NCBI GenBank assembly: GCA_947259075.1 | Contig: CAMYKQ010000035.1 | Coordinates: 1-64,000 of the forward strand | Direction: 5' to 3' | Origin: an uncultured Gammaproteobacteria bacterium | GTDB lineage: Bacteria > Pseudomonadota > Gammaproteobacteria > DRLM01 | Length of the DNA: 64,000 nucleotides | In this document: piece after piece, positions 1 to 64,000 of the stretch | How positions within the stretch are numbered: the first letter of the stretch is position 1 | Layout: each line of letters opens with the position of its first letter | Made by a program: the position numbers and the translations under genes | The notes under the pieces: model-generated | Seen by the model: only the letters and a program-made list of their open reading frames with translations | The model's database searches: none | What the model was told of the DNA's origin: nothing

Positions 1-4
1 CGCG

Positions 5-355
5 AAAATGAAAAAGCATGTCTCCCCTCCTTTTCAAAGGGGGTGGACGTGAAAATGAAAAAGCACATCTCCCCTCCTTTTTAAGGAGGGGTGGACGCGC
101 AGCGGACGGGGTGGTTCCTTCCTGCCTTGCCGTAGCGGGAAAGGAAGGCGTGATTTACTTGCCTCGCGGGTAAGGCAAGGTTTCACGCGAGTTCCCGCAC
201 CACCCCGCCCCTGCGGGGCACCCCTCCTCGGAGAGGAGGGGAGAAATAAAAAAACACATCGCCCTTCCTTTTCAGATGGGAGAAATGAAAAAGCACACGC
301 CCTTCTTTTTCAAAGGGGATGGACGTGAAAATGAAAAAGCACACTGCCCCTCCTT
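5..355. repeat. Cluster of short intergenic repeats
   Basis: At least five degenerate copies of one unit lie at about 5-50, 51-96, 244-283, 284-325 and 326-355. Each has an A-rich part (consensus GAAAATGAAAAAGCACA) followed by a small palindrome of the type CCCCTCCTTTT/AAGGGG and often GTGGACG. No convincing gene overlaps them: the frames open here are low-complexity and have no ribosome binding site. The copies surround the longer inverted-repeat element at 71-241. This looks like a dispersed non-coding repeat family, but only a genome-wide search can show other copies. Confidence 0.7.
71..241. mobile_element. MITE-like element with about 44-bp inverted ends
   Basis: The left end (71-115) and right end (199-241) are imperfect inverted repeats of each other. 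Both read CCCCTCCT, a 5-6 base spacer, AGGAGGGGTG, a short variable part with GCAG, then CGGGGTGGT. Each arm itself contains an 8-bp hairpin. The interior of about 83 bp (116-198) has no coding potential and holds smaller complementary blocks (around CCTTCCTGCCTTGCC and GGCAAGG). There is no transposase. I see no clean target-site duplication, because the flanks on both sides are members of the same short repeat family. It could be a non-autonomous transposable element or a folded-RNA/REP-type repeat. Confidence 0.6.
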
Positions 356-379
356 TGCCGCGCTCGTACGCTGCGGCGC

Positions 380-1567
380 TCACTCCGCGAAGCGCAAGAC
401 CTTGCGGGCCTTCTCCGAGGTGGTGCTGAGGTATTGCGCGAGGTCGGTGCTGAGCAGCACGCCGGTTTCGTCGTCGTGGCGGGTGACGGCGAGGGACCAT
501 TTGTTGCGGTAGTGCAGCATCAGGCCGTAGGCCATGTCGTCGGCGCCGGCGCGGTCGCTGTAGCTGCTGATGAGCGAGAGGCCGAGGGCGTTTTGGAGTT
601 CGCCGCTGGCGCCCCAGCGCCAGCGGTTGTAGCCGATGAGTTCGATGAACACGGTGGGTTCGAATTGATTGCCGTCGGCGGCGCCGCCGAGGTATTCGAA
701 GCCGACGTTGGGATGGAACACGATCCATTGCGAACGGGGCGGTGTGTGAAAGCCGAGGCGATTGCCGGCCGCGTCACGCGGCCGCTCGTCGTGTTTTTCC
801 AGCCACAGTCCGTTGAGATACAGTTCCCAGGGATATTGAAACAGGGCCTCGTCGAAATAGGCGCTCCATTGCCGGTCGCGCTTGAGCGCGGCGCGGTAGT
901 TCATGTCGATGATGGGTGAGGCGTAATAGCTGAGGCTGCGTTCCACCAGGCGCGCGTCGCGCAGAATATGTTTGCTGACCGCGTAGGTGTCGGCGCACTG
1001 GGCGCTGTCGCGTTCGCGGCAGGCCTCGTCGAGAAAGCCTTGGAAGAGTTGCACCTCGACGCGCGGGCTTTCGTTGTTGAAGGTGTTGAAGCCGCCGCTG
1101 TTGGGATTGTATTTCCAATAGCCCGGGCGTTGCAGTCCTTCATCTTCGCGCGCTTCGGCGACGTGATTGCGCGCGGCGAAGAGGGCGCTTTGCAGGGCGA
1201 GCAGGCGTTCGGCGGCGCCAGGCGTGACGCTGGCGGGCGGCGCGGCGCTTTGCGCGTCAATGAGCGCGTTAATACGATTCAGCGCGGCAAGCGTGGCGGC
1301 ACGGCGTTCTTCATCACTGACGCCGGGGCTGTGGGGTGTGCCGCCGCTGGGCAGGGCGCTCATGATGTCGCGGGTATCGAGTGCAAGATCGTTTTTTCCA
1401 CCGAGACAGTCGTTTTTCTCCAGGGCGTTGAGGCGGTCGCGGTGCGCCACGCTGGTGGCGATGGGCGGCGCGTCGATGCTGGCGCAATCGAAGTCTTGCG
1501 CGGCGCCGAGGCCGGGCAGGGCGAGGGTGAGTAACAAGACGCAGCGCGCCGTGATGGATGTGTACAT
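380..1567 (-). CDS. Secreted protein of unknown function
   Basis: 395 residues. The start at 1567 was chosen because AAGGAG lies 8 bases upstream and the protein then begins with a clear signal peptide (hydrophobic VLLLTLALPGLG, cleavage near GLGAAQ). The mature part has Asp/Asn/Tyr-rich segments, including YNPNSGGFNTFNNE near residue 150, and a C-terminal half that alternates polar and hydrophobic residues (for example PTVFIELIGYNRWRW and AYGLMLHYRNKWSLAV). This fits a beta-rich, possibly outer-membrane, fold. I considered outer-membrane phospholipase A, but its catalytic His/Ser signature is not visible. The gene starts 12 bases after the stop of the upstream hydrolase gene, so the two are probably co-transcribed and may act together on lipids or envelope material. 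Confidence 0.75.
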   Translation of the reverse strand: MYTSITARCVLLLTLALPGLGAAQDFDCASIDAPPIATSVAHRDRLNALEKNDCLGGKNDLALDTRDIMSALPSGGTPHSPGVSDEERRAATLAALNRINALIDAQSAAPPASVTPGAAERLLALQSALFAARNHVAEAREDEGLQRPGYWKYNPNSGGFNTFNNESPRVEVQLFQGFLDEACRERDSAQCADTYAVSKHILRDARLVERSLSYYASPIIDMNYRAALKRDRQWSAYFDEALFQYPWELYLNGLWLEKHDERPRDAAGNRLGFHTPPRSQWIVFHPNVGFEYLGGAADGNQFEPTVFIELIGYNRWRWGASGELQNALGLSLISSYSDRAGADDMAYGLMLHYRNKWSLAVTRHDDETGVLLSTDLAQYLSTTSEKARKVLRFAE

Positions 1568-1578
1568 GCCGTGCTCCT

Positions 1579-2613
1579 TCATGTGTCGCTGCGCACCAGG
1601 TCTTGAAATTTGCGGAAGGTGACGATGATCTCGCGCCAGGTCGCTTGTTCGCTGGGCCACAGGGTTTTTATTTTTTTAATTAAGGATTGGAATTGCGCGA
1701 TGGGCGTGCTGGCCTCGTATTGACTGATGGCGTTGTCGGCGGTGGCCTGGTCGATGAGACTGTCCCAGGTGAGGGCGCGGAACAGGGCGATGTGTACCTT
1801 GGGATTCTTCAAATAGTGCTCGAAGTCATGCACGTTTTTCTGCTCGATGGCATTGATGAGGATACTCTGAAAACGCTTGGCGCGCCGCGTTTCGATGTCG
1901 GGCCAATCGTCCACCGGCTTGAAGAGCTTGGGCACGGGGATGGGGTCCCACTCGTGGCGGGCGTTGATGAAATAATCGCAGATGCCCTTGGCCGGATCGA
2001 CACAGGGACATACGCCCGAGGTGTAAACATCGGCTTGGGTTTCCAGCACGCGGCTGACGTTGGCGATCATCGCTATCACATGGGGCCGGGTGACGCTGGG
2101 CGGCAAGGTGCCGCTGCTGTACATGGCGTGCAGGGTGTCGTGAGTGACGGCGGTGCCGAGCGAGTGGGCGATGATGGACCAGTTGATGGTTTCGTTTTGC
2201 GGCTGGGCGGCGAGGGTTTGCAGGATTTGTTTTTGTACCGCGGTGCGGATTTGTTCGGCGATTTGCGGGATGAAACGATAAAGCACCACGTCCAGCACAT
2301 GCGTGGCGATAAAGCTGTCTCCGCCGGTTTCCGCCGCGTATTTGGTGAGTTGATTCACCGCGCCGCTATCCAAGCCGTTTTGCGCGAGGGCGGCGAGTAC
2401 GGTTTGCGCGTTTTGCGCCCAGGCCTTGCGGCGTTCGTCGAATTTGTCGTTGTAGTTGATTTCGCTGAAGCTGAAGTTGTTGTCGAAGGGCACCAGCAGA
2501 TTGAGGCCGGGGTAGCGCGCATAGTTATCGCGGATCAACTGTTGCACGGGCTGGGACCAGCCGGGCTGGGTGTCGCCCATGCCGTGTACGAGAAATAGAA
2601 TATGTTTAGCCAC
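1579..2613 (-). CDS. Alpha/beta hydrolase (lipase/esterase-like)
   Basis: 344 residues from a GTG start at 2613 with AGGAAA-type Shine-Dalgarno sequence GGAGG 8 bases upstream. The N-terminus KHILFLVHGMGD is the usual first strand and oxyanion-hole HG of the alpha/beta hydrolase fold. Around residue 150 IIAHSLGT gives the nucleophile elbow, with Ala in place of the first Gly of GxSxG. A likely acid/histidine region is ARHEWDPIPVPK near residue 215. There is no signal peptide, so the protein is probably cytoplasmic. It is the first gene of a probable two-gene operon with the secreted protein downstream. The substrate is unknown; a role in lipid or ester turnover is inferred from fold only. Confidence 0.8.
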   Translation of the reverse strand: MAKHILFLVHGMGDTQPGWSQPVQQLIRDNYARYPGLNLLVPFDNNFSFSEINYNDKFDERRKAWAQNAQTVLAALAQNGLDSGAVNQLTKYAAETGGDSFIATHVLDVVLYRFIPQIAEQIRTAVQKQILQTLAAQPQNETINWSIIAHSLGTAVTHDTLHAMYSSGTLPPSVTRPHVIAMIANVSRVLETQADVYTSGVCPCVDPAKGICDYFINARHEWDPIPVPKLFKPVDDWPDIETRRAKRFQSILINAIEQKNVHDFEHYLKNPKVHIALFRALTWDSLIDQATADNAISQYEASTPIAQFQSLIKKIKTLWPSEQATWREIIVTFRKFQDLVRSDT

Positions 2614-2761
2614 GTTATTTCCTCCCTGTGTTGTTATGGCGGCCGTCAGTGTTTGTATTGCCTAAGTGTAGGGTGTATTGCGGCAAAGACCAATGTGGTG
2701 GTTTTACGGGATGCTTGCAAGAAAGAAGTGGATGCGACGGGCTGGCGGAGGGAGCCGGTGC

Positions 2762-2794
2762 CACTCAATCGCGGGTTGGACCCGCGATTGAGTG
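2762..2794. repeat. Perfect 15-bp inverted repeat (possible terminator)
   Basis: CACTCAATCGCGGGT (2762-2776) and its exact reverse complement (2780-2794) are separated by 3 bases. It lies 15 bases past the stop of the minus-strand lipoprotein gene that ends at 2810. Neither side has a T-run, so if it is a terminator it is atypical. It may instead be a protein-binding palindrome. Confidence 0.6.
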
Positions 2795-2809
2795 CTTGTG
2801 ACGCGGGGC

Positions 2810-3424
2810 TTAATTGGAAAGATAGGTTGACAGCGTGTTCACCAGCTGGCCGCACTGGCCCACTGTATTCGCGTCGAGCTTGGCTTGGTCGATCATCGTG
2901 CCGTCCTTGCCGTATTGGCAGGAGAGCGTGCTGTCTTGGCGGGCGTCGTTGCTGATGGTGAAGATTTGTTTGCCGGGATTGTATTCAGCGTTAAACAGGC
3001 CGCCGACGTAATAATTGTATTGCGCCTTGCTGCTCATATAGAGCACGCGCGGGTGTTTGGTGAGTTTTTGTATGGTGTTGATGACGTCTTCCGGCGGCAG
3101 CGGCAGCAGTTTGGCGGCGATTTGGACATCGCTGGGGGCCGCGGCGGGGGCGGCCGTCGTCGCGGCGGCAGCGGTAGTGTCCGCGGCGGTGCCGCTGTCG
3201 GCGGGGCTGGTGGCCTCAACGGCGGCGGTTTCGGCGGGCGCTGCCGCGCTGGCGTCAGCGGCGGCGCTGGCCGTGTCGGTGGCAGGGGCCTCGCTCGGCG
3301 TCGCCGCGGCCATGGTCGCGGCTGAGCCGTCGTCCATCTTGGCCATGCCTTGGGTGGTGCAGCCGCTGGCCAGCAGGGCCGTGAGTGACAGGAAACCGAT
3401 GAATCCTAAATAGTTGTTGCGCAT
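2810..3424 (-). CDS. Lipoprotein with C-terminal NAEY-type domain
   Basis: 204 residues. The start at 3424 has a GGGGGG ribosome binding site and gives a lipoprotein signal peptide with lipobox LLASGC. After the acylated Cys come about 85 residues of Ala/Thr/Pro/Ser-rich low-complexity linker. The last 80 residues form a compact domain with AQYNYYVGGLFNAEY, a strand (IFTIS), LSCQYGKDG, a second Cys (GQCGQL) and an amphipathic C-terminal helix. The same domain ends the protein at 9014-9436 and the ATPase at 60441-62411. I do not recognise the domain. The location is probably the inner leaflet of the outer membrane or the inner membrane, facing the periplasm. Monocistronic by spacing. Confidence 0.85.
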   Translation of the reverse strand: MRNNYLGFIGFLSLTALLASGCTTQGMAKMDDGSAATMAAATPSEAPATDTASAAADASAAAPAETAAVEATSPADSGTAADTTAAAATTAAPAAAPSDVQIAAKLLPLPPEDVINTIQKLTKHPRVLYMSSKAQYNYYVGGLFNAEYNPGKQIFTISNDARQDSTLSCQYGKDGTMIDQAKLDANTVGQCGQLVNTLSTYLSN

Positions 3425-3622
3425 AATCCCCCCTTTATCATTGTTAACCGTGCGGCGACGGCCCTTGAAAGATGGTCGATCCGAAGTACAACACGCTCTC
3501 ACTGAGTCTTTATTATAGGTGTACAAGGTAATGATTTTATCCGCGCTACTCAAGTGCGGTGAAGGGTGGCCTAGTGTTACTATGACGCCCCAATGTGAAT
3601 TCATGAGTTGAAGGAGGGTTAT

Positions 3623-3937
3623 TTGGACAGGCATCGTAAAGATAAGGCCTATATCGGTCTTGAGAATGACGAGTACGGTGGCATGAACCCCACGGGTAAT
3701 ATCATCCGCGACGCCTGGGTGTTCGGCCTCCTGCCCGAAGGCGATGGCTGCGTGGGTTGGAGCTACGATCGCATTCAAGCCTTATATGACCAAGTGAGCG
3801 ACGCCTGGGCGCCGTATGGTCATATGGTGAGCAAACTGCCCGCGCCGCTGCAGGAGCGGCATAAGGCCATCTATGACGCGGCGATGAAGCGTGCCCGCGG
3901 AATGGGCTGGGCGCCGGAAATGCTGGAGGACGATTGA
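3623..3937 (+). CDS. Small conserved-looking protein of unknown function
   Basis: 104 residues from a TTG start at 3623. This start is preferred because AAGGAGG (3611-3617) lies 5 bases upstream; an earlier in-frame TTG at 3608 would put that Shine-Dalgarno inside the gene. The protein is soluble and acidic, begins with DRHRKDKAYIGLENDEYGG and has several Trp residues. No signal peptide or membrane segment is seen, and I do not recognise a family. It lies 88 bases upstream of mtnD on the same strand, so co-transcription with the methionine-salvage genes is possible. It does not resemble MtnB, the enzyme that usually accompanies these genes. Confidence 0.75.
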   Translation: MDRHRKDKAYIGLENDEYGGMNPTGNIIRDAWVFGLLPEGDGCVGWSYDRIQALYDQVSDAWAPYGHMVSKLPAPLQERHKAIYDAAMKRARGMGWAPEMLEDD

Positions 3938-4025
3938 GGCAGCCGCAAGCTGACGCTACAATGCCTCTCATTGTCCGGGCGCGGATTACCGGCGCGGGCC
4001 TCTGTTCATCAGTGGAGCAATTAGC

Positions 4026-4580
4026 ATGAGCACATTAGCCATTTACCGGGAAAACGCCGAGCTGCTGGAGACCACGCGTGACGTGGACGCCATCGCGACC
4101 AAGCTGCACGGCATCGGCGTCTTGTTCGAGCGCTGGGAGGCTAGCCGTGAACTCGATGACGGCGCCAGCCAAGACGAGATCATCGACGCCTATCGCGGCT
4201 CCGTCGACCGGCTGATGAAGCAGTACAACTTCAAGTCCGCCGACGTGATCAGCCTCACCGCCGCCCATCCGGACAAAGAGGCGCTGCGCAAGAAATTTCT
4301 GGATGAGCACACCCACAGCGATTTCGAGGTGCGCTTTTTCGTCGATGGCCAGGGCTTATTTTTCATTCACGCCGGCGACAAAGTACACGCCATTCTGTGC
4401 CAGCGCGGTGATTTGCTGAGCGTGCCCGCCAACACCCCGCATTGGTTCGATCTCGGCAGCGAGCCGCTGCTCAAGTGCATCCGCCTGTTCACCACCCCCG
4501 AGGGTTGGGTGGCAAACTACACCGGCAGCGCCATTGCCAAGGCCTTCCCCACGCTGGACAACTTCATGGCCAGTGCTTGA
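4026..4580 (+). CDS. mtnD: Acireductone dioxygenase
   Basis: 184 residues, the usual length. The enzyme oxidises the acireductone 1,2-dihydroxy-3-keto-5-methylthiopentene in the cytoplasmic methionine salvage pathway, giving 2-keto-4-methylthiobutyrate and formate with Fe(II). The cupin metal ligands are visible: His95 and His97 with Glu101 (HTHSDFE) and His139 (NTPHWFD). The strands EVRFFVDGQGLFFIH and GDLLSVPAN are typical of the family. A GGAG ribosome binding site lies upstream of the ATG. The stop codon overlaps the mtnC start (TGATG), which implies translational coupling of the two consecutive steps. Confidence 0.96.
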   Translation: MSTLAIYRENAELLETTRDVDAIATKLHGIGVLFERWEASRELDDGASQDEIIDAYRGSVDRLMKQYNFKSADVISLTAAHPDKEALRKKFLDEHTHSDFEVRFFVDGQGLFFIHAGDKVHAILCQRGDLLSVPANTPHWFDLGSEPLLKCIRLFTTPEGWVANYTGSAIAKAFPTLDNFMASA

Positions 4581-5254
4581 TGAGCAAGGCCATCGTCACC
4601 GACATTGAAGGCACGACCACCGCGCTGTCCTTCGTTAAAGACGTCTTGTTTCCCTACGCGCGTGAGCGCCTGGCGGATTTCGTGCGCCGCCATCAGCACC
4701 AGCCCGCGGTACGCGAACAGCTGCACGCGGTGCATTCCATGCTGGAACAAGATTTGAGCATCGACGACATCGTCGCCCAATTACTGCGCTGGATCGACGA
4801 AGATAAAAAGATCACCCCGCTGAAAAGCCTGCAAGGCATGATTTGGGAAGAGGGCTATCGGCGCGGCGATTTCACCGGCCACCTCTACGAAGACGCCGCG
4901 CGCAAACTTAAACAATGGCACGGCCAGGGCCTGCGGCTGTATGTGTTTTCCTCGGGCTCGGTGCAGGCGCAGCGTTTGCTTTTCGGCCACAGTGATTACG
5001 GCGATCTCACGCATTTGTTCAACGGCTATTTCGACACCCACATCGGCGGCAAGCGTGAAGCCGAGGCCTATTTCAAAATCGCCGCCGAAGCCCGTCTCGC
5101 CCCCTCCGAAATTCTGTTTTTATCCGACATCAAAGAAGAGCTCGACGCCGCTCGCGACGCCGGTTTTAAAACGGCCTGGCTGGTGCGTGAGGCCGAGTTG
5201 ACGCCGCATGCCGCACATCACCAAGTGCGGAGCTTTGATGAAATTGCGGTGTAA
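4580..5254 (+). CDS. mtnC: Enolase-phosphatase E1
   Basis: 224 residues. This HAD-superfamily phosphatase enolises and dephosphorylates 2,3-diketo-5-methylthiopentyl-1-phosphate, making the substrate of MtnD. The start at 4580 overlaps the mtnD stop by one base. The N-terminal IVTDIEGTTTALSFV is the MtnC form of HAD motif I. FSSGSVQAQRLLFGHS is motif II and LFLSDIKEELDAARDAG is the C-terminal HAD motif. No mtnB or mtnA is seen in the window, so the remaining salvage steps must be encoded elsewhere or be done by other enzymes. Confidence 0.96.
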   Translation: MSKAIVTDIEGTTTALSFVKDVLFPYARERLADFVRRHQHQPAVREQLHAVHSMLEQDLSIDDIVAQLLRWIDEDKKITPLKSLQGMIWEEGYRRGDFTGHLYEDAARKLKQWHGQGLRLYVFSSGSVQAQRLLFGHSDYGDLTHLFNGYFDTHIGGKREAEAYFKIAAEARLAPSEILFLSDIKEELDAARDAGFKTAWLVREAELTPHAAHHQVRSFDEIAV

Positions 5255-5978
5255 AGACCCCGTTTGATCTCTGGCGATAGGCGGCAGAAGCGCGCCTTTT
5301 CCGCTTAGCGGCACACGATGTTCACGTGATCCAAACCTACTTCTCTTTCTCTCCCATCATGCTCTATTGGCCCGTTCTAGACCCGTGCAATTTCTGCTAG
5401 GCGCATTTACACCCATTTGTCATTGAGCCGCATAACCATTGCGCCAGCTCCTCGATGTTGTGGACCATGCAGTAGAGTCCGATAGGGGGCACGTTGTATG
5501 CGCCCACGCGGAATCAAATTAAAGCGCGTGTAGAGCAATGGAATGGACGCATCTTCCGTCTGACCGTGAGTGACAACGCACAGTTTGGCACCTTGATGGC
5601 GTTTTGGGGGACCATTCCATTGCCCTGCACCCTGAACGCATTCTGTGAAGCTAAACATTGCAGGTGATTTTGAATGGGGCATGATAATCGCGCGAGGCGG
5701 AGTGCCGGGCTTCATTGTGTCCGCGCGGCCCGCATTCATTCATAGAGTCATGCAGCCGTTCTACTAAGCCGCATTGCGAAAACACGGGTATTGCGATGGG
5801 CTCGGTTGTTAGTTGCCACGAGTAATTCGTGATTGTGGACGGGCCTGCACTTGATGTGCCCGCGCCATCAGGCTACGGGTTTTCCCTGTTAGTACCCGAT
5901 GTATTTCGGGAAGGCGATGGATTGGACAAGCCGAAATTCCTTGCCTAGGCTTGTACTACATACCATGGAGGGAAAATC
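5255..5978. other. 724-bp intergenic region
   Basis: No intact gene. A minus-strand open frame at 5407-5739 weakly resembles the end of a GNAT acetyltransferase (listed separately). The rest shows no clear promoter, terminator or RNA. GGAGGGA just before 5979 is the ribosome binding site of the next gene. Confidence 0.5.
5407..5739 (-). pseudogene. Possible remnant of a GNAT acetyltransferase
   Basis: The minus-strand frame contains LCVVTHGQTEDASIPLLY followed by TRFNLIPRG. This resembles the GNAT motif-B region (V-x-x-x-N/Q-x-x-A-x-x-L-Y-x-R-x-G-F-x-x-x-G). The N-terminal half expected for a GNAT, including the acetyl-CoA loop Q/R-x-x-G-x-G/A, is not convincing. The frame has no ribosome binding site, and its first 40 residues look non-coding. 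A decayed gene is the best guess, but chance similarity is possible. Confidence 0.25.
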
Positions 5979-7853
5979 ATGAACAAGCTCTCTCGCTGCT
6001 TGATGAATTTCTTTTTTCTGCTACTAATAAGCCTGAATTTTTCACTGCCGGGTTCAGCCACCGCCGCTGAACTGGAAAATCCGATTCCTGGATCCATCGA
6101 ACCGGGCGCCATGATTAAGCTTGAGTTGGTCGCCAGCGGTCTTGTTGCGCCAAATTGGGCTACGGCCGCGCCGGGTGATGATGACCGGCTCTTTGTGGCC
6201 GATCAAACGGGCATCCTCTGGGTGATTGAGCTTGAGTCGGGTGAGATGAGTGTGTTCGCCGACCTCAGCGCCTTGCTGGTGCCCTTGGGTGTCGCGGGCC
6301 CCGGCACCTTTGATGAGCGTGGCTTCATCGGCCTGGCATTTCATCCGCACTATCAGGACAACGGCCTGCTCTATACCTATACTTCGCAACCCGTGGACGG
6401 CGAGCCGGACTTTCCCGTGCCCTTGGGCGCGCCCGCCAATAATCACGCCGTCATCAGCGAGTGGCATGTGCCAGATCCGGGCGATGCGGCTTCCGTAGTC
6501 GATCCGGCCAGTCAGCGTGTGGTGATGCGTATCGCCGATCCGCAGTTCAATCACAATGGCGGCGCGCTTAATTTCGGCAAGGATATGCAGCTGTATATCG
6601 CCATGGGTGACGGTGGTGCGGCCGACGATCAAGGGCCGGGTCACAGTCCCGTGGGTAATGGCCAGGACCGGAGCAATCTCTTCGGCAAGATATTGCGCAT
6701 CGATCCCTTGGGTGATAATGCGCCTAACGGACAATATGGCATCCCCGCTGATAATCCCTTCGTGCCGGGCGGGCCGCAAGCCGTGGGCGGTGAGGCGGGT
6801 TGCGCCGATGGCGTCTGTGATGAAATTTACGCCTACGGTTTCCGTAATCCTTTCCGTTTTTCCTTTGATAGCGCTAGCGGTGATATGTATGTCGCCGATG
6901 TTGGGCAGAACGACATCGAAGAACTGGATGTCGTTAAGGCTGGCGGTAATTACGGCTGGCCCGTGAAAGAGGGCTCATTTTGCTTCGACGCCAATGGAAC
7001 CGACCGGGGTTTCGTCACCGATGATAAACCTTGCGCCAATGAGCCGCCGATGCTGATGGATCCCGTGGCCGAGTATGATCACGATGAGGGCATTTCCATC
7101 ATCGGCGGCTTTGTCTATCGCGGTAATCACGTCCCGGAGTTGATGAACCGTTATGTCTTCGGCGATTACAACCGCAATTTCGGGGGCAACAACGGCAGGC
7201 TGTTCTATCTCGATAAACGCAATATCGTGCGCGGGCACCACGCCAAGCAAAGTTCGATTTCTGAATTGCGCGTCTACGGCCAAGATGGCTTGGGGATGTC
7301 GCTGCTCGGTTTCGGCACGGACGCCATGGGTGAGATTTATGTATTGGCCAATATGACCGGGGTGCCGTCTGGCGAGACCGGCGTCGTCATGCGCATAGAG
7401 TCGCTGGCGCGCAATAAACAAACGCGTCATTTCAGGGCTAGGCTCACGGGTGCCGAGGAGGTGCCGGCGCCGGTGGAGACGCAAGCCAAAGGCCACGCGC
7501 ACTTTCAACTCAGCAAAGATGGCACGATGCTCAGGGTGCAAGTGGTGGTCAATAACATCGAGGATGTCATCGGCGCCCATATTCATATGGCCGCCGCGGG
7601 TAGCAACGGTCCCATCGTCGCGAGTTTCGTGCCGGATACGGCCGGGTTTCTCAGTGGCGGGCCGTTCGTAACGGAGCCGCTCAATCCGCAAGGGGTGCTG
7701 GTGCGCGGAACGATCTCCGCCGCCGATATGCTCGGTCCGCTGGCCGGTCAGCGCCTCAACGCCTTGGTTGACGCCATGCGCAAGGGCAATACCTATTTCA
7801 ACGTTCACACCACTGAACATCGCGGCGGTGAAATTCGCGGGCAGATCGATTAA
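5979..7853 (+). CDS. Secreted PQQ-type sugar dehydrogenase with CHRD domain
   Basis: 624 residues with an N-terminal signal peptide (hydrophobic FFFLLLISLNFSLPG, cleavage after ATAA). Residues about 40-475 form a six-bladed soluble glucose/sorbosone dehydrogenase-type propeller. Typical motifs are RGFIGLAFHPHY, FNHNGGALNFGKD, YIAMGDGG, RNPFRFSFD and VADVGQNDIEE. Residues about 485-624 are a CHRD domain, starting FRARLTGAEEVPAP and including GAHIHMAAAG and YFNVHTTEHRGGEIRGQI. The expected role is periplasmic or extracellular oxidation of a sugar or other alcohol using PQQ. The substrate and even the cofactor are inferred from the family. The ribosome binding site GGAGGGA is 8 bases upstream. 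Monocistronic, ending at the hairpin at 7905-7930. Confidence 0.9.
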   Translation: MNKLSRCLMNFFFLLLISLNFSLPGSATAAELENPIPGSIEPGAMIKLELVASGLVAPNWATAAPGDDDRLFVADQTGILWVIELESGEMSVFADLSALLVPLGVAGPGTFDERGFIGLAFHPHYQDNGLLYTYTSQPVDGEPDFPVPLGAPANNHAVISEWHVPDPGDAASVVDPASQRVVMRIADPQFNHNGGALNFGKDMQLYIAMGDGGAADDQGPGHSPVGNGQDRSNLFGKILRIDPLGDNAPNGQYGIPADNPFVPGGPQAVGGEAGCADGVCDEIYAYGFRNPFRFSFDSASGDMYVADVGQNDIEELDVVKAGGNYGWPVKEGSFCFDANGTDRGFVTDDKPCANEPPMLMDPVAEYDHDEGISIIGGFVYRGNHVPELMNRYVFGDYNRNFGGNNGRLFYLDKRNIVRGHHAKQSSISELRVYGQDGLGMSLLGFGTDAMGEIYVLANMTGVPSGETGVVMRIESLARNKQTRHFRARLTGAEEVPAPVETQAKGHAHFQLSKDGTMLRVQVVVNNIEDVIGAHIHMAAAGSNGPIVASFVPDTAGFLSGGPFVTEPLNPQGVLVRGTISAADMLGPLAGQRLNALVDAMRKGNTYFNVHTTEHRGGEIRGQID

Positions 7854-7904
7854 GGCCCGCTAGCGGAACAAAGCGAAGTTATTCGGTGAGCCTCAGGACT
7901 TACA

Positions 7905-7930
7905 ACGCCAGCGGTTTTAGCCGCTGGCGT
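7905..7930. terminator. Hairpin terminator between convergent genes
   Basis: ACGCCAGCGG and CCGCTGGCGT form a perfect 10-bp stem around a 6-base loop, followed by CCTCTTTC. It lies 52 bases after the sugar-dehydrogenase stop and 27 bases from the end of dusA, so it may serve both. The T-run is weak. Confidence 0.7.
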
Positions 7931-7956
7931 CCTCTTTCATGCGGACCCACTCCGCT

Positions 7957-8961
7957 TTAGTCCAGCGGCGCCCTATCTTCATCCACGACATCGACCCGCG
8001 CCAGTGCCGCGCGTATCACCTCCGTGCCCGCCTTGGGGTGGTGGCTGTGTTCACTCAAATACCGGCGCCAGGCGCGGGCGCCGCGCTGGCCTTGAAACAA
8101 GCCGAGAATATGGCGGGTGATGTGATGCAGTTGCGTGCCCGCGGCCAGTTGTTCTTCCACATAGGGCAGCAGCCGTTCTACTACCGCGTGTTGCGAGGGC
8201 ATGGCATGGGTGTCGTCATGGAAGCGCTTATCCACCGCCGCGAGTAAGCCGGGATTGTGATAGGCGGCGCGGCCCAGCATCACGCCGTCCACGTGCTGGA
8301 GTTGCGCCGCGGCCTGATCGAGGCCGGTGATCCCGCCGTTGATGATGATCTCTAAATGCGGCAAGGCTTGTTTGAGTTGATGCACCATGTCATAGCGCAG
8401 CGGCGGCACTTCGCGGTTTTGTTTGGGGCTGAGGCCGTGCAGCCAGGCCTTGCGCGCGTGGATGATGAAGGTGGTGCAGCCGGCGGCGGCGACGGTAGCG
8501 ACAAAGTGCAGGAGTTGTTCGTAGCTGTCTTGCGCGTCGATGCCGATGCGGCTTTTGACGGTAACGGGCACATTCACCGCGGCGCGCATCGCCGCCACGC
8601 ACTCGGCTACGAGTTGCGGTTCGGCCATGAGACAGGCGCCGAAGCGGCCGGTTTGCACGCGGTCGCTGGGACAGCCGACGTTGAGGTTGATTTCATCGTA
8701 GCCGAAGCCCGCGGCGATGCGGGCGCAGGCCGCCAAGTCGGCCGGATCGCTGCCGCCCAGTTGCAGCGCCAGCGGATGTTCTTGCGGATGGAAGCGCAGC
8801 GCGTGGTGTGCATCGCCGTGCAGTATCGCGCCGCAGGTCACCATCTCGCTGTAGAGATAGACGTGTTGCGACAGCAGCCGCATGAAGTAGCGGCAATGGC
8901 GGTCGGTCCATTCCATCATCGGGGCGACGCAAATACGGTGAGACGGGGGCGGGACGTTCAT
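7957..8961 (-). CDS. dusA: tRNA-dihydrouridine(20/20a) synthase
   Basis: 334 residues, the usual DusA length. This FMN enzyme reduces uridines 20/20a in the tRNA D-loop using NADPH. The N-terminus RICVAPMMEWTDRHCRYFMR is the DusA-type flavin-binding start. Further motifs are LQLGGSDP, NLNVGCPSDRVQTGRFGACL, with the catalytic Cys in GACL, then TVKSRIGID, FIIHARKAWLHGLSP and IIINGGI. All are in the expected order. The subfamily is assigned from the MMEWTDRHCR and VQ-G-x-FGACLM signatures. The neighbours are unrelated, and the gene is convergent with the sugar dehydrogenase. Confidence 0.95.
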   Translation of the reverse strand: MNVPPPSHRICVAPMMEWTDRHCRYFMRLLSQHVYLYSEMVTCGAILHGDAHHALRFHPQEHPLALQLGGSDPADLAACARIAAGFGYDEINLNVGCPSDRVQTGRFGACLMAEPQLVAECVAAMRAAVNVPVTVKSRIGIDAQDSYEQLLHFVATVAAAGCTTFIIHARKAWLHGLSPKQNREVPPLRYDMVHQLKQALPHLEIIINGGITGLDQAAAQLQHVDGVMLGRAAYHNPGLLAAVDKRFHDDTHAMPSQHAVVERLLPYVEEQLAAGTQLHHITRHILGLFQGQRGARAWRRYLSEHSHHPKAGTEVIRAALARVDVVDEDRAPLD

Positions 8962-9013
8962 GGAATGGCTGGCGAGCTCATTGCGCCGCCGCCTGGTTTA
9001 GGGGACGGAGGGC

Positions 9014-9436
9014 TTAACGGTTGATGTGCTGGTGGAGCCGGGAGATGAGGCCGTTGCACTGATTCGTGTGGGTGGCGGCATCGGCCGATCCCTTCGGGTC
9101 GATGAACAGCGTGCCATCCGGCGCGTATTTGCATGTCACGGACTCGTTCGCGGCGAGCGAACTCACGCTGAGCACACCTGTTTGCGGCTCGTATTCGGCA
9201 TTGAGTACGCCGCCGATGAAATAGGTGTATTTAGCGGTGCGGGTGGCATAGGTGGCGAGACGGCTGGCCTGAATCTGCTGGTTCAACGCCAGAATGCCTG
9301 CCGGGCTGCTGCTGCCGGCTACCGCGCCGCCTTCGGCTGCTATCGCGGGCGCGGGGGCTTTACTGGCGCAGCCAGCCGACAGAACGAGTGCGGAGGCGAG
9401 GATGAACGTGTGCGTTATGGTTTTATTGGCGGGCAT
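9014..9436 (-). CDS. Small lipoprotein with C-terminal NAEY-type domain
   Basis: 140 residues from ATG at 9436 (a GTG codon immediately before it is an alternative). The lipoprotein signal has lipobox VLSAGC, followed by a short Ala/Pro-rich linker. The last 80 residues are homologous to the ends of the proteins at 2810-3424 and 60441-62411. They carry AKYTYFIGGVLNAEYEPQTG, LSVSS, VTCKYAPDG, a second Cys (NQCNGL) and a C-terminal helix. I do not recognise the domain. Predicted to be membrane-anchored in the periplasm. Divergent from aroE; the 190-bp gap has no clear promoter. Confidence 0.85.
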   Translation of the reverse strand: MPANKTITHTFILASALVLSAGCASKAPAPAIAAEGGAVAGSSSPAGILALNQQIQASRLATYATRTAKYTYFIGGVLNAEYEPQTGVLSVSSLAANESVTCKYAPDGTLFIDPKGSADAATHTNQCNGLISRLHQHINR

Positions 9437-9627
9437 CACGGTGGCTTAGCTGGGTCACGCAATTGGAAAACGAGCACCATTATAGCCAGGGTGCGCGTCC
9501 CACCTCAAGCCCGTGGCGCCGCGCCTTGTATTCGCGGGGCCGCGGCGGCGCTGAACACCGGACTCGGGCACGCAATCCGGTATAATGCCCCGCCATGTTT
9601 CCCGCCATTGGGCGTAAGGTCAAGCGC

Positions 9628-10482
9628 ATGTCCTCGTTGTTCGATTTTGATAAACCCGCCTGGTACGCGGTGATGGGCAATCCCATCAGCCACAGCAAGT
9701 CGCCGCGTATTCACGGCCTGTTCGCGGAACAGACCGGGCAGCGGGTGCAATACAGTGCCATCCAAGTTGACCCCGGCGGTTTCGAACAGGCGGTGAGTAA
9801 TTTCATCGCCCATGGCGGCAGGGGGCTGAACGTCACCGTGCCTTTCAAACACAATGCCTGGGCCTTGGTGGATGCGCGTTCGCCGCGCGCCGATCTGGCG
9901 CGGGCGGTGAATGTCATCGTGGTACGGGATGATGGCACTTTGTTCGGCGACAACTCCGACGGCATCGGCCTGGTCACTGACATCATCGGCAATCATCACG
10001 GCCGCATCGAGGATAAAACCGTATTGCTGCTGGGCGCGGGCGGCGCCGCCAGTGGCGTAGTGGGACCCGTGCTTGAACGGCAGCCGCGCGGCGTGTGGAT
10101 CGCGAATCGCACGGTGGACCGCGCCCATGATTTGGCGCAGAGCTTTTCCCGCTTGGGCGCGGTGCGGGCCTGCGGCTTCGCGGAATTGGCGGGCCAGCAA
10201 TTTGACCTCGTCATCAACGCGACCGCCGCGAGTCTGCACGGCGAGTTGCCCCCCTTGCCCGCGGCGCTGTTGCGGCCGGATGCCTGGTGTTATGACATGA
10301 TGTACGGCGCCAAGCCCACGCCGTTTATGGAATGGGCGCGGGACCAGGGCGCGGCGGTGGTGCTGGATGGTTTGGGCATGCTGGTCGAACAGGCGGCGGA
10401 ATCATTTTTGTTGTGGCGTGGCGTGCGGCCGTCCACCGCGGCGGTGATTGAAACCTTGCGCCGCGAGTTGCGCGGTGCGTGA
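9628..10482 (+). CDS. aroE: Shikimate dehydrogenase
   Basis: 284 residues. The start at 9628 is chosen because TAAGGT lies 7 bases upstream and the protein then begins a few residues before the first strand; an earlier ATG at 9595 lacks this. AroE reduces 3-dehydroshikimate to shikimate with NADPH in aromatic amino-acid synthesis. Motifs seen are GNPISHSKSP with the substrate-binding S21/S23, NVTVPFK with the catalytic Lys, DNSDGIGL with the catalytic Asp, LLGAGGAASGV (NADP loop) and INATAASL. GLGMLVEQAAESFLLW near the end is typical. The downstream gene starts only about 14 bases on, so a two-gene operon is likely. Confidence 0.95.
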   Translation: MSSLFDFDKPAWYAVMGNPISHSKSPRIHGLFAEQTGQRVQYSAIQVDPGGFEQAVSNFIAHGGRGLNVTVPFKHNAWALVDARSPRADLARAVNVIVVRDDGTLFGDNSDGIGLVTDIIGNHHGRIEDKTVLLLGAGGAASGVVGPVLERQPRGVWIANRTVDRAHDLAQSFSRLGAVRACGFAELAGQQFDLVINATAASLHGELPPLPAALLRPDAWCYDMMYGAKPTPFMEWARDQGAAVVLDGLGMLVEQAAESFLLWRGVRPSTAAVIETLRRELRGA

Positions 10483-10496
10483 GTGGAGGGCGGAGC

Positions 10497-11066
10497 GTGA
10501 TTCCTTGTTATGTCAGCGGTAAAGGCATGTACGCGGGCGAGGCGACCCGTGACTTCAAGGTGATGATGATTTCCTTGCTGGAGTCCAGCGGTTTGGGTTA
10601 CGACACCCGTTTTCGTTATTACCGCCGGCAGTTTTCCGACTTGGCGTTGGACGAACTGGCGCGCAAGGTCTGCGACCCCATCGAATATTACGATCGTGAT
10701 TGGCCCGCTTGGCGCGCGGCGCAGCCCGCCGGCGAGGATGAGGATCAGCAAGTCACCCGCTTTTTTTTAGCGCGCGATACCCAATTCCGCGCCGAGGCCA
10801 GGGCGGCGATTTATTGTTTCGATGAAGCGGGTTTCGGTTCGGGTGTCAATGTCATGCGCTTCATCCACGAGCGCAAGCCGCTGTTGGGCTTCTATCAAAA
10901 AGATCTGCGGCGGCAGCGGGTGAATGTGGGGAATGTGTTGCAACTGGCGCAGGAATTCCCTGATTTAGTGGATGTGCGGCCCTATGAACGCGGCGAAGAC
11001 ATGCCCGAGCAAGTGCGCGACTGGCTGTTGCGTTTGCGCGACGCGGAATGGACGACGCATGTTTAA
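10497..11066 (+). CDS. Protein of unknown function
   Basis: 189 residues from GTG at 10497, chosen because GGAGG (10484-10488) sits 8 bases upstream. An overlapping start at 10479 would place that site inside the gene. The protein is soluble, with no signal peptide. It begins IPCYVSGKGMYAGEATRD and has a central segment AIYCFDEAGFGSGVN followed by MRFIHERKPLLGFY. That segment is reminiscent of nucleoside deoxyribosyltransferase-like Rossmann folds, where an acidic and GSG-containing loop binds a nucleotide. The resemblance is weak and I do not assign a function. It probably shares a transcript with aroE. Confidence 0.75.
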   Translation: MIPCYVSGKGMYAGEATRDFKVMMISLLESSGLGYDTRFRYYRRQFSDLALDELARKVCDPIEYYDRDWPAWRAAQPAGEDEDQQVTRFFLARDTQFRAEARAAIYCFDEAGFGSGVNVMRFIHERKPLLGFYQKDLRRQRVNVGNVLQLAQEFPDLVDVRPYERGEDMPEQVRDWLLRLRDAEWTTHV

Positions 11067-11171
11067 GCGGGATGATTCTGGCGAGTGCCGGGTGGTCTCC
11101 TAGCCGGACTTTTTTTCCATGGCCGGCGCGACTCTAATGAGCGCGCGGCAATTTTAATGACAGGTTAGTGC

Positions 11172-12095
11172 GTGGACGCGGCAATTACGGTGAATGAAGT
11201 GCGCAAGCACTACGGCAAGGTGCAGGCGCTCAAGGGTTTGAATCTCACCATTGAACGTGGCGAATTTTTTGGTCTGCTCGGACCCAATGGCGCGGGCAAG
11301 TCCACGCTCATTAATATCATCGCCGGATTGGTGCGCGCCGACGCAGGCGGGGTGGCGGTGTTCGGTCATGATGTGGTGCGTGATTATCGTCACGCGCGCG
11401 CTCAACTCGGCGTGGTGCCGCAAGAATTAGTGTTCGATCCCTTCTTCAGCGTGCGCGAGGTGCTGCGCATTCAGGCCGGTTATTTTGGTTTGGGCAAGGA
11501 AAACGATCCCTGGCTTGATGAGCTGATCGACGCGCTGGATTTGAGCGATAAGGCTAACGTGAATATGCGCGCCCTTTCGGGGGGCATGAAGCGGCGCGTG
11601 CTCATCGCTCAGGCTTTAGTGCATAAACCCAAGGTGCTGGTGTTGGATGAGCCCACGGCGGGCGTGGACGTGGAATTGCGCCGGACCTTATGGCAATTCG
11701 TCAAACGTCTGCACCGCGATGGACTCACCATCGTGCTGACCACTCATTATTTGGAAGAGGCCGAGACCCTGTGTGACCGCATCGCCATCATCGATCACGG
11801 CACGCTCATCGCCCTCGATCATAAGCGCGCGCTGCTGGAAAAAGTCACTGGCGCGCGCTGCCGCTTGATCGTGACCTTGGCCGCGCCGCTCAAGGCCGTG
11901 CCTGAAAGCTTGAGCGGCATGCTGAAACAGCAGGAGGGCGTGCGGCTGGAGTTTCAATTGGACAAAGGCCGCGACCCTATCATGTCGGTGCTGGATGCCT
12001 TGCGCGCCGCGGGCGGGGTGCTGGTGGATTTACAGACCGAAGAAACCGACTTGGAAGATATTTTCGTGGAATTGACGAAACGGAAGCGAACATGA
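11172..12095 (+). CDS. ABC exporter ATP-binding protein, YadG-like
   Basis: 307 residues from GTG at 11172. The nucleotide-binding domain has all motifs in order: Walker A GPNGAGKST (about 38-46), Q-loop VVPQE, signature LSGGMKRR, Walker B VLVLDEPTAGVD and switch His in TTHYLEEAE. The C-terminal 80 residues are the extra domain seen in ABC-2 type exporters of the YadG/NodI/DrrA group. It overlaps the permease gene by 4 bases (ATGA), as in yadGH. The transported substrate is unknown. Confidence 0.93.
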   Translation: MDAAITVNEVRKHYGKVQALKGLNLTIERGEFFGLLGPNGAGKSTLINIIAGLVRADAGGVAVFGHDVVRDYRHARAQLGVVPQELVFDPFFSVREVLRIQAGYFGLGKENDPWLDELIDALDLSDKANVNMRALSGGMKRRVLIAQALVHKPKVLVLDEPTAGVDVELRRTLWQFVKRLHRDGLTIVLTTHYLEEAETLCDRIAIIDHGTLIALDHKRALLEKVTGARCRLIVTLAAPLKAVPESLSGMLKQQEGVRLEFQLDKGRDPIMSVLDALRAAGGVLVDLQTEETDLEDIFVELTKRKRT

Positions 12096-12853
12096 ACCTG
12101 CGCGGACTCTCGGTGCTTTTGTACAAAGAACTGCTGCGCTTTTATAAGGTGTGGCTGCAAACGCTGTTGGCGCCCATCATCACCGCGCTCTTATATTTTT
12201 TGGTGTTCGCCCATGCCTTGGAAGAACAGGTGCAAGTGTATTCCGGGGTCAGTTATACCGCGTTCTTGATACCCGGATTGGTTATGATGTCCATTATTCA
12301 AAACGCCTTCGCCAATAGTTCCTCCAGCCTGATTCAATCCAAGGTGACCGGCAATATCGTTTTCGTGCTGTTATCGCCGCTCTCGTACCTGGAATTTTTT
12401 CTCGCCTTTGTACTGGCGTCCATGGTGCGAGGCGTCGTGGTGGGCGCGGGGGTATGTTTGGTGGCGGTGTTGTTTGTTTCTCTACCGATACACAGCGCGA
12501 TGATCTTGCTGGGCTTCGCTTTGTTGAGCAGCGCGGTGCTGGGGTCACTCGGAATCATCGCCGGCATCTGGGCGGAGAAGTTCGATCAATTGGCGGGATT
12601 TCAGAATTTCGTGGTATTGCCCTTATCATTTCTGAGCGGGGTGTTTTATTCCATTCATTCCTTGCCGCCGTTCTGGCAGGCCGTGTCGCATTTCAATCCC
12701 TTCTTTTATATGATCGACGGTTTCCGTTATGGCTTCTTCGGCGTATCCGATGTCGATCCCTGGCTGAGTTTTGGCGTGATCGCCGTGAGTTTGTGCCTGC
12801 TGGCGGCTATCACGCTGTTTCTCTTGAAGAGCGGCTACAAATTGCGGCACTGA
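12092..12853 (+). CDS. ABC-2 type permease, YadH-like
   Basis: 253 residues with six predicted membrane segments, the usual ABC-2 layout. LYKELLRFYKVWLQT at the N-terminus is the membrane-interface helix. The segment SLIQSKVTGNIVFVLLSPLS and the C-terminal FQNFVVLPLSFLSGVFYS and HFNPFFYMIDGFRYGFFG are characteristic of the YadH/DrrB family. It forms the transmembrane half of the exporter encoded with the preceding ATPase, whose gene it overlaps by 4 bases. Confidence 0.93.
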   Translation: MNLRGLSVLLYKELLRFYKVWLQTLLAPIITALLYFLVFAHALEEQVQVYSGVSYTAFLIPGLVMMSIIQNAFANSSSSLIQSKVTGNIVFVLLSPLSYLEFFLAFVLASMVRGVVVGAGVCLVAVLFVSLPIHSAMILLGFALLSSAVLGSLGIIAGIWAEKFDQLAGFQNFVVLPLSFLSGVFYSIHSLPPFWQAVSHFNPFFYMIDGFRYGFFGVSDVDPWLSFGVIAVSLCLLAAITLFLLKSGYKLRH

Positions 12854-12924
12854 ACGCGATGCGGTGGGCGCGTGTTCCTGGTGCTATACTTCACCGTACT
12901 GGAATAAGAGTTAAGGAGGGGATT

Positions 12925-13347
12925 ATGCGCGAGTACATCCGGCATCCATCCAATATTCCTCTTGAGTTCAAGCTGGCCGAACAGGATGCGGCGCATCGCG
13001 ATCAATTGAATAATGTCAGCGTGGGCGGCTTGTCGTTCAGCTCGCGCGAGCCTGTGCCCAAGGGTTCGCAGATCATGATCTGCATTCCGGTGATCAATCA
13101 CCATGTGGAAGTGACTGGTGAAGTAGTATGGTGCAATGAAAACGGCGGCTGTTTTGACGTGGGGGTGTCCTTCACCGATTTCGCCGAGGCCTTCCGGACC
13201 CGCATGGTGGAGCAGATCTGCCATATTGAACGATATAGAAATGATGTCTTGCTGCGCGAACAGCGCCAGCTCAGTAGTGAGCAGGCCGCCGCGGAGTGGA
13301 TCAGTAAGTTTGCCGGCAGTTTTCCCGCGTTGGAGCAGGGAGATTAA
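12925..13347 (+). CDS. PilZ-domain protein
   Basis: 140 residues. The start at 12925 follows a strong AAGGAGGGG site. A PilZ domain fills the first 95 residues: an Arg-containing N-terminus (REYIRHPSNIPLEF) and NNVSVGGLSF, the D/NxSxxG c-di-GMP motif. It continues with VTGEVVWCNENGG and FDVGVSF. The first motif is a reduced RxxxR, so c-di-GMP binding is plausible but not certain. The C-terminal 45 residues are helical and charged. A TATACT hexamer at 12885-12890 could be a -10 box, which would make this a separate transcript from the ABC genes. Likely a cytoplasmic effector. Confidence 0.88.
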   Translation: MREYIRHPSNIPLEFKLAEQDAAHRDQLNNVSVGGLSFSSREPVPKGSQIMICIPVINHHVEVTGEVVWCNENGGCFDVGVSFTDFAEAFRTRMVEQICHIERYRNDVLLREQRQLSSEQAAAEWISKFAGSFPALEQGD

Positions 13348-13388
13348 CCGCCAGCCAGTAATCAAAGCCAAGAGTGATGTGACGTTTT

Positions 13389-13982
13389 ATGAGCGCCAAG
13401 GGAAAAAATCAACGGCAACTGCGCAAACAAGTGTTGCGCCATGTCGAGTCTACTTTCGATTTAAAGCGGCTGGAATTTAAAAACCGGGTAACGCCACAGA
13501 AACATCGCGCCAAGCTGGTGGGAGTGATGGTGGCGGCGGCGGCCTACAGCGTCGGTTTCGGTTTGGCTTATTTTGCTTGGCAGACCGGCCGCACGGAGTA
13601 TGAAACCTTCGCCAAGTTTTCCTGGATATTCATGCTGCCTTCCTCGGTGGTGGGTGTCTTCGCTTATATGTTGTCGAGCAACCGCCGCGAGTATGCCGTG
13701 GCCAAGGATATCATGGTACATATGCTGACGCTGGAAGGCGGCTATGGTTTGTTATGGCGCTATGAGCCGGTGCTGCATGAGCTGTTAAAAGATGACGCCG
13801 TGGCGCAACGCTTGGTTGAGGCATCTCGTCACGGGAAGATGCCCGCCGTGGAGCCCGAAGACTATGCCTTGGTGATACATCGCATGCACGAGGCGTTGCG
13901 CAGCGGTGAAGGCGCTTCTTTAAGCGCCGAGGCGGTGGATGCCTTCGAGGAAAACCTGGCCGAGGCGCGCAGCGCCGCGTGA
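13389..13982 (+). CDS. Membrane protein of unknown function
   Basis: 197 residues. There is a basic N-terminal 40 residues, two membrane segments (about 43-62, LVGVMVAAAAYSVGFGLAYF; and about 78-97, SWIFMLPSSVVGVFAYML), then a cytoplasmic helical domain of about 95 residues. The two-helix hairpin puts both ends in the cytoplasm. The ribosome binding site is weak. It lies 41 bases after the PilZ gene, so co-transcription is likely. I do not recognise a family. Pairing with a PilZ protein might hint at c-di-GMP-linked envelope function, but this is inference from position only. Confidence 0.8.
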   Translation: MSAKGKNQRQLRKQVLRHVESTFDLKRLEFKNRVTPQKHRAKLVGVMVAAAAYSVGFGLAYFAWQTGRTEYETFAKFSWIFMLPSSVVGVFAYMLSSNRREYAVAKDIMVHMLTLEGGYGLLWRYEPVLHELLKDDAVAQRLVEASRHGKMPAVEPEDYALVIHRMHEALRSGEGASLSAEAVDAFEENLAEARSAA

Positions 13983-14203
13983 CGCATGGCTGGAGGCGGC
14001 GGCTATTTGTGCTGTTTTGCACGTTATCGCGCTTTTTACTCAGCCTGAGGGCATAAGCCGTATTAAGCCGTATAGGGAATTATTTGATACGCGGCTGATG
14101 CGCGCATCGCGGGTTTGTCATAAGCCGTTACTATTTATCCAGTCGATAACGATGAATCTCTCCCTGTCTCTTATCCGCTCTCCTCGCCGTTCCCGTATGC
14201 GCC

Positions 14204-14212
14204 TGTGATAAT
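14204..14212 (+). promoter_or_regulatory. Possible extended -10 promoter of radA
   Basis: TGTGATAAT matches an extended -10 element (TGn-TATAAT with one mismatch), 29 bases before the radA start. No good -35 hexamer is seen, as allowed for extended -10 promoters. Confidence 0.35.
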
Positions 14213-14240
14213 CTAGCCCCCACGAATCCAGCGAGACGGG

Positions 14241-15623
14241 ATGAGCGATATGGCCAAGGCAAAAACAGTTTACCGTTGCACGGAATGCGGCGCCGAATCA
14301 CCCAAGTGGGCGGGACAGTGTCTGGATTGCGGGCAGTGGAATAGCATGGAAGAGGGCGTGGCCGCGCCCAGTGCCGCAAAGGGGCGTCTCGCGCGCTTGG
14401 CCGGTTATGCCGGCGCGGCGGGCGGTTCGGAGGTGAAGACGCTCGCCGAGGTCGCGCCCGATCACGAGGTGCGCATCGGCAGCGGCTTGAGTGAATTGGA
14501 CCGGGTCTTGGGCGGTGGCTTGGTGCTGGGTTCGGTGGTGCTCATCGGCGGTGACCCGGGCGTGGGCAAGTCCACTTTGCTGTTGCAAACCCTGGCGACA
14601 CTCAGCGCGCAACTCCCTTCTTTATACGTCACCGGCGAAGAATCCTTGGATCAAGTGAGTCTGCGCGCCAATCGTATGCGCGTGGGCGGCGCCGCGCTGC
14701 GCCTGCTTGCGGAAACGCAAGTGGAGCAGATTATCGCTCACGCCGCGCGCGAGCGGCCGCAAGTGATGGTCATCGATTCCATTCAAACCATCTATACCGA
14801 CGTGCTGCAATCCGCGCCGGGCTCGGTGGCGCAGGTGCGCGAGAGCGCGGCGCAATTGGTGCGTTATGCCAAGGCCACCGGCACCGCGTTGTTTCTCGTC
14901 GGTCACGTCACCAAAGAGGGTACGCTGGCCGGGCCGCGCGTGCTCGAACATATGGTGGACACCGTGCTCTATTTCGAGGGGGATATGGGCACGCCCTTCC
15001 GCGTCGTGCGCGCCATCAAGAACCGTTTTGGCGCGGTCAATGAGTTGGGCGTGTTCGCCATGAGCGATCGCGGCCTTAAAGAAGTGAGTAATCCCTCGGC
15101 GATCTTTCTCTCGCGCCATGAGCAAGAGGTTCCCGGTAGCGTGATTATGGTCACGCGCGAGGGCACCCGCCCTTTGCTGGTGGAGGTGCAGGCTTTAGTG
15201 GCCGAGAGTCATATTTCCAATCCGCGCCGCGTCACCGTCGGCCTGGATCATAATCGTCTTTCGATGTTGCTCGCGGTGCTGCAACGCCACGCCGGCATCG
15301 CGATGTACGATCAAGATGTGTTTGTGAACGTCGTCGGCGGAGTGCGCATCACCGAGACTGGCGCCGACCTCGCCACCGTGCTGGCTGCTTTATCCAGTCT
15401 GCGTAATAAACCGCTGCCGGCGGAGCTGGTGGTCTTTGGCGAGATCGGTCTTGCCGGTGAAATCCGTCCCGTGCAAGGCGGGCTCGATCGTTTGCGCGAA
15501 GCGGCCAAGCACGGCTTCAAGCGTGCCATCATCCCCGCGGCCAACGCGCCGAAAAAACCGCTGGCCGATATCGACGTGGTGGCGGTGAAACGATTAGAAG
15601 ATGCGATCGAGGCGATGCGCTGA
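14241..15623 (+). CDS. radA: DNA repair protein RadA
   Basis: 460 residues, standard length. RadA is a RecA-like branch-migration ATPase that helps recombinational repair. Domains in order are: a four-Cys zinc finger (CTECG at 13-17, CLDCG at 27-31); the RecA core with Walker A GDPGVGKST near residue 105 and Walker B VMVIDSIQ; the RadA-specific KNRFG motif near 258; and a C-terminal Lon-protease-like domain from about 290 that lacks protease function in this family. The next ATG at 14250 is an alternative start. Ends before the bidirectional terminator at 15696. Confidence 0.97.
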   Translation: MSDMAKAKTVYRCTECGAESPKWAGQCLDCGQWNSMEEGVAAPSAAKGRLARLAGYAGAAGGSEVKTLAEVAPDHEVRIGSGLSELDRVLGGGLVLGSVVLIGGDPGVGKSTLLLQTLATLSAQLPSLYVTGEESLDQVSLRANRMRVGGAALRLLAETQVEQIIAHAARERPQVMVIDSIQTIYTDVLQSAPGSVAQVRESAAQLVRYAKATGTALFLVGHVTKEGTLAGPRVLEHMVDTVLYFEGDMGTPFRVVRAIKNRFGAVNELGVFAMSDRGLKEVSNPSAIFLSRHEQEVPGSVIMVTREGTRPLLVEVQALVAESHISNPRRVTVGLDHNRLSMLLAVLQRHAGIAMYDQDVFVNVVGGVRITETGADLATVLAALSSLRNKPLPAELVVFGEIGLAGEIRPVQGGLDRLREAAKHGFKRAIIPAANAPKKPLADIDVVAVKRLEDAIEAMR

Positions 15624-15695
15624 GGCGGGTGTTGGCGCGCAAGTCCCGCTGTGCCTTCCGCGCCGGGTGATCGTGAGATTGAGATGGGTGAAGCC

Positions 15696-15732
15696 GCAAG
15701 GCCGCGGGCGTTTTTTACGCCCACGGCCTTGC
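15696..15732. terminator. Bidirectional terminator
   Basis: GCAAGGCCGCGGGCG pairs with CGCCCACGGCCTTGC (one C/A mismatch) around a T-rich loop. It lies between convergent radA and the Tim44-like gene, 73 and 18 bases from their stops. Confidence 0.75.
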
Positions 15733-15749
15733 CTGTTTGGCCGGGTGAA

Positions 15750-16628
15750 TTAACCGTGAAACCGGCTTGTCAGCGACACCGGGGTTTGTTGTATCCCCGC
15801 GATATACCAGTTGGCGTTTGCCTGTGTTTGCGAGCGCTGGATATGCCAGATTTCGTCGAAGCTCTCGGTGGGACCTTGGGCCTCTTCACGAAGGGTGCCG
15901 TAGAAGCGCACGCTGGTGATGTGTTGATTACCCTCGCTGACGAAGTCTAATAATTCCGCATGCAGCGCCAGCACCTCGGTGTGTTGCACGGCGCCATTGC
16001 GTTCTTGCGCCTGTAAGCTGATCTCGGCAAAGACCTCGGGGCTGGTGTAGTCGCGGATGTCGTTGAGATCGTTTTTGTCCGAGGCCGCTTGCAGACGGAT
16101 GAAATGGCCTTTGGCGGTGCGCAAAAAGTTTTGCTCATCGAACCACGCGGGGCGCGTGCTGCTGGAGTGCGGATTCGCGGTACCCGCCGCCGCGCCACCC
16201 GCGAGGGCGTCATGCCGTGGCGCGGCGTCCCCGCCCGTGCCCGCGTACTGCATAGCGGTTGCGGTCTGGGGTGCGCTGGTGCGGCGCAGGGCGCGAAAAA
16301 TGAAAAAGATCAGCGCGGCCAGTCCCAAGATTAAAACGATGTCGAAGGGTTTAATGCCGTCGAAGGCGCCACCCATGAACATGGCGGCCAATAAACCCCC
16401 GGCGGCTAAACCCGCCAGCGGTCCCATCCAACGGCTGCCGGCCGTTTTTGCCGCCGCGCCCGCGGGGGCTTGTTGCGTCGCTGGTGATTTGGGCGCGGCC
16501 GATTGCCCGGCATTATCTCGTTGCATGCCAAAACTTTTGCCGCCGCCGAAGCGTTTGGCTTCCGCCAGAGGCGCGAGCAGGGCTAGGCTGAGTAAGCTGA
16601 CGAGAAACAAGGTGAAGAACTTAGGCAT
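15750..16628 (-). CDS. Tim44-like domain protein
   Basis: 292 residues from ATG at 16628, which gives an N-terminal hydrophobic segment (FTLFLVSLLSLALLAPLAEA) that is a signal peptide or anchor. A Gly/Ser/Ala-rich linker follows (KRFGGGKSFGM), then two close membrane segments near residues 83-130 (GLAAGGLLAAMFMGG; FDIVLILGLAALIFFIF). The C-terminal 125 residues form a Tim44-like domain: FLRTAKGHFIRLQAASDKND, YTSPEVFAEI, TEVLALHAELLDF, ESFDEIWHIQR and NWYIAGIQQ. In bacteria this family is of unknown function, probably inner-membrane. Single gene; convergent with radA. Confidence 0.9.
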   Translation of the reverse strand: MPKFFTLFLVSLLSLALLAPLAEAKRFGGGKSFGMQRDNAGQSAAPKSPATQQAPAGAAAKTAGSRWMGPLAGLAAGGLLAAMFMGGAFDGIKPFDIVLILGLAALIFFIFRALRRTSAPQTATAMQYAGTGGDAAPRHDALAGGAAAGTANPHSSSTRPAWFDEQNFLRTAKGHFIRLQAASDKNDLNDIRDYTSPEVFAEISLQAQERNGAVQHTEVLALHAELLDFVSEGNQHITSVRFYGTLREEAQGPTESFDEIWHIQRSQTQANANWYIAGIQQTPVSLTSRFHG

Positions 16629-16810
16629 GAGGGGCTCCGCACGATAAGGGGCTGTGATAGTAGCATGTCTTCCGGGGCATTTCAGGCATCTGCTTGCCCG
16701 GGACGCAGCGTTGTAAGCATTGGGTTGCTCTGAGGGGTATTTCAACTGCCCGGCGGGGCGAGACAACGAGGATTCGCCTCCGTGAGGGCCGGGCAGGTTA
16801 TTCCCCCCGG

Positions 16811-17296
16811 CTAGCCGCAACACTTCTTATATTTTTTGCCACTGCCGCAAGGGCAGGGGTCGTTACGGCCGACTTTAGGCGCATCGTTACGCACGGTGCC
16901 CGGGGTAACGATTTTTCCGTTGGTGTAATACCAAATGCCCTTGGCGCGTTTGAAATGACCCAGCTCATGGTGGGCGTGGGTATTGCCTCTTTGGCGATAG
17001 GTGGCGATGAAGTCGACGGTGCCTGCTTCATCGTTTTCGCCGCCGCCGCTGGTGTTGAGAATCTCCAGCTTTAACCACTCTGATTCGTCGGCCCATTTTT
17101 TGGTGGCGGCCGGGTCGCTGTCGTGACGGTAATCCGGGTGCAGGCTTTGTTCCAGATAGCCGCTCTCTCTCATCGCGAAAGCGCTGTAGCGGGAGCGCAT
17201 CAGGGCTTCGGCGCTGGCGGCGGCTTGAGTGCCGCTGATGATGGGGCCGCAGCAGGCATCATATTCTTTGCCGGACTGGCAGGGGCACGGATTCAC
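16811..17296 (-). CDS. YchJ family SEC-C metal-binding protein
   Basis: 161 residues from GTG at 17296. AAAGGAA lies 5 bases upstream of it, and the protein then begins directly with the N-terminal zinc motif, as E. coli YchJ does. [13 protein letters not shown] at the start and the C-terminal SEC-C motif [17 protein letters not shown] can both bind zinc. The middle has [21 protein letters not shown] and a nuclear-transport-factor-2-like core ([30 protein letters not shown]), as in the YchJ family. The function of YchJ proteins is not established. Cytoplasmic. Confidence 0.92.
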
Positions 17297-17549
17297 GGTA
17301 TTCCTTTGCTCAATTTCGATGAGGGTAAAACATAGCATGTTGCAGGGCGGTGGTGGTATCCGCGGTAAAGGATTGAGAACCAAGATGGGGTCATGGCGAT
17401 AAGGCGCGCCACAATCACCGTACCAATCCGAGGCAGATATAGGCTGTGGTTTTGCGCAACAGAGTATACTTCACAAACGCGCGTGCTGATATTCCGGACG
17501 GGTTCTCAGCGCTGGTGGTAAATATTGATATTGATTTGGAGAGTTGAAT

Positions 17550-18044
17550 ATGCATATCGAGAAGAACAAGGTGGTGACGTTTCATTATCGTTTGAGCGAG
17601 CCTGGCCAAGCGGTTTTCGAAGACTCTCACGCGGGGCCGCCGGCGGTGTATTTGCATGGCCAGCACAATATGCTCGCGGGTTTGGAAGAGGCCTTGGCGG
17701 GAAAGCAAGCGGGCGACGTTTTTACGGTGACCTTGCCGCCGGAAAAGGCCTATGGCGTGCGGCGGGAAGATTCCATGCAACGTGTGTCGCTTAAGCATGT
17801 CGTCAATCCGGGGAATAAAAAACGTGTTTATAAACCTGGTATGGCGGTGCAGGTGAATACGTCGCAAGGTCCACGAGATGTAACGGTGGTCAAACCGGGG
17901 CTGAAGACCTTAGATGTGGATACCAATCATCCTTTGGCGGGACGCACTCTGTGTTTCGAGGTTGAAGTGATTGCCGTGCGCGATGCCAGCGCCGAAGAGA
18001 TCGCCCACGGCCATGCTCATGGCGTGGGTGGGCACCAGCATTGA
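17550..18044 (+). CDS. slyD: FKBP-type peptidyl-prolyl isomerase, SlyD-like
   Basis: 164 residues from ATG at 17550, 6 bases after GGAGAG. SlyD is a cytoplasmic prolyl isomerase/chaperone and metal (nickel) carrier. The split FKBP domain is clear: VVTFHYRLSEPGQAVFEDS, YLHGQHNMLAGLEEALAGK and DVFTVTLPPEKAYGVR. The insert-in-flap domain covers about residues 75-125, followed by NHPLAGRTLCFEVEVIAVRDA. The C-terminus is a short His-rich tail (HGHAHGVGGHQH), shorter than in E. coli SlyD. A TATACT hexamer at 17465-17470 could be the -10 box. Confidence 0.93.
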   Translation: MHIEKNKVVTFHYRLSEPGQAVFEDSHAGPPAVYLHGQHNMLAGLEEALAGKQAGDVFTVTLPPEKAYGVRREDSMQRVSLKHVVNPGNKKRVYKPGMAVQVNTSQGPRDVTVVKPGLKTLDVDTNHPLAGRTLCFEVEVIAVRDASAEEIAHGHAHGVGGHQH

Positions 18045-18215
18045 GTAAAAGGCCGGACAAGCAAGGCACCGCTCCGTCCCAGTGTTGCTCGATGCTGCGC
18101 GCGCCGAGGTTCGCATGCGTTTGCCGCGCCCTTGTTTGGCGTTAAAGCGTGAATGAGGGCGGGCCGACACACTTTTAACTTCCGCTAAACGCTGTATTGC
18201 TGTGGCTGGCTTAAG

Positions 18216-18716
18216 ATGAAACCAGTAATTAAATTCATGGTTGTTGTTGCCGCTGTTGCGGTGGCCGCGCCTTTTTTTATCACGGACAAAAATGGCAAAC
18301 CGCTGATGTCCTTGGACGGCGTGCGCGCGCCGGAGGTGGTTTTGCCCTCCGCGCTCAATGAGGCCGTCTCCACTCTGCGTCCGGCGGCGGGTGAAGCTGC
18401 CGGGACCGTGCAAGTGTTCAAATGGCAGGATGAAACGGGCGTGTGGCATTTTTCCGATACCCGCGAAGAAGGACAAGCCGTTACCGCCGTCACCGTGAAT
18501 CCCAACGCCAATCTCTTACATTTTGAAACGCCCCGGCGCCTTGAAGCGCGCGCCGTGCCGCCCGCGGAAGAGGGCGCGAACGCGGGAGCGGATGGCATCC
18601 CGCTACCCCTGTCCGCCCCGGTGGCAAGCGTGCCAAAGCTGATCGGTGACGCGAAAAACATCGATCGACTGCAAATCGAGCGGCTGCAGCGTCAGGAAAA
18701 AATCGTGCAAGACTAG
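18216..18716 (+). CDS. DUF4124-domain protein
   Basis: 166 residues. The N-terminal hydrophobic segment (FMVVVAAVAVAAPFFI) is a signal anchor or signal peptide. Around residues 65-85 VFKWQDETGVWHFSDTRE is the DUF4124 signature, a short beta-hairpin motif found in envelope proteins of proteobacteria. The C-terminal 60 residues are Pro/Ala-rich and then helical. Function unknown; predicted periplasmic. Single gene. Confidence 0.85.
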   Translation: MKPVIKFMVVVAAVAVAAPFFITDKNGKPLMSLDGVRAPEVVLPSALNEAVSTLRPAAGEAAGTVQVFKWQDETGVWHFSDTREEGQAVTAVTVNPNANLLHFETPRRLEARAVPPAEEGANAGADGIPLPLSAPVASVPKLIGDAKNIDRLQIERLQRQEKIVQD

Positions 18717-18787
18717 CAGCGGATACGAGGCTGAAGCCGGCCATATTGAAAATCGTGGATGGAAACCCAGGCGTCTGGGATAGCGAA

Positions 18788-19195
18788 TCAACGCTCGTTT
18801 GGTGGAGCTTGGCAGATATTGAAAATGAGGGCCGAGAGTTCGCGGTTCATTTGTTCTTCGTCGCCCAGGTTCAGTTCCATCAAGCGGCGCAGATGGGTGA
18901 TGCTCTCAAGGTCGATGTGAATACAGCAGAAGCCGATATGTTTGTCGCGGATATGCGCGGTGACTACATCCATGGTGATGGTGATCTTGCCGTCGCCCAG
19001 GCTGATTTCCAGCTGGTAAGGGTCGCCGATCTTGCCGGTCCACAGTTCGGGCTGGTCGATCAAGGCGCCCTTGAGGGAGACATCGACCAAATTGCACAGC
19101 CAGCGGCTTTGTTCACCGACAAGGGTGACATTGCCATTGAATGGGATGCGGGAGAATACCCGCCGTTCATTAGATGACAATTCGTCCTGTTCCAT
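18788..19195 (-). CDS. PilZ c-di-GMP receptor, PA4608/MapZ-like
   Basis: 135 residues from ATG at 19195 (AGGG upstream). The PilZ c-di-GMP motifs are complete: RRVFSRIPF near residues 11-19 (RxxxR) and DVSLKGA near 38-44 (D/NxSxxG). The C-terminal HIDLESITHLRRLMELNLGD segment matches the P. aeruginosa PA4608 (MapZ) family as I recall it. That protein binds c-di-GMP and controls a chemotaxis methyltransferase. Whether the same partner applies here is unknown, since no chemotaxis genes are in the window. Cytoplasmic. Confidence 0.9.
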   Translation of the reverse strand: MEQDELSSNERRVFSRIPFNGNVTLVGEQSRWLCNLVDVSLKGALIDQPELWTGKIGDPYQLEISLGDGKITITMDVVTAHIRDKHIGFCCIHIDLESITHLRRLMELNLGDEEQMNRELSALIFNICQAPPNER

Positions 19196-19310
19196 AGCTA
19201 CCCTATTATGCCGAATGAGAATCGCAGGCCAATACCCGGGTCTTCCAGTGTTGTCGGACATGGATCAAAAAGCATTAGGCCCCTAAGATTAGCCGGTCTG
19301 GCGGCCGGCG

Positions 19311-20468
<1,158 letters not shown>

Positions 20469-20498
20469 CTAATGATTTGTCTGGTTATCGACCCGGGC

Positions 20499-20861
20499 CT
20501 AGCCGTGCCCGGCGGGTGCAAACAGCGCGGCATAATCGGCTTCATTGAAACCGACACGCACGCCGCCCTCGTATTCGAGCACGGGCCGTTTGATGAGGGT
20601 CGGGTGGCACAGCATCAAGCTCGAGGCGCCAGCGGCATCGGTGACGCTCTCACGTTCGGCCGCGGACAGGCCGCGCCAGCGGGTGCCGCGGCGGTTGAGC
20701 AGGCTTTCCCAGTCACTGTGTTTGAGCCAATGCGCCAGGCGTTTCTCCTCAAGCCCGTCGGCGCGGACGTCGTGAAAGCGGTAGGCGATGCCATGCGCGT
20801 CCAGCCAGCGGCGCGCCTTTTTAACCGTGTCGCAGTTTTTGATGCCGTAGAGCACGACCAT
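20499..20861 (-). CDS. ArsC/Spx-family protein, YffB-like
   Basis: 120 residues. The thioredoxin-fold start VVLYGIKNCDTVKKARRWLD carries a single redox-type Cys (GIKNC) where arsenate reductase has its catalytic Cys. IAYRFHDVRADGL and the conserved LIKRPVLEYEGGVRVGF (C-terminal RP motif) place it in the YffB/Spx group of the ArsC superfamily. The role of the YffB subgroup is not established. Its start overlaps the dapD stop by one base (TGATG), and it lies between dapD and dapE, an arrangement that recurs in proteobacteria. Confidence 0.92.
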   Translation of the reverse strand: MVVLYGIKNCDTVKKARRWLDAHGIAYRFHDVRADGLEEKRLAHWLKHSDWESLLNRRGTRWRGLSAAERESVTDAAGASSLMLCHPTLIKRPVLEYEGGVRVGFNEADYAALFAPAGHG

Positions 20862-21682
20862 CAGATATTGCGCAGCAATTCGTTGATGCCCACCTTGCCC
20901 AAGGTTTTGGCATCGACCTGTTTGACGATCACCGCGCAATAGAGGCTGTATTTGCCGTCTTTCGAGGGCAGATTGCCGGACACCACCACCGAACCGGCGG
21001 GGATGCGGCCGTAGCTGATCTCGCCGGTCTCGCGATTGTAGATGCGGGTGCTCTGCCCGATGTACACCCCCATGGAAATCACCGAACCCTCTTCGACGAT
21101 CACGCCCTCGACCACCTCGGAGCGCGCACCGATGAAACAATTGTCTTCGATGATGGTGGGACCGGCTTGCAGCGGTTCGAGCACGCCGCCGATGCCGACG
21201 CCGCCGGAGAGATGCACGTTTTTACCGATCTGGGCGCAGGAGCCGACGGTGGCCCAGGTGTCGACCATGGTGCCGCTGTCGACATAGGCGCCGATGTTCA
21301 CGTACGAGGGCATCAACACCACGTTGGGGGCGATATAAGCGCCCTTGCGCACCGCCGCCGGCGGCACCACCCGCACCCCGGCCTCGCGGAAGTCGCGGCT
21401 ATTGTAGTCGGCGTACTTCATCGGCACTTTGTCGTAATAATGGGTGTCGCCGCCGCGGATGACTTCATTGTCGTTGAGGCGGAAGGACAGCAGCACGGCC
21501 TTTTTCAGCCATTGATTGACCACCCACTCGCCGCCCTTTTTCTCGGCGACGCGGACCTGGCCGCCGTCGAGCAGGGCCAGCACCTCGTTCACCGCCTCGC
21601 GCAGCGCGGGCTCGGCGTTGCGCGGCGTGATATCGGCGCGGCGTTCAAAGGCGGTTTCGATCAGGTTTTTGTGTGCGTCCAT
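20861..21682 (-). CDS. dapD: Tetrahydrodipicolinate N-succinyltransferase
   Basis: 273 residues from ATG at 21682 with GGAG upstream. DapD transfers succinyl from succinyl-CoA to tetrahydrodipicolinate, committing the succinylase branch of lysine synthesis. The N-terminal helical domain is followed by a left-handed beta-helix of hexapeptide repeats ([20 protein letters not shown] and onward), with [19 protein letters not shown] and [18 protein letters not shown] typical of DapD. Length is standard. It lies in the middle of the dap cluster and is translationally coupled to the ArsC/Spx-like gene. Confidence 0.97.
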
Positions 21683-21765
21683 CGTCAACTCCACTGTATT
21701 GCAGGCGGCCACGGCGCCGCCGAAAGCCGAGCATTATAACGGATCGTGCGCGCCGTGACCGCGTT

Positions 21766-22962
21766 TCAGAGGGAGCCGAGAAATTCGCGGATGCGGCCGG
21801 CGGCTTCCACGCAGTCGGCCAAGGGCGGCACCAGGGCCATGCGCACGCGGTTCTGGCCGGGGTTGCCGCCGTGGGCGTCGCGGGATAAATAACTGCCGGG
21901 CAGCACCGTGAGGTGTTGCGAGGCGAAGAGCCGCCGCGCGAAATCCGTGTCGGCGATGGGGGTGCGCGGCCACAGATAAAAACCGGCATCGGGGGCGGCG
22001 ACGTCGAGCAGCGGTTGCAGTATCTCGAGCACGGCCTTGAATTTTTGCCGGTAGAGTTCGCGATTGGCGCGCACGTGCGCCTCGTCGTTCCACGCCGCGA
22101 TGCTGGCCGCCTGCACCGGCAGGGGCAGGGCGCAGCCGTGATAGGTGCGGTAGCGTAAATACTGTTTGAGAATGTCCGCGTCGCCCGCGACGAAGCCTGA
22201 TCGCAGGCCGGGCAGGTTGGAGCGTTTGGAGAGGCTGTGAAACACCACGCAGCGGCGAAAGTCGTCGCGGCCGAGCTGGCGGCAGACTTCGAGCAGGCCC
22301 AGCGGCGGGCGCTGTTCGTCGGGATAGATTTCGGAATAACACTCGTCGGCGGCGATGATGAAATCGTGGCGGTCGGCGAGTTCGATGAGTTGCCGCATCG
22401 CCTCGGCGCCGATCACCGCGCCGCTGGGATTGCCCGGCGAGCAGATATAAATGAGCTGGCAGCGCCGCCACACCGGCTCGGGCACGGCGTCGAAATCGGG
22501 GACGAAGCCGGTATCGGCGCCGGTGTTGTGAAACCAGGGTTCGGCCCCGGCCAGCAGCGCCGCGCCTTCATAAATTTGATAGAAGGGATTGGGCATGACC
22601 ACCAGCGGATTCCTGCCGCGGTCGATAACGGCCTGCGCGAAGGAGAACAGGGCCTCGCGGGTGCCGCTGACGGGAATCACATGACGCTCGGGATCGATCA
22701 TGCCCGTGTTCAAAATGAAGCGCCGCGTCAGCCACGCGGCGATGGCCTCGCGCAGGGCGAGTGTGCCCTTGCTGAGCGGATAATGTGACAGCCCTTGCAC
22801 CGCGGCGATGAGCGCTTCGACGGCCAGGGCGGGCGCCTCGTGCTGGGGTTCGCCCAGGGACAGCGCGATGCCGCGTTTCTCCGCGGGCGGCGTGATGCCC
22901 GCCTTGAGCGCCGCGAGTTTTTCGAAGGGATAGGCTTGCAGTTTGAGTAGATCGGGATTCAT
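21766..22962 (-). CDS. dapC: N-succinyldiaminopimelate aminotransferase
   Basis: 398 residues. This class I/II PLP aminotransferase converts N-succinyl-2-amino-6-ketopimelate to N-succinyl-diaminopimelate. Signatures are LSLGEPQHEAP, YPLSKGTLALREAIAAW and YICSPGNPSGAV. These are followed by ADECYSEIYPDEQRP with the PLP-binding Asp, the Schiff-base Lys in SLSKRSNLPGLRSGFVAG, and GSYLSRD near the end. The DapC assignment rests on these features together with position directly upstream of dapD. First gene of the cluster, 83 bases before dapD. Confidence 0.94.
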   Translation of the reverse strand: MNPDLLKLQAYPFEKLAALKAGITPPAEKRGIALSLGEPQHEAPALAVEALIAAVQGLSHYPLSKGTLALREAIAAWLTRRFILNTGMIDPERHVIPVSGTREALFSFAQAVIDRGRNPLVVMPNPFYQIYEGAALLAGAEPWFHNTGADTGFVPDFDAVPEPVWRRCQLIYICSPGNPSGAVIGAEAMRQLIELADRHDFIIAADECYSEIYPDEQRPPLGLLEVCRQLGRDDFRRCVVFHSLSKRSNLPGLRSGFVAGDADILKQYLRYRTYHGCALPLPVQAASIAAWNDEAHVRANRELYRQKFKAVLEILQPLLDVAAPDAGFYLWPRTPIADTDFARRLFASQHLTVLPGSYLSRDAHGGNPGQNRVRMALVPPLADCVEAAGRIREFLGSL

Positions 22963-23138
22963 GGTTGTGCCACTTCAGTGTGTTTTAATTCAGCGGGTCC
23001 GGCGGCGGTCCGATATCATAACCGGCAAGTTTGATTCATCTGTTTTAAGCGCGCGGTGCTGGCGGCGCGCATTAACGTTACATTTTCGGCATACGGCGTC
23101 ATGAGGACGCGAGCCCGCACAGTATAGGACATCCATTG

Positions 23139-24035
23139 ATGCCGACCAACACAAGATCCGATGTGCTCCCCGTGTTCGCCCTGCTGGTGAGCGCCACGTT
23201 TTGGGGGGTGGTGTGGTGGCCGTTGCGTTGGCTGGAGCAACAGGGTGTGCCGGGTTTGTGGGCTACTTTTGTCTTGTTCGGTTCCGCCTGTGTCTTGAGC
23301 CTGCCGTGGTTGTGGCGCTCGCGCGGCTATTGGCTGCGGCGGCCCGGTTTGCTGCTTGCGCTCGCCGTGGCCAGCGGCTGGTGCAACACCGCCTTCATTC
23401 TCGCCATCGTCGAAGGCCATGTGGTGCGGGTGCTGTTGTTGTTTTATCTCTCGCCGGTATGGGCGGTGTTGCTGGCGCGGTTTTTATTGCGCGAACATCT
23501 GCCACCCATGGCTTGGGCGACCCTGCTGCTGGCGCTGGGTGGCGCGCTGGTGATTCTGTGGGACCCGCAGCTCGGCATGCCTTGGCCGCAGGGCCGCGCC
23601 GATGTCTTGGCCTTGTCATCGGGCGTGGGTTTCGGTCTGGCCAATGTGCTCATCCGCCGGGCCGAGGATGTGCCGCTCATGCTCAAGATGGTGGTGCCGT
23701 GGCTGGGTGTGACGGTGTTGGCGGGGAGCTTGGCCTTGGCGGGTGTGGGTGGCGTGGCCCTGTGGCATGGCGCGGCCCTGCCGGTGGCCATGTTGCTGGG
23801 CGTCTTCGGCGTGGGTTTAGCCAGTCTCTGCTTGGTTTACGGCGTGAGCCACTTGCCGGTGCACCGTTCGGCGGTGATTTTGCTGTTCGAAGTGTTCGCG
23901 GGCGCGGTATCGTCGCAATGGCTGGCGGGGGAGGTGTTGGGCGTGCGTGAGTGGGCGGGCGGCGCTTTGATTCTCGCCGCGGCCTGGATCGCCTCCCGTG
24001 AAGGGGCGGGCCGGCCGGGTGAGGCGCGGGGCTGA
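23139..24035 (+). CDS. EamA-family (DMT) transporter
   Basis: 298 residues from ATG at 23139 (AGGA upstream). Ten hydrophobic segments form two EamA repeats of five. The N-terminal repeat carries FWGVVWWPLRWLEQQG, and RVLLLFYLSPVWAVLLARF and GVGFGLANVLIRRAED follow. The second repeat carries GVGLASLCLVYGVSHLPVHR and VLGVREWAGGALILAAAW. This is an inner-membrane transporter of the drug/metabolite superfamily; its substrate cannot be read from sequence. Divergent from dapC, with 176 bp between. Confidence 0.92.
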   Translation: MPTNTRSDVLPVFALLVSATFWGVVWWPLRWLEQQGVPGLWATFVLFGSACVLSLPWLWRSRGYWLRRPGLLLALAVASGWCNTAFILAIVEGHVVRVLLLFYLSPVWAVLLARFLLREHLPPMAWATLLLALGGALVILWDPQLGMPWPQGRADVLALSSGVGFGLANVLIRRAEDVPLMLKMVVPWLGVTVLAGSLALAGVGGVALWHGAALPVAMLLGVFGVGLASLCLVYGVSHLPVHRSAVILLFEVFAGAVSSQWLAGEVLGVREWAGGALILAAAWIASREGAGRPGEARG

Positions 24036-24286
24036 ACTTGCGCGGCGGCGGGCGGTCCCATGTTCGGCACGCTCGATTAGGCGAGGCGTCAAGCCCGTGA
24101 AGATGCGGACCGATTAGTATGGAGGGCGATGGTTCAGCAGCGTGGATTTCACTACCTTTTGTTTAATGGGGGAATAATCCAGCCCGTTTTGCCAATGCCC
24201 ACTCCCTAGCCTGGATTTTCGAGCCGCTCGCCGGTAAGCTGCACACAGTTCACCATCAATGCATGAGCACAGGAGGTTTTGACAAC

Positions 24287-24979
24287 ATGAATCCGTATCA
24301 GCAATCCGTAGCTACAACGCGCGGCGCTACCCAGCAGTTCGCCACCAACAAGGTGTTGCGTAACACCTACGCGCTGCTCGCCATGACGTTATTGTTCAGC
24401 GCGGCCGCGGCGGGTGTGTCCATGGCCATGAACGTTTCGCCCGGCATCAGCCTGCTGTGCTCCGTGGCCGCCTTGGTCTTGTTGTGGTTCGTGGTCCCGC
24501 GCACCGCCAACTCGGCGGCGGGTCTGGGCGTGGTGTTCGCCATCACCGGCCTGCTGGGTTTCGGTCTCGGACCTATCCTCAATCACTATCTCGGCATGGC
24601 CAACGGCCCGCAGGTGGTGATGATGGCGATGGGCGGCACCGCGGCGATCTTCCTCGGTCTCTCCGCTTACGTGCTTACTACGCGTAAGGATTTCAGTTTC
24701 CTCGGCGGCTTTCTCTTCGCCGGCATCATGGTCGCTTTCCTCGGCGCCATCGCGGTATTGGGCTTCTCCTTCTTCGGCGTGGCGCTGCCTGGCGTGGCCT
24801 TGGCGATTTCCGCCATGTTCGTGCTGCTGATGTCCGGTCTGATCCTGTTCGAGACCAGCCGCATCATCAACGGCGGCGAGACCAACTACATCCTTGCCAC
24901 CGTGTCGTTGTACGTCGCGATCTATAATCTATTCACCAGCCTGCTGCACCTGCTGGGTGCTTTTGGCGGTGATGATTAA
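24287..24979 (+). CDS. BAX inhibitor-1/YccA family membrane protein
   Basis: 230 residues. The start at 24287 is preferred to 24263 because AGGAGG (24271-24276) lies 10 bases before it and inside the longer frame. Seven membrane segments follow a short cytoplasmic N-terminus. LRNTYALLAMTLLFSAAAAG at the start, FLGLSAYVLTTRKDFSFLG in the middle and LFETSRIINGGETNYILATV near the end (with the conserved acidic residues of the last helices) are typical of YccA. E. coli YccA is an inner-membrane substrate and modulator of FtsH. Single gene ending at a strong terminator. Confidence 0.95.
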   Translation: MNPYQQSVATTRGATQQFATNKVLRNTYALLAMTLLFSAAAAGVSMAMNVSPGISLLCSVAALVLLWFVVPRTANSAAGLGVVFAITGLLGFGLGPILNHYLGMANGPQVVMMAMGGTAAIFLGLSAYVLTTRKDFSFLGGFLFAGIMVAFLGAIAVLGFSFFGVALPGVALAISAMFVLLMSGLILFETSRIINGGETNYILATVSLYVAIYNLFTSLLHLLGAFGGDD

Positions 24980-25016
24980 GTTTCGCGCCACCTATAATGT
25001 CAACGAGCTCAAAGTG

Positions 25017-25044
25017 AAAGGCCGGGTAACCCCGGCCTTTTTTT
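25017..25044 (+). terminator. Rho-independent terminator
   Basis: AAAGGCCGGG (25017-25026) and CCCGGCCTTT (25031-25040) form a perfect 10-bp stem with a TAAC loop, followed by TTTT. It lies 37 bases after the YccA-type gene. Confidence 0.93.
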
Positions 25045-25238
25045 ATGAGCATGGAACAGGCCGGGTCAAACCGCCCTCGTCACAAAGATAGCCGCCACCG
25101 TATTTTCAGTGTTGACGCATGACGGCGGTATAAAGAAAGTCAGCGCCCTTTTCCTTTCGTTAATTGTTGCCTAGCCGCGTATGCACAGCGCAGCCTACTT
25201 AGCTCATCCAATCCACTCATCTCGATGCTCTACTATCC

Positions 25239-26543
25239 CTATAAAAATCCCGCCGCCAGTGTCGCGATACCGAGGAAGGTCATGAAACCGACGACGTCGG
25301 TGATGGTGGTGAGGACGATGGAGGAGGATTGCGCCGGGTCTTGGTCGAGCATGGTGAGGGTGATGGGGATGACGGCGCCCGCGAGTCCGGCGGCGACCAT
25401 GGAGATGACCATGGCGCTGCCGATGACGGCGGCGAGGCCGATGGAGCCGGACCAAAAATAGACGGCTACCGCCGTGGTGAGCGCGACCACCACGCCGTTG
25501 ATGAAGCCGGTGCTGGTTTCCTTGAAGCTGATGCGCCACCAATGGCGGGTGTTGATTTCACGCAGTGCCAAGCCGCGCATGGTGACCGCGAGCGCTTGCG
25601 CGCCGGTGTTGCCCGCTTGACCGGCGACGATGGGCAGCAGCACCGCCAGCGCGGTGAATTGCGCGATGGTGCTTTCGAATAGGCTCACCACCGCGGAGGC
25701 GAGAAACGCGGTGAGCAGGTTGATTTGCAGCCACGGCAGGCGTTTGCGTACTTTGAACCCAATGGGGGAGAGGGCGCGTTCATCGCGGCTCACGCCCACC
25801 ATGGTTTGAATGTCGGCGCTGGATTCGTCTTGCACGGCGCTGATGATGCCCTCGTAACGCACCACGCCAACGACGCGTTCTTCGGCGTCGAGCACGGGCA
25901 GTTCGGTGATTTTATGGGTTTCGAGTATCTCGGCGATTTCCTCGCGCGTGGTCATGACATCGGCCACGGTTTTCGCGGGGCGCGCCAATTGGCCCAGGGT
26001 GGTTTTGATGTGGGCGAGGGCCAGGTCCTGAATGTCGATCAGGCCGGCGAGGCGGCCGTCTTCGTCCGCCACCAATACGTTGCGGGTGGTGATGCCGCGA
26101 TAGCGGCGCAGGTATTTAAGCGTCTCCTGCGCGCTGTTGTGCGCGCGGAAGGTGGGTACTACGGGGTCCATGATGGCGCCGGCGGTGTCGGGCGGATAAT
26201 CCAGCAAACGCCGCAGTTCCTTGGCCAAGCCGGGTTCGATGTCCCGTAGATAGCCGGCGCGTTGTTCCGCATCGAGTGCGCGCAGATGCAATGCGGCGCG
26301 GCCGGGGTCGCCGCGGCTGAGGATTAAACCGGCGCGCGCCATCGGCAAGCGGCCGAACAAGGCATGGGCGATGTGAAAGGGCAGGCGGTTCCACACCGCG
26401 ATGAGTTGATTCGGTGTCATGGCCTCGATGAAGGCGGCGGCGCGGCGCTCGGAGAGTTCGCTCAGCCACTCCGCCACCTCGCCCGGATGGTGTTGCACGT
26501 AGTGGCGGTTGAGCGCTTCGGTGACGGTCGCGGTGTTGCTCAT
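25239..26543 (-). CDS. mgtE: Magnesium transporter MgtE
   Basis: 434 residues. Domains are a helical MgtE N-domain (about 1-125), a CBS pair (about 130-255: FRAHNSAQETLKYLRRYRG, LAGLIDIQDL, VADVMTTREEIAEIL, KITELPVLDAEERVVGVV) and a C-terminal pore domain with five membrane helices. The pore domain carries RLPWLQINLLTAFLASAVV, PIVAGQAGNTGAQALAVTMR and the selectivity region DQDPAQSSSIVLTTITDVVG. MgtE is a dimeric Mg2+ channel gated by Mg2+ binding to its cytoplasmic domains. It is downstream of a soluble paralogue (26567-27394) and a MscS-like channel on the same strand, with only 23 bases to the former. Confidence 0.96.
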   Translation of the reverse strand: MSNTATVTEALNRHYVQHHPGEVAEWLSELSERRAAAFIEAMTPNQLIAVWNRLPFHIAHALFGRLPMARAGLILSRGDPGRAALHLRALDAEQRAGYLRDIEPGLAKELRRLLDYPPDTAGAIMDPVVPTFRAHNSAQETLKYLRRYRGITTRNVLVADEDGRLAGLIDIQDLALAHIKTTLGQLARPAKTVADVMTTREEIAEILETHKITELPVLDAEERVVGVVRYEGIISAVQDESSADIQTMVGVSRDERALSPIGFKVRKRLPWLQINLLTAFLASAVVSLFESTIAQFTALAVLLPIVAGQAGNTGAQALAVTMRGLALREINTRHWWRISFKETSTGFINGVVVALTTAVAVYFWSGSIGLAAVIGSAMVISMVAAGLAGAVIPITLTMLDQDPAQSSSIVLTTITDVVGFMTFLGIATLAAGFL

Positions 26544-26566
26544 ATTCGTGCTCCCTTCGAGGCGGC

Positions 26567-27394
26567 TTATTTGCGGTTTTGATTGAAGCGTTCACCCAGC
26601 GCGGCCACCAGACTGGAGGAGGCGGTCCAATACACTTCCGCCAGCGCCATCACCGGCGCGAGCAGGTCGGGGCGCTGCAGTTCGCTGTGCTCGGCGAGGT
26701 ATTGGCGCAGCGCGCCGCGCTGCAGCAGGCCGAGTAATTTGTTGTCGATGTCGACCACGGGCGCGGCGATGCTGCGGTCCCACAGCGGGTGGTGAATGAT
26801 GGAGATCAGCGGCGTCTCCGCCGGCAAGGCCGAGTCAGCGCCATAAACCAGCGTGCCGACCCGCAGTTCGTCACGCTCGGTGAGCAGACGGTGCAGCGGC
26901 AGCGCACCGAGGAAGTAGTGATCGTGATCCACCACCGGCAGTTCGGTCACCGCGGTGGGCGCGAGTTGTTTGAATTCGCGCAGACTGTGTTTCACCGTCC
27001 ATTCGTTGAGCAGCGACAAGGGCGGGGTGGAGAGTAAACTGCCGACGCTGCCCGCCGGAAAACCAATGACGCGTGATAATTGCGTGGTGAGTTTCGCGGG
27101 TAATGCGGCGAACAGCGCTTCACGCTGCGTGGTTTCGAGAGGGCGGATCAGTCCGGCGGCTTCGGTGAGTTTGAGCTGGGAGAAAATGGCCGCGGCATGG
27201 CTTTGCTCCAACAGCGGAATGATGCGCGAGGCGCGTTCCGGCAGCATATATTGCAATAAGGCGGCGGCCCGCGCCGCGCTTAATTCCATGATGAAGGGCG
27301 CGACCGCATCGGCCGGCAAACGCATCAGCACCGCCGCGGCGTCCGTGGGGTGCTGTTCGCAGAACAGCAGGCTAAGTTCCGCGTCGTGATTCAT
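26567..27394 (-). CDS. Soluble MgtE-like protein: N-domain plus CBS, no pore
   Basis: 275 residues. The first half is a superhelical MgtE N-domain (DAAAVLMRLPADAVAPFIME, LLQYMLPERASRIIPLLEQ). The second half is CBS-like (VTELPVVDHDHYFLGALPLH, APVVDIDNKLLGLLQRGAL). No membrane segment is present, and the gene ends where MgtE would continue into its pore. It is not a frameshifted part of mgtE, since the neighbouring mgtE is complete. Its start lies inside the end of the upstream channel gene (23-base overlap) and its stop is 23 bases before mgtE, so the three genes form one operon. It may be a regulatory partner or Mg2+ sensor for MgtE, which is inference. Confidence 0.88.
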   Translation of the reverse strand: MNHDAELSLLFCEQHPTDAAAVLMRLPADAVAPFIMELSAARAAALLQYMLPERASRIIPLLEQSHAAAIFSQLKLTEAAGLIRPLETTQREALFAALPAKLTTQLSRVIGFPAGSVGSLLSTPPLSLLNEWTVKHSLREFKQLAPTAVTELPVVDHDHYFLGALPLHRLLTERDELRVGTLVYGADSALPAETPLISIIHHPLWDRSIAAPVVDIDNKLLGLLQRGALRQYLAEHSELQRPDLLAPVMALAEVYWTASSSLVAALGERFNQNRK

Positions 27395-28226
27395 GTTCGG
27401 CGGTTTTTTCTAGACGTGAGGAGGTCTCGCTCAAAAATAGGGCGGTGGGCACATGGCAACGGCCTTGCGCGGTGTCCAGTACCACGCTGACCGTGGTGAT
27501 TTGTTCGATGCGGCCCTGCAGCTGACCAATAGTGACGGTATCGCCGATCTGATACATCTGCCGCGCGTAGTGCGCGGCTAAAATATTGGCGACCACTTGC
27601 CGCGAACCTAAGCCAAAAGCCAAGGCCATGCCGCCGAAGATCATGCCCAAGGTGATGCCGACGATCACTACCAAGAAGGTGACGTTGATGCCCATCTGGT
27701 CGATGCCGATCACCACCGCCATGCTGAAGATGAGGATCTGTACCGAGCGCCCGAGGATTTCGGCGTAGGCGAGGTGGGCGGAGCTGGCCGCGGCGCTCAC
27801 CAAATCCTTGGCCATGAGGCTGAAGACGAAACCGGCGAGCAAAATGAGCAAGCCCGCGAGCAAGGCCGGTAAATAGCCCACGACATTACTGAGCCAGTCG
27901 GTGAAGATGCCCAGGCCCAGTACTTGGGTGGCGGCGGTGAGAAATAGAAGGATAATGGCCCAATAAAGGATGGCGCCTACGGCTTTGATGGAGCGCTCTT
28001 CCATCAACATGCCACGCGCCAGCGGGCCGCGGGTGACGCGGGCCAGCACCCGGCTTAGCAGCCGCAAGCCGCGTTCGACCAGGCCGCGGAACAGCTTGGC
28101 CACGAGCCAGCCGACCAAGAACACGGCGATGGCGCCGAGCATATTGGGCAGCAGGCGAATCAAGCCCGCCACCGCTTGCGTGACCGTGTCTTTTAAAACC
28201 AGCAGCCAGCTGCTTTCGGTTTCCAT
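27372..28226 (-). CDS. Small MscS-like mechanosensitive channel
   Basis: 284 residues from ATG at 28226 with GGAG 6 bases upstream. The N-terminal half has several membrane helices: LPNMLGAIAVFLVGWLVAKL (a TM_helix repeat), a segment near residue 75, and LPALLAGLLILLAGFVFSLM. The later TM GMIFGGMALAFGLGSRQVVANILAAHYARQ resembles the pore helix and following amphipathic helix of MscS. A short beta domain follows (GDTVTIGQLQGRIEQITTVS and VVLDTAQGRCHVPTALFL). The C-terminal MscS alpha/beta domain is absent. Predicted inner-membrane osmotic or small-ion channel. First gene of the operon with the two MgtE-type genes. Confidence 0.88.
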   Translation of the reverse strand: METESSWLLVLKDTVTQAVAGLIRLLPNMLGAIAVFLVGWLVAKLFRGLVERGLRLLSRVLARVTRGPLARGMLMEERSIKAVGAILYWAIILLFLTAATQVLGLGIFTDWLSNVVGYLPALLAGLLILLAGFVFSLMAKDLVSAAASSAHLAYAEILGRSVQILIFSMAVVIGIDQMGINVTFLVVIVGITLGMIFGGMALAFGLGSRQVVANILAAHYARQMYQIGDTVTIGQLQGRIEQITTVSVVLDTAQGRCHVPTALFLSETSSRLEKTAEHESRRGT

Positions 28227-28367
28227 AGTGACTCCGTGTCCGTCGGCGTGACAAGGATAAATACTGCAATGACCGTGCAGCATCCGTGCGATGCGGTGCT
28301 TACATCTCGCGGCCGCACGGAATTTTGTGTATCTTAGCAGCAAATATCGCCTGGAAGGAGACGCCTC

Positions 28368-28940
28368 ATGTTCACCCAAAGGATTTACCCGCGAGCCTTA
28401 CTTATTCTCGGTATGTTATTGGCCTTGGCCGCTTGTTCCACCAAGAATGTAGTTGAGAGCGATCTGCACATCAAAGGCGCGCCCGATTGGGTCAACGAAG
28501 GCACCCAAATTCTCAAGACCGGTGACGGCCGTTTGTTTCACGGCGTGGGTTCCGCGCCGGTTTTGGGCGATATGTCGCTGCAAACCTCCACCGCCGACAG
28601 CCGCGCCCGTGCTGAATTAGCCCGGGTGCTGTCCTCGTATATGGACGTGGTGTCCAACGACTATCTCGCCAGCAGCGGCAGCGGTGATCGCCAAGCGACG
28701 GAGCAGGCGGTGTCGCGGCAAATTGAAAACATCAGCCGTATCAATCTCAGCGGCGCCAAGATCATCGGCCGCTGGCGCGACGAAAAAAATAATGTAATTT
28801 ACGCCCTGGCCGAATTAGATATGGCGCAAGTGAAGAACACGGTGCGCGGCGTGGAGGAAATGAACAGCGGTTTTAACCGCTATGTTGATAGCCACGGCGA
28901 GACGATCTTTGACAAATTGGCGGAGGGACGCAAAAAATGA
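28368..28940 (+). CDS. LPP20-family lipoprotein
   Basis: 190 residues after a strong GGAAGGAG site. The lipoprotein signal has lipobox LALAAC. GAPDWVNEGTQ, LFHGVGSAPVLGDMSLQ and SRARAELARVLSSYMDVV match the LPP20 family fold, and NVIYALAELDMAQVK is its C-terminal strand-helix. LPP20 proteins are envelope lipoproteins, mostly of unknown function. It is the first gene of an operon with an LpoB-like protein (4-base overlap), and a second LPP20-type gene follows at 31063. Confidence 0.9.
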   Translation: MFTQRIYPRALLILGMLLALAACSTKNVVESDLHIKGAPDWVNEGTQILKTGDGRLFHGVGSAPVLGDMSLQTSTADSRARAELARVLSSYMDVVSNDYLASSGSGDRQATEQAVSRQIENISRINLSGAKIIGRWRDEKNNVIYALAELDMAQVKNTVRGVEEMNSGFNRYVDSHGETIFDKLAEGRKK

Positions 28941-29539
28941 TGACGGTATTGAAACGGCTGAGCGTGGCGCTAATGGTAGGCTTGATGTTGACCGCCTGCG
29001 GTAAGAAAGTGGAGCGTATCGGCACCGACGAGGTGCGTGACCTCAGCGGGCGCTGGAACGACACCGATTCGCGGCTGGTGTCGGAAGAGATGATAGACGA
29101 TGTGCTGTCGCGCGCTTGGCTTGGTGATTTCACCCGTCAGCGCAACACCGACCCGGCGGTGATCGTCGGCGAGATCCGCAACCTCAGCCACGAACACATC
29201 AATATGCAGACCTTCGTCAGCGATATGGAGCGCGCCTTGATCAATTCCGGCAAGGTGAGCTTCGTCGCCTCCAGCCAAGAGCGTAAGGATATCCGCGCGG
29301 AGCGCAGCGACCAGGACATCAACGCCAGCGAAGAGACCCGCAGCGCCATGGGTAAGGAGCGCGGCGCGGACTTCATGTTGAAGGGCACCATCAGCACCAT
29401 CCTCGATTCGGAAGGGAAGCAGCAAGTGCGTTTCTATCAAGTGGACCTCAACTTGATCAGCCTGGCCGACAATCGCAAAGTGTGGGTCGGCCAAAAGAAG
29501 ATCAAGAAATTCGTGACTGGCGCGAAGGCGCGGCCGTAA
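28937..29539 (+). CDS. LpoB-like penicillin-binding protein activator
   Basis: 200 residues. Lipoprotein with lipobox LMLTAC. The body has VSEEMIDDVLSRAWLGDF, VIVGEIRNLSHEHINMQTF, then SDMERALINSGKVSFVASSQ, GADFMLKGTISTI and VDLNLISLADNRKVWVGQ. These are features of the LpoB/YcfM fold, which in enterobacteria is an outer-membrane lipoprotein that activates the peptidoglycan synthase PBP1b. Overlaps the LPP20 gene upstream by 4 bases (ATGA). Whether the PBP1b partner exists cannot be seen here. Confidence 0.9.
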   Translation: MMTVLKRLSVALMVGLMLTACGKKVERIGTDEVRDLSGRWNDTDSRLVSEEMIDDVLSRAWLGDFTRQRNTDPAVIVGEIRNLSHEHINMQTFVSDMERALINSGKVSFVASSQERKDIRAERSDQDINASEETRSAMGKERGADFMLKGTISTILDSEGKQQVRFYQVDLNLISLADNRKVWVGQKKIKKFVTGAKARP

Positions 29540-29553
29540 GGATTTCGCCTGCC

Positions 29554-29688
29554 ATGAGCACGCGCTACGCGAGTCGCGTCTTCATTCTCACGCTCACTGG
29601 CTTAGCGGCGGGGGGCGCGTGTGCCTGGCGGCCGAATGGACGCGTGCGCGCGTACCTGGAGTCAGGCGCGCTTAGTTCAGCGCGCTAG
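29554..29688 (+). CDS. Possible 44-residue small protein
   Basis: A short frame from ATG at 29554 in the gap between the LpoB-like and COG3014-like genes. It encodes a basic N-terminus and a hydrophobic stretch (VFILTLTGLAAGGACAW) with a lipobox-like AGGAC. AAGGA lies 13 bases upstream, rather far. It could be a small membrane peptide or chance. Confidence 0.3.
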   Translation: MSTRYASRVFILTLTGLAAGGACAWRPNGRVRAYLESGALSSAR

Positions 29689-29697
29689 ACGGCCGCC

Positions 29698-31050
29698 GTG
29701 GCAAGCATGCGCCTCAGGGTGTTATTCACCGGCGTTGCCGTGACCCTGGCCCTGTTACCGGGTTGCGCCACTTACAGCGATAAGATCGGGCGGATGGAAG
29801 GCCTGATCGCCAGCGGCAAGCCGGCTGCCGCGCTGAAATTACTGGAAGAACAAGATAGCTCACGCCAGGACGAGGTGGTGTATCTGCTCAACAAGGCCAG
29901 CCTGCTGCATCAGGCCGGTGAATACCACGCCAGCAACACCGCCTTGGAACAAGCCAAGCCCCTCATGGAAAAATACGCCGTGCTCAGCGTCAGTGAGCAG
30001 GCGGGCGCCTTGGCGATCAGCGATAATCTGCGCGCCTATCCGGGCGCGGCCTATGAACGCATCTACGCCCACATCTTCGCCGCGCTCAATTATCTCGCGC
30101 TTGAGCAATTGGACGAGGCGCGGGTCGAGGCGCTGCAACTAGACAATGCGCTCAGCCAAATTCCTATTGGGGTGCCCGCGCCCACCGGCTTCGCGCGTTA
30201 TTTGTCCGGGCTGATTTTTGAAGCTTTGGACGAGTGGGACGACGCGATGATTGCCTATCGCGGCGCCTACGAATCTTACAAGACGTATCCCGCCGCGTAT
30301 TCGCTGCCCGTGCCCGAGAGCCTCAAACAGGCCTTGTTGCGCTTGGCGGGGCGGCAAGGTTTGAACGATGAATTACAGCAATACCGCGACGCCTTCGGCG
30401 TGAAAAAGGACGAAGTAATCGCAGATGGTTCCGGGCTAGGTGAAGTGGTGCTGTTTCTCGAAAGCGGTATTGCGCCGCTGAAGCGCGACAGCATCACCGC
30501 CGCCTACGCGGCCGACGGCCGTTTGCTGACCATCGCCTTGCCGTATTATCAATCGCGCCTGCCGACGGTGACCGGCGCGAATCTGCGCGCCGCTGGCCAC
30601 ATCGCCCAAAGCGAGTTGCTGGACGACGTGGGCCGCATGGCGCTGGCGGAAATGCAGCGTGAAATGCCAGGGATCGTCGCCCGCACTATCGCCCGCGCGG
30701 TGGTGAAGAATAAAACCATCAAGCAATCCGAGCGCCAGGGTAACGACGCATTAGGCTTGCTGGTGAATGTCGCGGGCATCGCGACCGAGCGCGCCGACAC
30801 CCGCAGCTGGTCTACTTTGCCGAATCGTATTTACGTTCTGCGCTTGCCGCTGGCACCGGGGCGCTATCAGCTTAAATTGGAACTGCGCGATACTAACGGT
30901 GTAGTGCAGGGCGTCAGAGAGTACAATGACCTCCTCGTGAGCGCGGGGAGTAAACGCTTTATCTCAGAGCAGTGGGTGGTGCCGGCCGATCTGCTGCCGC
31001 GCGGGCCCCAACTGCGGCCTGGCACCATCGACCAGCGCCGCCGCAATTAA
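29698..31050 (+). CDS. COG3014-like TPR lipoprotein
   Basis: 450 residues from GTG at 29698 (ATG at 29707 is an alternative). Signal with lipobox LLPGCA, then helical repeats at about 30-220 (AALKLLEEQDSSRQDEVVYL, NKASLLHQAGEYHASNTALE, IFAALNYLALEQLDEARVEA, FEALDEWDDAMIAYRGAYES). The C-terminal half is a beta-rich domain (GEVVLFLESGIAPLKR, LPNRIYVLRLPLAPGRYQLK). This is the arrangement of the uncharacterised COG3014 family that accompanies LPP20 and LpoB genes. Predicted to be anchored in the outer membrane, facing the periplasm. Same operon as its neighbours; a link to cell-wall synthesis is inferred from LpoB. Confidence 0.88.
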   Translation: MASMRLRVLFTGVAVTLALLPGCATYSDKIGRMEGLIASGKPAAALKLLEEQDSSRQDEVVYLLNKASLLHQAGEYHASNTALEQAKPLMEKYAVLSVSEQAGALAISDNLRAYPGAAYERIYAHIFAALNYLALEQLDEARVEALQLDNALSQIPIGVPAPTGFARYLSGLIFEALDEWDDAMIAYRGAYESYKTYPAAYSLPVPESLKQALLRLAGRQGLNDELQQYRDAFGVKKDEVIADGSGLGEVVLFLESGIAPLKRDSITAAYAADGRLLTIALPYYQSRLPTVTGANLRAAGHIAQSELLDDVGRMALAEMQREMPGIVARTIARAVVKNKTIKQSERQGNDALGLLVNVAGIATERADTRSWSTLPNRIYVLRLPLAPGRYQLKLELRDTNGVVQGVREYNDLLVSAGSKRFISEQWVVPADLLPRGPQLRPGTIDQRRRN

Positions 31051-31062
31051 GAGGACTTCATC

Positions 31063-32082
31063 ATGAGCCGCATCCGCCTTTCTCTCTTATTGATAAGTTG
31101 TCTGAGTTTGTTGGCCTGCGGCGCGGGCGTGAAAGAGGACAGTAAAGCGGCGCCCGACTGGGTCAGCGGTGAGAGCGCGCGGTTCTCCGCCAAACAATAT
31201 TTGCTGGGACGCGGTGCGGACGCGCGTTTGGATAATGCCAAGGACCGCGCCCGCGCCGATCTGGCCAAGACCTTTCAAGTGGCGGTGAACGAGGAGAGCA
31301 GCGACGTGCAGCGTTTTCAGCGTCAAAGCGAGGGCGCGGAGACGCATGAGTCGCAAGAATTGACCGTGTCGCGCGCCATCAGCACCCGCACCGACGCCTT
31401 GATTCAAGGCATAGAAATCGCCGAGATCTGGCGCGATCCGGTAACGCAAGATTATGCTGTGCTGGCGGTCTTGCCGCGGGCGCAAGCGGCTCGCGGTTTG
31501 CGTCAAGATATCCAAGCCCTGGATGAAGCGACGACCGGACACATCGCCCGGGCCCGCGAACAAAATGATCCCTTGAGCAAAGTCGCCGCTTCGACCCAAG
31601 CCGTGACGGCGCAGCGCGAGCGTGCCGAATACCAGCGCATGTTGCGCGTGCTCGATCTTACCGGGCAGGGCGTGCCGCCGCGCTGGAATGTGGCGGAACT
31701 GGAGGCGGATATCGCTACGTTACTAACGCGCGTCACCATCACCCCGCGCGCGGGCGGCCGCGATGCGGACAGTCTGAACTCCGCCCTGCGCGCGGCCCTG
31801 GCGGACAGTGGTTTTCGCGCAATCGACAGCGGCGCGGACTATGTGCTGGACGCGGTGTTGAATCTCGATGACCTCGGCAAGCGCGATAGCTGGTATTGGT
31901 ACGCGGGAAATTTGGAAGTGACGCTGCGAGACACGGCGGGCCGTGTGCGTGGTTCGCAACGCTGGAATATCAAGGAATCGGGGACTGTCGCCAGCCTGGC
32001 GCAGCGCCGCGCCGCGGACAAGGCAGCGGCGATTTTGAAAAAAGAATTGCGCGCCACGCTCTTGAGTTTTGCTGGCGGTTAA
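31063..32082 (+). CDS. LPP20-domain lipoprotein (long form)
   Basis: 339 residues after AAGAGGA. Lipobox LSLLAC. Residues 25-150 form an LPP20-like domain (APDWVSGESARFSAKQYLLG, KDRARADLAKTFQVAVNEES, VTQDYAVLAVLPRAQA). The C-terminal 130 residues are a second alpha/beta domain (LTRVTITPRAGGRDADSLNS, ADSGFRAIDSGADYVLDAV, YWYAGNLEVTLRDTAGRV) resembling the substrate-binding-like folds of LpoA/CsgG-type lipoproteins. It is the last gene of the lipoprotein operon, 12 bases after the COG3014-like gene. Confidence 0.87.
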   Translation: MSRIRLSLLLISCLSLLACGAGVKEDSKAAPDWVSGESARFSAKQYLLGRGADARLDNAKDRARADLAKTFQVAVNEESSDVQRFQRQSEGAETHESQELTVSRAISTRTDALIQGIEIAEIWRDPVTQDYAVLAVLPRAQAARGLRQDIQALDEATTGHIARAREQNDPLSKVAASTQAVTAQRERAEYQRMLRVLDLTGQGVPPRWNVAELEADIATLLTRVTITPRAGGRDADSLNSALRAALADSGFRAIDSGADYVLDAVLNLDDLGKRDSWYWYAGNLEVTLRDTAGRVRGSQRWNIKESGTVASLAQRRAADKAAAILKKELRATLLSFAGG

Positions 32083-32189
32083 AACTTGACGGTTGTGCTG
32101 GCCCGCCCCGCGTAGTTATGGCTGCCGTTGTCGTGTTCATGCTTGGCGCGTTCAAGTCTCGCGCCGATTTGCCCAGCGAATACGCTTGC

Positions 32190-35100
32190 TCACTCATCAC
32201 CCAAGGCAAGTAAAGATGTATTGCCGCCCACCGCGGCGGTGTTGATGCTGAGACAGCGTTCGAGAGCAAAGCGTAACAAATACTCCGGGCCGCCCGCCTT
32301 GGGGCCGGTGCCGGAGAGGCCTTCGCCGCCGAAGGGTTGCACCCCGACCACCGCGCCGATCATATCGCGATTCACATAACAGTTGCCCGCGCGCACCCGC
32401 GCTTGGATGTAACGCGCGGTGGCGTCGATGCGGCTATGCACGCCGAGGGTGAGGCCGTAGCCGGTGGCGTTGACGGCGTCGATGACTTTATCCAAATCAC
32501 GTGCCGCGTAACGGATGAGGTGCAGCACCGGGCCGAAGACTTCTTGTTGTAACACTGCGAGCTCGCCGATCTCGAACAGCCGCGGCGCGAAGAAATTGCC
32601 GTGTTCCGCTTCCGCTGGCAAGGGCGTTTGATAAAGCAAGTGGCCTGCTTGCGTCATGCGTGCGGCGTGGGCGCTGAGAGTCGCGAGCGCGTCCGCGTCA
32701 ATCAGCGGGCCGACGTCGCTGGCGAGAAGGGCGGGGTCACCGATGCTGAGTTCCGCCATCGCGCCGCTGAGCATTTCGATCAGTTTCGGCGCGATCTCTT
32801 CTTGCACCAACAACACCCGCAGCGCCGAACAGCGTTGTCCCGCGCTGTTGAAGGCGGAGCGCACGGCATCTTTCACCACTTGTTCGGGCAGGGCGGAGCT
32901 GTCGACGATCATGACGTTTTGCCCGCCGGTCTCGGCGATGAGCGGCACGATGGCGCCGTCGCGCGCGGCGAGGGCGCGCTGTAAGTGTTTGGCGGTGGCG
33001 GTCGAGCCGGTGAAGGCAATGCCGTTGATACGTTCATCGCTCGTGAATAACTCGCCGATCACGGCGCCCGGGCCGGGCAGGAAATGCAAGACTTCAGGCG
33101 GCACGCCCGCGTCGTGTAATAACTGCACGATGCGGTACGCGATCAAGGGTGTTTGCCCCGCCGGTTTGGCGAGCACCGCATTACCCGCGGCGAGGGCCGC
33201 GCTCACTTGGCCGGTGAAAATCGCCAACGGAAAATTCCAGGGGCTGATGCAGGCGAAGACGCCGCGGCCGTGACGTTGCAGCTCATTGTGCTCACCCGTC
33301 GGACCATTCAGGACGCGCGGCGCGGCGAATTCGCGGCGCGCCTCCGCGGCGTAGTAACGGCAGAAATCCGCGGCCTCGCGCACTTCGGCGAGGGCATCAG
33401 CGATGGTTTTTCCCGCCTCGCGCACGCACAGGCTCATGAGTTCGCCGCGTTGTTCCTCGATTTTGCCGGCGGCGATCTCCAAGATGGCCGCGCGTTCCTC
33501 CGCGGGCCTGCGGTCCCATGCGGGCGCGGCGGCAGCGGCGCGGGTGATCGCGGTTTGCACGCTGCCGGCAGTGGCATGAATCACGTTGCCGATATGGCGG
33601 CGGCGGTCGCTGGGGTCGAAAGTCGGATGTTCTTCGCCGCCAAGCGCCGTGCCCGCCACCAGCGGCGTGGCGCGCCAGTGTGTGCCAAGCGCGCCGTTCA
33701 TCTCTTCGGCCAGTTGCGCGAGCGTCATTTGATCGGCGAATTTGCAGCCCATGGAATTGCGGCGGCCGGGATAGAGATTGGGCGGCGGCGGGATGCGCGG
33801 ATGGGGTTTGATCACCAGCGCCTCCATCTGCGCGATGGGGTCGGCGATGAGCGCTGCGATGTCGCTGCGTTCGTCTTCGATGCGATGGACGAAGGAGGTA
33901 TTGGCGCCATTTTCCAAGAGCCGCCGCACTAGATAGGGCAGTAACTCCTCGTGCCCGCCCACGGGGGCGTAGACGCGGCAGGGCAGCTGGATGTCGGCGC
34001 GGTTGAGCACGATGTTATAAAGCGCGGCGCCCATGCCGTGCAGCCGCTGAAATTCGTAATCGCGGCGGCGTCCGGCGATCTCGAGGATGGCGGCGACGGT
34101 GTGGGCGTTGTGCGTGGCGAATTGCGGGAAGATGGCGTCGCGCGCGGCGAACATCTGTTTGACGCAGGCGAGATAGGCGACGTCGGTCGCGGCCTTGCGG
34201 GTGTACACCGGATAACTGACCAAGCCCTCTTGCTGCGCGCGTTTGATCTCGCTGTCCCAATAGGCGCCCTTGACCAAACGCACGGCGATGCGTTTGCCTT
34301 GCGAGCGGGCCAAGTCGATGAGCCAGTTGAGTACCGCGGGCGCGCGTTTTTGATAGGCCTGCACCGCGATGCCCAGGCCCTCCCAGCTAGCGAACTCTTC
34401 AGTGCGGAACAGCGCGGAGAAAATATCGAGCGACACATCCAGGCGTTCACTTTCTTCCGCGTCGAGGGTCAGGCCGATGTCCGCTTGTTTGGCGGCGCGC
34501 ATCAAGCGCTGCAGGCGCGGCGGCAGTTCCGCCATCACCCGCGCGTGCTGCGCGAATTCATAACGCGGATGCAAGGCCGAGAGTTTCACCGAGACGCTGG
34601 GCCGGGTGAAGATCGTGCCTTGGGTGGGATGGGTGTTCGTCGCGGCCAGGGTTTCGATGGCGTTGAGATAGGCCGCGGTGTAACGTTCGGCGTCGTCCTG
34701 TGTCAGCGCGGCTTCGCCGAGCATGTCGAAGGAATGACGGTAGTGGCGGTATTCGGGGCTGCGCGCGCGATGCAGTGCCGCATTAATGTCGCGCCCCATC
34801 ACGAATTGTTCGCCGAGGATGCGCATGGCGCGGGTGATGGCGGCGCGGATCACCGGTTCGCCGGCGCGCGCCATTAAGCGTCCGAGGAAATGACTGCCGT
34901 CGTCGAGTTGCGCGGGCGCGAGCCGCACCACTTTGCCGGTCAAGAGCAGACCCCAAGTCGAGGCGTTGACCAGCAGTGAATCACTGTGGCCGAGGTGCGC
35001 GTCCCACTGGCCCTTGGCGAGTTTGTCGCGGATGAGATGGTCGACCGTGGCCTTGTCGGGAATGCGTAATAACGCTTCGGCGAGGCACATCAAGACCACG

Positions 35101-35342
35101 CCTTCTTGCGAGGAAAGATCGTATTCACGCAGAAAGGCGTCGAGCAAGCCTTCCTTGGTTTGGTTGCCGCGCACCGCCGTCACCAATTCGCGGGCGCGGT
35201 GTTCGATGCGCTCGCGCGCCTCCGCGCTCAAGGATAAGTCGCGCAGCAGTTGTTCGACGCAGGTGCTTTCATCGGCGAGAAAGGCCGCGCTGATGGCGCT
35301 GCGCAGCGCGCTTTGCGGTGTGGGTGGTGTTGCGAAGATCAT
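32190..35342 (-). CDS. putA: Bifunctional proline/pyrroline-5-carboxylate dehydrogenase
   Basis: 1050 residues. PutA oxidises proline to glutamate in two steps: an FAD proline dehydrogenase (about 150-440; VSVKLSALHPRYEFAQ, GLTLDAEESERLD, RLVKGAYWDSEIKRAQ, FATHNAHTVAAI, QRLHGMGAALYN) and an NAD-dependent aldehyde dehydrogenase (about 530-1020; AETGGQNVMIVDSSA, catalytic Cys near residue 836 in AGQRCSALRVL, then EVFGPVLHLIRY and PFGGEGLSGTGPKAGG). There is no N-terminal ribbon-helix-helix, so this form should not repress its own gene. The length and two-domain layout fit the short PutA class. Single gene, convergent with the lipoprotein operon. Confidence 0.97.
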   Translation of the reverse strand: MIFATPPTPQSALRSAISAAFLADESTCVEQLLRDLSLSAEARERIEHRARELVTAVRGNQTKEGLLDAFLREYDLSSQEGVVLMCLAEALLRIPDKATVDHLIRDKLAKGQWDAHLGHSDSLLVNASTWGLLLTGKVVRLAPAQLDDGSHFLGRLMARAGEPVIRAAITRAMRILGEQFVMGRDINAALHRARSPEYRHYRHSFDMLGEAALTQDDAERYTAAYLNAIETLAATNTHPTQGTIFTRPSVSVKLSALHPRYEFAQHARVMAELPPRLQRLMRAAKQADIGLTLDAEESERLDVSLDIFSALFRTEEFASWEGLGIAVQAYQKRAPAVLNWLIDLARSQGKRIAVRLVKGAYWDSEIKRAQQEGLVSYPVYTRKAATDVAYLACVKQMFAARDAIFPQFATHNAHTVAAILEIAGRRRDYEFQRLHGMGAALYNIVLNRADIQLPCRVYAPVGGHEELLPYLVRRLLENGANTSFVHRIEDERSDIAALIADPIAQMEALVIKPHPRIPPPPNLYPGRRNSMGCKFADQMTLAQLAEEMNGALGTHWRATPLVAGTALGGEEHPTFDPSDRRRHIGNVIHATAGSVQTAITRAAAAAPAWDRRPAEERAAILEIAAGKIEEQRGELMSLCVREAGKTIADALAEVREAADFCRYYAAEARREFAAPRVLNGPTGEHNELQRHGRGVFACISPWNFPLAIFTGQVSAALAAGNAVLAKPAGQTPLIAYRIVQLLHDAGVPPEVLHFLPGPGAVIGELFTSDERINGIAFTGSTATAKHLQRALAARDGAIVPLIAETGGQNVMIVDSSALPEQVVKDAVRSAFNSAGQRCSALRVLLVQEEIAPKLIEMLSGAMAELSIGDPALLASDVGPLIDADALATLSAHAARMTQAGHLLYQTPLPAEAEHGNFFAPRLFEIGELAVLQQEVFGPVLHLIRYAARDLDKVIDAVNATGYGLTLGVHSRIDATARYIQARVRAGNCYVNRDMIGAVVGVQPFGGEGLSGTGPKAGGPEYLLRFALERCLSINTAAVGGNTSLLALGDE

Positions 35343-35465
35343 GCAGGTCCCTCGGCATCCCGGCGTCGCCGTCGTAGCACGGACATCATCGCCATGAAGT
35401 GTATCGGCCGTCGCGGTGAAAATGCCAGCGCCCGTAAGCGGATGGCAGGGACGGGGCCGCGGCGC

Positions 35466-38117
35466 TCAGCCCGGGGTTTCACTCAGCGGCAGCCGCAGGG
35501 TAAATTCCGCCCCCGCGCCGGCCTCGCTGTGGGCCAATACCGTGCCGCCGTGCCGTTCCGCCACCGCCTTGACCAAGGCGAGGCCGAGCCCCGCGCCTTG
35601 GCCGCCGTCGCGTTGCGCGGCGTGGCCGCGGCGGAAGCGGTCGAAGAGGTGGGGCAGGTCGGCGGCGGCGATGCCGGGACCAGTGTCGCTGACCCTGCAT
35701 TGGGCCCAGGCGCCGCTGATGCTCACGTCTAACTCCACGCGCGCGCCTGCTGACGAATAGGCGATGGCGTTGGCGAGCAGATTAGTGATGGCCCGTTGCA
35801 GGAGTTGCGCGTCGCCGTGCAGCCAGCAGTTATCCGCGTGAATATTATTCACCAGCTCGATTTGTTTGTTCTGCGCCTGCGCCCACACCACGTTGTAGGC
35901 GTTGTAGGCGATGTCGCCGAGGTTGATCTCGTCCATCGGCAAAGGCTCGCCGCTTTCGGCGCGGCTCAAAAAGAGAAAGCTGTCCGCCAATTCCAGGGTG
36001 CGGCGGGTGTAGTGTTCGGCACGCAAGAGAAATGCCGCTTGTTGCGCGCTGATGGGCTGATTGCCTTCTTTTTCCAGCAGGGCCAATAAGGACACCAGCG
36101 GCGCGCGCAAGTCGTGCGACAAAAAGTTGAGCGCCTCGTCGCGGCGGCGTTCGCTGTCGCGCAGTTGGGTGATATCGGAGAGGTTGACGATGAGGCCGCG
36201 CACGCGGCCGCTTTCGAGCGCGAGCGGCGCGGTATGCACCAGCACGTCGCGGCCTTGGGCGCTGGCGCGCGCGCGCACTTGGGCGCCGCGGTTTTCCAGC
36301 AGACTTTGCTGTAAAACCGGTTGCCAGCCGCCACCGCCTTCGGGTTGCAGACCTTGCAGCAGGTCGGACAAGGCCGCGCCGATGAGGGTCTCACTATTGG
36401 GCGCGCCGCAATACTCCGCGGCCTTGGGATTGGCCAAGGTGACTTGACCGAGGTTGTTGCACACCAGCACGCCGTCGGCCATATGGGCGAGGCTTTCGGT
36501 GATGAAGCGGCGCATGCCCTGGAGGCGATGGCTGACTTGCTGCACTTGCGTTACCCGCGCGTGTAATAATTCCACGCCGCCCGTGGCGGCACTGGCGGCG
36601 GGTGGTGTATACGGCCGCACCAATTCCAGCAGCAAGGCGCCTTCGCGTTCGGAGGGCGGCGTGGTGCGTGCCATGCGCACGCCGAAGCGCCATGCCACCT
36701 CATCACGGCTGACGCGCGTCCAATATTGCGCGTCGCTTTGTTGTGCCCAGTCGCCGCCGCTGGTGTTCACCTTGCAGGGGTCCGGCACCTTGCCCCATTG
36801 CGCTACCGCTACGCCTTGTTCATCGATTACCGCCCAGCCTTCTACCGGCACGAAGTTGCGCACGAAACCCATGGCGGCGGGAATGCTGGGTGGATTGACT
36901 TGAGTCAGGGCCGGTTCTTGATGCAGGCGTTCCAATTGCTGATTGAGGAAACGCATGGTGTATTCCATGCGCCGCCAGCTCCACAGCGGGTAGGCCAGGC
37001 TGAGGGCGATGAAGGACATCGACGGCGGCAGCCACAGATGGAGGCCGCGTAATAATCCCGCGCTGAGCGCCAAGACGCCGAGTAATAATGCGGCGGCCAT
37101 CAGCAAGGTCTGGCGCGGGGTCAGCCGCGGAAACAACAGCGCGGGCAGCAGGGCGAGCAAGCTGCCTAGCAGCAGGCGCCACTCGATGCCGAGGGGGGTG
37201 ATGGTGAGTTGCTGGCGCAAGGTGTCGAAGATATTGGCATTGATCTCGACCCCGGGCATGGGCTGGCTGAGGCCGGACACGGGTGTGGGCATGGCGTCGC
37301 CCAGCCCGGTGGCGGTGGCGCCGACGAAGACTATTTTGTCGTCAAAGATGCCGGGGGCGTAACGGCCTTGCACCACATCGGTGTAGGAAATACGCGCGAA
37401 GTGGCCGGGCGGCCCGGCGTACTGCAATAACACATGATTATCGCGCACCCGCACATAAGGGGAGGCAGGCTGCGGTTCGGGGTTGCGCAAGCCGGGTGGC
37501 GCGTCCCAGCGCCCGGGTTGCAACAGCCGCAGGGTTTCCAAACCGAGATTGGCCCAGCGCGCTTCGCCCAGACCTTCACGCAGATACACCGTGCGCACGA
37601 TGCCGTCCTGATCCAATTCGACGTGGGCGTGGCCGAGTCCGGCGGCGGCGTCGATGAAGCTGGGCAGGGGCAGGGTTTCAATGAGCTGGCCGTCGCGCCG
37701 CTGCTCTTCCACCAGCACTGGCAGGATGACCCGGCCGTGATCGTGTATGGCTTGCGCCAGCAGTTGGTCACCTTCGGCGTCGCGCGGGTCCGGCTCGGCG
37801 AAGATCAGGTCCATCACCACCGCGCGCGCGGCTTGTAAATGACGCAGCAGTTCGGCGTGCAGACGGCGCGGCCACGGCCAGCGGCCGTATTGCGCCAGGC
37901 TCTGTTCGTCGATGGCGATGATGAGCACGTCGGCGGGCGCGGGCCGCGACCAGCTGAGCTGGTGGGTGTCGTAGAGGGCGTGGTCGAGACGCCAGGTCCA
38001 ATTGGTGAAGATCAGCAGCCAGGTGATGAATAACAATACGCTGGTGACCAAGGCGCGTTCGGGCAAGGCCATGCGCCGGGAGGCGTCGGAGAGGCGGGTG
38101 GAGGAGGAGCCGGGCAT
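35466..38117 (-). CDS. CHASE2-domain sensor histidine kinase
   Basis: 883 residues. After a membrane segment (residues 23-42) comes a periplasmic CHASE2 domain (about 45-310; LYDTHQLSW, DVLIIAIDEQSLAQYGRWPW, LIFAEPDPRD, IFDDKIVFVGATATGLGD). Three more membrane helices follow (about 325-395), then a PAS-like region (about 560-650; DGVLVCNNLGQVTLANPKAA), HisKA with phospho-His near 668 in FLSHDLRAPL, and HATPase_c (ITNLLANAIAYSS, VSDTGPGIA, GAGLGLALVKAVAERHGG). This kinase should phosphorylate the OmpR-type regulator encoded first in the same operon. The CHASE2 ligand is unknown. It starts 15 bases after the FecR/LysM gene. Confidence 0.95.
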   Translation of the reverse strand: MPGSSSTRLSDASRRMALPERALVTSVLLFITWLLIFTNWTWRLDHALYDTHQLSWSRPAPADVLIIAIDEQSLAQYGRWPWPRRLHAELLRHLQAARAVVMDLIFAEPDPRDAEGDQLLAQAIHDHGRVILPVLVEEQRRDGQLIETLPLPSFIDAAAGLGHAHVELDQDGIVRTVYLREGLGEARWANLGLETLRLLQPGRWDAPPGLRNPEPQPASPYVRVRDNHVLLQYAGPPGHFARISYTDVVQGRYAPGIFDDKIVFVGATATGLGDAMPTPVSGLSQPMPGVEINANIFDTLRQQLTITPLGIEWRLLLGSLLALLPALLFPRLTPRQTLLMAAALLLGVLALSAGLLRGLHLWLPPSMSFIALSLAYPLWSWRRMEYTMRFLNQQLERLHQEPALTQVNPPSIPAAMGFVRNFVPVEGWAVIDEQGVAVAQWGKVPDPCKVNTSGGDWAQQSDAQYWTRVSRDEVAWRFGVRMARTTPPSEREGALLLELVRPYTPPAASAATGGVELLHARVTQVQQVSHRLQGMRRFITESLAHMADGVLVCNNLGQVTLANPKAAEYCGAPNSETLIGAALSDLLQGLQPEGGGGWQPVLQQSLLENRGAQVRARASAQGRDVLVHTAPLALESGRVRGLIVNLSDITQLRDSERRRDEALNFLSHDLRAPLVSLLALLEKEGNQPISAQQAAFLLRAEHYTRRTLELADSFLFLSRAESGEPLPMDEINLGDIAYNAYNVVWAQAQNKQIELVNNIHADNCWLHGDAQLLQRAITNLLANAIAYSSAGARVELDVSISGAWAQCRVSDTGPGIAAADLPHLFDRFRRGHAAQRDGGQGAGLGLALVKAVAERHGGTVLAHSEAGAGAEFTLRLPLSETPG

Positions 38118-38132
38118 GCGCGGCGCGAGACC

Positions 38133-39458
38133 CTAGTCCCCCACCTCGAAGCGGCGCGTGACGCTGAACTCGCCGGCCATGCCGCCGCCGTCCAGGGCCG
38201 CGACACGCCAGTGGTAAGTGCCCGGCGGCAGGTCGTTGCCCAGCTGGAAGTGCGCGGCGATCACCCCGGCGATCTCGTTGAGATTTTGCGTGAAGCCGGG
38301 GTCAGCGGCGATTTGCAGGAGATAGCCGCGGGCTTCGGGTACTTGGGTCCAGGCCAGCCACACCGCGACGCCGGAGGAGCGCGCGCCGTCGCGCGGGGTT
38401 TGCAGGCGGGGGGCGGTCAAGGGCTCACTGACGCTGAAGCGGTGAACGGCATCTTGGCCTTCGAGACCGATGTCATCGCGGGCGCGGACGCGCAGGAAAT
38501 AGTCACCCACCGTCACGGCGGGCCACGCGAGCTGGGCTTCACTCAACACCACGTCGCGCAGCAGGGTGGTGAATTTGGCGTCAGTGGACAACTGGGCGTG
38601 ATAGCCAATGGCGCCCTCGATGGCGGGCCAGGCAAAGTGGATGGCCTGCGGCGCCATGTGGCGTTTGAGTCCAGCGAGAGCGGGCGCGGCGAGCAGGCGG
38701 CGTGGCGGCAGGGGCGGTTTGCCCGCCTCGGCGAGGGTGCCGAAACCCGCGCCCACGTCTTGGCTGGCGCCAGCGCCGGCGACACCCACCGCGCCTTCCA
38801 GCACCTCGCTCAACATCACGTTCTTGTCAGCGTCCGCCGCCACCCGGAAGCGGGTGCCGCGTACCGCGGCCACGGCGGCGGGGGTGATGATTTGGTAGCG
38901 GCGTTTGCCGCTCCGCGGCGTGACTTGATTTTCCACGCGGCCGCGTTGCAGGCGGAGGGTGGTGTCCACCATGCCGGTGGCTTCGAAGCTGCCGAGGGTG
39001 TCCATGATGACGGTAGTATTGGGGTCGACGAGGAGCCGGGAGCCGTCGGCGAATTCCAGGGTGATGCTGCCGTCGGGGCCGGAGATAATTTCGTCGCCGG
39101 AGAAGATTTCCGCGCCGGTTACCGGCGCGGCGGTGCTGCCGGTGGCGGCCTTGAGTTTGACCCCGCCTTGCACCGAGATAACCTTGGCGGGCAGGGGCTG
39201 GTGCTTGAGCCAGGCCACCGGCACTTTCAGCCGCGAGCCCGGTTGCAGGTGCTGCGGGTTGGGAACTTTGTTTAATGCCTGTACCCGCGGCCAATACTCC
39301 GTGCCTTTGAGATATTCCGCGGAAAAATCCCATAAGGTGTCGCCGGGGCGGACGGTGTAGGTCCAATCCGCGGCGGGGACGGCGGGGCTGAGACCGAGCA
39401 GCACCAGCCAGGCAAGCGTGAGCCGCGTGCGGGTGATGCGGGTGAACAATGGCGTCAT
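38133..39458 (-). CDS. LysM-FecR periplasmic protein with repeat domains
   Basis: 441 residues from ATG at 39458, which overlaps the response-regulator stop (TAATG). Signal peptide (LTLAWLVLLGLSPAVPAA) then a LysM domain (about 30-80; YTVRPGDTLWDFSAEYLKG and LQPGSRLKVP) that may bind peptidoglycan. A FecR domain covers about 90-215 (FSGDEIISGPDGSITLEFAD, VDPNTTVIMDTLG, PAAVAAVRGTRFRVAAD). Two fibronectin-like repeats follow (FAWPAIEGAIGYHAQLSTD, LAWTQVPEARGYLLQIAAD and YHWRVAALDGGG). The FecR part suggests a signal or envelope-stress partner for the kinase that follows, as opposed to iron uptake, because no sigma factor or TonB receptor is present. Confidence 0.92.
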   Translation of the reverse strand: MTPLFTRITRTRLTLAWLVLLGLSPAVPAADWTYTVRPGDTLWDFSAEYLKGTEYWPRVQALNKVPNPQHLQPGSRLKVPVAWLKHQPLPAKVISVQGGVKLKAATGSTAAPVTGAEIFSGDEIISGPDGSITLEFADGSRLLVDPNTTVIMDTLGSFEATGMVDTTLRLQRGRVENQVTPRSGKRRYQIITPAAVAAVRGTRFRVAADADKNVMLSEVLEGAVGVAGAGASQDVGAGFGTLAEAGKPPLPPRRLLAAPALAGLKRHMAPQAIHFAWPAIEGAIGYHAQLSTDAKFTTLLRDVVLSEAQLAWPAVTVGDYFLRVRARDDIGLEGQDAVHRFSVSEPLTAPRLQTPRDGARSSGVAVWLAWTQVPEARGYLLQIAADPGFTQNLNEIAGVIAAHFQLGNDLPPGTYHWRVAALDGGGMAGEFSVTRRFEVGD

Positions 39459-40162
39459 TAGGCGGGGTCCTTGATGGCGGTGTTCATGGCTTCGAGGCGG
39501 TAGCCGTATTGATAAATGCTGCTGAGGCGCCAGCCATTGGCGGGTCCCAGCGCCAGTTTGCGCCGCAGATTGCTGATGTGGGTGTCCACGGTGCGGGTAT
39601 TGAGCTCGGCCGAGATACCCCACACGCTTTCCAAGATGTGGCCGCGAGACAATAATTGGTCTTGATGGCGGAATAAAAACAGGGCGAGGTCGAACTCCTT
39701 TTCCGTGAGGCTGATGTCTTCGCCGTGGCGGCTGATGGCGCGGCGGCGGAGATCAACGGAGTAGGGGGCGCAGTCCAGCAGTTCCGCATCGTCCGTGCGC
39801 GGCTGGCTGCGGCGCAGCAGAGCGTGAATACGCGCCAGGGTCTCTTCGCGGCGCACGGGCTTGATCATGTAGTCGTCGGCGCCATTTTGCAGCGCGGTGA
39901 CGATGTCCTGTTCGCTGTCGCGGCTGGTGACGAACAGCACGGGGGTGGTGGTGTTGTGCTCGCGCACCTGGGCCAAGATCTCAGGGCCGGTAAGGTCGGG
40001 CAGGTTCCAGTCCAGCACCATCAGATCGTAACTTTCGCGGCGGAAGTTTTGCAGAAAGGGCGTGGCGGCCGCAAACACATGGCCGTGATGGCCGGCCTGT
40101 TTGAGCCACATCAGCAGCTGCTCTCCTTGGGCCGGGTCGTCTTCAATGATGGCGATACGCAT
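39458..40162 (-). CDS. OmpR-family response regulator
   Basis: 234 residues from ATG at 40162 with GAGGAG 7 bases upstream. The receiver domain has the acidic pair IIEDD, phospho-acceptor in LMVLDWNLPDLTG, Thr/Ser in VLFVTSRDSE and Lys in MIKPVRREE. The winged-helix DNA-binding domain carries ISLTEKEFDLALFLFRHQDQ, ILESVWGIS and TRTVDTHISNLRRKL. First gene of the operon with the LysM-FecR protein and the CHASE2 kinase. An upstream-extended frame runs through the tRNA gene on the other strand and is not real. Confidence 0.96.
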   Translation of the reverse strand: MRIAIIEDDPAQGEQLLMWLKQAGHHGHVFAAATPFLQNFRRESYDLMVLDWNLPDLTGPEILAQVREHNTTTPVLFVTSRDSEQDIVTALQNGADDYMIKPVRREETLARIHALLRRSQPRTDDAELLDCAPYSVDLRRRAISRHGEDISLTEKEFDLALFLFRHQDQLLSRGHILESVWGISAELNTRTVDTHISNLRRKLALGPANGWRLSSIYQYGYRLEAMNTAIKDPA

Positions 40163-40315
40163 TATTGTTCTCCTCGTGGCGGCATTATACGGAATCCCCC
40201 TCATGCTTACCCGCACTGGCATTTCAGCGCTAAGCGTGGGTGTTCGCCGTTGCACACAGACCCATTCTAGTTTAATCTTGGCCGCCTTTGCAGGCCCCGT
40301 GCGGGCCTGTTTTAC

Positions 40316-40408
<93 letters not shown>

Positions 40409-40628
40409 TTGCATTAGTTAATCTTGTCAGATAATAAACATAAAAAATTTCATCATCTCGACGCTTGCGATGCTTCGGCGAGGGAGATGGCGGCTTTTAG
40501 CCGGTATCGTCTTCGGCACTTCCCCTGAGTTTTTTCTTGTTTGTAATGAGCTGGCGAGGGCTCTCGTCACTAGCATGCAATCGGTGTTTGCTTGTTGCTG
40601 ACTTGGTGTTGGATCATTGATTCGCGCG

Positions 40629-40916
40629 TTATTCGCCGGCGGCTTGCTCCGTAGAGGATAGCTCATAGTAATAGCGAATACCGCGGCGGAATTCGTCGCG
40701 GTCCAGCGGTGTCAAGGCCTCGTCTATGAGGCGATCCAGCGGCGGCGGCTCCGGGGCCGGCAATTGCGCGGTTTGCCAGGGCACGATGTGCGTAATCCGC
40801 GGCAGCTCGCGGTTGCCGGTGACGGTCGTTTCTTCCAGCTCGATGCGTTCTTCGGCAGATGCCAGATTGAGTATTGTGGCAATGCAGAGTATCAATATGC
40901 CTTGCAGGTGTTTCAT
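40629..40916 (-). CDS. Small periplasmic protein of unknown function
   Basis: 95 residues. Signal peptide (GILILCIATILNLASA) then a short mature region with RIELEETTVTGNRELPRITH, a Pro-rich stretch (PAPEPPPLDRL) and an acidic helix. The segment LEETTVTGNRELPR loosely resembles the mature N-terminus of TonB-dependent receptors (TonB-box-like ETTVTG), but no barrel follows. Its start overlaps the TPR gene's stop (TGATG). Last gene of the ten-gene operon. Confidence 0.8.
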   Translation of the reverse strand: MKHLQGILILCIATILNLASAEERIELEETTVTGNRELPRITHIVPWQTAQLPAPEPPPLDRLIDEALTPLDRDEFRRGIRYYYELSSTEQAAGE

Positions 40917-41524
40917 CAGTTTGATGACCCCGTGATTTCAGTTAGACGCCGTTGTAAATCGATGATCCATTTTTTCGTCATCTCGTTAGTCTCACCGCTG
41001 AGTTCCTGGTAGCGTTGGTAATGCGTTAAGGCGGCGCCCGGTTTGCTCAGATAAATTTCGTAAAGTATCCCCAAATTCAAATGGGCGTTGGCGTAATCGG
41101 GCTGGCATTGCAGCGCCTTGAGGTAGGCGGCTTCCGCCTCGGCGAAGCGGCCCGAGTGGCGATAGAGGATCCCCAGGCTGTTGTGAATCATCGCCAATTC
41201 GGGCTTTAGCGTCGCGGCATGCTGGAGTGCCGTCTCGGCCTGCTGCAGATCGCCGCGCTTGAGCGCCATCAGCCCGATGTTGATATAGGGCGCGGCCAGA
41301 TCGGGCCGCGACTGCGCCACGGCGTTGAACAAGGTTATGGCATCGTCGTCTTTTCCCTGCTTGAGGGCGGTCAGCGCTTGCTGGAAATCGCCACGCGTCA
41401 TTTCGGTCTCAGCCTTCGTTTCAGATGAGGCTATCGGCGTTTTGGAAGGCGTGCCCGTGCAGCCGGCGAGGGCCGCGAGCAATAAGGCGATGACCGCTGT
41501 TCTTATAAGGCTACTGTAAGTCAT
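40916..41524 (-). CDS. TPR lipoprotein
   Basis: 202 residues from ATG at 41524. Lipobox ALAGCT. Four TPR-like helical repeats cover about 45-180 (ALTALKQGKDDDAITLFNAV, LAAPYINIGLMALKRGDLQQ, MIHNSLGILYRHSGRFAEAE, NAHLNLGILYEIYLSKPGAA). TPR lipoproteins serve as scaffolds in outer-membrane assembly machines. The start lies inside the end of the 953-residue TPR gene (14-base overlap), so expression is coupled. Confidence 0.92.
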   Translation of the reverse strand: MTYSSLIRTAVIALLLAALAGCTGTPSKTPIASSETKAETEMTRGDFQQALTALKQGKDDDAITLFNAVAQSRPDLAAPYINIGLMALKRGDLQQAETALQHAATLKPELAMIHNSLGILYRHSGRFAEAEAAYLKALQCQPDYANAHLNLGILYEIYLSKPGAALTHYQRYQELSGETNEMTKKWIIDLQRRLTEITGSSN

Positions 41525-44372
41525 CGAAGTAGCTCTCGTTAAGTTCGGTCTTGGCGTAGCGTATGGGGTAGAGTGACGCCAAGGCCCGCAGACTCTCTTT
41601 GATCCATGCGTCATATATCCCGTCGCTGATATGCCGCAGATTCATCTCGTGGACTTTGATGGCCTGCTCCTCGAAGAGGAAGGCCTGCTCCTCCAAGAGG
41701 ATGGCATATTGCTCAAGTTCTTCGTTTGATAATCCGCGCGGGCGGTCTGATGACATTATCGCCTTGGCGAAATGGGCGTAGATGCCGCCAAGCTGGAATG
41801 TGGCCGCGGTGGTGACATCCGCGACTTGATATTCCAGGGCCTGGGTATAGCTGGCGATGGCTTTCTCCATCAAGATTTTCTTGGTCTTTAAGCTTGTTTC
41901 CAGCGGTAAGGCCAGTCTCGCGTCTTGATAGGCTTGTAAGTGAGTTTGGGCTATGCGCAAGCTCGCCTCGCCGGCCAGGAGGCGCGTGCGATCCGTGCGT
42001 GCCGCGCCCGCCGCCTGGTCGGCCTTGATGATTTCCTGTGACCAGTACAAGGATTTGTCAAAGTATTCCTGCTGGGCGTATAAGACGCTCAACTGATAAC
42101 GCGCCTCGATGGTGTCGGCAACGGCGGATGGAAACGCGTCGACGTAATGCGTATAGAGACGGATGGCGTCCTTGCTCGCGTCCAGCGATTGATACAAGGC
42201 CGCGGCCTCCCAAATGATATCCCTGCGTCGCTTTTCATCATTAGCGGCGCTGGCGAGTCCCTCCATTTCACGGGCGGCCTGATATTTTTTGCCACTTTGC
42301 ATGTAGACGAAAACCAGCTTCTCTTTTACCCCGTTTTGCAAACGGGCGTCTCCCAATTGGCGGCGGCGCAGGTCTTCCAGAACCGATGCCGCCGTTGGCC
42401 AGTCTGCAAGTGTAATCAGCGCCGCCGCGGCATCGTATTGCGCGGCGATCCAGATTGCGGGCGCGGCCTGGTCGATTCGGAGAAACGAGGCCACCGCCGA
42501 GCGCAGATCGCCGTCGGCGCGCCGTTGTTCACCTTGTTTATAGATGCTCGCCGCTAGGTTCTCGATCAGGCCCGGCCGCCGCGGGTCCGTGGCGGCCAGT
42601 TGCGCCAGCGCCGTGTTATAGGCCTTTTCGGCATTGGCGTAATCGGAGGTCTCGAATTGGGCGTGACCGAGCAGGGCCCAGGTGTTGGCGCGTGTATCCT
42701 CATCCTTGTTGACCGGCCGGTCGAGCAGGCGCTGCGCGGCGACGATGGCGGCCGCATAATCATGCAGGACGTAAAGCGCTTCAACGGCCTTAGCGAGCAC
42801 GCTGTTCACTCGCGCATCCTTGGGGTAGTGATCGCTGAAACGCAAGGCGCTGGCGATAGTCGTGCGGCGCCATTCCGTCTTTTCCTCTTCGGAGAGGGCG
42901 GGCAACACTTGCCAATAGCTCAATAAGGCCGCATAGCCTGCTTCGGCGCCGTTTTTGTGGGGGGGATATTCATAGGCGGTTCTTTCATATTGGGCGATGG
43001 CTTCACGAGACCGCTTGGCGTCGTGCAGGCATTCGGCCAGCAGAAAATTCATCTCCGCCGCCTGGGGACCGGAGGGCGATGTCTTGAGAAATTCCGCGTA
43101 CCACTTTATCGCGGCGTCAAAATCCTTGGCGGCATCGCCGCGGCGCGCAAGGGCGTGATAGTGCGCCGCCAGATCGCTGATATCTTTTTCCAGATAGGGA
43201 CGTATGCCATCATGGCTGCGCGCATCATGAGCGCGCCAATAAGGGCTATCGACACCGTAAAGTGCGACGAACTGGGATTTGGCATCCAGGAATAAATCAT
43301 GGAATCCCCCGCGGCGGTAAGCCGCAACGGCGTATTGATGAAACTGCGGCGCCATGGCATGGCCGGGATCGTGGCGCGCCAGCCCCAGGAAGGCGTTGGC
43401 GGCGTCGCCGTAACGGTCTTTTTCGAGATAGAACTCGCCGAGGCGGCGATAGACCAAGGTCTCATAAGGACGAGCGGCGATGGGCGCGATCAAGCTGTCA
43501 ACGGGGACGGTTTCGCCCAGATAGGACAAGCTCAGGCAAATCACTTTTAAACTGTCTTCGAGCAAGGCGCGGTCCTGCCCGGGCAGGTTTTCTCCTAGGG
43601 CGGTGATGTGTGTTTGGTCCGTGCCGAGCTTGCGTTCCAATAGTGAGTAGAACCGGTGCAAGCTTTCCTGATAGCGGCTCTCCAAATATAAGGACCAGCC
43701 GTCCATATATAAGGCGCGTTGATAAAAAATCGAATCGGGATAGTTGTTGAGCAGGGTGCTGAAGGCCAGTTCCGCCGCCGCGGTTTCGCGTAGCGAAAAA
43801 TGCATCTCGCCGCTGCGGAACAAGGCCTCTTCCGTATATAAACCTCTGGGGTACTCTCGCAGCAGGCGCTCCAGCACCGCGAGCGCATCCGCCATCTGGC
43901 CGCTCAGGTCATAGGCCTTGGCGAGTTGATAGAGCACGCGCTCATTGTTACCGTCATCCGGGTAATGGTTTAGATATTTTTGATAGTGCCCGATGGCGGA
44001 CTGCGCCTCGTCGCGGCCCGATACTGCATTGGCGGCGGTATCATTAGCGTTCTCGGCTATTTCCAGCTCCATATCGGCCAAACGTCTGAGCGCTTCGCGG
44101 TAGGCGGGATCATCGGCCGTCTCGTTCACTAAATCGCGATAGTGCGTCAGGGCCGCAGCGGCATCGATGGAGGGGCTGCCGTCCGGCGCGATCACAGGCG
44201 GCGCGCCCTTATCAAATTTCTCCCGCGGTAATCGGGCACTGACCATTAGTTTGAGCCGCTCTGCATTCATGGTTTCGTGCGGGTCGTGGAGATCACCGAT
44301 GCTGGGCGGCTCCAGCGTGGCGGCGCAGCCGGCGAGGAGTGAACTTAGAATAATGCAGGCCAGCCGTGACAT
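41511..44372 (-). CDS. Large TPR lipoprotein
   Basis: 953 residues. Lipobox SLLAGCA near residue 16. Almost the whole mature protein is made of TPR-like helix pairs, for example AIGHYQKYLNHYPDDGNNER, ALAVLERLLREYPRGLYTEE, FSTLLNNYPDSIFYQRALYM and AIAQYERTAYEYPPHKNGAE. It resembles the long TPR proteins found with myxobacterial-type gliding/outer-membrane clusters (AglT/PglE-like). I base that on repeat type and operon context and not on a specific motif. Predicted periplasmic, lipid-anchored scaffold. It starts 2 bases before the stop codon end of the preceding gene, so coupling is tight. Confidence 0.9.
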   Translation of the reverse strand: MSRLACIILSSLLAGCAATLEPPSIGDLHDPHETMNAERLKLMVSARLPREKFDKGAPPVIAPDGSPSIDAAAALTHYRDLVNETADDPAYREALRRLADMELEIAENANDTAANAVSGRDEAQSAIGHYQKYLNHYPDDGNNERVLYQLAKAYDLSGQMADALAVLERLLREYPRGLYTEEALFRSGEMHFSLRETAAAELAFSTLLNNYPDSIFYQRALYMDGWSLYLESRYQESLHRFYSLLERKLGTDQTHITALGENLPGQDRALLEDSLKVICLSLSYLGETVPVDSLIAPIAARPYETLVYRRLGEFYLEKDRYGDAANAFLGLARHDPGHAMAPQFHQYAVAAYRRGGFHDLFLDAKSQFVALYGVDSPYWRAHDARSHDGIRPYLEKDISDLAAHYHALARRGDAAKDFDAAIKWYAEFLKTSPSGPQAAEMNFLLAECLHDAKRSREAIAQYERTAYEYPPHKNGAEAGYAALLSYWQVLPALSEEEKTEWRRTTIASALRFSDHYPKDARVNSVLAKAVEALYVLHDYAAAIVAAQRLLDRPVNKDEDTRANTWALLGHAQFETSDYANAEKAYNTALAQLAATDPRRPGLIENLAASIYKQGEQRRADGDLRSAVASFLRIDQAAPAIWIAAQYDAAAALITLADWPTAASVLEDLRRRQLGDARLQNGVKEKLVFVYMQSGKKYQAAREMEGLASAANDEKRRRDIIWEAAALYQSLDASKDAIRLYTHYVDAFPSAVADTIEARYQLSVLYAQQEYFDKSLYWSQEIIKADQAAGAARTDRTRLLAGEASLRIAQTHLQAYQDARLALPLETSLKTKKILMEKAIASYTQALEYQVADVTTAATFQLGGIYAHFAKAIMSSDRPRGLSNEELEQYAILLEEQAFLFEEQAIKVHEMNLRHISDGIYDAWIKESLRALASLYPIRYAKTELNESYFDDLQ

Positions 44373-44374
44373 GG

Positions 44375-46276
44375 TTATGGCACGTTTTGCTCGTGGCTGA
44401 GTTGGTCGTAGAGACGCGCTTGCGCGTAGAGCGCCCGGCTGCGGTAGGTCTCAACTTGGCGCTTTCTCGCGGTCAGGGCGCCGGTGATGAGTTTGGCGCA
44501 GTACTGTTCCCGCCCCGCGATGGCGGCGTCCAATTTTCCGGACAAATTCTTCAGATACTGATCGAGCTCGGTAATGCGCTGGGCGAGACCGGCGAAATTC
44601 AGCGGAGTCATGTTCACTATTTCTTCTAGCGACGACTGCACGGCCGAAGTATGTTCCAAGTCATGATCCAGCGCGCGCAAGGCCGCCTTCACGCGCCATA
44701 GCCGTTGCGGAAATTCGGTCTTCAATTGCCATTGCAGCATGCCATATAAAATGCGGAATTTTTTTAATTGAGCCGACGCATCCATGGCGCTGGCGGGCAG
44801 CGCATCCAGTCTTGATTTAATCTCCAGCAATTGCCGTCTAGACTCACGCTCGTTGACATCGGCGAGCGCGGCGGTATTTTCCTCCCCTTCGATAGTCGCG
44901 ATCTCGGCTGACAGGGCGGCGCGTTGCGCAATGATGGTGTCTAACCTCTTCTGGTAATTGGAGGCGCTCAGTTCGGTGACATTCAGCGCGTAGCGGCGGC
45001 GGCGTTCTTCCAGCATGGTGTGCAGGAGGGGGATTCTTTCTTGCCAGCGCGCCACCTGGGCCTTGAGGAAATGCAGGTCGCGGTAGTCGCGATAAGCCTT
45101 CTGAAATTCGCTGGAGGCGACGACGTCATACGCGTATTTCCCGGCCGGCAATTCCGGAAAATTAGCGGCCAGGCTAAGTCGTGCCGCGTCTCCCCCGGCG
45201 CTAGCGGGAACGCTGGCCCGCAACAACTCTTCAAAACTTGTGGACGATAGCGCGGTATCGAGCGTGGCGCGCTCTCGATCATAGATGGCGATGGCGTTTT
45301 GATAATAGCTCAAGGCCAGTTCGGGCGCGCCGAGCGTTTCCAGAGTATAGGCGATGGCCACCAAGGCTTCCTGTGATGCCAGGTCCGCCGGTCTCGCGGC
45401 CAATTCAAACCAGGGCATCAGTCCCTCTTGCGGCCGGTCTTGCGCGCTGTAGGCCCAGCCGCTGCCGAGCAAGGCCGGCGATGAGAAAGGGCCGCTCAAG
45501 CGCACGCGGGAAAAGGCGGCGACGGGATCGCTCAAGGTTTTATCACGCAGTGAGGCGTAGCCGAGGGCGATGTTGGCCTTGTCGCGCAGCGCGTACCGCT
45601 CTTCGTCGCGCAGCGCGTACCGCTCTTCGTCGCGCGCGTCCATCACGGCGACTTGGTTCAACAGTTCCGCGCCTTCCTTGACGCGCTTGGCGCGTATCAG
45701 CGCCGTGCCGAGGTTATAGCGGGCATACTCCCGCCAGATCCCGCCGTGCTTGAGCTGTTCCAAGGTCTTCTTGGCCTCATCGAATTTATTTTCCCGTAAC
45801 TGAGTGTTCACTATTAGATTGAGCCGCTCCGCGTTCTTGGCAGCGGGCAGGGCATCGCCGACGGCTTGAAAAGCCGTCAAGGCCGCGGCGTATTGCTCAT
45901 CTTGGTAGCGCAGTTTTCCCAGATAGAACCAGGCGAGATCGTGAGTATACGGGCTGGTTGCACCGTCCAATAACCGCTGAAAAATGGCCGCGGCGGCGTC
46001 GTGCATCCCATAGGAAAGATAGAGCGAACCCAACAGCAGTTCCGGGTCGGCGCCCTGTGCCGCTATCGGCGCGCGTTGTTGCGTCACCATGATGCGGGTG
46101 ATGGCGTCGAAGTAGTGATTCTGATAGAAATCGAATAGCACCGCGCCGTAGCGCGGATCGCGCACGGACTGCGGCCGCAATGGATCGCTGGCCGCGAACG
46201 CCGCCGTAGGCGGGATGAGCAGGCATGCCAGCGCCAGTGAGATCCCCCATGATTTTGCGCTTCGCACCGCGCTCAC
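44375..46276 (-). CDS. TPR and coiled-coil periplasmic protein
   Basis: 633 residues with a signal peptide (GISLALACLLIPPTAAFA). The N-terminal half has TPR-like repeats (YGAVLFDFYQNHYFDAITRI, LYLSYGMHDAAAAIFQRLLD, LAWFYLGKLRYQDEQYAAAL). The C-terminal 270 residues are long charged helices, likely coiled coil (KRLDTIIAQRAALSAEIATI, SRRQLLEIKSRLDALPASAM). A perfect 24-bp tandem duplication gives DEERYALR twice near residue 220. Part of the large operon, 2 bases from the next gene. Probable scaffold; no enzymatic motif. Confidence 0.88.
   Translation of the reverse strand: MSAVRSAKSWGISLALACLLIPPTAAFAASDPLRPQSVRDPRYGAVLFDFYQNHYFDAITRIMVTQQRAPIAAQGADPELLLGSLYLSYGMHDAAAAIFQRLLDGATSPYTHDLAWFYLGKLRYQDEQYAAALTAFQAVGDALPAAKNAERLNLIVNTQLRENKFDEAKKTLEQLKHGGIWREYARYNLGTALIRAKRVKEGAELLNQVAVMDARDEERYALRDEERYALRDKANIALGYASLRDKTLSDPVAAFSRVRLSGPFSSPALLGSGWAYSAQDRPQEGLMPWFELAARPADLASQEALVAIAYTLETLGAPELALSYYQNAIAIYDRERATLDTALSSTSFEELLRASVPASAGGDAARLSLAANFPELPAGKYAYDVVASSEFQKAYRDYRDLHFLKAQVARWQERIPLLHTMLEERRRRYALNVTELSASNYQKRLDTIIAQRAALSAEIATIEGEENTAALADVNERESRRQLLEIKSRLDALPASAMDASAQLKKFRILYGMLQWQLKTEFPQRLWRVKAALRALDHDLEHTSAVQSSLEEIVNMTPLNFAGLAQRITELDQYLKNLSGKLDAAIAGREQYCAKLITGALTARKRQVETYRSRALYAQARLYDQLSHEQNVP
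45581..45628. repeat. Perfect 24-bp tandem duplication inside the TPR gene
   Basis: The 24-base unit at 45581-45604 is repeated exactly at 45605-45628, keeping frame and duplicating eight residues. A third, partial copy of 7 bases follows. The absence of any sequence difference suggests a recent slippage event. Confidence 0.95.
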
Positions 46277-46300
46277 TTCAGGCCGCTCCGGTTATGCGCA

Positions 46301-46861
46301 TCATTGATCCCAGACGGCGACTTCGAAATCCGGCTGCTGCTGGCCGCTATCATCGACGATCTTGAGCTCGACGAACAGCGGCGTCAGTTCTTTATCTATT
46401 ACTTTCGTCACCCCGCGTTTGTAGTCGCGGCCGTGCGGCCCCTTGCCGATGAAATAGGCCGTGAATTCGTGGCGGCCGCTCTTCAAGTTACCCAGATACA
46501 GGCGGTGTACACCGCCCTCCTTCAATGCGGCGAGCTCTCGCTGGGTATAGAGATAATTGGTGACGATCTTGTCGTCCACCCGTAACTGCACTGAGTCCAG
46601 CGCAAAGAAGTCGCCGATATCGAGCGAGACGAAGACCGTGAACTGCGTGCTTTCCGGGTACAGAATATCTTCCTCGATCATGAACAGCTCGCGATTGATC
46701 TTCAGGACCTCCGCTTTGAGAGCTTGGATTTCCTCATCCGGCGCGGATGTTTTGGGGGCGGTATTCTCCGGCAGCTTATCGTCCGCGCTAACCGCGGCCG
46801 CCAGCGGCAGGCCTAAGGCAGCGAAGAGCGCGATGTAAAAAACAAAATGGCGGGGACTCAT
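46301..46861 (-). CDS. Coiled-coil periplasmic protein of unknown function
   Basis: 186 residues. Signal peptide (FVFYIALFAALGLPLAAAVS), a coiled-coil helix (about 43-65; EEIQALKAEVLKINRELFM) and a beta-sandwich-like domain (FTVFVSLDIGDFFALDSVQL, HRLYLGNLKSGRHEFTAYFI, PLFVELKIVDDSG). I do not recognise a family. It lies between the DUF3570 barrel and the TPR genes in the same operon and probably binds one of them. Confidence 0.85.
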   Translation of the reverse strand: MSPRHFVFYIALFAALGLPLAAAVSADDKLPENTAPKTSAPDEEIQALKAEVLKINRELFMIEEDILYPESTQFTVFVSLDIGDFFALDSVQLRVDDKIVTNYLYTQRELAALKEGGVHRLYLGNLKSGRHEFTAYFIGKGPHGRDYKRGVTKVIDKELTPLFVELKIVDDSGQQQPDFEVAVWDQ

Positions 46862-46928
46862 GGCTGAGCTTTCCTCTGGCAGGGTGGGCGCAATCGTGCG
46901 GGCGTATCGCGAAACAGGCGTGACATCA

Positions 46929-48140
46929 TCAGTACCATAGGGACAGAAAAAGGCGAATTACATTCGCGGAGAACTTATAAAGAGGCTCGTCGCCGGCGCT
47001 GCCGGAGGCGGTGATATCACGATAATCATCATAATTGAATTGAATGTGATCGATGTGCAAATTCAAACTGCCTTTGTCGATATAGTGCCATGCATTCCGC
47101 GCGAACTCGTAACTGATGCCGGCGCCGACGGTATGATTGCTCATCGTGCTCAACTCTTTATCCCGGGCCAAAAAGTTCTGGGATGAGATCCTCGGGAAAA
47201 GGTCGCTGAAAAAATCGGCCGCGCTCTGGCTGTAGAAGCGGTATTTCAGATCGACGGTCCAGTTGCCGTCGATAGGGTGGGTGTAGTCGATTTGAGCGTT
47301 ATGCGCCGTGATGCCCCAGGAGTCGCCATAGGTCCTGAATTCGCCGTGTACCGAAGCGCGGTACGGCAGGTAATAACGCGCCTGTAGCGTAACGGCGCTG
47401 CTGCTATGGGTGCGGGGATAATGCTCGGGCTCGAAGCTGTAACCGATCGGGTTGGTGGGGTCCAGATACCGGACCGAGCGATAGGGGTTGTTCAAAAACC
47501 CCTCGTCACTGATGACCTCGAAGGTAAGACCCAGCACGCTGTCCTTGGTGAGGACTTGCGACAGTTCCAGCTGGTAATTATTCCGGCCGACATCCTCCAT
47601 GAAATTGGTTTGGCCATTCTTGCGCACCGTATCCCATCCCCGGGAATAGCCCATGGAGATCGTCGTCATGTCGCCGAACATATCTTGGCTGATCCTAAAA
47701 TTCGCGGTATTGGCGCTGTAGTCGCTTTCCTCGCTATTGGTATAACCCGCGATCAGCGTCACGTCGCCTTTGAGGTAATTCACGCCGATGGATTTTTCCT
47801 TGCGCTCTTCCTTGTAGGGGCTGCCTTGGGTGACGACATCGATAGAGGCGCTGGAGACATGGTCAACGTAATAATTGCCGGATAGCGAGGTGCTGGTGCC
47901 GAGGGTCTTGCGCACCAGTACCGACGGTCCGGTGACCTTGACGCCGCCGCCATCGTACGAGTGATAAAGAGCATCGGCGCGTTCCTCGGGAAGTACCCCG
48001 GCATCGCCGCGTGAGGGATGGCAGAGGGCGATGAGCGCGCCCAACAGCACCCATTTGCCAACGCCAGGATTAATTGCAGCCACAGCCGCCGCCTCCGCCG
48101 CCTTCGGCGCCGCGCGCGCCCTCGCGGGCTTGGTAGACAT
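46929..48140 (-). CDS. DUF3570 outer-membrane beta-barrel protein
   Basis: 403 residues as drawn. The body from about residue 55 (ADALYHSYDGGGVKVTGPSV) matches DUF3570, and alternating strands run to a C-terminal aromatic (LFLSLWY), as in outer-membrane barrels. The hydrophobic signal is WVLLGALIALCHPSRGDA at about 30-47. The N-terminal 29 residues are Ala/Lys-rich and are encoded where the gene overlaps the end of the DUF4266 gene by 71 bases in another frame. A GTG at 48050 would remove most of this overlap, but neither start has a clear ribosome binding site. DUF3570 genes often travel with DUF4266, TlpA-type thioredoxins and ApbE, as I recall. Confidence 0.85.
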   Translation of the reverse strand: MSTKPARARAAPKAAEAAAVAAINPGVGKWVLLGALIALCHPSRGDAGVLPEERADALYHSYDGGGVKVTGPSVLVRKTLGTSTSLSGNYYVDHVSSASIDVVTQGSPYKEERKEKSIGVNYLKGDVTLIAGYTNSEESDYSANTANFRISQDMFGDMTTISMGYSRGWDTVRKNGQTNFMEDVGRNNYQLELSQVLTKDSVLGLTFEVISDEGFLNNPYRSVRYLDPTNPIGYSFEPEHYPRTHSSSAVTLQARYYLPYRASVHGEFRTYGDSWGITAHNAQIDYTHPIDGNWTVDLKYRFYSQSAADFFSDLFPRISSQNFLARDKELSTMSNHTVGAGISYEFARNAWHYIDKGSLNLHIDHIQFNYDDYRDITASGSAGDEPLYKFSANVIRLFLSLWY

Positions 48141-48300
48141 GATTCATATAGGCCGCGGCGGCGGGGTGTCTCTCGCCGCTCATGATGGGGTCGGCGAGAT
48201 GCGCGCGTTCATAGGGTTTGACCCAAGGTTCCACGCCGCATGCCGTCACCGTCAGGCAGGCGATGATCAATACCGTGATGTTGAATGGCCGTCCGTTCAT
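48070..48300 (-). CDS. DUF4266 lipoprotein with Gly/Cys tail
   Basis: 76 residues. Lipobox TVTACG near residue 20. The DUF4266 core is EPWVKPYERAHLADPIM and AYMNHVYQAREGARGAEGG, ending in GGGGGGCGCN. The tail with two cysteines at the extreme C-terminus is unusual and could bind metal, be oxidised by the adjacent thioredoxin or be a modification site. The ATG overlaps the stop of the TlpA gene (ATGA). Predicted to be a small membrane-anchored periplasmic protein. Confidence 0.9.
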   Translation of the reverse strand: MNGRPFNITVLIIACLTVTACGVEPWVKPYERAHLADPIMSGERHPAAAAYMNHVYQAREGARGAEGGGGGGCGCN

Positions 48301-48809
48301 TCTCGAATCAATGCCCTGACTTGCTGTTGATACTCTTCCTCATAGCCGGGCTGGTAGCCCATGTAGAGGTGTCGCATATTGCCGCCGCGATCCACTAATA
48401 GGGTACTGGGCATGCCCTTTATTTTATAGAGTTTGCTGACGTTATTGGCGCTGTCGAAGAGGATGGGGAAGGTGACGGGTATGTCCTTCAACAGCGATTT
48501 CGCCGCGTCGGAATTTTCCTCGACATTGACGCCGAGGATGATGAAATCCAGCGAACGATAGCGTTGATAGAGTTGATCCAGTACCGGCATTTCCTGGCGG
48601 CAAGGCCCGCACCATGACGCCCAGAAGTTGATCATGACTACCTTGCCGCGCAATTCGCTGAGTTTGATATTGTCGCCGCCTTGACTCTTCAAAGTGAAAT
48701 CGGGGGCCTTGCCTTGTATCGTTTCCGCCGTGGCGCAGGGCGCTAGGCATACGCTTAGCGTCAATGCCGCGATCAGCCGGATGAAAGTAAGGCGCTTCAT
48801 GATATGCAT
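48297..48809 (-). CDS. TlpA-like periplasmic thioredoxin
   Basis: 170 residues. Signal peptide (LIAALTLSVCLAPCATAE), then an AhpC/TSA-type thioredoxin fold: APDFTLKSQGGDNIKLSELR, VVMINFWASWCGPCRQEMPV with the CGPC active site near residue 70, cis-Pro in GMPSTLLVDRGG. Periplasmic thiol reductase or oxidase. Its gene is directly coupled to the DUF4266 lipoprotein with terminal cysteines, which makes that protein a likely client. Confidence 0.95.
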   Translation of the reverse strand: MHIMKRLTFIRLIAALTLSVCLAPCATAETIQGKAPDFTLKSQGGDNIKLSELRGKVVMINFWASWCGPCRQEMPVLDQLYQRYRSLDFIILGVNVEENSDAAKSLLKDIPVTFPILFDSANNVSKLYKIKGMPSTLLVDRGGNMRHLYMGYQPGYEEEYQQQVRALIRE

Positions 48810-48822
48810 AGCGGGTCTCCTG

Positions 48823-49491
48823 CTAGAAAAAAACCGTTGCCCCCAATGAGAGTTCGATGTTGTGCGTCTTTTGCTTCGCGCCGAATAGATCGACGTCGAA
48901 GATGTGATCTCTTACATCGCCATGCAGCGCCAGCCAGTCCGTCGCCAGAAAGCGATAGCCGGCGCCCAGATTGACGGTGAACCTGTCGTCGCCCGCGAAG
49001 CGGGTGCTGCCGGCCCCGGCGATGATGTACAGGGCGGAATTGAAGGTATGTTTGGCGCTAAGGAACGCTTCTCCGGGGAGCAGGTTATAGCCCAAAGACA
49101 GATTGTAATAGCTCAGCGTTCTTTCACCAGTGGTGAGCAATTCGGCCGCGCCGCTGAGGCGTTCGTAACTGGTCTTGCCAGTCTCGGTTTGGCCAGCGGC
49201 GGCCTCGACGAAGAAGCCCTCGCTGATGTGATAGGCGGCGCGGACGCCAAACACCGGATTGACGCCGAAATCCTCCACGCTCATCAGGCCGCCAAAGACG
49301 CCGACCTCAAAATCCTCGGTGTCGATGCTGGGCACGGTGATGTCGCGGCGCGCCACTTGCGGCTTGATGACCTGCTCGGTTTCCGCGGTCATGGGTTCCG
49401 CCGCGTGTACTGCTGGTGCGCACAAACCGCAGAGGCAGACCGCTAGCGCCGCGATGCGGCCTAGAAAAATATGGCGAATCCTGCTTTCCAC
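48823..49491 (-). CDS. Outer-membrane beta-barrel protein
   Basis: 222 residues. Signal peptide (IAALAVCLCGLCAPAVHA). An eight-stranded-type small barrel is suggested by GVRAAYHISEGFFVEAAAGQ, LSYYNLSLGYNLLPGEAFLS, YIIAGAGSTRFAGDDRFTVN and NIELSLGATVFF at the C-terminus, ending in Phe. The pattern matches the barrel family first noted in myxobacteria and its relatives in gammaproteobacteria, as far as I recall. Its start lies 31 bases inside the end of the upstream SH3-barrel gene, a paralogue. Confidence 0.9.
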   Translation of the reverse strand: MESRIRHIFLGRIAALAVCLCGLCAPAVHAAEPMTAETEQVIKPQVARRDITVPSIDTEDFEVGVFGGLMSVEDFGVNPVFGVRAAYHISEGFFVEAAAGQTETGKTSYERLSGAAELLTTGERTLSYYNLSLGYNLLPGEAFLSAKHTFNSALYIIAGAGSTRFAGDDRFTVNLGAGYRFLATDWLALHGDVRDHIFDVDLFGAKQKTHNIELSLGATVFF

Positions 49492-50207
49492 TCGTGTATT
49501 TCCTCATTGGCGTCGTGATCGTTGCTGGCGGAGAACACAAGATAATCGTTGTATTCAACCCGCAAAACGAAGCGGCGGCTGAGATAGGCTTGGGCGCCTA
49601 TCCCGACATTGGCGAATTGATCGGTACGATCGGCGCTCTGTACCAAGGTGGCGCGCGGCTGGGTGCGCGCCACGCCGGTGCCCAGGGCGAAGAATGGCGC
49701 TATGCGCCATGCGGGAAAAGGGTGGGCGAGGAGCGCGGCCTTGACTGACACGCTGCTGGAATAATCTCCCAGAGCCTGGGTGAGCGTAAGTTCGCCGGAC
49801 AGATGTTCCGCGAAGCGATAACCGCCGAATAAACTGATGGCCCGCGCGCCGCTGTAATCACCGCCGCTCACGCCCATTTCCCATCGGTGGCGCCGATAGT
49901 CAGCGATCGCTATTGCTTCAATGTGAGTTTTTTCACCGGAGGGCGTCAGGGTCAGCTCCAGTTGGCGCAGATTGACCCAGCCTTCTTGCTCCTTGCTGGT
50001 CCGCACCTTGAACCAATCGGTCTTGCGTTTCAGCAGGGTGATCGTTGCGCCGCGTTCGACCACCAGAAACACGGGATAGCCGCTGCCCGCGCCGGTGTGC
50101 AGCTCGATGTAGGGATCGGCGATTTGGACCACACGGTATTGTTCCGCGCCGTAGGCCAGGCCGCTAAGCCAGCATTGTGAGATCAAAATTAACAGGGTAA
50201 TGCGCAT
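49461..50207 (-). CDS. SH3-domain outer-membrane beta-barrel protein
   Basis: 248 residues from ATG at 50207. Signal peptide (LLILISQCWLSGLAYGA), a bacterial SH3 domain (about 22-85; YIELHTGAGSGYPVFLVVER, WFKVRTSKEQEGWVNLRQL), then a barrel like the following gene (ISLFGGYRFAEHLSGELTLT, FFALGTGVARTQPRATLV, FVLRVEYNDYLVFS, EWKAGFAIFF). The SH3 part may bind peptidoglycan, tethering the barrel to the wall. First gene of the ten-gene operon. Confidence 0.9.
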   Translation of the reverse strand: MRITLLILISQCWLSGLAYGAEQYRVVQIADPYIELHTGAGSGYPVFLVVERGATITLLKRKTDWFKVRTSKEQEGWVNLRQLELTLTPSGEKTHIEAIAIADYRRHRWEMGVSGGDYSGARAISLFGGYRFAEHLSGELTLTQALGDYSSSVSVKAALLAHPFPAWRIAPFFALGTGVARTQPRATLVQSADRTDQFANVGIGAQAYLSRRFVLRVEYNDYLVFSASNDHDANEEIHEWKAGFAIFF

Positions 50208-50341
50208 GTCGTTACTAATGAGTGAAGGATGTGGGCGCGGCAATGCGGGCGCATGCCGTGCCATTCGTGGTGCATCCGTTGTCGCCGTTAATATTTGCAT
50301 TAGTCATGGGGCGTGCGCCGTGTGTCATTTAAGTCCATGGC

Positions 50342-52987
50342 TCAGTCTATCGGGACGGCGAAGGGATTGTTGTAATACTGCGCGCCGATATCCAGCCACT
50401 CCGCGAGCAAACGCAATTCGGCCGCGGTTAACATCCCGTCATGGCTGCCGCCCGCGGCGAATACGTTGAGAAAACGGCTGGCGTGCGCGCCCGTCACCGA
50501 CATCGAAGGCCGCACGGGCACGGGCAGCAGTATCGGCTGACCATCCGCGTCCAGCCCCGGCACCAACTTGTCTTGCAACGCGCCGTCCGCGATCTCCTGT
50601 TCATTATCGGTGAACAACAGTTCGCGATAGGACTTGAAGTGATCGGGCTCATCGCTGGAAGGGCCGTCGCTCAAGTCCAGTTGCGCCGCGGGGACCTGTG
50701 GCGCGGCGGCATTGTCCACCACGTTATGGCATACGCTGCAAGTATTGTCCGCTAGCACGGTAATGCCGTCTCCGGCCAGCACTTGGCGGGACTTGCCCCA
50801 CAAGGGATGAATGTGTTGCTCATAGTTGATGACGACGCGGCATTGCGTGTCCCACTGGGTTTGGCAGTTACTTGTGGCCGGCGCCGGCGTGTCGAGACCG
50901 GCGTAACGATAGCTCAAGCTGGCATCCTTGGCGCGCAGCGAGGCATCGGTCCAGACATCGTCGTAGTTGATATCCACTCGCGGCGTTTGCGCCGCGCAGT
51001 CGGTCTGGCAGCTGATGCGCGCGCGTGTCCGCGCCATGGTCTCGCCGATGTCGGCCCACAAGTCTGGATCGGTGTTGGGGAAGGGGAGGCCGGCGGCAGT
51101 GGCACCGGCATTGACCGGTGGCGGCCCCGCGGGGCTGGCGTGCGGGGTGCCGCTGCCATGGACGTGGCAACCGTTGCATTCTTTGGTCTCACCGGGACGC
51201 AGTTGCAGCCAGTTTTGGTGTTCCGCGCTGATGCGCCGCCCATCCTTGTCGAGGATGTCGATAGTGAGGGGCACATTGGCCGGTAGCTTCACCATCACTG
51301 AACCGTCCGGCTCGATGGGAACGTAACCGATGATTTCCCGCATCAAGCGTTGCCGGCTGGCGCCGAAGGCCGTGCCGGGGAGGCGCAGCACGCTGCGATC
51401 GGGAATGGCGACGCCCTTGACGATGCGCAAGAAGCGGGCGGGACGTTGATCGGCGTTTGTTCGCAGCGGATCGGCCAAGGCGGTGATCCCGCCGGGTGCG
51501 GTATCGACACCGTCCATATCATAGACGCTGCGGATGTGGAGGATGCCGGCGCCCTCCGCGAGCTTGTCCGCGTCCAAGCCGAGGCCGGCGGTCTTGTCGT
51601 AAAGGATCGCGGGTGGCGTGGGCCGGGGTTGCGCCGCCACCACCTCGGTAATCATCGAACCCTCCTGCGCGACCACCAGCGGCAGTTGTGTGTTCTGGTC
51701 GAAATCGTAGATCCACGCGCCGTAGAGCGGCGGGGCTTCTTGCGTGTCCGCCGCCGCCAGCCGTTCGCTGGTGCAGGGCACTATTTTGTCTTGCTGCAAA
51801 AGCCGGCAGGGACTCCACGCCACCAAGGCGCGCGCCGTGCCGTCCCACAGCGGAAAGACCGCGTGAAAGCGGCCGCCGGGTGAGGGGAGACCGTCGGTGC
51901 GGATTTGATTCACCGTGGCCGGAGCCTGTCCCTCCCCGGTGAGCAGGCCGCGGCTGGACCAGACGGGCTGGTTGTAGTCCGCGAAGTTGGCAGCGTCGAT
52001 CGTGACCAGATCGCCGCCGCCCTGGCCGCTGCTAAACGGCCCGAGTATGGCCATGATCTTGCCGTCTGGCGTCTCGCGCGGCTGGAGGAATTGCACGGCC
52101 GCGCCCCCGGTGCCAGTGGTGTGGCTGTGAGCACCGTAGGCCACTCGCAGCTCGGTGCCGTCCGGGTGCATCTTGTAAAGGCTGATGGCATTGCTGCCGC
52201 CCATGTGATCCCAGCGGCTGAAGAGGACCTCACCGCTGCTTAATACCATGGGATCGAGGTCGTGACTTTGATTGAAGGAGATTTGATGGATGTCAGTGCC
52301 ATCGGCATTCATCACGTGTAACACCAAGGCCTCGTCCCGCAGGTCCTCATCCAAGGCGGCGAACTGCGGTTTGCCCTCGTCGAGGAGAATGGCGCGCGCT
52401 TGGCGCTGGCGGGTGGAGGAGAACACGATGCGCTTGTCGGGCAAATAATGCGGGGCGATATCCTCCCCGGCCTCCGCCGTGATATCGGAGGCGATGATGC
52501 GCCGCAGCTGATCCGTGGCGATCTCGTATTCCCAAATGTTCCAGCTGGGTTGCTCCTCATCCGTGGCGTTCTCGATTTCGGGGGCATGCATGGCAAACAG
52601 CAGCCGCTGGCCGTCGTAAGAGACGTCGACATCCCTGACGTCGCCCATGCCTTGGGTGATGGACGCGGTGATGTTTTTATCCGTCGCGCTGGGCGAGGCG
52701 CGTTCGCGCAGGTACAAATCACCCCCGGCGTTGAAGCTGGCGGCGCGCCGCACGTCGCCGCGCGCGGGGTTCCCTTGATTGTCCAAGGCTAGCGGGCGCT
52801 TGATATAGGCCATAGGAAAATCCGTGACCACGGGGTCCGGGTCCTGACCGCTCCCGCCGACATCGCCGCCGCAGGCGGTGAGCACGGCCGTCAATGCGCC
52901 TATCAAGGGCAAGGCCCATCTGCTGCTGCGGGGTAAAGCTGCGGTATCGCTAGTCATGCCGTTCATTGTTGTGCTGTCATTTCTCAT
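50342..52987 (-). CDS. HzsA-like dihaem lipoprotein
   Basis: 881 residues. Lipobox TAVLTACG near residue 38. The first 500 residues look like a beta-propeller with PD40-type blades (DVDVSYDGQRLLFAMHAPE, LPDKRIVFSSTRQRQ, MNADGTDIHQISFNQSHDLD, MVLSSGEVLFSRWDHMGG). The C-terminal part has two c-type haem sites, ECNGCHVHG near 610 and NTCSVCHNVV near 740, and a C-terminal DGMLTAAELRLLAEWLDIGA helix. This is the layout of proteins related to the hydrazine synthase alpha subunit, which in most bacteria have no known reaction. Nothing here suggests anammox. Periplasmic and lipid-anchored. Divergent from the other CxxCH genes. Confidence 0.88.
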   Translation of the reverse strand: MRNDSTTMNGMTSDTAALPRSSRWALPLIGALTAVLTACGGDVGGSGQDPDPVVTDFPMAYIKRPLALDNQGNPARGDVRRAASFNAGGDLYLRERASPSATDKNITASITQGMGDVRDVDVSYDGQRLLFAMHAPEIENATDEEQPSWNIWEYEIATDQLRRIIASDITAEAGEDIAPHYLPDKRIVFSSTRQRQARAILLDEGKPQFAALDEDLRDEALVLHVMNADGTDIHQISFNQSHDLDPMVLSSGEVLFSRWDHMGGSNAISLYKMHPDGTELRVAYGAHSHTTGTGGAAVQFLQPRETPDGKIMAILGPFSSGQGGGDLVTIDAANFADYNQPVWSSRGLLTGEGQAPATVNQIRTDGLPSPGGRFHAVFPLWDGTARALVAWSPCRLLQQDKIVPCTSERLAAADTQEAPPLYGAWIYDFDQNTQLPLVVAQEGSMITEVVAAQPRPTPPAILYDKTAGLGLDADKLAEGAGILHIRSVYDMDGVDTAPGGITALADPLRTNADQRPARFLRIVKGVAIPDRSVLRLPGTAFGASRQRLMREIIGYVPIEPDGSVMVKLPANVPLTIDILDKDGRRISAEHQNWLQLRPGETKECNGCHVHGSGTPHASPAGPPPVNAGATAAGLPFPNTDPDLWADIGETMARTRARISCQTDCAAQTPRVDINYDDVWTDASLRAKDASLSYRYAGLDTPAPATSNCQTQWDTQCRVVINYEQHIHPLWGKSRQVLAGDGITVLADNTCSVCHNVVDNAAAPQVPAAQLDLSDGPSSDEPDHFKSYRELLFTDNEQEIADGALQDKLVPGLDADGQPILLPVPVRPSMSVTGAHASRFLNVFAAGGSHDGMLTAAELRLLAEWLDIGAQYYNNPFAVPID

Positions 52988-53562
52988 CGGCGTCTTGTTG
53001 GTCTGAGTCCTTAGCTCTTCAAGGCCCTTGCTTGCTTGCGCGCGGGCAAACTATGATCGCTAATGACCGGTGGCTAAACTAAGCGCTCATAAAATTTATT
53101 TCAATGGGCATGATCACCCGCTACAGAGTCTGTCGTTGATAAGATACAAGCAAGCAATTACCGGTTTTATGCGCTAAGTCACAGGTCCATCCGTGCCTTG
53201 GGTGGATAAATAAACGTCGTGCCGTTCACGCGCTGTCGTTCAATGCCGACACTTATACGCTTATCCCCTGCTGTTTTTACGCGGCGGCATGGGTGACAAG
53301 CAGGTTAAAGTATAAAGATTGGCGGCAAGGCCCGGCTGAATTGAAGGGCATGCTTGCGATTGGTTTATGGGTGATAATCTCACGAATAAGGTGTGACGTG
53401 CTGCTCATTTCAAAGTTATGTTAGTAAGGTGAGTGATGAGTGGGAACGTTTGGCCGCGAGCCGAGGCCGTAACAAATTTTGTGAACTGGTGGCTAATATT
53501 TTGCTTAGCGATGCGATAAGAACTAGACAGCGGCATTTAAACGGCGACGGGAACGGAAAACC
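52988..53562. other. 575-bp divergent intergenic region
   Basis: It separates the minus-strand HzsA-like gene from the plus-strand cytochrome genes and must hold both promoters. It is more A+T-rich than its surroundings, but I see no promoter with both hexamers well spaced, no clear operator and no RNA gene. Confidence 0.5.
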
Positions 53563-54801
53563 ATGTACAGAAAAACGACATCTCGATCCTGCCAGCTCCG
53601 GCCATGGGGGATACGAGCCATCGTGGCCTGCTGTCTGCTGGCCGCGGGGGTCACGGCCACTGCCGGTCCCCGGGAGCAGGCCAAGCGCCTGCATGATCGT
53701 CTGGCCGGCGTCCCGCCCACCGAGGCCGTGTTGGCGCAGATGGCGGCGGACATCAGTGCCGGGAATCCCATCGCGGCGGCGGATAAGGCCATGGACAACG
53801 GCGCCTTCTACAACGTCACGCTGAAAAACTTCGTGACGCCTTGGACCAATGAAGAGCAGAGCGTATTCGCGCCGCTCAATGATTATACCGCCACGGTGAT
53901 CGGCATGATCCGCGACGATGTGGATTTCAGACAGGTGTTGTACGGCGATATTCTCTATGTCGGCGCCGCCAATTTGGGGCTGCCCGCTTACGGGATGAAC
54001 AACAATGCGCACTATGAAGCGCTGGAAGACCAAGCCATCGATTTAAAGACCCAGCTGGCGCGCACCACTCAATCCGCGGTAATCGGTTTGCCCGCCGAGG
54101 CTAGCGCCGGGGTGATGACCACCCGCGCCGCCGCCAAGGCGTTTTTTAGCGGCGGGACCAACCGCGCCATGTTCAGATTCACATTGATGAATCATCTTTG
54201 TACCGATCTCGAACAACTCAAGGATATCTCGCGGCCGCCTGATCGCATTCGCCAAGATGTGTCACGCAGCCCGGGCGGCGACAGCCGCATATTTTTGAAT
54301 AATTGCATTGGCTGTCATTCAGGCATGGACCCCATGGCGCAGGCCTACGCTTATTACAACTACGACTACGACACTGCCGCCGATCCCGACGGCGTGAGTG
54401 GCAGGCTGGTTTACAACGGCGCCGGCGCGGTCGACCCCGACACCGGCGGCCGGGTGCAAGGCAAATACCGCATCAACGCCGACAACTTCAAACACGGTTA
54501 CATCACCAACGACGATCGCTGGGACAACTATTGGCGCAGCGGACCCAATGCGATGCTCGGGTGGGATGCCGCGCTCAGCGGCGGCGGTTCAGGCGCGAAA
54601 TCCCTCGGTATGGAGCTGGCGCACAGCGCGGCCTTCGCCAGCTGCCAGGTGAAGAAGGTATTTAAGGCGGTGTGCCTGCGGCCGCCGACGGACGGCGCTG
54701 ATTTCACCAAGGTGGATGCCATGGTGGCCTCGTTCAAGAGCGGCAATTATCGAATGAAGCGGGTGTTCGCCGAGGCGGGCGCGTATTGCATGGGTAACTG
54801 A
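53563..54801 (+). CDS. Exported monohaem CxxCH protein
   Basis: 412 residues. Signal peptide (IRAIVACCLLAAGVTATA). One c-type haem site, NNCIGCHSGMDPMAQAYAYY, near residue 247. The N-terminal half is helical (TTRAAAKAFFSGGTNRAMF, FTLMNHLCTDLEQLKDISRP), and the C-terminus has two further Cys (FASCQVKKVFKAVCLRPP). The layout resembles DUF1588/DUF1592-type cytochrome-like proteins that accompany DUF1501 or DUF1552 proteins, but I cannot assign a specific family. Followed by two same-strand genes that appear to be one operon. Confidence 0.85.
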   Translation: MYRKTTSRSCQLRPWGIRAIVACCLLAAGVTATAGPREQAKRLHDRLAGVPPTEAVLAQMAADISAGNPIAAADKAMDNGAFYNVTLKNFVTPWTNEEQSVFAPLNDYTATVIGMIRDDVDFRQVLYGDILYVGAANLGLPAYGMNNNAHYEALEDQAIDLKTQLARTTQSAVIGLPAEASAGVMTTRAAAKAFFSGGTNRAMFRFTLMNHLCTDLEQLKDISRPPDRIRQDVSRSPGGDSRIFLNNCIGCHSGMDPMAQAYAYYNYDYDTAADPDGVSGRLVYNGAGAVDPDTGGRVQGKYRINADNFKHGYITNDDRWDNYWRSGPNAMLGWDAALSGGGSGAKSLGMELAHSAAFASCQVKKVFKAVCLRPPTDGADFTKVDAMVASFKSGNYRMKRVFAEAGAYCMGN

Positions 54802-54843
54802 GCACGCGGCTGGGCGGCTAGATTTTGATTGCGGAGATTTGCG

Positions 54844-57390
54844 GTGAGTAGTACGACGATGAAAATTACAATAACACGCCACTACGGCATCGAGCCCGCT
54901 AAACCGGCGCGCTGGCGCGCGCTCGTCTCACTGTTGTGGCTGGCTTGGCTGGCGCTAGGCCTGAGCGCGTGCGGCGGCGGCGCCGATACGCAGTCCCTGC
55001 CCGATACGCGCACGCCGCTGGCCGCCAGTTATCTCGGCCCGGCGCCGGCCACCAGCGATATCCAGGCGTTTAAACTTAACCTTTGGGATAATTTGGTGCC
55101 GAATAATCGCTGCGGCGGCTGTCACGGCACGGGCGGGCAGGCGCCCAGCTTCGTCGATCAAAGTGACGTGAATAGCGCCTATGCCGAGGCCGCCAAGGTG
55201 GTGAACCTGCGGTCGCCCGCGGAATCGCGCATGGTGGCCAAGGTCGGCGGCGGTCACAATTGCTGGCTGGACAGTGCCGGCGCCTGTGCGGATATCATCA
55301 CCGCCTACATCACCGCCTGGGCGGGCGGCGCGGCAGGCGATGGCGCCCGGCAAATTCAATTCACGGCACCGCCGCTCAAGGACGCCGGCGCCAGTAAAAA
55401 TCCGCCCGAGTCGCCGACGCTGTTTACCACCACGGTCTATCCGCTGTTGACCACTTATTGTTCCCGTTGCCATGCGCAAACCGCGGCCACGCCCCAGTCG
55501 CCCTATTTCGCCAGCAGCGATGTCAACTTCGCTTATGCCGCCGTCAAGCCCAAATTGAATCTGGATAACCCCGCCAATTCGCGCCTGGTCTTGCGCTTGC
55601 GCAATGAGTTTCACAACTGCTGGAGCGATTGCGCGGACAATGCCGCGGGGATGGAGGCCGCCATCGCCGCCTTCGCCGGCGGGGTGGCGGTCACCACGGT
55701 GGACGCCAGTCTGGTGCTCAGCAAGGCGCTGAGTCTGGACGACGGCATCACCGCCAGCGGCGGCAGCCGCTATGAGGCGAACGTGATCGCACTGTGGGAA
55801 TTCAAGACGGGGCAGGGCAGCACCGCCTATGACACCAGCGGCGTCGAACCCGCGCTCAATCTGAGCCTGAGCGGCGATGTGAGCTGGGTGAACGGCTGGG
55901 GTATCGAATTCGTCAACGGCAAGGCGCAGGGCCCCACCGCCGCCAGCAAGAAGCTGCATGATCTGATCGCCGCGACCGGCGAATATTCCATCGAGGCTTG
56001 GGCCGTGCCCGCCAACACCACCCAGGAAGGCCCGGCGCGCATCGTCAGTTATTCCGGCGGCGCCAGCGCGCGTAACTTCACTTTGGGGCAGGATGAATTC
56101 AGCTATGTGTTTCAGAATCGCAGCAGCGCCACCAGCGGCAATGGCCTGCCCGCGCTGGCGACCTTGGACGGCGACAAGCGCCTGCAAGCCTCGGAGCAGC
56201 ACGTGGTCTTGACCTTCGACCCGGTCAATGGCCGCCGCATCTACGTCAACGGCAAATACACGGGTGACATGGATCCCGCCAGCGGCGGGGGTTTGCAGGA
56301 TTGGGACGATACCTTTGCGTTTGTGTTGGGCAATGAGGTCTCCGGCGGGAAACTTTGGCAGGGCAAACTGCGTCTGGTGGCCATCCATAACCGCGCCTTG
56401 AACCAGGAACAGATCACACGCAACTTCGAGGCGGGCGTGGGCCAGAAATTTTATATGCTGTTCGCCATCGGCGATCTGATCGGCGTGCCGCAGAGTTACA
56501 TCCTGTTCGAGGTCAGTCAATTCGACAATTACAGTTATCTCTTCAATCGCCCGACCTTCATCAATCTCGACAGCACTGTCCAACCCGCGGCCGTCGCGTT
56601 ACAACGCATGCGCTTGGGTATCAACGGCAAGGAGGCCAGTGTCGGTCAGGCCTACCGCAACCTTTCTACGGTGATAGGCGGTAGTGGTTATCAAACCAGT
56701 GGCCAACCGTTGTCGACGCTGGGCACCGTCATCGCCAGCGAGAAGGGGGCGAGCGCCGACGAGTTTTTTCTCACCTTCGAAAAATTGGGCAGTCACAACA
56801 ATGCAGTCACCGAGCCCGCGTCCTTAACGCCATTAGCGCCAGCCGTCTTGCCCGCGGCGGCGGACATCGGTCTGCGCACCTTCGATGAAGTCAACGCCAC
56901 CATGTCCGTGATCACCGGCGTCAGCACCACCAACACGGCGGTGAAAAGCACCTACGCCACCATCAAGCAGCAATTGCCCGCGGTGGAGACCATCAACGGT
57001 TTTCTTTCCGCGCAGCAGATGGCCGTGGCGCAATTGGCCATAGCTTATTGTGATCAGCTGGTGGAAGATGCCACCCTGCGCGGCAATTTTTTCGGCGGCT
57101 TCAATTTCAGCGCCGACGTCGCCACCGCCTTCGGTGCGGGCGATTCGACGCAGAAAAATCAGATTATCGCCGCGCTGATGACCAAGGCGCTGGGCAGCTC
57201 ACTGAGCAACACGCCGACTCAGTCCGAGCTCAAAACGGAGCTGATCGGCCCGGCGGCGGCCAATCCCAATAATCTGTTCGACAGACTTACCGCGGCCTGT
57301 CCCAGCGGCTGCGATGCCACGCGCACTCGCACCATCGTCAAGGCGATGTGCGCGGCGACCTTAGGCAGCGGCGCGATGTTGTTGCAATAG
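54844..57390 (+). CDS. LamG-domain lipoprotein with two haem-binding repeats
   Basis: 848 residues from GTG at 54844 (GGAG 7 bases upstream). Lipobox ALGLSACG. Residues about 60-270 are two tandem copies of one module: NRCGGCHGTGGQ and YCSRCHAQTA as haem sites. Each is followed by a conserved AY-x-x-x-x...NL-x-x-P-x-x-SR segment and an HNCW motif with a downstream Cys. Then comes a LamG/concanavalin-like domain (about 310-530; ANVIALWEFKTGQGSTAYDT, YSIEAWAVP, HVVLTFDPVNGRRIYVNGKY, AIHNRALNQEQI). A long helical C-terminus has four more Cys near the end. Predicted extracytoplasmic electron-transfer and ligand-binding protein. Confidence 0.87.
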   Translation: MSSTTMKITITRHYGIEPAKPARWRALVSLLWLAWLALGLSACGGGADTQSLPDTRTPLAASYLGPAPATSDIQAFKLNLWDNLVPNNRCGGCHGTGGQAPSFVDQSDVNSAYAEAAKVVNLRSPAESRMVAKVGGGHNCWLDSAGACADIITAYITAWAGGAAGDGARQIQFTAPPLKDAGASKNPPESPTLFTTTVYPLLTTYCSRCHAQTAATPQSPYFASSDVNFAYAAVKPKLNLDNPANSRLVLRLRNEFHNCWSDCADNAAGMEAAIAAFAGGVAVTTVDASLVLSKALSLDDGITASGGSRYEANVIALWEFKTGQGSTAYDTSGVEPALNLSLSGDVSWVNGWGIEFVNGKAQGPTAASKKLHDLIAATGEYSIEAWAVPANTTQEGPARIVSYSGGASARNFTLGQDEFSYVFQNRSSATSGNGLPALATLDGDKRLQASEQHVVLTFDPVNGRRIYVNGKYTGDMDPASGGGLQDWDDTFAFVLGNEVSGGKLWQGKLRLVAIHNRALNQEQITRNFEAGVGQKFYMLFAIGDLIGVPQSYILFEVSQFDNYSYLFNRPTFINLDSTVQPAAVALQRMRLGINGKEASVGQAYRNLSTVIGGSGYQTSGQPLSTLGTVIASEKGASADEFFLTFEKLGSHNNAVTEPASLTPLAPAVLPAAADIGLRTFDEVNATMSVITGVSTTNTAVKSTYATIKQQLPAVETINGFLSAQQMAVAQLAIAYCDQLVEDATLRGNFFGGFNFSADVATAFGAGDSTQKNQIIAALMTKALGSSLSNTPTQSELKTELIGPAAANPNNLFDRLTAACPSGCDATRTRTIVKAMCAATLGSGAMLLQ

Positions 57391-57416
57391 CGCGCGTTTA
57401 TTTTAGGAGACGAACC

Positions 57417-58994
57417 ATGGCCAAGAATAAGACCTCACTGCATCCGGACGCGCCGCTACGCCACCCGGATCACGCGCGGCCGGTTTCCCGCCGCGACTTT
57501 CTGGCGCAAGGGCTGGCGGCCGGGGCGGGGGTGGTGCTTGCGCCTACGCTGCTGAGCTTTTTGCTGGGCAACCCGCGTATGGCGCGGGCCGCATTGTCCG
57601 CGGATATCTCTGGATTGAAAGCAGGCTGCGGCATTGATTCACTGGGCGCGGGCAAGATTCCCTTCATCTGTTTCGACTTGGCGGGCGGCGCCAATATCGC
57701 CGGTTCCAATGTATTGGTCGGCAAGCAGGGCGGCCAAATGGATTTTCTCACTTCGGCGGGTTACAGCAAGCTGGGCCTGCCCGGCGATATGATTCCGCAG
57801 GCGGCGGGTGCCTTCATCAACAATGAGTTTGGTTTGGCCTTCCATGCCGACAGCGCCTTCGTGCGCGGCATGGTGGAGAGAGTCGCCGCCGGCAATCGCG
57901 CCAGTGTCAACGGCGCGGTGATCCCGGCGCTGTCCGATAACGACACCGGCAACAATCCGCATAATCCCATGTACGGTGTATATAAGGCCGGCGCCAAGGG
58001 CGAGTTGCTGAGTTTGATCGGTTCCGTCAACTCGGATTCCGGCGGTAATTCCATGGCGCCGGCGGCGATGATCGACGTTGCGGCCCGGCCCACCAAGGTC
58101 GACAGGCCCAGCGATGTCACCGGTCTGGTCGACACCGGCAAGCTGGTGAAAACGCCCGCCCGCCCGGACGGTCTCTTGGCGCTGAATGATGCGATTCCGG
58201 TTTTGGAGGCCATCAAACGCATCAGCGATAAAAAGCTGGCGAAGGTAAGCACCCAGCTGAGCGATGATGCCGCTATCAAACACGACGTGGAATGCCAGTA
58301 CGTCAAGAGCGCGGACCTGGTGGATCGTTATGGCGATCCTTCGGCCTTGAATCCCAGTCTCGATACGCGAATAGTCGGCAACGACGGCAGCAGTATCTTC
58401 ACCCAGGCCGAATACGACGGCGACGGCGAATTCCGCAAGACCGCCGCGGTGATGAAGATGGTGGTCAACGGCTATGCCGGCGCCGGCACCATAAGCATGG
58501 GCGGCTTCGACTATCACAACGGCAGTCGTTCCACCGGCGAACTGCGCGATCTGCGTGCCGGACGTTGTATCGGCGCTTGTCTGGAATACGCGGCGCGCGT
58601 GGGCAAGCCGCTGATGATCTATGTGTTCAGCGATGGCTCGCTGGCCAGCAACGGCATGGTCGATAACTCAGTGGAGGGTCGCGGCAAGGGCGTGTGGACC
58701 GGAGACAATTCCTCTACCGCCGCCTCGTTCTTCCTGGTCTACAATCCCGCCGGGCGCCCGGCGGCCCTGCGCCAGCAGATCGGTTATTTTCGCGCCGACG
58801 GCTCGGTGGAAAGCGCATCCAGTCCCGCCGCCAACAATGTCGGTTTGCTGGTGGAGACCGTGATCCTCAATTACTTGGCCTTGCACGGCGAGCAAAACAG
58901 CTTCACCAGCTTATTTCCCGGTCATGGTTTGGGTAACGCCACGCTAAGAGACAGTCTCACTGCTTTTGAACCCATCGTCAGCGGAACGATTTAA
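57417..58994 (+). CDS. Tat-exported DUF1501-like protein
   Basis: 525 residues from ATG at 57417 after TTAGGAGA. Twin-arginine signal VSRRDFLAQGLAAGAGVVLA near residue 23, so it is exported folded. The body has FICFDLAGGANIAGSNVLVG, DNDTGNNPHNPMYGVYKAG, then GAGTISMGGFDYHNGSRSTG and YVFSDGSLASNGMVDN. This is the pattern of DUF1501-type proteins (alkaline-phosphatase-like fold, often wrongly annotated as a GspF). It may need a metal, since Asp/His residues (FDYHNG) are conserved in the family. It is the last gene of the CxxCH operon, 26 bases after the LamG gene. Function unknown. Confidence 0.86.
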   Translation: MAKNKTSLHPDAPLRHPDHARPVSRRDFLAQGLAAGAGVVLAPTLLSFLLGNPRMARAALSADISGLKAGCGIDSLGAGKIPFICFDLAGGANIAGSNVLVGKQGGQMDFLTSAGYSKLGLPGDMIPQAAGAFINNEFGLAFHADSAFVRGMVERVAAGNRASVNGAVIPALSDNDTGNNPHNPMYGVYKAGAKGELLSLIGSVNSDSGGNSMAPAAMIDVAARPTKVDRPSDVTGLVDTGKLVKTPARPDGLLALNDAIPVLEAIKRISDKKLAKVSTQLSDDAAIKHDVECQYVKSADLVDRYGDPSALNPSLDTRIVGNDGSSIFTQAEYDGDGEFRKTAAVMKMVVNGYAGAGTISMGGFDYHNGSRSTGELRDLRAGRCIGACLEYAARVGKPLMIYVFSDGSLASNGMVDNSVEGRGKGVWTGDNSSTAASFFLVYNPAGRPAALRQQIGYFRADGSVESASSPAANNVGLLVETVILNYLALHGEQNSFTSLFPGHGLGNATLRDSLTAFEPIVSGTI

Positions 58995-59018
58995 TTCGCC
59001 GCGCGCCGCGGCGCGCAC

Positions 59019-60014
59019 TCAGCCAGGCGGCTTCGGCGGCTCCAATCCCGAGGAATAGTGTAGTTGTCCGCCGCTGTCGATGATTACCGCTTCGATGCCG
59101 GGCAATGATTCCAGGAGTGTCATCGCTTTTTTCCAGCCTAAAACAAACAGCGTCGTCGACAGTGCGTCGGTGGTGGTGGCGTCCGGCCCGATGACGGTGG
59201 CGCTGCGGGTATCCTTCACCGACTTACCGGTCTTGGGGTTGAGGATATGGTGATAGCGCTCGCCGTCGCGTTCGAAAAAACGTTCGTAGTCGCCGGAAGT
59301 GGAGATCGCCGTGTCGCTCAAGGGGATCACTACCGCGCTTTCTTCTTCCTTGCGCGGATCGCGGATGCCGGTCATCCACGGCCGGCCGCCCTTGTCGCCT
59401 AAGATGCGGCTGTCGCCGCCGGCGGTGACCAGCGCTTGGTGAAAGCCCATAGCCGCTAAGAGCGTGATGCAATTGTCCACGGCGTAGCCCTTGGCGATCC
59501 CGCCGAGATCGATGCGCGTGCCCTTGCGGGTGAATTCAATAGTCGTATCCCGCGGGTTGAGAATCAGGTGGCGGTAATTAATGCCGGGCAAGGCCCGCTC
59601 GATGTCCGCGTCGCTGGGCGCCACGCCTTTGCGGTAATCGTACATATAGCCGACGCTGGAAAAGGTGATGTCAAACGCACCCTCGGAGATGCGCGAAAAA
59701 TAGAGTGAGCGCTCGATGAGATCGAAGAGTTCGCGGCTGATCTTCACCGGATGGTCCGCCGCCTCGCGATTGACCCGTGACAGTTCGCTGTCTTCCTTGA
59801 GGGGGCTCATGAGATGGTCGATGCGATGCATCTCCTGCATTGCCGCCCACATGCCTTCTTGGGCCGTGCCGGCATCCGCGCTCCAGATCTCGACCACGAT
59901 GGACGTGCCCATGATGGCCTGTTCATCCTTGTACCAATCGGCGTGGCTCAAGGGCGCCATTGTCAAGGTGAGCAGCATCAGCAGCACAAATTTCAATGGA
60001 GAAAATTTGCTCAT
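59019..60014 (-). CDS. apbE: FAD:protein FMN transferase
   Basis: 331 residues from ATG at 60014. Signal peptide (FVLLMLLTLTMAPLSHA). ApbE covalently attaches FMN to Thr/Ser of exported proteins, using FAD and Mg2+. Motifs seen are EQAIMGTSIVVEIW, MSPLKEDSELSRVNREA, GAFDITFSSVGYMYDYRKG, then TRIDLGGIAKGYAVD, ALVTAGGDSRILGDKGGRPW, STSGDYERFFE, YHHILNPKTGK and TTDALSTTLFVLG. All are in order. No upstream Shine-Dalgarno is convincing. I saw no canonical flavinylation motif (D-x-x-S/T-G-A-T/S) in the neighbours, so its target is unknown. Convergent with the DUF1501-like gene. Confidence 0.96.
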   Translation of the reverse strand: MSKFSPLKFVLLMLLTLTMAPLSHADWYKDEQAIMGTSIVVEIWSADAGTAQEGMWAAMQEMHRIDHLMSPLKEDSELSRVNREAADHPVKISRELFDLIERSLYFSRISEGAFDITFSSVGYMYDYRKGVAPSDADIERALPGINYRHLILNPRDTTIEFTRKGTRIDLGGIAKGYAVDNCITLLAAMGFHQALVTAGGDSRILGDKGGRPWMTGIRDPRKEEESAVVIPLSDTAISTSGDYERFFERDGERYHHILNPKTGKSVKDTRSATVIGPDATTTDALSTTLFVLGWKKAMTLLESLPGIEAVIIDSGGQLHYSSGLEPPKPPG

Positions 60015-60440
60015 GGTTTGCTCATGGATGGGTAAGAGGCCAGGTATTGTCGCATAGAGTTCTACAGTTTGAGTAAAGCCGGATGGGCGCGCGTTTATGG
60101 ATTCTAGCTTAAGCCGCGCAGTGTAGGCGGTATTGCGGAAAATCAGAAGCGCGCGGCGAGGTAAGGGCTGCAAGGCCAAGGCGCCCGATAAGGCCCAGGA
60201 CACGATGCCGGCCGAGCGCCGCGCCTCGGTTTTCCGCACCAATGCAATCCGATCACCGGCGGCTTTTCGCTGGGACTTTTATGCTGGCTATACCCATCGA
60301 TAACCCCAGGTCGTGGATGCCCGCAATCAGGCTAAATCTTAGTTAAGCTCAGCAAGTATGCGGACGATACAGCTTTATGATGATGTGCAGGCATAACGGC
60401 GTCTCCAGCTGAGAGAGCCCTTAAGATTCCCGGTCACGGC
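60015..60440. other. 426-bp intergenic region without a visible feature
   Basis: It lies between divergent apbE and the ATPase gene. I see no gene, hairpin or clear promoter in it. Confidence 0.5.
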
Positions 60441-62411
60441 ATGTATAACTCGTTTTATGGCTTCGCGGATGACCCGTTCCGGGCGGTACCGGATCAGCGG
60501 TACGCCTATGCCCATCACAGCTATCGCGCCGCAAAACAACTGTTGACGCGCAGCGTCTCTCAAGGAGCGGGCATCATCCTTGTCACGGGTGGCGCCGGCA
60601 CGGGCAAGACCACCTTATTGGGCGATTTCCTATCCGGGTATCCTTCCGAGAAACTCTTTGCCCTACACCTCGGCGCCAGCCCAGCCGACCCCGATTTTTT
60701 GTTTAATGGTCTGAGCGCCGCCGCCGGCATCAACCCCGCTGGTGCCGATAGCGATACCCAGCTGCGGCAAATAGAAACCTTCCTGAAGGAGCAACGGGAT
60801 ACGGGGCGCCGCGCACTCGTCGTCATCGATGAGGCGCATACCATGGTTTATGCCAGCTTGGAGCAACTACACGCCTGTAGTGCATGGCAGTACGACGGGG
60901 CGGCCCTGGTCCAGTTCATCCTCCTTGGAGAGGAGACATTGCCGGATATCATGAAATGCCTTGAACCGCGGACCGCGCGCGGCGAGGGTGGCACTACCGT
61001 AAAACTGGAGCCCATCCTCATTGGGGAGACACGGGCCTTGGTGGAATATCGTCTAAAATTGGCCTGGTGGGAAGATGATCCAAACATCTCTACCAATGCA
61101 TACGAACTCATTCACCGGTATGCCTTGGGCGTGCCGGGCAAGATCGTGCTGATCTGTAAAAAACTGATTCAGTACGGCGAGCACGAAAATCAACACACGC
61201 TCGACGCCAATGATGTGCGCATCGTGATAAGCCAGCTCATCAGTGAGCTCGCCAGTCAGTCCGCCATTCAACCCCATCCGAGACACGAAACCAGCGTGAG
61301 CACCGACCCGCTCCCTCAGCCACGAGAACAGGGTCCGGGCACGCCCAAGCGCTCCACCAAGCCCGCCGTTGCTCATAAAGCGAAAGCGCTTCTTGATGGC
61401 TTCGGAGACGATCCGGTTGTGAAGAAAAGTCTGCCGGATGCTCAACCCGCGTTGTTACCCCCCGCTGCGCCCTTCAAGAAATTGGAGCTCCTGCTAGAAA
61501 CCGCCACGGAGAAAAATGCAGCCGCTACGGCTACGCAGGCCACACGGGCCACACGCTACGGAGATGACCTGTTCGGTTACGTGCACGCTTTACCCCAAGA
61601 ATCCAGTGAACGGATGCGTGAAAAACTGCGGGTCGCGACCATGAAGAGGCGCGTCAAAACCGCCGCCTTTATCTTATTATTGCTTGGCGGTGCCGTGGCA
61701 GGCGCCGCGTATTTCTTAAACCCGGACCTCAATCAATATATCCCCGAGCTCGCGGAGGCGCGCCAGCAAGAGGCACACCCCCCCTCAGGCGAGGCTAATA
61801 AGGTTGTGATTAGGGAGGACCAAGCGGCACGAGAGGAGACAGCTCAGGAGCAAGCAGCGCGAGAACAGGCGGCACGAGAACAGGCAGCACGAGAACAGGC
61901 AGCACGAGAACAGGCAGCACGAGAACAGGCAGCACGAGAACAGGCAGCACGAGAACAGGCAGCGCGAGAGCAGGCAGCGCGAGAGCAGGCAGCGCGAGAA
62001 CAGGCAGCGCGAGAGCAGGCGGCACGAGAACAGCCGGCACGAGAACAGCCGGCACGAGAACAGGCGGCACGAGAACAGGCGGCACGAGAACAGGCGGCAC
62101 GAGAACAGGCGGCACGAGAACAGGCGGCGCGGCCAAAGGCGGTACGCGAGGCCGCCATTGACATCGCGGTCCTCAGCCATAAATTGACGACTCACAACTC
62201 CGCGAGGTGGATAAGCCAGAAGAATGTCTATGGTTTCTACGTGGGCAATGTCCTAAACGCCGAGTATTCCCAGGATCAGGGCATCTTGACGGTCACCGCC
62301 GATAAAAAGGGCGCAGAACTCCGTTGTGTCTTCTCCGTCTCTAAGGCCCAGGGTGTGAGTGCACCCTGCAGTGAACTTCTCAGCGAATTGAGCAAGTACG
62401 TATCGCATTAG
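60441..62411 (+). CDS. GspA/ExeA-DamX-type ATPase with repeat and NAEY domain
   Basis: 656 residues. Residues 1-280 are a cytoplasmic AAA domain of the GspA/ExeA type: MYNSFYGFADDPFRAVPD, Walker A GGAGTGKTT at 50-58, Walker B ALVVIDEAH at 125-133. A variable linker leads to one membrane helix at about 403-428 (AAFILLLLGGAVAGAAYFL). A repeat of about 18 copies of the pentapeptide AAREQ (residues about 474-563) follows in the periplasm. The last 76 residues are the domain also found in the lipoproteins at 2810-3424 and 9014-9436 (VYGFYVGNVLNAEYSQDQG, LRCVFSV, SAPCSELLSEL). In DamX/ExeA relatives this position holds a SPOR or other peptidoglycan-binding domain. No Gsp/Exe secretion genes are nearby. 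Confidence 0.9.
   Translation: MYNSFYGFADDPFRAVPDQRYAYAHHSYRAAKQLLTRSVSQGAGIILVTGGAGTGKTTLLGDFLSGYPSEKLFALHLGASPADPDFLFNGLSAAAGINPAGADSDTQLRQIETFLKEQRDTGRRALVVIDEAHTMVYASLEQLHACSAWQYDGAALVQFILLGEETLPDIMKCLEPRTARGEGGTTVKLEPILIGETRALVEYRLKLAWWEDDPNISTNAYELIHRYALGVPGKIVLICKKLIQYGEHENQHTLDANDVRIVISQLISELASQSAIQPHPRHETSVSTDPLPQPREQGPGTPKRSTKPAVAHKAKALLDGFGDDPVVKKSLPDAQPALLPPAAPFKKLELLLETATEKNAAATATQATRATRYGDDLFGYVHALPQESSERMREKLRVATMKRRVKTAAFILLLLGGAVAGAAYFLNPDLNQYIPELAEARQQEAHPPSGEANKVVIREDQAAREETAQEQAAREQAAREQAAREQAAREQAAREQAAREQAAREQAAREQAAREQAAREQAAREQAAREQPAREQPAREQAAREQAAREQAAREQAAREQAARPKAVREAAIDIAVLSHKLTTHNSARWISQKNVYGFYVGNVLNAEYSQDQGILTVTADKKGAELRCVFSVSKAQGVSAPCSELLSELSKYVSH
61861..62130. 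repeat. 15-bp tandem repeat, 18 units, in the ATPase gene
   Basis: Units of consensus GAGAACAGGCRGCAC run continuously from 61861 to about 62130 and encode E-Q-A-A-R. A few units have GAGAGCAG or CCGGCAC (giving Pro), so copies are ordered in blocks. The unit length keeps frame. Because it is 15 bp, the antisense frames stay open too. The block is likely to vary in copy number between strains. Confidence 0.95.
62181..62411 (+). other. C-terminal NAEY-type domain of the ATPase
   Basis: This is the coding segment of the unassigned roughly 75-residue domain shared with two lipoproteins. Conserved features are Y-x-[YF]-x-[VI]-G-x-x-x-N-A-E-Y, a following strand ([LI]-[ST]-[VI]), Cys-x-[YF], a second Cys and a C-terminal amphipathic helix. 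Confidence 0.8.
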
Positions 62412-62547
62412 CATCAGATCACCGCCTCGACTACGTATAAGACAAAAAGGTAAAGGGGCGCGAAAGCTAAAAGAGGGGTAAATACGGCGCGATTTTGCGC
62501 GTCTTTTCGCTTCAGATTAAGCTCACTTTGCTTTACAATGCGCGCCT

Positions 62548-62651
62548 AGCGAGACGGTGAAATGTTCGAGCGGTTGACGGTATTTAGCAGCTGGCCGTCT
62601 ACCTCATTGAAACATAAGTAAACACCGGGGGTTCAAATCCCTTCCTCTCCA
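62548..62651 (+). pseudogene. Decayed tRNA-Ser-like sequence
   Basis: The 3' end CCTCTCC (62644-62650) equals the acceptor end of the tRNA-Ser at 40316. It is preceded by a T-arm-like GGGGGTTCAAATCCC and, near the 5' end, by TTCGAGCGGTTGACGG, matching a serine D-arm. The 5' acceptor reads about GAGACGG where GGAGAGG would be needed. No normal anticodon stem-loop can be drawn, and CCA is not encoded. I therefore call it a remnant of a tRNA-Ser gene that stands just upstream of ffs. Confidence 0.55.
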
Positions 62652-62700
62652 ATGTTTTCATTTCTGCCCTGCACGCTCGCGCGTGATGGCTGCAAATTAT

Positions 62701-62812
62701 GGCGGTCCGGGCCGGTCCTCCCGCAACGATACGCTGTGAACCCCGTCAGGCCCGGAAGGGAGCAGCGGCAGCAGCGGATTCGTGTGCCGGGTCCGGGCGG
62801 GTTCGGGCCGCC
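62701..62812 (+). ncRNA. ffs: Signal recognition particle 4.5S RNA
   Basis: About 112 bases. The universal SRP core GTCAGGCCCGGAAGGGAGCA is at 62745-62764, with the apical loop GGAAG. The ends GGCGGTCCGGGCC and GGGTTCGGGCCGCC pair to close a long hairpin. Location directly upstream of dnaX is the arrangement I know from other gammaproteobacteria. The RNA binds Ffh and targets membrane proteins co-translationally. Confidence 0.95.
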
Positions 62813-62892
62813 ACCCTTTTCTCCCGCCGCGCCGCCGCGAATTCGGTTACAATGCCTGGCATCCTTTGGCTCGAATGTAACCACGAATCAGC

Positions 62893-64000
62893 ATGAGTTA
62901 CCAAGTCCTTGCCCGTAAATGGCGGCCCCGCAATTTCCAGGAAATGATGGGCCAAGAGCATGTGCTGCGCGCGCTCATCAACGCCTTGGACCATCAGCGC
63001 CTGCACCACGCCTACCTGTTCACCGGCACCCGCGGCGTGGGCAAGACCACCGTGGCGCGCATCTTCGCCAAATCCCTCAATTGCGAACAAGGCGTCAGTT
63101 CTAGACCCTGCGGGGTCTGCGGCGCCTGCCGCGAGATCGACGATGGCCGTTTCGTCGATTTGATCGAAGTCGACGCCGCCTCGCGCACCAAGGTGGAAGA
63201 CACCCGCGAGCTGCTGGAGAACGTGCAATACGCGCCCAGCAGCGGCCGTTTTAAGGTCTACCTCATCGACGAGGTGCACATGCTCTCCACCCACAGCTTC
63301 AACGCCTTGTTGAAGACCCTGGAAGAGCCGCCGCCGCATGTGAAATTCTTGCTGGCCACCACCGATCCGCAGCGCCTGCCGGTGACCATCCTGTCGCGCT
63401 GCCTGCAATTCAATCTCAAGCGCATGGCCCCCGAGACCATCCGCGAGCATCTGACTCATGTGCTGCAACAAGAGGGCGTGCAGAGCGAAGCGGCGGCCTT
63501 GGCGCATCTCGCCCGCGCGGCGGACGGCAGCATGCGCGACGCCCTGAGTCTGCTGGATCAGGCCATCGCCTTCGGCGGCGGCCAGGTCAACGAGGCCGAT
63601 GTGAGCGCCATGCTGGGCAGTCTCGAACACGGCCAAATCGTCGCCTTGGCCGAGGCCTTGGCCGCGCGTGACGGCGATGCCCTATTGCGACACAGCGCCG
63701 CGCTGGCGGAATTCGCGCCGGATTACGACGGCGTCTTGGCCGAGTTGCTCTCGCTGCTGTATCACATCGCCGTGGCGCAGGCCGTGCCCACGGCGGCGCA
63801 TGATGAAGTGCAGGGCGCGGCGGCCGCGCGGCTCGCTAGTTTGATCAGCCCCGAGGACGTGCAATTGTTTTATCAGATTGCCTTGATCGGGCGGCGTGAT
63901 CTGCCTTTGGCGCCCAGCGCCCGCGGCGGTTTTGAAATGGTGTTGCTGCGCATGCTGGCCTTCGTGCCCGCCGCGGAAGGCGCGCAAGCCGGCGTGCCGC
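62893..64000 (+). CDS. dnaX: DNA polymerase III subunit gamma/tau (5' part)
   Basis: 369 codons are present; the gene runs off the window. Start ATG at 62893 gives the standard N-terminus SYQVLARKWRPRNFQEMMGQ. Motifs of the clamp-loader AAA domain follow: Walker A TGTRGVGKTT near residue 45, the zinc-binding module with CGVCGACREIDDG, Walker B VYLIDEVHMLS near 127, SRCLQF (arginine finger) and LDQAIAFGGG. Gamma/tau drives loading of the beta clamp at the replication fork. Any programmed frameshift site that would make gamma lies beyond the window. Confidence 0.98.
   Translation, partial: MSYQVLARKWRPRNFQEMMGQEHVLRALINALDHQRLHHAYLFTGTRGVGKTTVARIFAKSLNCEQGVSSRPCGVCGACREIDDGRFVDLIEVDAASRTKVEDTRELLENVQYAPSSGRFKVYLIDEVHMLSTHSFNALLKTLEEPPPHVKFLLATTDPQRLPVTILSRCLQFNLKRMAPETIREHLTHVLQQEGVQSEAAALAHLARAADGSMRDALSLLDQAIAFGGGQVNEADVSAMLGSLEHGQIVALAEALAARDGDALLRHSAALAEFAPDYDGVLAELLSLLYHIAVAQAVPTAAHDEVQGAAAARLASLISPEDVQLFYQIALIGRRDLPLAPSARGGFEMVLLRMLAFVPAAEGAQAGVP

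What the first reader, a model, noticed from the sequence alone, without database searches (positions are those of the whole stretch)
40629..50207. Ten-gene envelope operon: barrels, thioredoxin, DUF4266/DUF3570 and TPR scaffolds
Ten consecutive minus-strand genes, mostly with overlaps or gaps of a few bases, are all exported: SH3-barrel, barrel, TlpA, DUF4266 lipoprotein, DUF3570 barrel, coiled-coil protein, two large and one small TPR protein, and a small peptide. The mix resembles myxobacterial gliding-type outer-membrane clusters, but without the ExbB/ExbD/TonB energisers. It is joined to the DUF4266-DUF3570-TlpA(-ApbE) redox set. It could build or move something at the outer membrane under thiol control.
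Basis: partly seen in the sequence, partly recalled or inferred. Interest (0 to 1): 0.75.

Follow-up and report, generated by a model that had tools for sequence, protein, structure and literature searches.

The report
Motorless surface redox machine gene cluster
The ten genes are the motor-less half of a widespread bacterial envelope machine related to the myxobacterial gliding motor; they are tied to a haem-, flavin- and thiol-bearing surface electron-transfer kit, and the matching motor sits elsewhere in the same genome, which gives two 'function unknown' systems a shared, testable role.

Summary
In detail: ten tightly packed minus-strand genes of exported proteins lie at 40629-50207, and an eleventh (a di-haem, hydrazine-synthase-alpha-like lipoprotein) begins the run. 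The gene order is not unique to this contig. A scan found 332 related loci, and those kept are almost all gammaproteobacterial. The usual arrangement is [HZSa-SH3barrel-OMP-TlpA-DUF4266-DUF3570] and/or [cyt-LamG-Tat-ApbE], then CC-TPR-TPR-TPR-peptide-ExbB-ExbD-ExbD-AgmX. The machine part matches the Agl/Glt 'core complex' (PMC3169522, function unknown). The barrel part is the flavinylated DUF3570 system (PMC8238504, function unknown). I found no paper joining them.

The window copy lacks ExbB-ExbD-ExbD-AgmX, but a paralogous cluster on contig C41 carries them. Of 116 copies in 91 genomes, 19 are motorless, in 8-9 separate groups. All 19 genomes keep motor genes elsewhere. The redox genes occur almost only in genomes that have the machine (HZSa 57 of 58, Tat protein 52 of 54).

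Best reading: a proton-driven envelope machine, motor supplied in trans, that places, moves or energises an outer-membrane haem/flavin/thiol module. Motor dependence and kinship are well supported; what is moved is inference. New variant of a known kind.

The parts
50342..52987 (-). HZSa: 881-aa lipoprotein, PD40-like propeller + HZS_alpha middle domain, two CxxCH haem sites (residues 604, 750); first gene of the run
   Evidence: PF18582 63 bits; PDB 5c2v_A hydrazine synthase alpha E=1e-9; CxxCH; beside SH3-OMP in other genomes
49461..50207 (-). SH3 domain + small outer-membrane beta-barrel
   Evidence: SH3_3 31 bits, OMP_b-brl 34 bits
48823..49491 (-). OMP_myx_plus outer-membrane beta-barrel
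   Evidence: TIGR04565 170 bits, cut-off 60
48297..48809 (-). TlpA/ResA-like thiol-disulfide oxidoreductase (CxxC)
   Evidence: AhpC-TSA 100 bits; CxxC in 70 of 70 cluster TlpA proteins
48070..48300 (-). DUF4266 lipoprotein, 76 aa, C-terminal CGCN
   Evidence: PF14086 77 bits; lipobox C21 and CGCN invariant in 25 of 25
46929..48062 (-). DUF3570 outer-membrane barrel, about 16 strands, with two degenerate ApbE acceptor sites SSAS and TQGS in one long loop
   Evidence: PF12094 122 bits; model pLDDT 89; barrels as PDB matches; acceptor sites
46301..46861 (-). CC186: exported coiled coil + beta-sandwich, no known family, centre of every cluster class
   Evidence: no Pfam/NCBIfam; model pLDDT 85.5; 332 related loci
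44375..46276 (-). TPR1: exported TPR protein, 633 aa (GltC-like position and size)
   Evidence: TPR hits; fused to TPR2 in the C41 copy
41511..44372 (-). TPR2: TPR lipoprotein, 953 aa (GltD-like position and size)
   Evidence: TPR/YbgF hits; present in 93 of 377 class genomes
40916..41524 (-). tpr3: small TPR lipoprotein (GltE-like)
   Evidence: TPR_11 61 bits; NCBIfam GltE model 42 bits, cut-off 225
40629..40916 (-). pep95: exported 95-aa peptide with conserved GNxELPkvlyIvPW motif
   Evidence: motif pattern in 52 of 60 homologues
53563..54801 (+). cyt: mono-haem protein, weak PSD2/PSCyt3 similarity
   Evidence: one CxxCH in 52 of 52 homologues; PSD2 in 5 of 11 members, best 1.2e-5
54859..57390 (+). 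LamG: di-haem lipoprotein with LamG/concanavalin domain
   Evidence: Laminin_G_3 70 bits; two CxxCH in 46 of 50
57417..58994 (+). Tat-exported protein, no family
   Evidence: RR signal in 48 of 52 homologues; no Pfam domain beyond the signal
59019..60014 (-). ApbE flavin transferase
   Evidence: PF02424 275 bits

Best explanation
The cluster is a second, motor-less copy of the gammaproteobacterial Agl/Glt-type envelope machine, physically joined to an outer-membrane redox module. The machine side (CC186, TPR1, TPR2, tpr3, pep95) is a periplasmic and outer-membrane scaffold. It would be energised by an ExbB-ExbD-ExbD proton channel through a TonB-like AgmX/GltG protein; in this organism both are encoded only in the paralogous C41 cluster and so must act in trans. 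The client side is a set of surface or periplasm-facing electron carriers: a di-haem HZS-alpha-like lipoprotein, a flavin-bearing DUF3570 barrel modified by ApbE, the CxC lipoprotein DUF4266 kept in its redox state by TlpA, and nearby haem/LamG/Tat proteins. The machine uses the proton-motive force to place, move or mechanically gate this module across or along the outer membrane, as AglRQS serves either Glt or Nfs in Myxococcus. Shown: gene content, conserved order, motor elsewhere in all 19 motorless genomes, and genomic dependence of the redox genes on the machine. Inferred: physical use of the trans motor, the direction of electron flow, and what is moved.
For: Same order across Gammaproteobacteria, with HZSa-SH3-OMP-TlpA-D4266-D3570 running directly into CC-TPRs-pep-ExbB-ExbD-ExbD-AgmX (L051, L052, L136 nearly complete). 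Own genome: C41 copy TlpA-CC-TPR-tpr3-pep-ExbB-ExbD-ExbD-AgmX, TPR2 39% identical; AgmX and ExbB searches find nothing on the window contig C35. 116 copies in 91 genomes: motorless in 18 of 46 scored copies of two-copy genomes against 1 of 61 of single-copy genomes. The one exception, G061, has a free-standing ExbB-ExbD-ExbD-AgmX operon, as does its congener G170; G004's motor was found at a contig end. 9 motorless groups on the TPR2 tree, 8 after collapsing weak branches. AgmX is in 91 of 93 TPR2+ and 2 of 284 TPR2- genomes; HZSa in 57 of 93 and 1 of 284; Tat protein in 52 of 93 and 2 of 284. ExbD2 TM aspartate in 60 of 60. Precedents: AglRQS shared by Glt and Nfs (PMC3858216); DUF3570 flavinylated (PMC8238504).
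Against: No experiment. Nothing shows the C41 motor touches this scaffold: the adaptor AgmX is also missing here, whereas Myxococcus Nfs keeps its own NfsG. 8 of the 18 other motorless copies also lack pep and most of these lack tpr3, so some may be decaying or working passively. The window DUF3570 sites (SSAS, TQGS) do not meet the strict [S/T]GA[S/T] motif. TPR1/TPR2 could not be aligned with GltC/GltD. The Fisher p-value ignores relatedness. Some motorless genomes carry a further separate motor that could be the true partner.
Confidence: 0.55

Rival explanations
1. The window cluster works without any motor: the TPR/CC proteins are only a static scaffold that assembles the flavin/haem barrel complex, and the motor was lost because it is not needed.
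For: Motor genes absent here, in congener G001 and in family members G003 and G004; 8 of the 18 other motorless copies also lack pep and most of these lack tpr3.
Against: All 19 motorless genomes keep the motor elsewhere; single-copy genomes keep it linked in 60 of 61; AgmX and TPR2 co-occur in 91 of 93. A motor-independent copy should sometimes survive in a genome without the motor.
Confidence: 0.22
2. The motor belongs only to the C41 machine; the window cluster is energised by another ExbB/ExbD or Tol system of the cell.
For: Three further MotA/ExbB family genes in the genome.
Against: The only AgmX-tail protein over cut-off in the genome is on C41, and AgmX tracks TPR2 across the class.
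Confidence: 0.1
3. Two unrelated units (the DUF3570 flavin set and the TPR set) lie side by side by chance or recent rearrangement.
For: Each occurs separately: the machine lacks redox neighbours in about half of the loci with enough flank (45 of 85), and the ApbE-DUF3570-DUF4266-thioredoxin set is described as a gene cluster of its own (PMC8238504).
Against: The join recurs in many genera; HZSa and the Tat protein are nearly absent from genomes without the machine (1 of 284 and 2 of 284).
Confidence: 0.06
4. It is a gliding or surface-motility machine proper.
For: Agl/Glt core composition.
Against: PMC3169522 argues the core alone does not drive gliding and that gliding is undocumented in most carriers; the group A Glt genes named there were not identified here.
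Confidence: 0.05

Closest known systems
Agl/Glt 'Group B core complex' of Gammaproteobacteria (Luciano et al. 2011, PMC3169522)
   Same: Clustered TPR proteins of fitting size and order (GltC, GltD, GltE-like), with an AglR/Q/S-type ExbB-ExbD-ExbD set and a GltG-like AgmX-tail protein in sister copies; duplications reported there too; one extra gene noted there (CC186 or pep95 here, by inference).
   Different: The window copy has no motor or adaptor and is joined to haem/flavin/thiol outer-membrane genes, which that paper does not discuss in the passages read.
Myxococcus AglRQS motor shared by Glt and Nfs (PMC3858216)
   Same: One motor serves two paralogous scaffolds; the second scaffold uses a motor encoded apart from it.
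   Different: Nfs keeps its own adaptor NfsG; the window copy lacks the AgmX adaptor as well. Use of the trans motor is demonstrated there, inferred here.
ApbE-DUF3570-DUF4266-thioredoxin flavinylation system (PMC8238504)
   Same: All four parts present; DUF4266 ends in CXC; ApbE lies about 11 kb away; one DsbD in the genome.
   Different: Flavin acceptor motifs are relaxed in the window protein; the set is embedded in a motor-associated envelope cluster with an HZS-alpha-like protein.
Hydrazine synthase alpha subunit (PDB 5c2v)
   Same: Matches in the same order along the protein (propeller region, middle domain, C-terminal end); the middle domain with its CxxCH matches best.
   Different: 59 bits against a curated cut-off of 800; very low similarity outside the middle domain.

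Membership tests
Agl/Glt core complex (Group B) | ExbB + two ExbD (AglR, Q, S) linked | tested here: not met
   absent from the window contig (for ExbB); present in the C41 paralogue and in 88 of 116 copies
Agl/Glt core complex (Group B) | GltG-like protein with AgmX/TonB-type C-terminus | tested here: not met
   not in the window; C41 protein: NF033768 61 bits (cut-off 40), GltG model 45 bits (cut-off 650)
Agl/Glt core complex (Group B) | GltE-like TPR lipoprotein | tested here: inconclusive
   tpr3 matches the GltE model at 42 bits, below cut-off 225; Tgl and PilW models score higher
Agl/Glt core complex (Group B) | homologues of GltC and GltD | not testable with these tools
   no GltC/GltD sequences or models matched; only size, order and TPR content agree
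ApbE/DUF3570/DUF4266 flavinylation system | DUF3570 and DUF4266 proteins | tested here: met
   PF12094 122 bits, PF14086 77 bits
ApbE/DUF3570/DUF4266 flavinylation system | two [S/T]GA[S/T] acceptor motifs in DUF3570 | tested here: not met
   window SSAS and TQGS; second acceptor Ser invariant in 26 of 26, glycine relaxed; closer forms in relatives, e.g. TGAS and AGAS
ApbE/DUF3570/DUF4266 flavinylation system | CXC at DUF4266 C-terminus | tested here: met
   CGCN in 25 of 25
ApbE/DUF3570/DUF4266 flavinylation system | covalent FMN on DUF3570 | not testable with these tools
   needs protein
Hydrazine synthase alpha | equivalog score | tested here: not met
   59 bits, cut-off 800

The most novel reading that the evidence does not exclude
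A proton-driven Agl-type motor moves or mechanically gates an outer-membrane electron-transfer complex (haem, covalent flavin and CXC thiol carriers), i.e. a mobile or force-gated extracellular redox device, with one motor serving two scaffolds in the same cell.
Probability: 0.2. Interest if true: 0.88.

Novelty: new variant of a known kind. Interest (0 to 1): 0.66.

Why it matters
Two widely distributed envelope systems have each been left as 'function unknown': the Agl/Glt core complex of non-gliding Gammaproteobacteria and the flavinylated DUF3570/DUF4266 system. Finding that they form one genomic system, with the redox genes almost confined to genomes that hold the machine, gives both a shared, testable role. 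The repeated loss of the motor from one of two copies offers a natural experiment on motor sharing, known so far (to my knowledge) from Myxococcus.

Tried and rejected
The first CC186 alignment was too divergent for a collection scan; a smaller one worked. Foldseek of CC186 against the PDB gave nothing below E=0.015, so its fold is not assigned. Foldseek of DUF3570 gave many outer-membrane barrels, PelB first, none specific; used only to confirm a barrel. A DUF1501-like identity for the Tat protein was considered from memory and dropped: no Pfam or PDB match. A hydrazine-synthase role for HZSa was rejected (cut-off far from met). Promoter and terminator scans gave no more than shuffled sequence. 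A direct link to GltC/GltD could not be tested. No paper joining AgmX-type machines with ApbE/DUF3570 was found.

Full report
OBSERVATION. The ten minus-strand genes are there at the stated coordinates with the stated domains. With corrected starts, neighbouring genes overlap by up to 31 bases or are separated by at most 67 bases. The run begins one gene earlier, with an 881-aa lipoprotein at 50342-52987 that matches the hydrazine synthase alpha middle domain (PF18582, 63 bits; PDB 5c2v_A) and has two CxxCH haem sites. On the other side of a 575-base divergent gap lie cyt, LamG and Tat genes (53563-58994) and then ApbE (59019-60014).

CONSERVATION. CC186 (46301-46861), which has no family, was used as a probe because it sits in the middle. 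A scan of GTDB genomes gave 332 related loci, of which 80 were kept, nearly all labelled gammaproteobacterial or proteobacterial. Gene order read from these, from relatives and from the class survey shows two upstream modules, [HZSa SH3 OMP TlpA D4266 D3570] and [cyt LamG Tat ApbE], used alone or together, followed by CC-TPR1-TPR2-tpr3-pep-ExbB-ExbD-ExbD-AgmX. L051, L052 and L136 hold almost the whole set in one run.

THE MISSING MOTOR. The window lacks ExbB-ExbD-ExbD-AgmX. In the same genome, searches place the only AgmX-tail protein over cut-off, and an ExbB, on contig C41, where a paralogous cluster TlpA-CC-TPR(fused)-tpr3-pep-ExbB-ExbD-ExbD-AgmX lies (TPR2 39% identical). Among 377 class genomes of at least 95% completeness, 93 have TPR2 and 93 have AgmX, 91 of them the same. 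The two TPR2 genomes without AgmX (G068, G258) have their cluster cut by a contig end.

Of 116 copies in 91 genomes, 88 have the motor directly downstream, 19 do not, and 9 are cut by contig ends. Motorless copies make up 18 of 46 scored copies in two-copy genomes but 1 of 61 in single-copy genomes (Fisher p = 3e-7, ignoring relatedness). Sixteen of the two-copy genomes show a complete partner motor; in G203 the partner copy reaches ExbB at the contig end and AgmX lies on another contig; G004's motor was found next to tpr3/pep on a small contig. The single-copy exception G061 carries a free-standing ExbB-ExbD-ExbD-AgmX operon elsewhere, and so does its congener G170. Thus all 19 motorless genomes keep motor genes elsewhere. 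On a FastTree tree of TPR2 the motorless copies form 9 groups, 8 if branches under 0.9 support are collapsed. The window and G001 copies sit beside motor-bearing redox-linked copies.

DEPENDENCE OF THE REDOX GENES. HZSa occurs in 57 of 93 TPR2-positive and 1 of 284 TPR2-negative genomes; the Tat protein in 52 of 93 and 2 of 284. The machine often occurs without them. That is the pattern of a client that needs the machine. Eighteen of the 19 motorless genomes hold HZSa or the Tat protein.

REDOX ANATOMY. cyt has exactly one CxxCH in 52 of 52 homologues, LamG two in 46 of 50, HZSa two or three in 61 of 70; TlpA has CxxC in 70 of 70; the Tat motif is found in 48 of 52. DUF4266 keeps a lipobox cysteine and a C-terminal CGCN in 25 of 25. 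DUF3570 is modelled as an outer-membrane barrel of about 16 strands (pLDDT 89). Its two adjacent ApbE acceptor sites lie in one long loop (residues 70-84) of the same parity as the other long loops, which suggests the extracellular side (inference). The second acceptor serine is invariant in 26 of 26, but the motif is relaxed in the window (SSAS, TQGS); relatives have closer forms. In the motor, ExbD2 has the membrane aspartate in 60 of 60 while ExbD1 has asparagine in 51 of 60.

INTERPRETATION. DUF3570 flavinylation by ApbE is experimental (PMC8238504), as is sharing of AglRQS between Glt and Nfs (PMC3858216). The gammaproteobacterial core complex is described as of unknown function (PMC3169522). 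Joining these with the data above, the best account is a motor-less scaffold that borrows the C41 motor to place, move or gate an outer-membrane haem/flavin/thiol module. What is moved, and the direction of electron flow, are not shown. The strongest rival is a static, motor-independent scaffold; it is disfavoured because no motorless genome has lost the motor.

LIMITS. No experiment; most genomes are metagenome-assembled; relatedness inflates the p-values; the correspondence of TPR1 and TPR2 with GltC and GltD rests on size, order and domain type; at most two TPR2 candidates were scored per genome in the class survey, so a third copy would be missed.

Noticed in passing
window 40316-40406 +: tRNA-Ser(GGA) sits directly after pep95, at the place where ExbB-ExbD-ExbD-AgmX stand in most relatives.
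   Followed up: partly
L038 14000-14997: The two ExbD proteins of the motor differ at the membrane carboxylate: ExbD2 Asp in 60 of 60, ExbD1 Asn in 51 of 60, hinting at an asymmetric ExbD pair.
   Followed up: partly
window 40629-40916 -: pep95 family carries a conserved GNxELPkvlyIvPW motif after the signal peptide, faintly like a TonB box; a possible docking peptide for the AgmX TonB-like domain (untested).
   Followed up: partly
L234, L235, L236, L239: Free-standing ExbB-ExbD-ExbD-AgmX operons with no TPR or CC gene next to them in G061, G114, G281 and G170.
   Followed up: partly
L059, L110: The cluster appears on contigs labelled Halobacteria archaeon and Verrucomicrobiaceae; probably mis-binned gammaproteobacterial contigs.
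   Followed up: no
window 35466-40414 -: Downstream set of CHASE2-type sensor kinase, LysM-FecR protein and response regulator on the same strand (read from the sequence, not searched); relation to the cluster unknown.
   Followed up: no
G039:C1:1998599-2005796: Only genome with HZSa hits but no TPR2; HZSa is fragmented there, as if decaying without the machine.
   Followed up: no
window 53563-57390 +: cyt and LamG genes weakly resemble planctomycete PSD2/PSCyt3 plus LamG proteins.
   Followed up: partly
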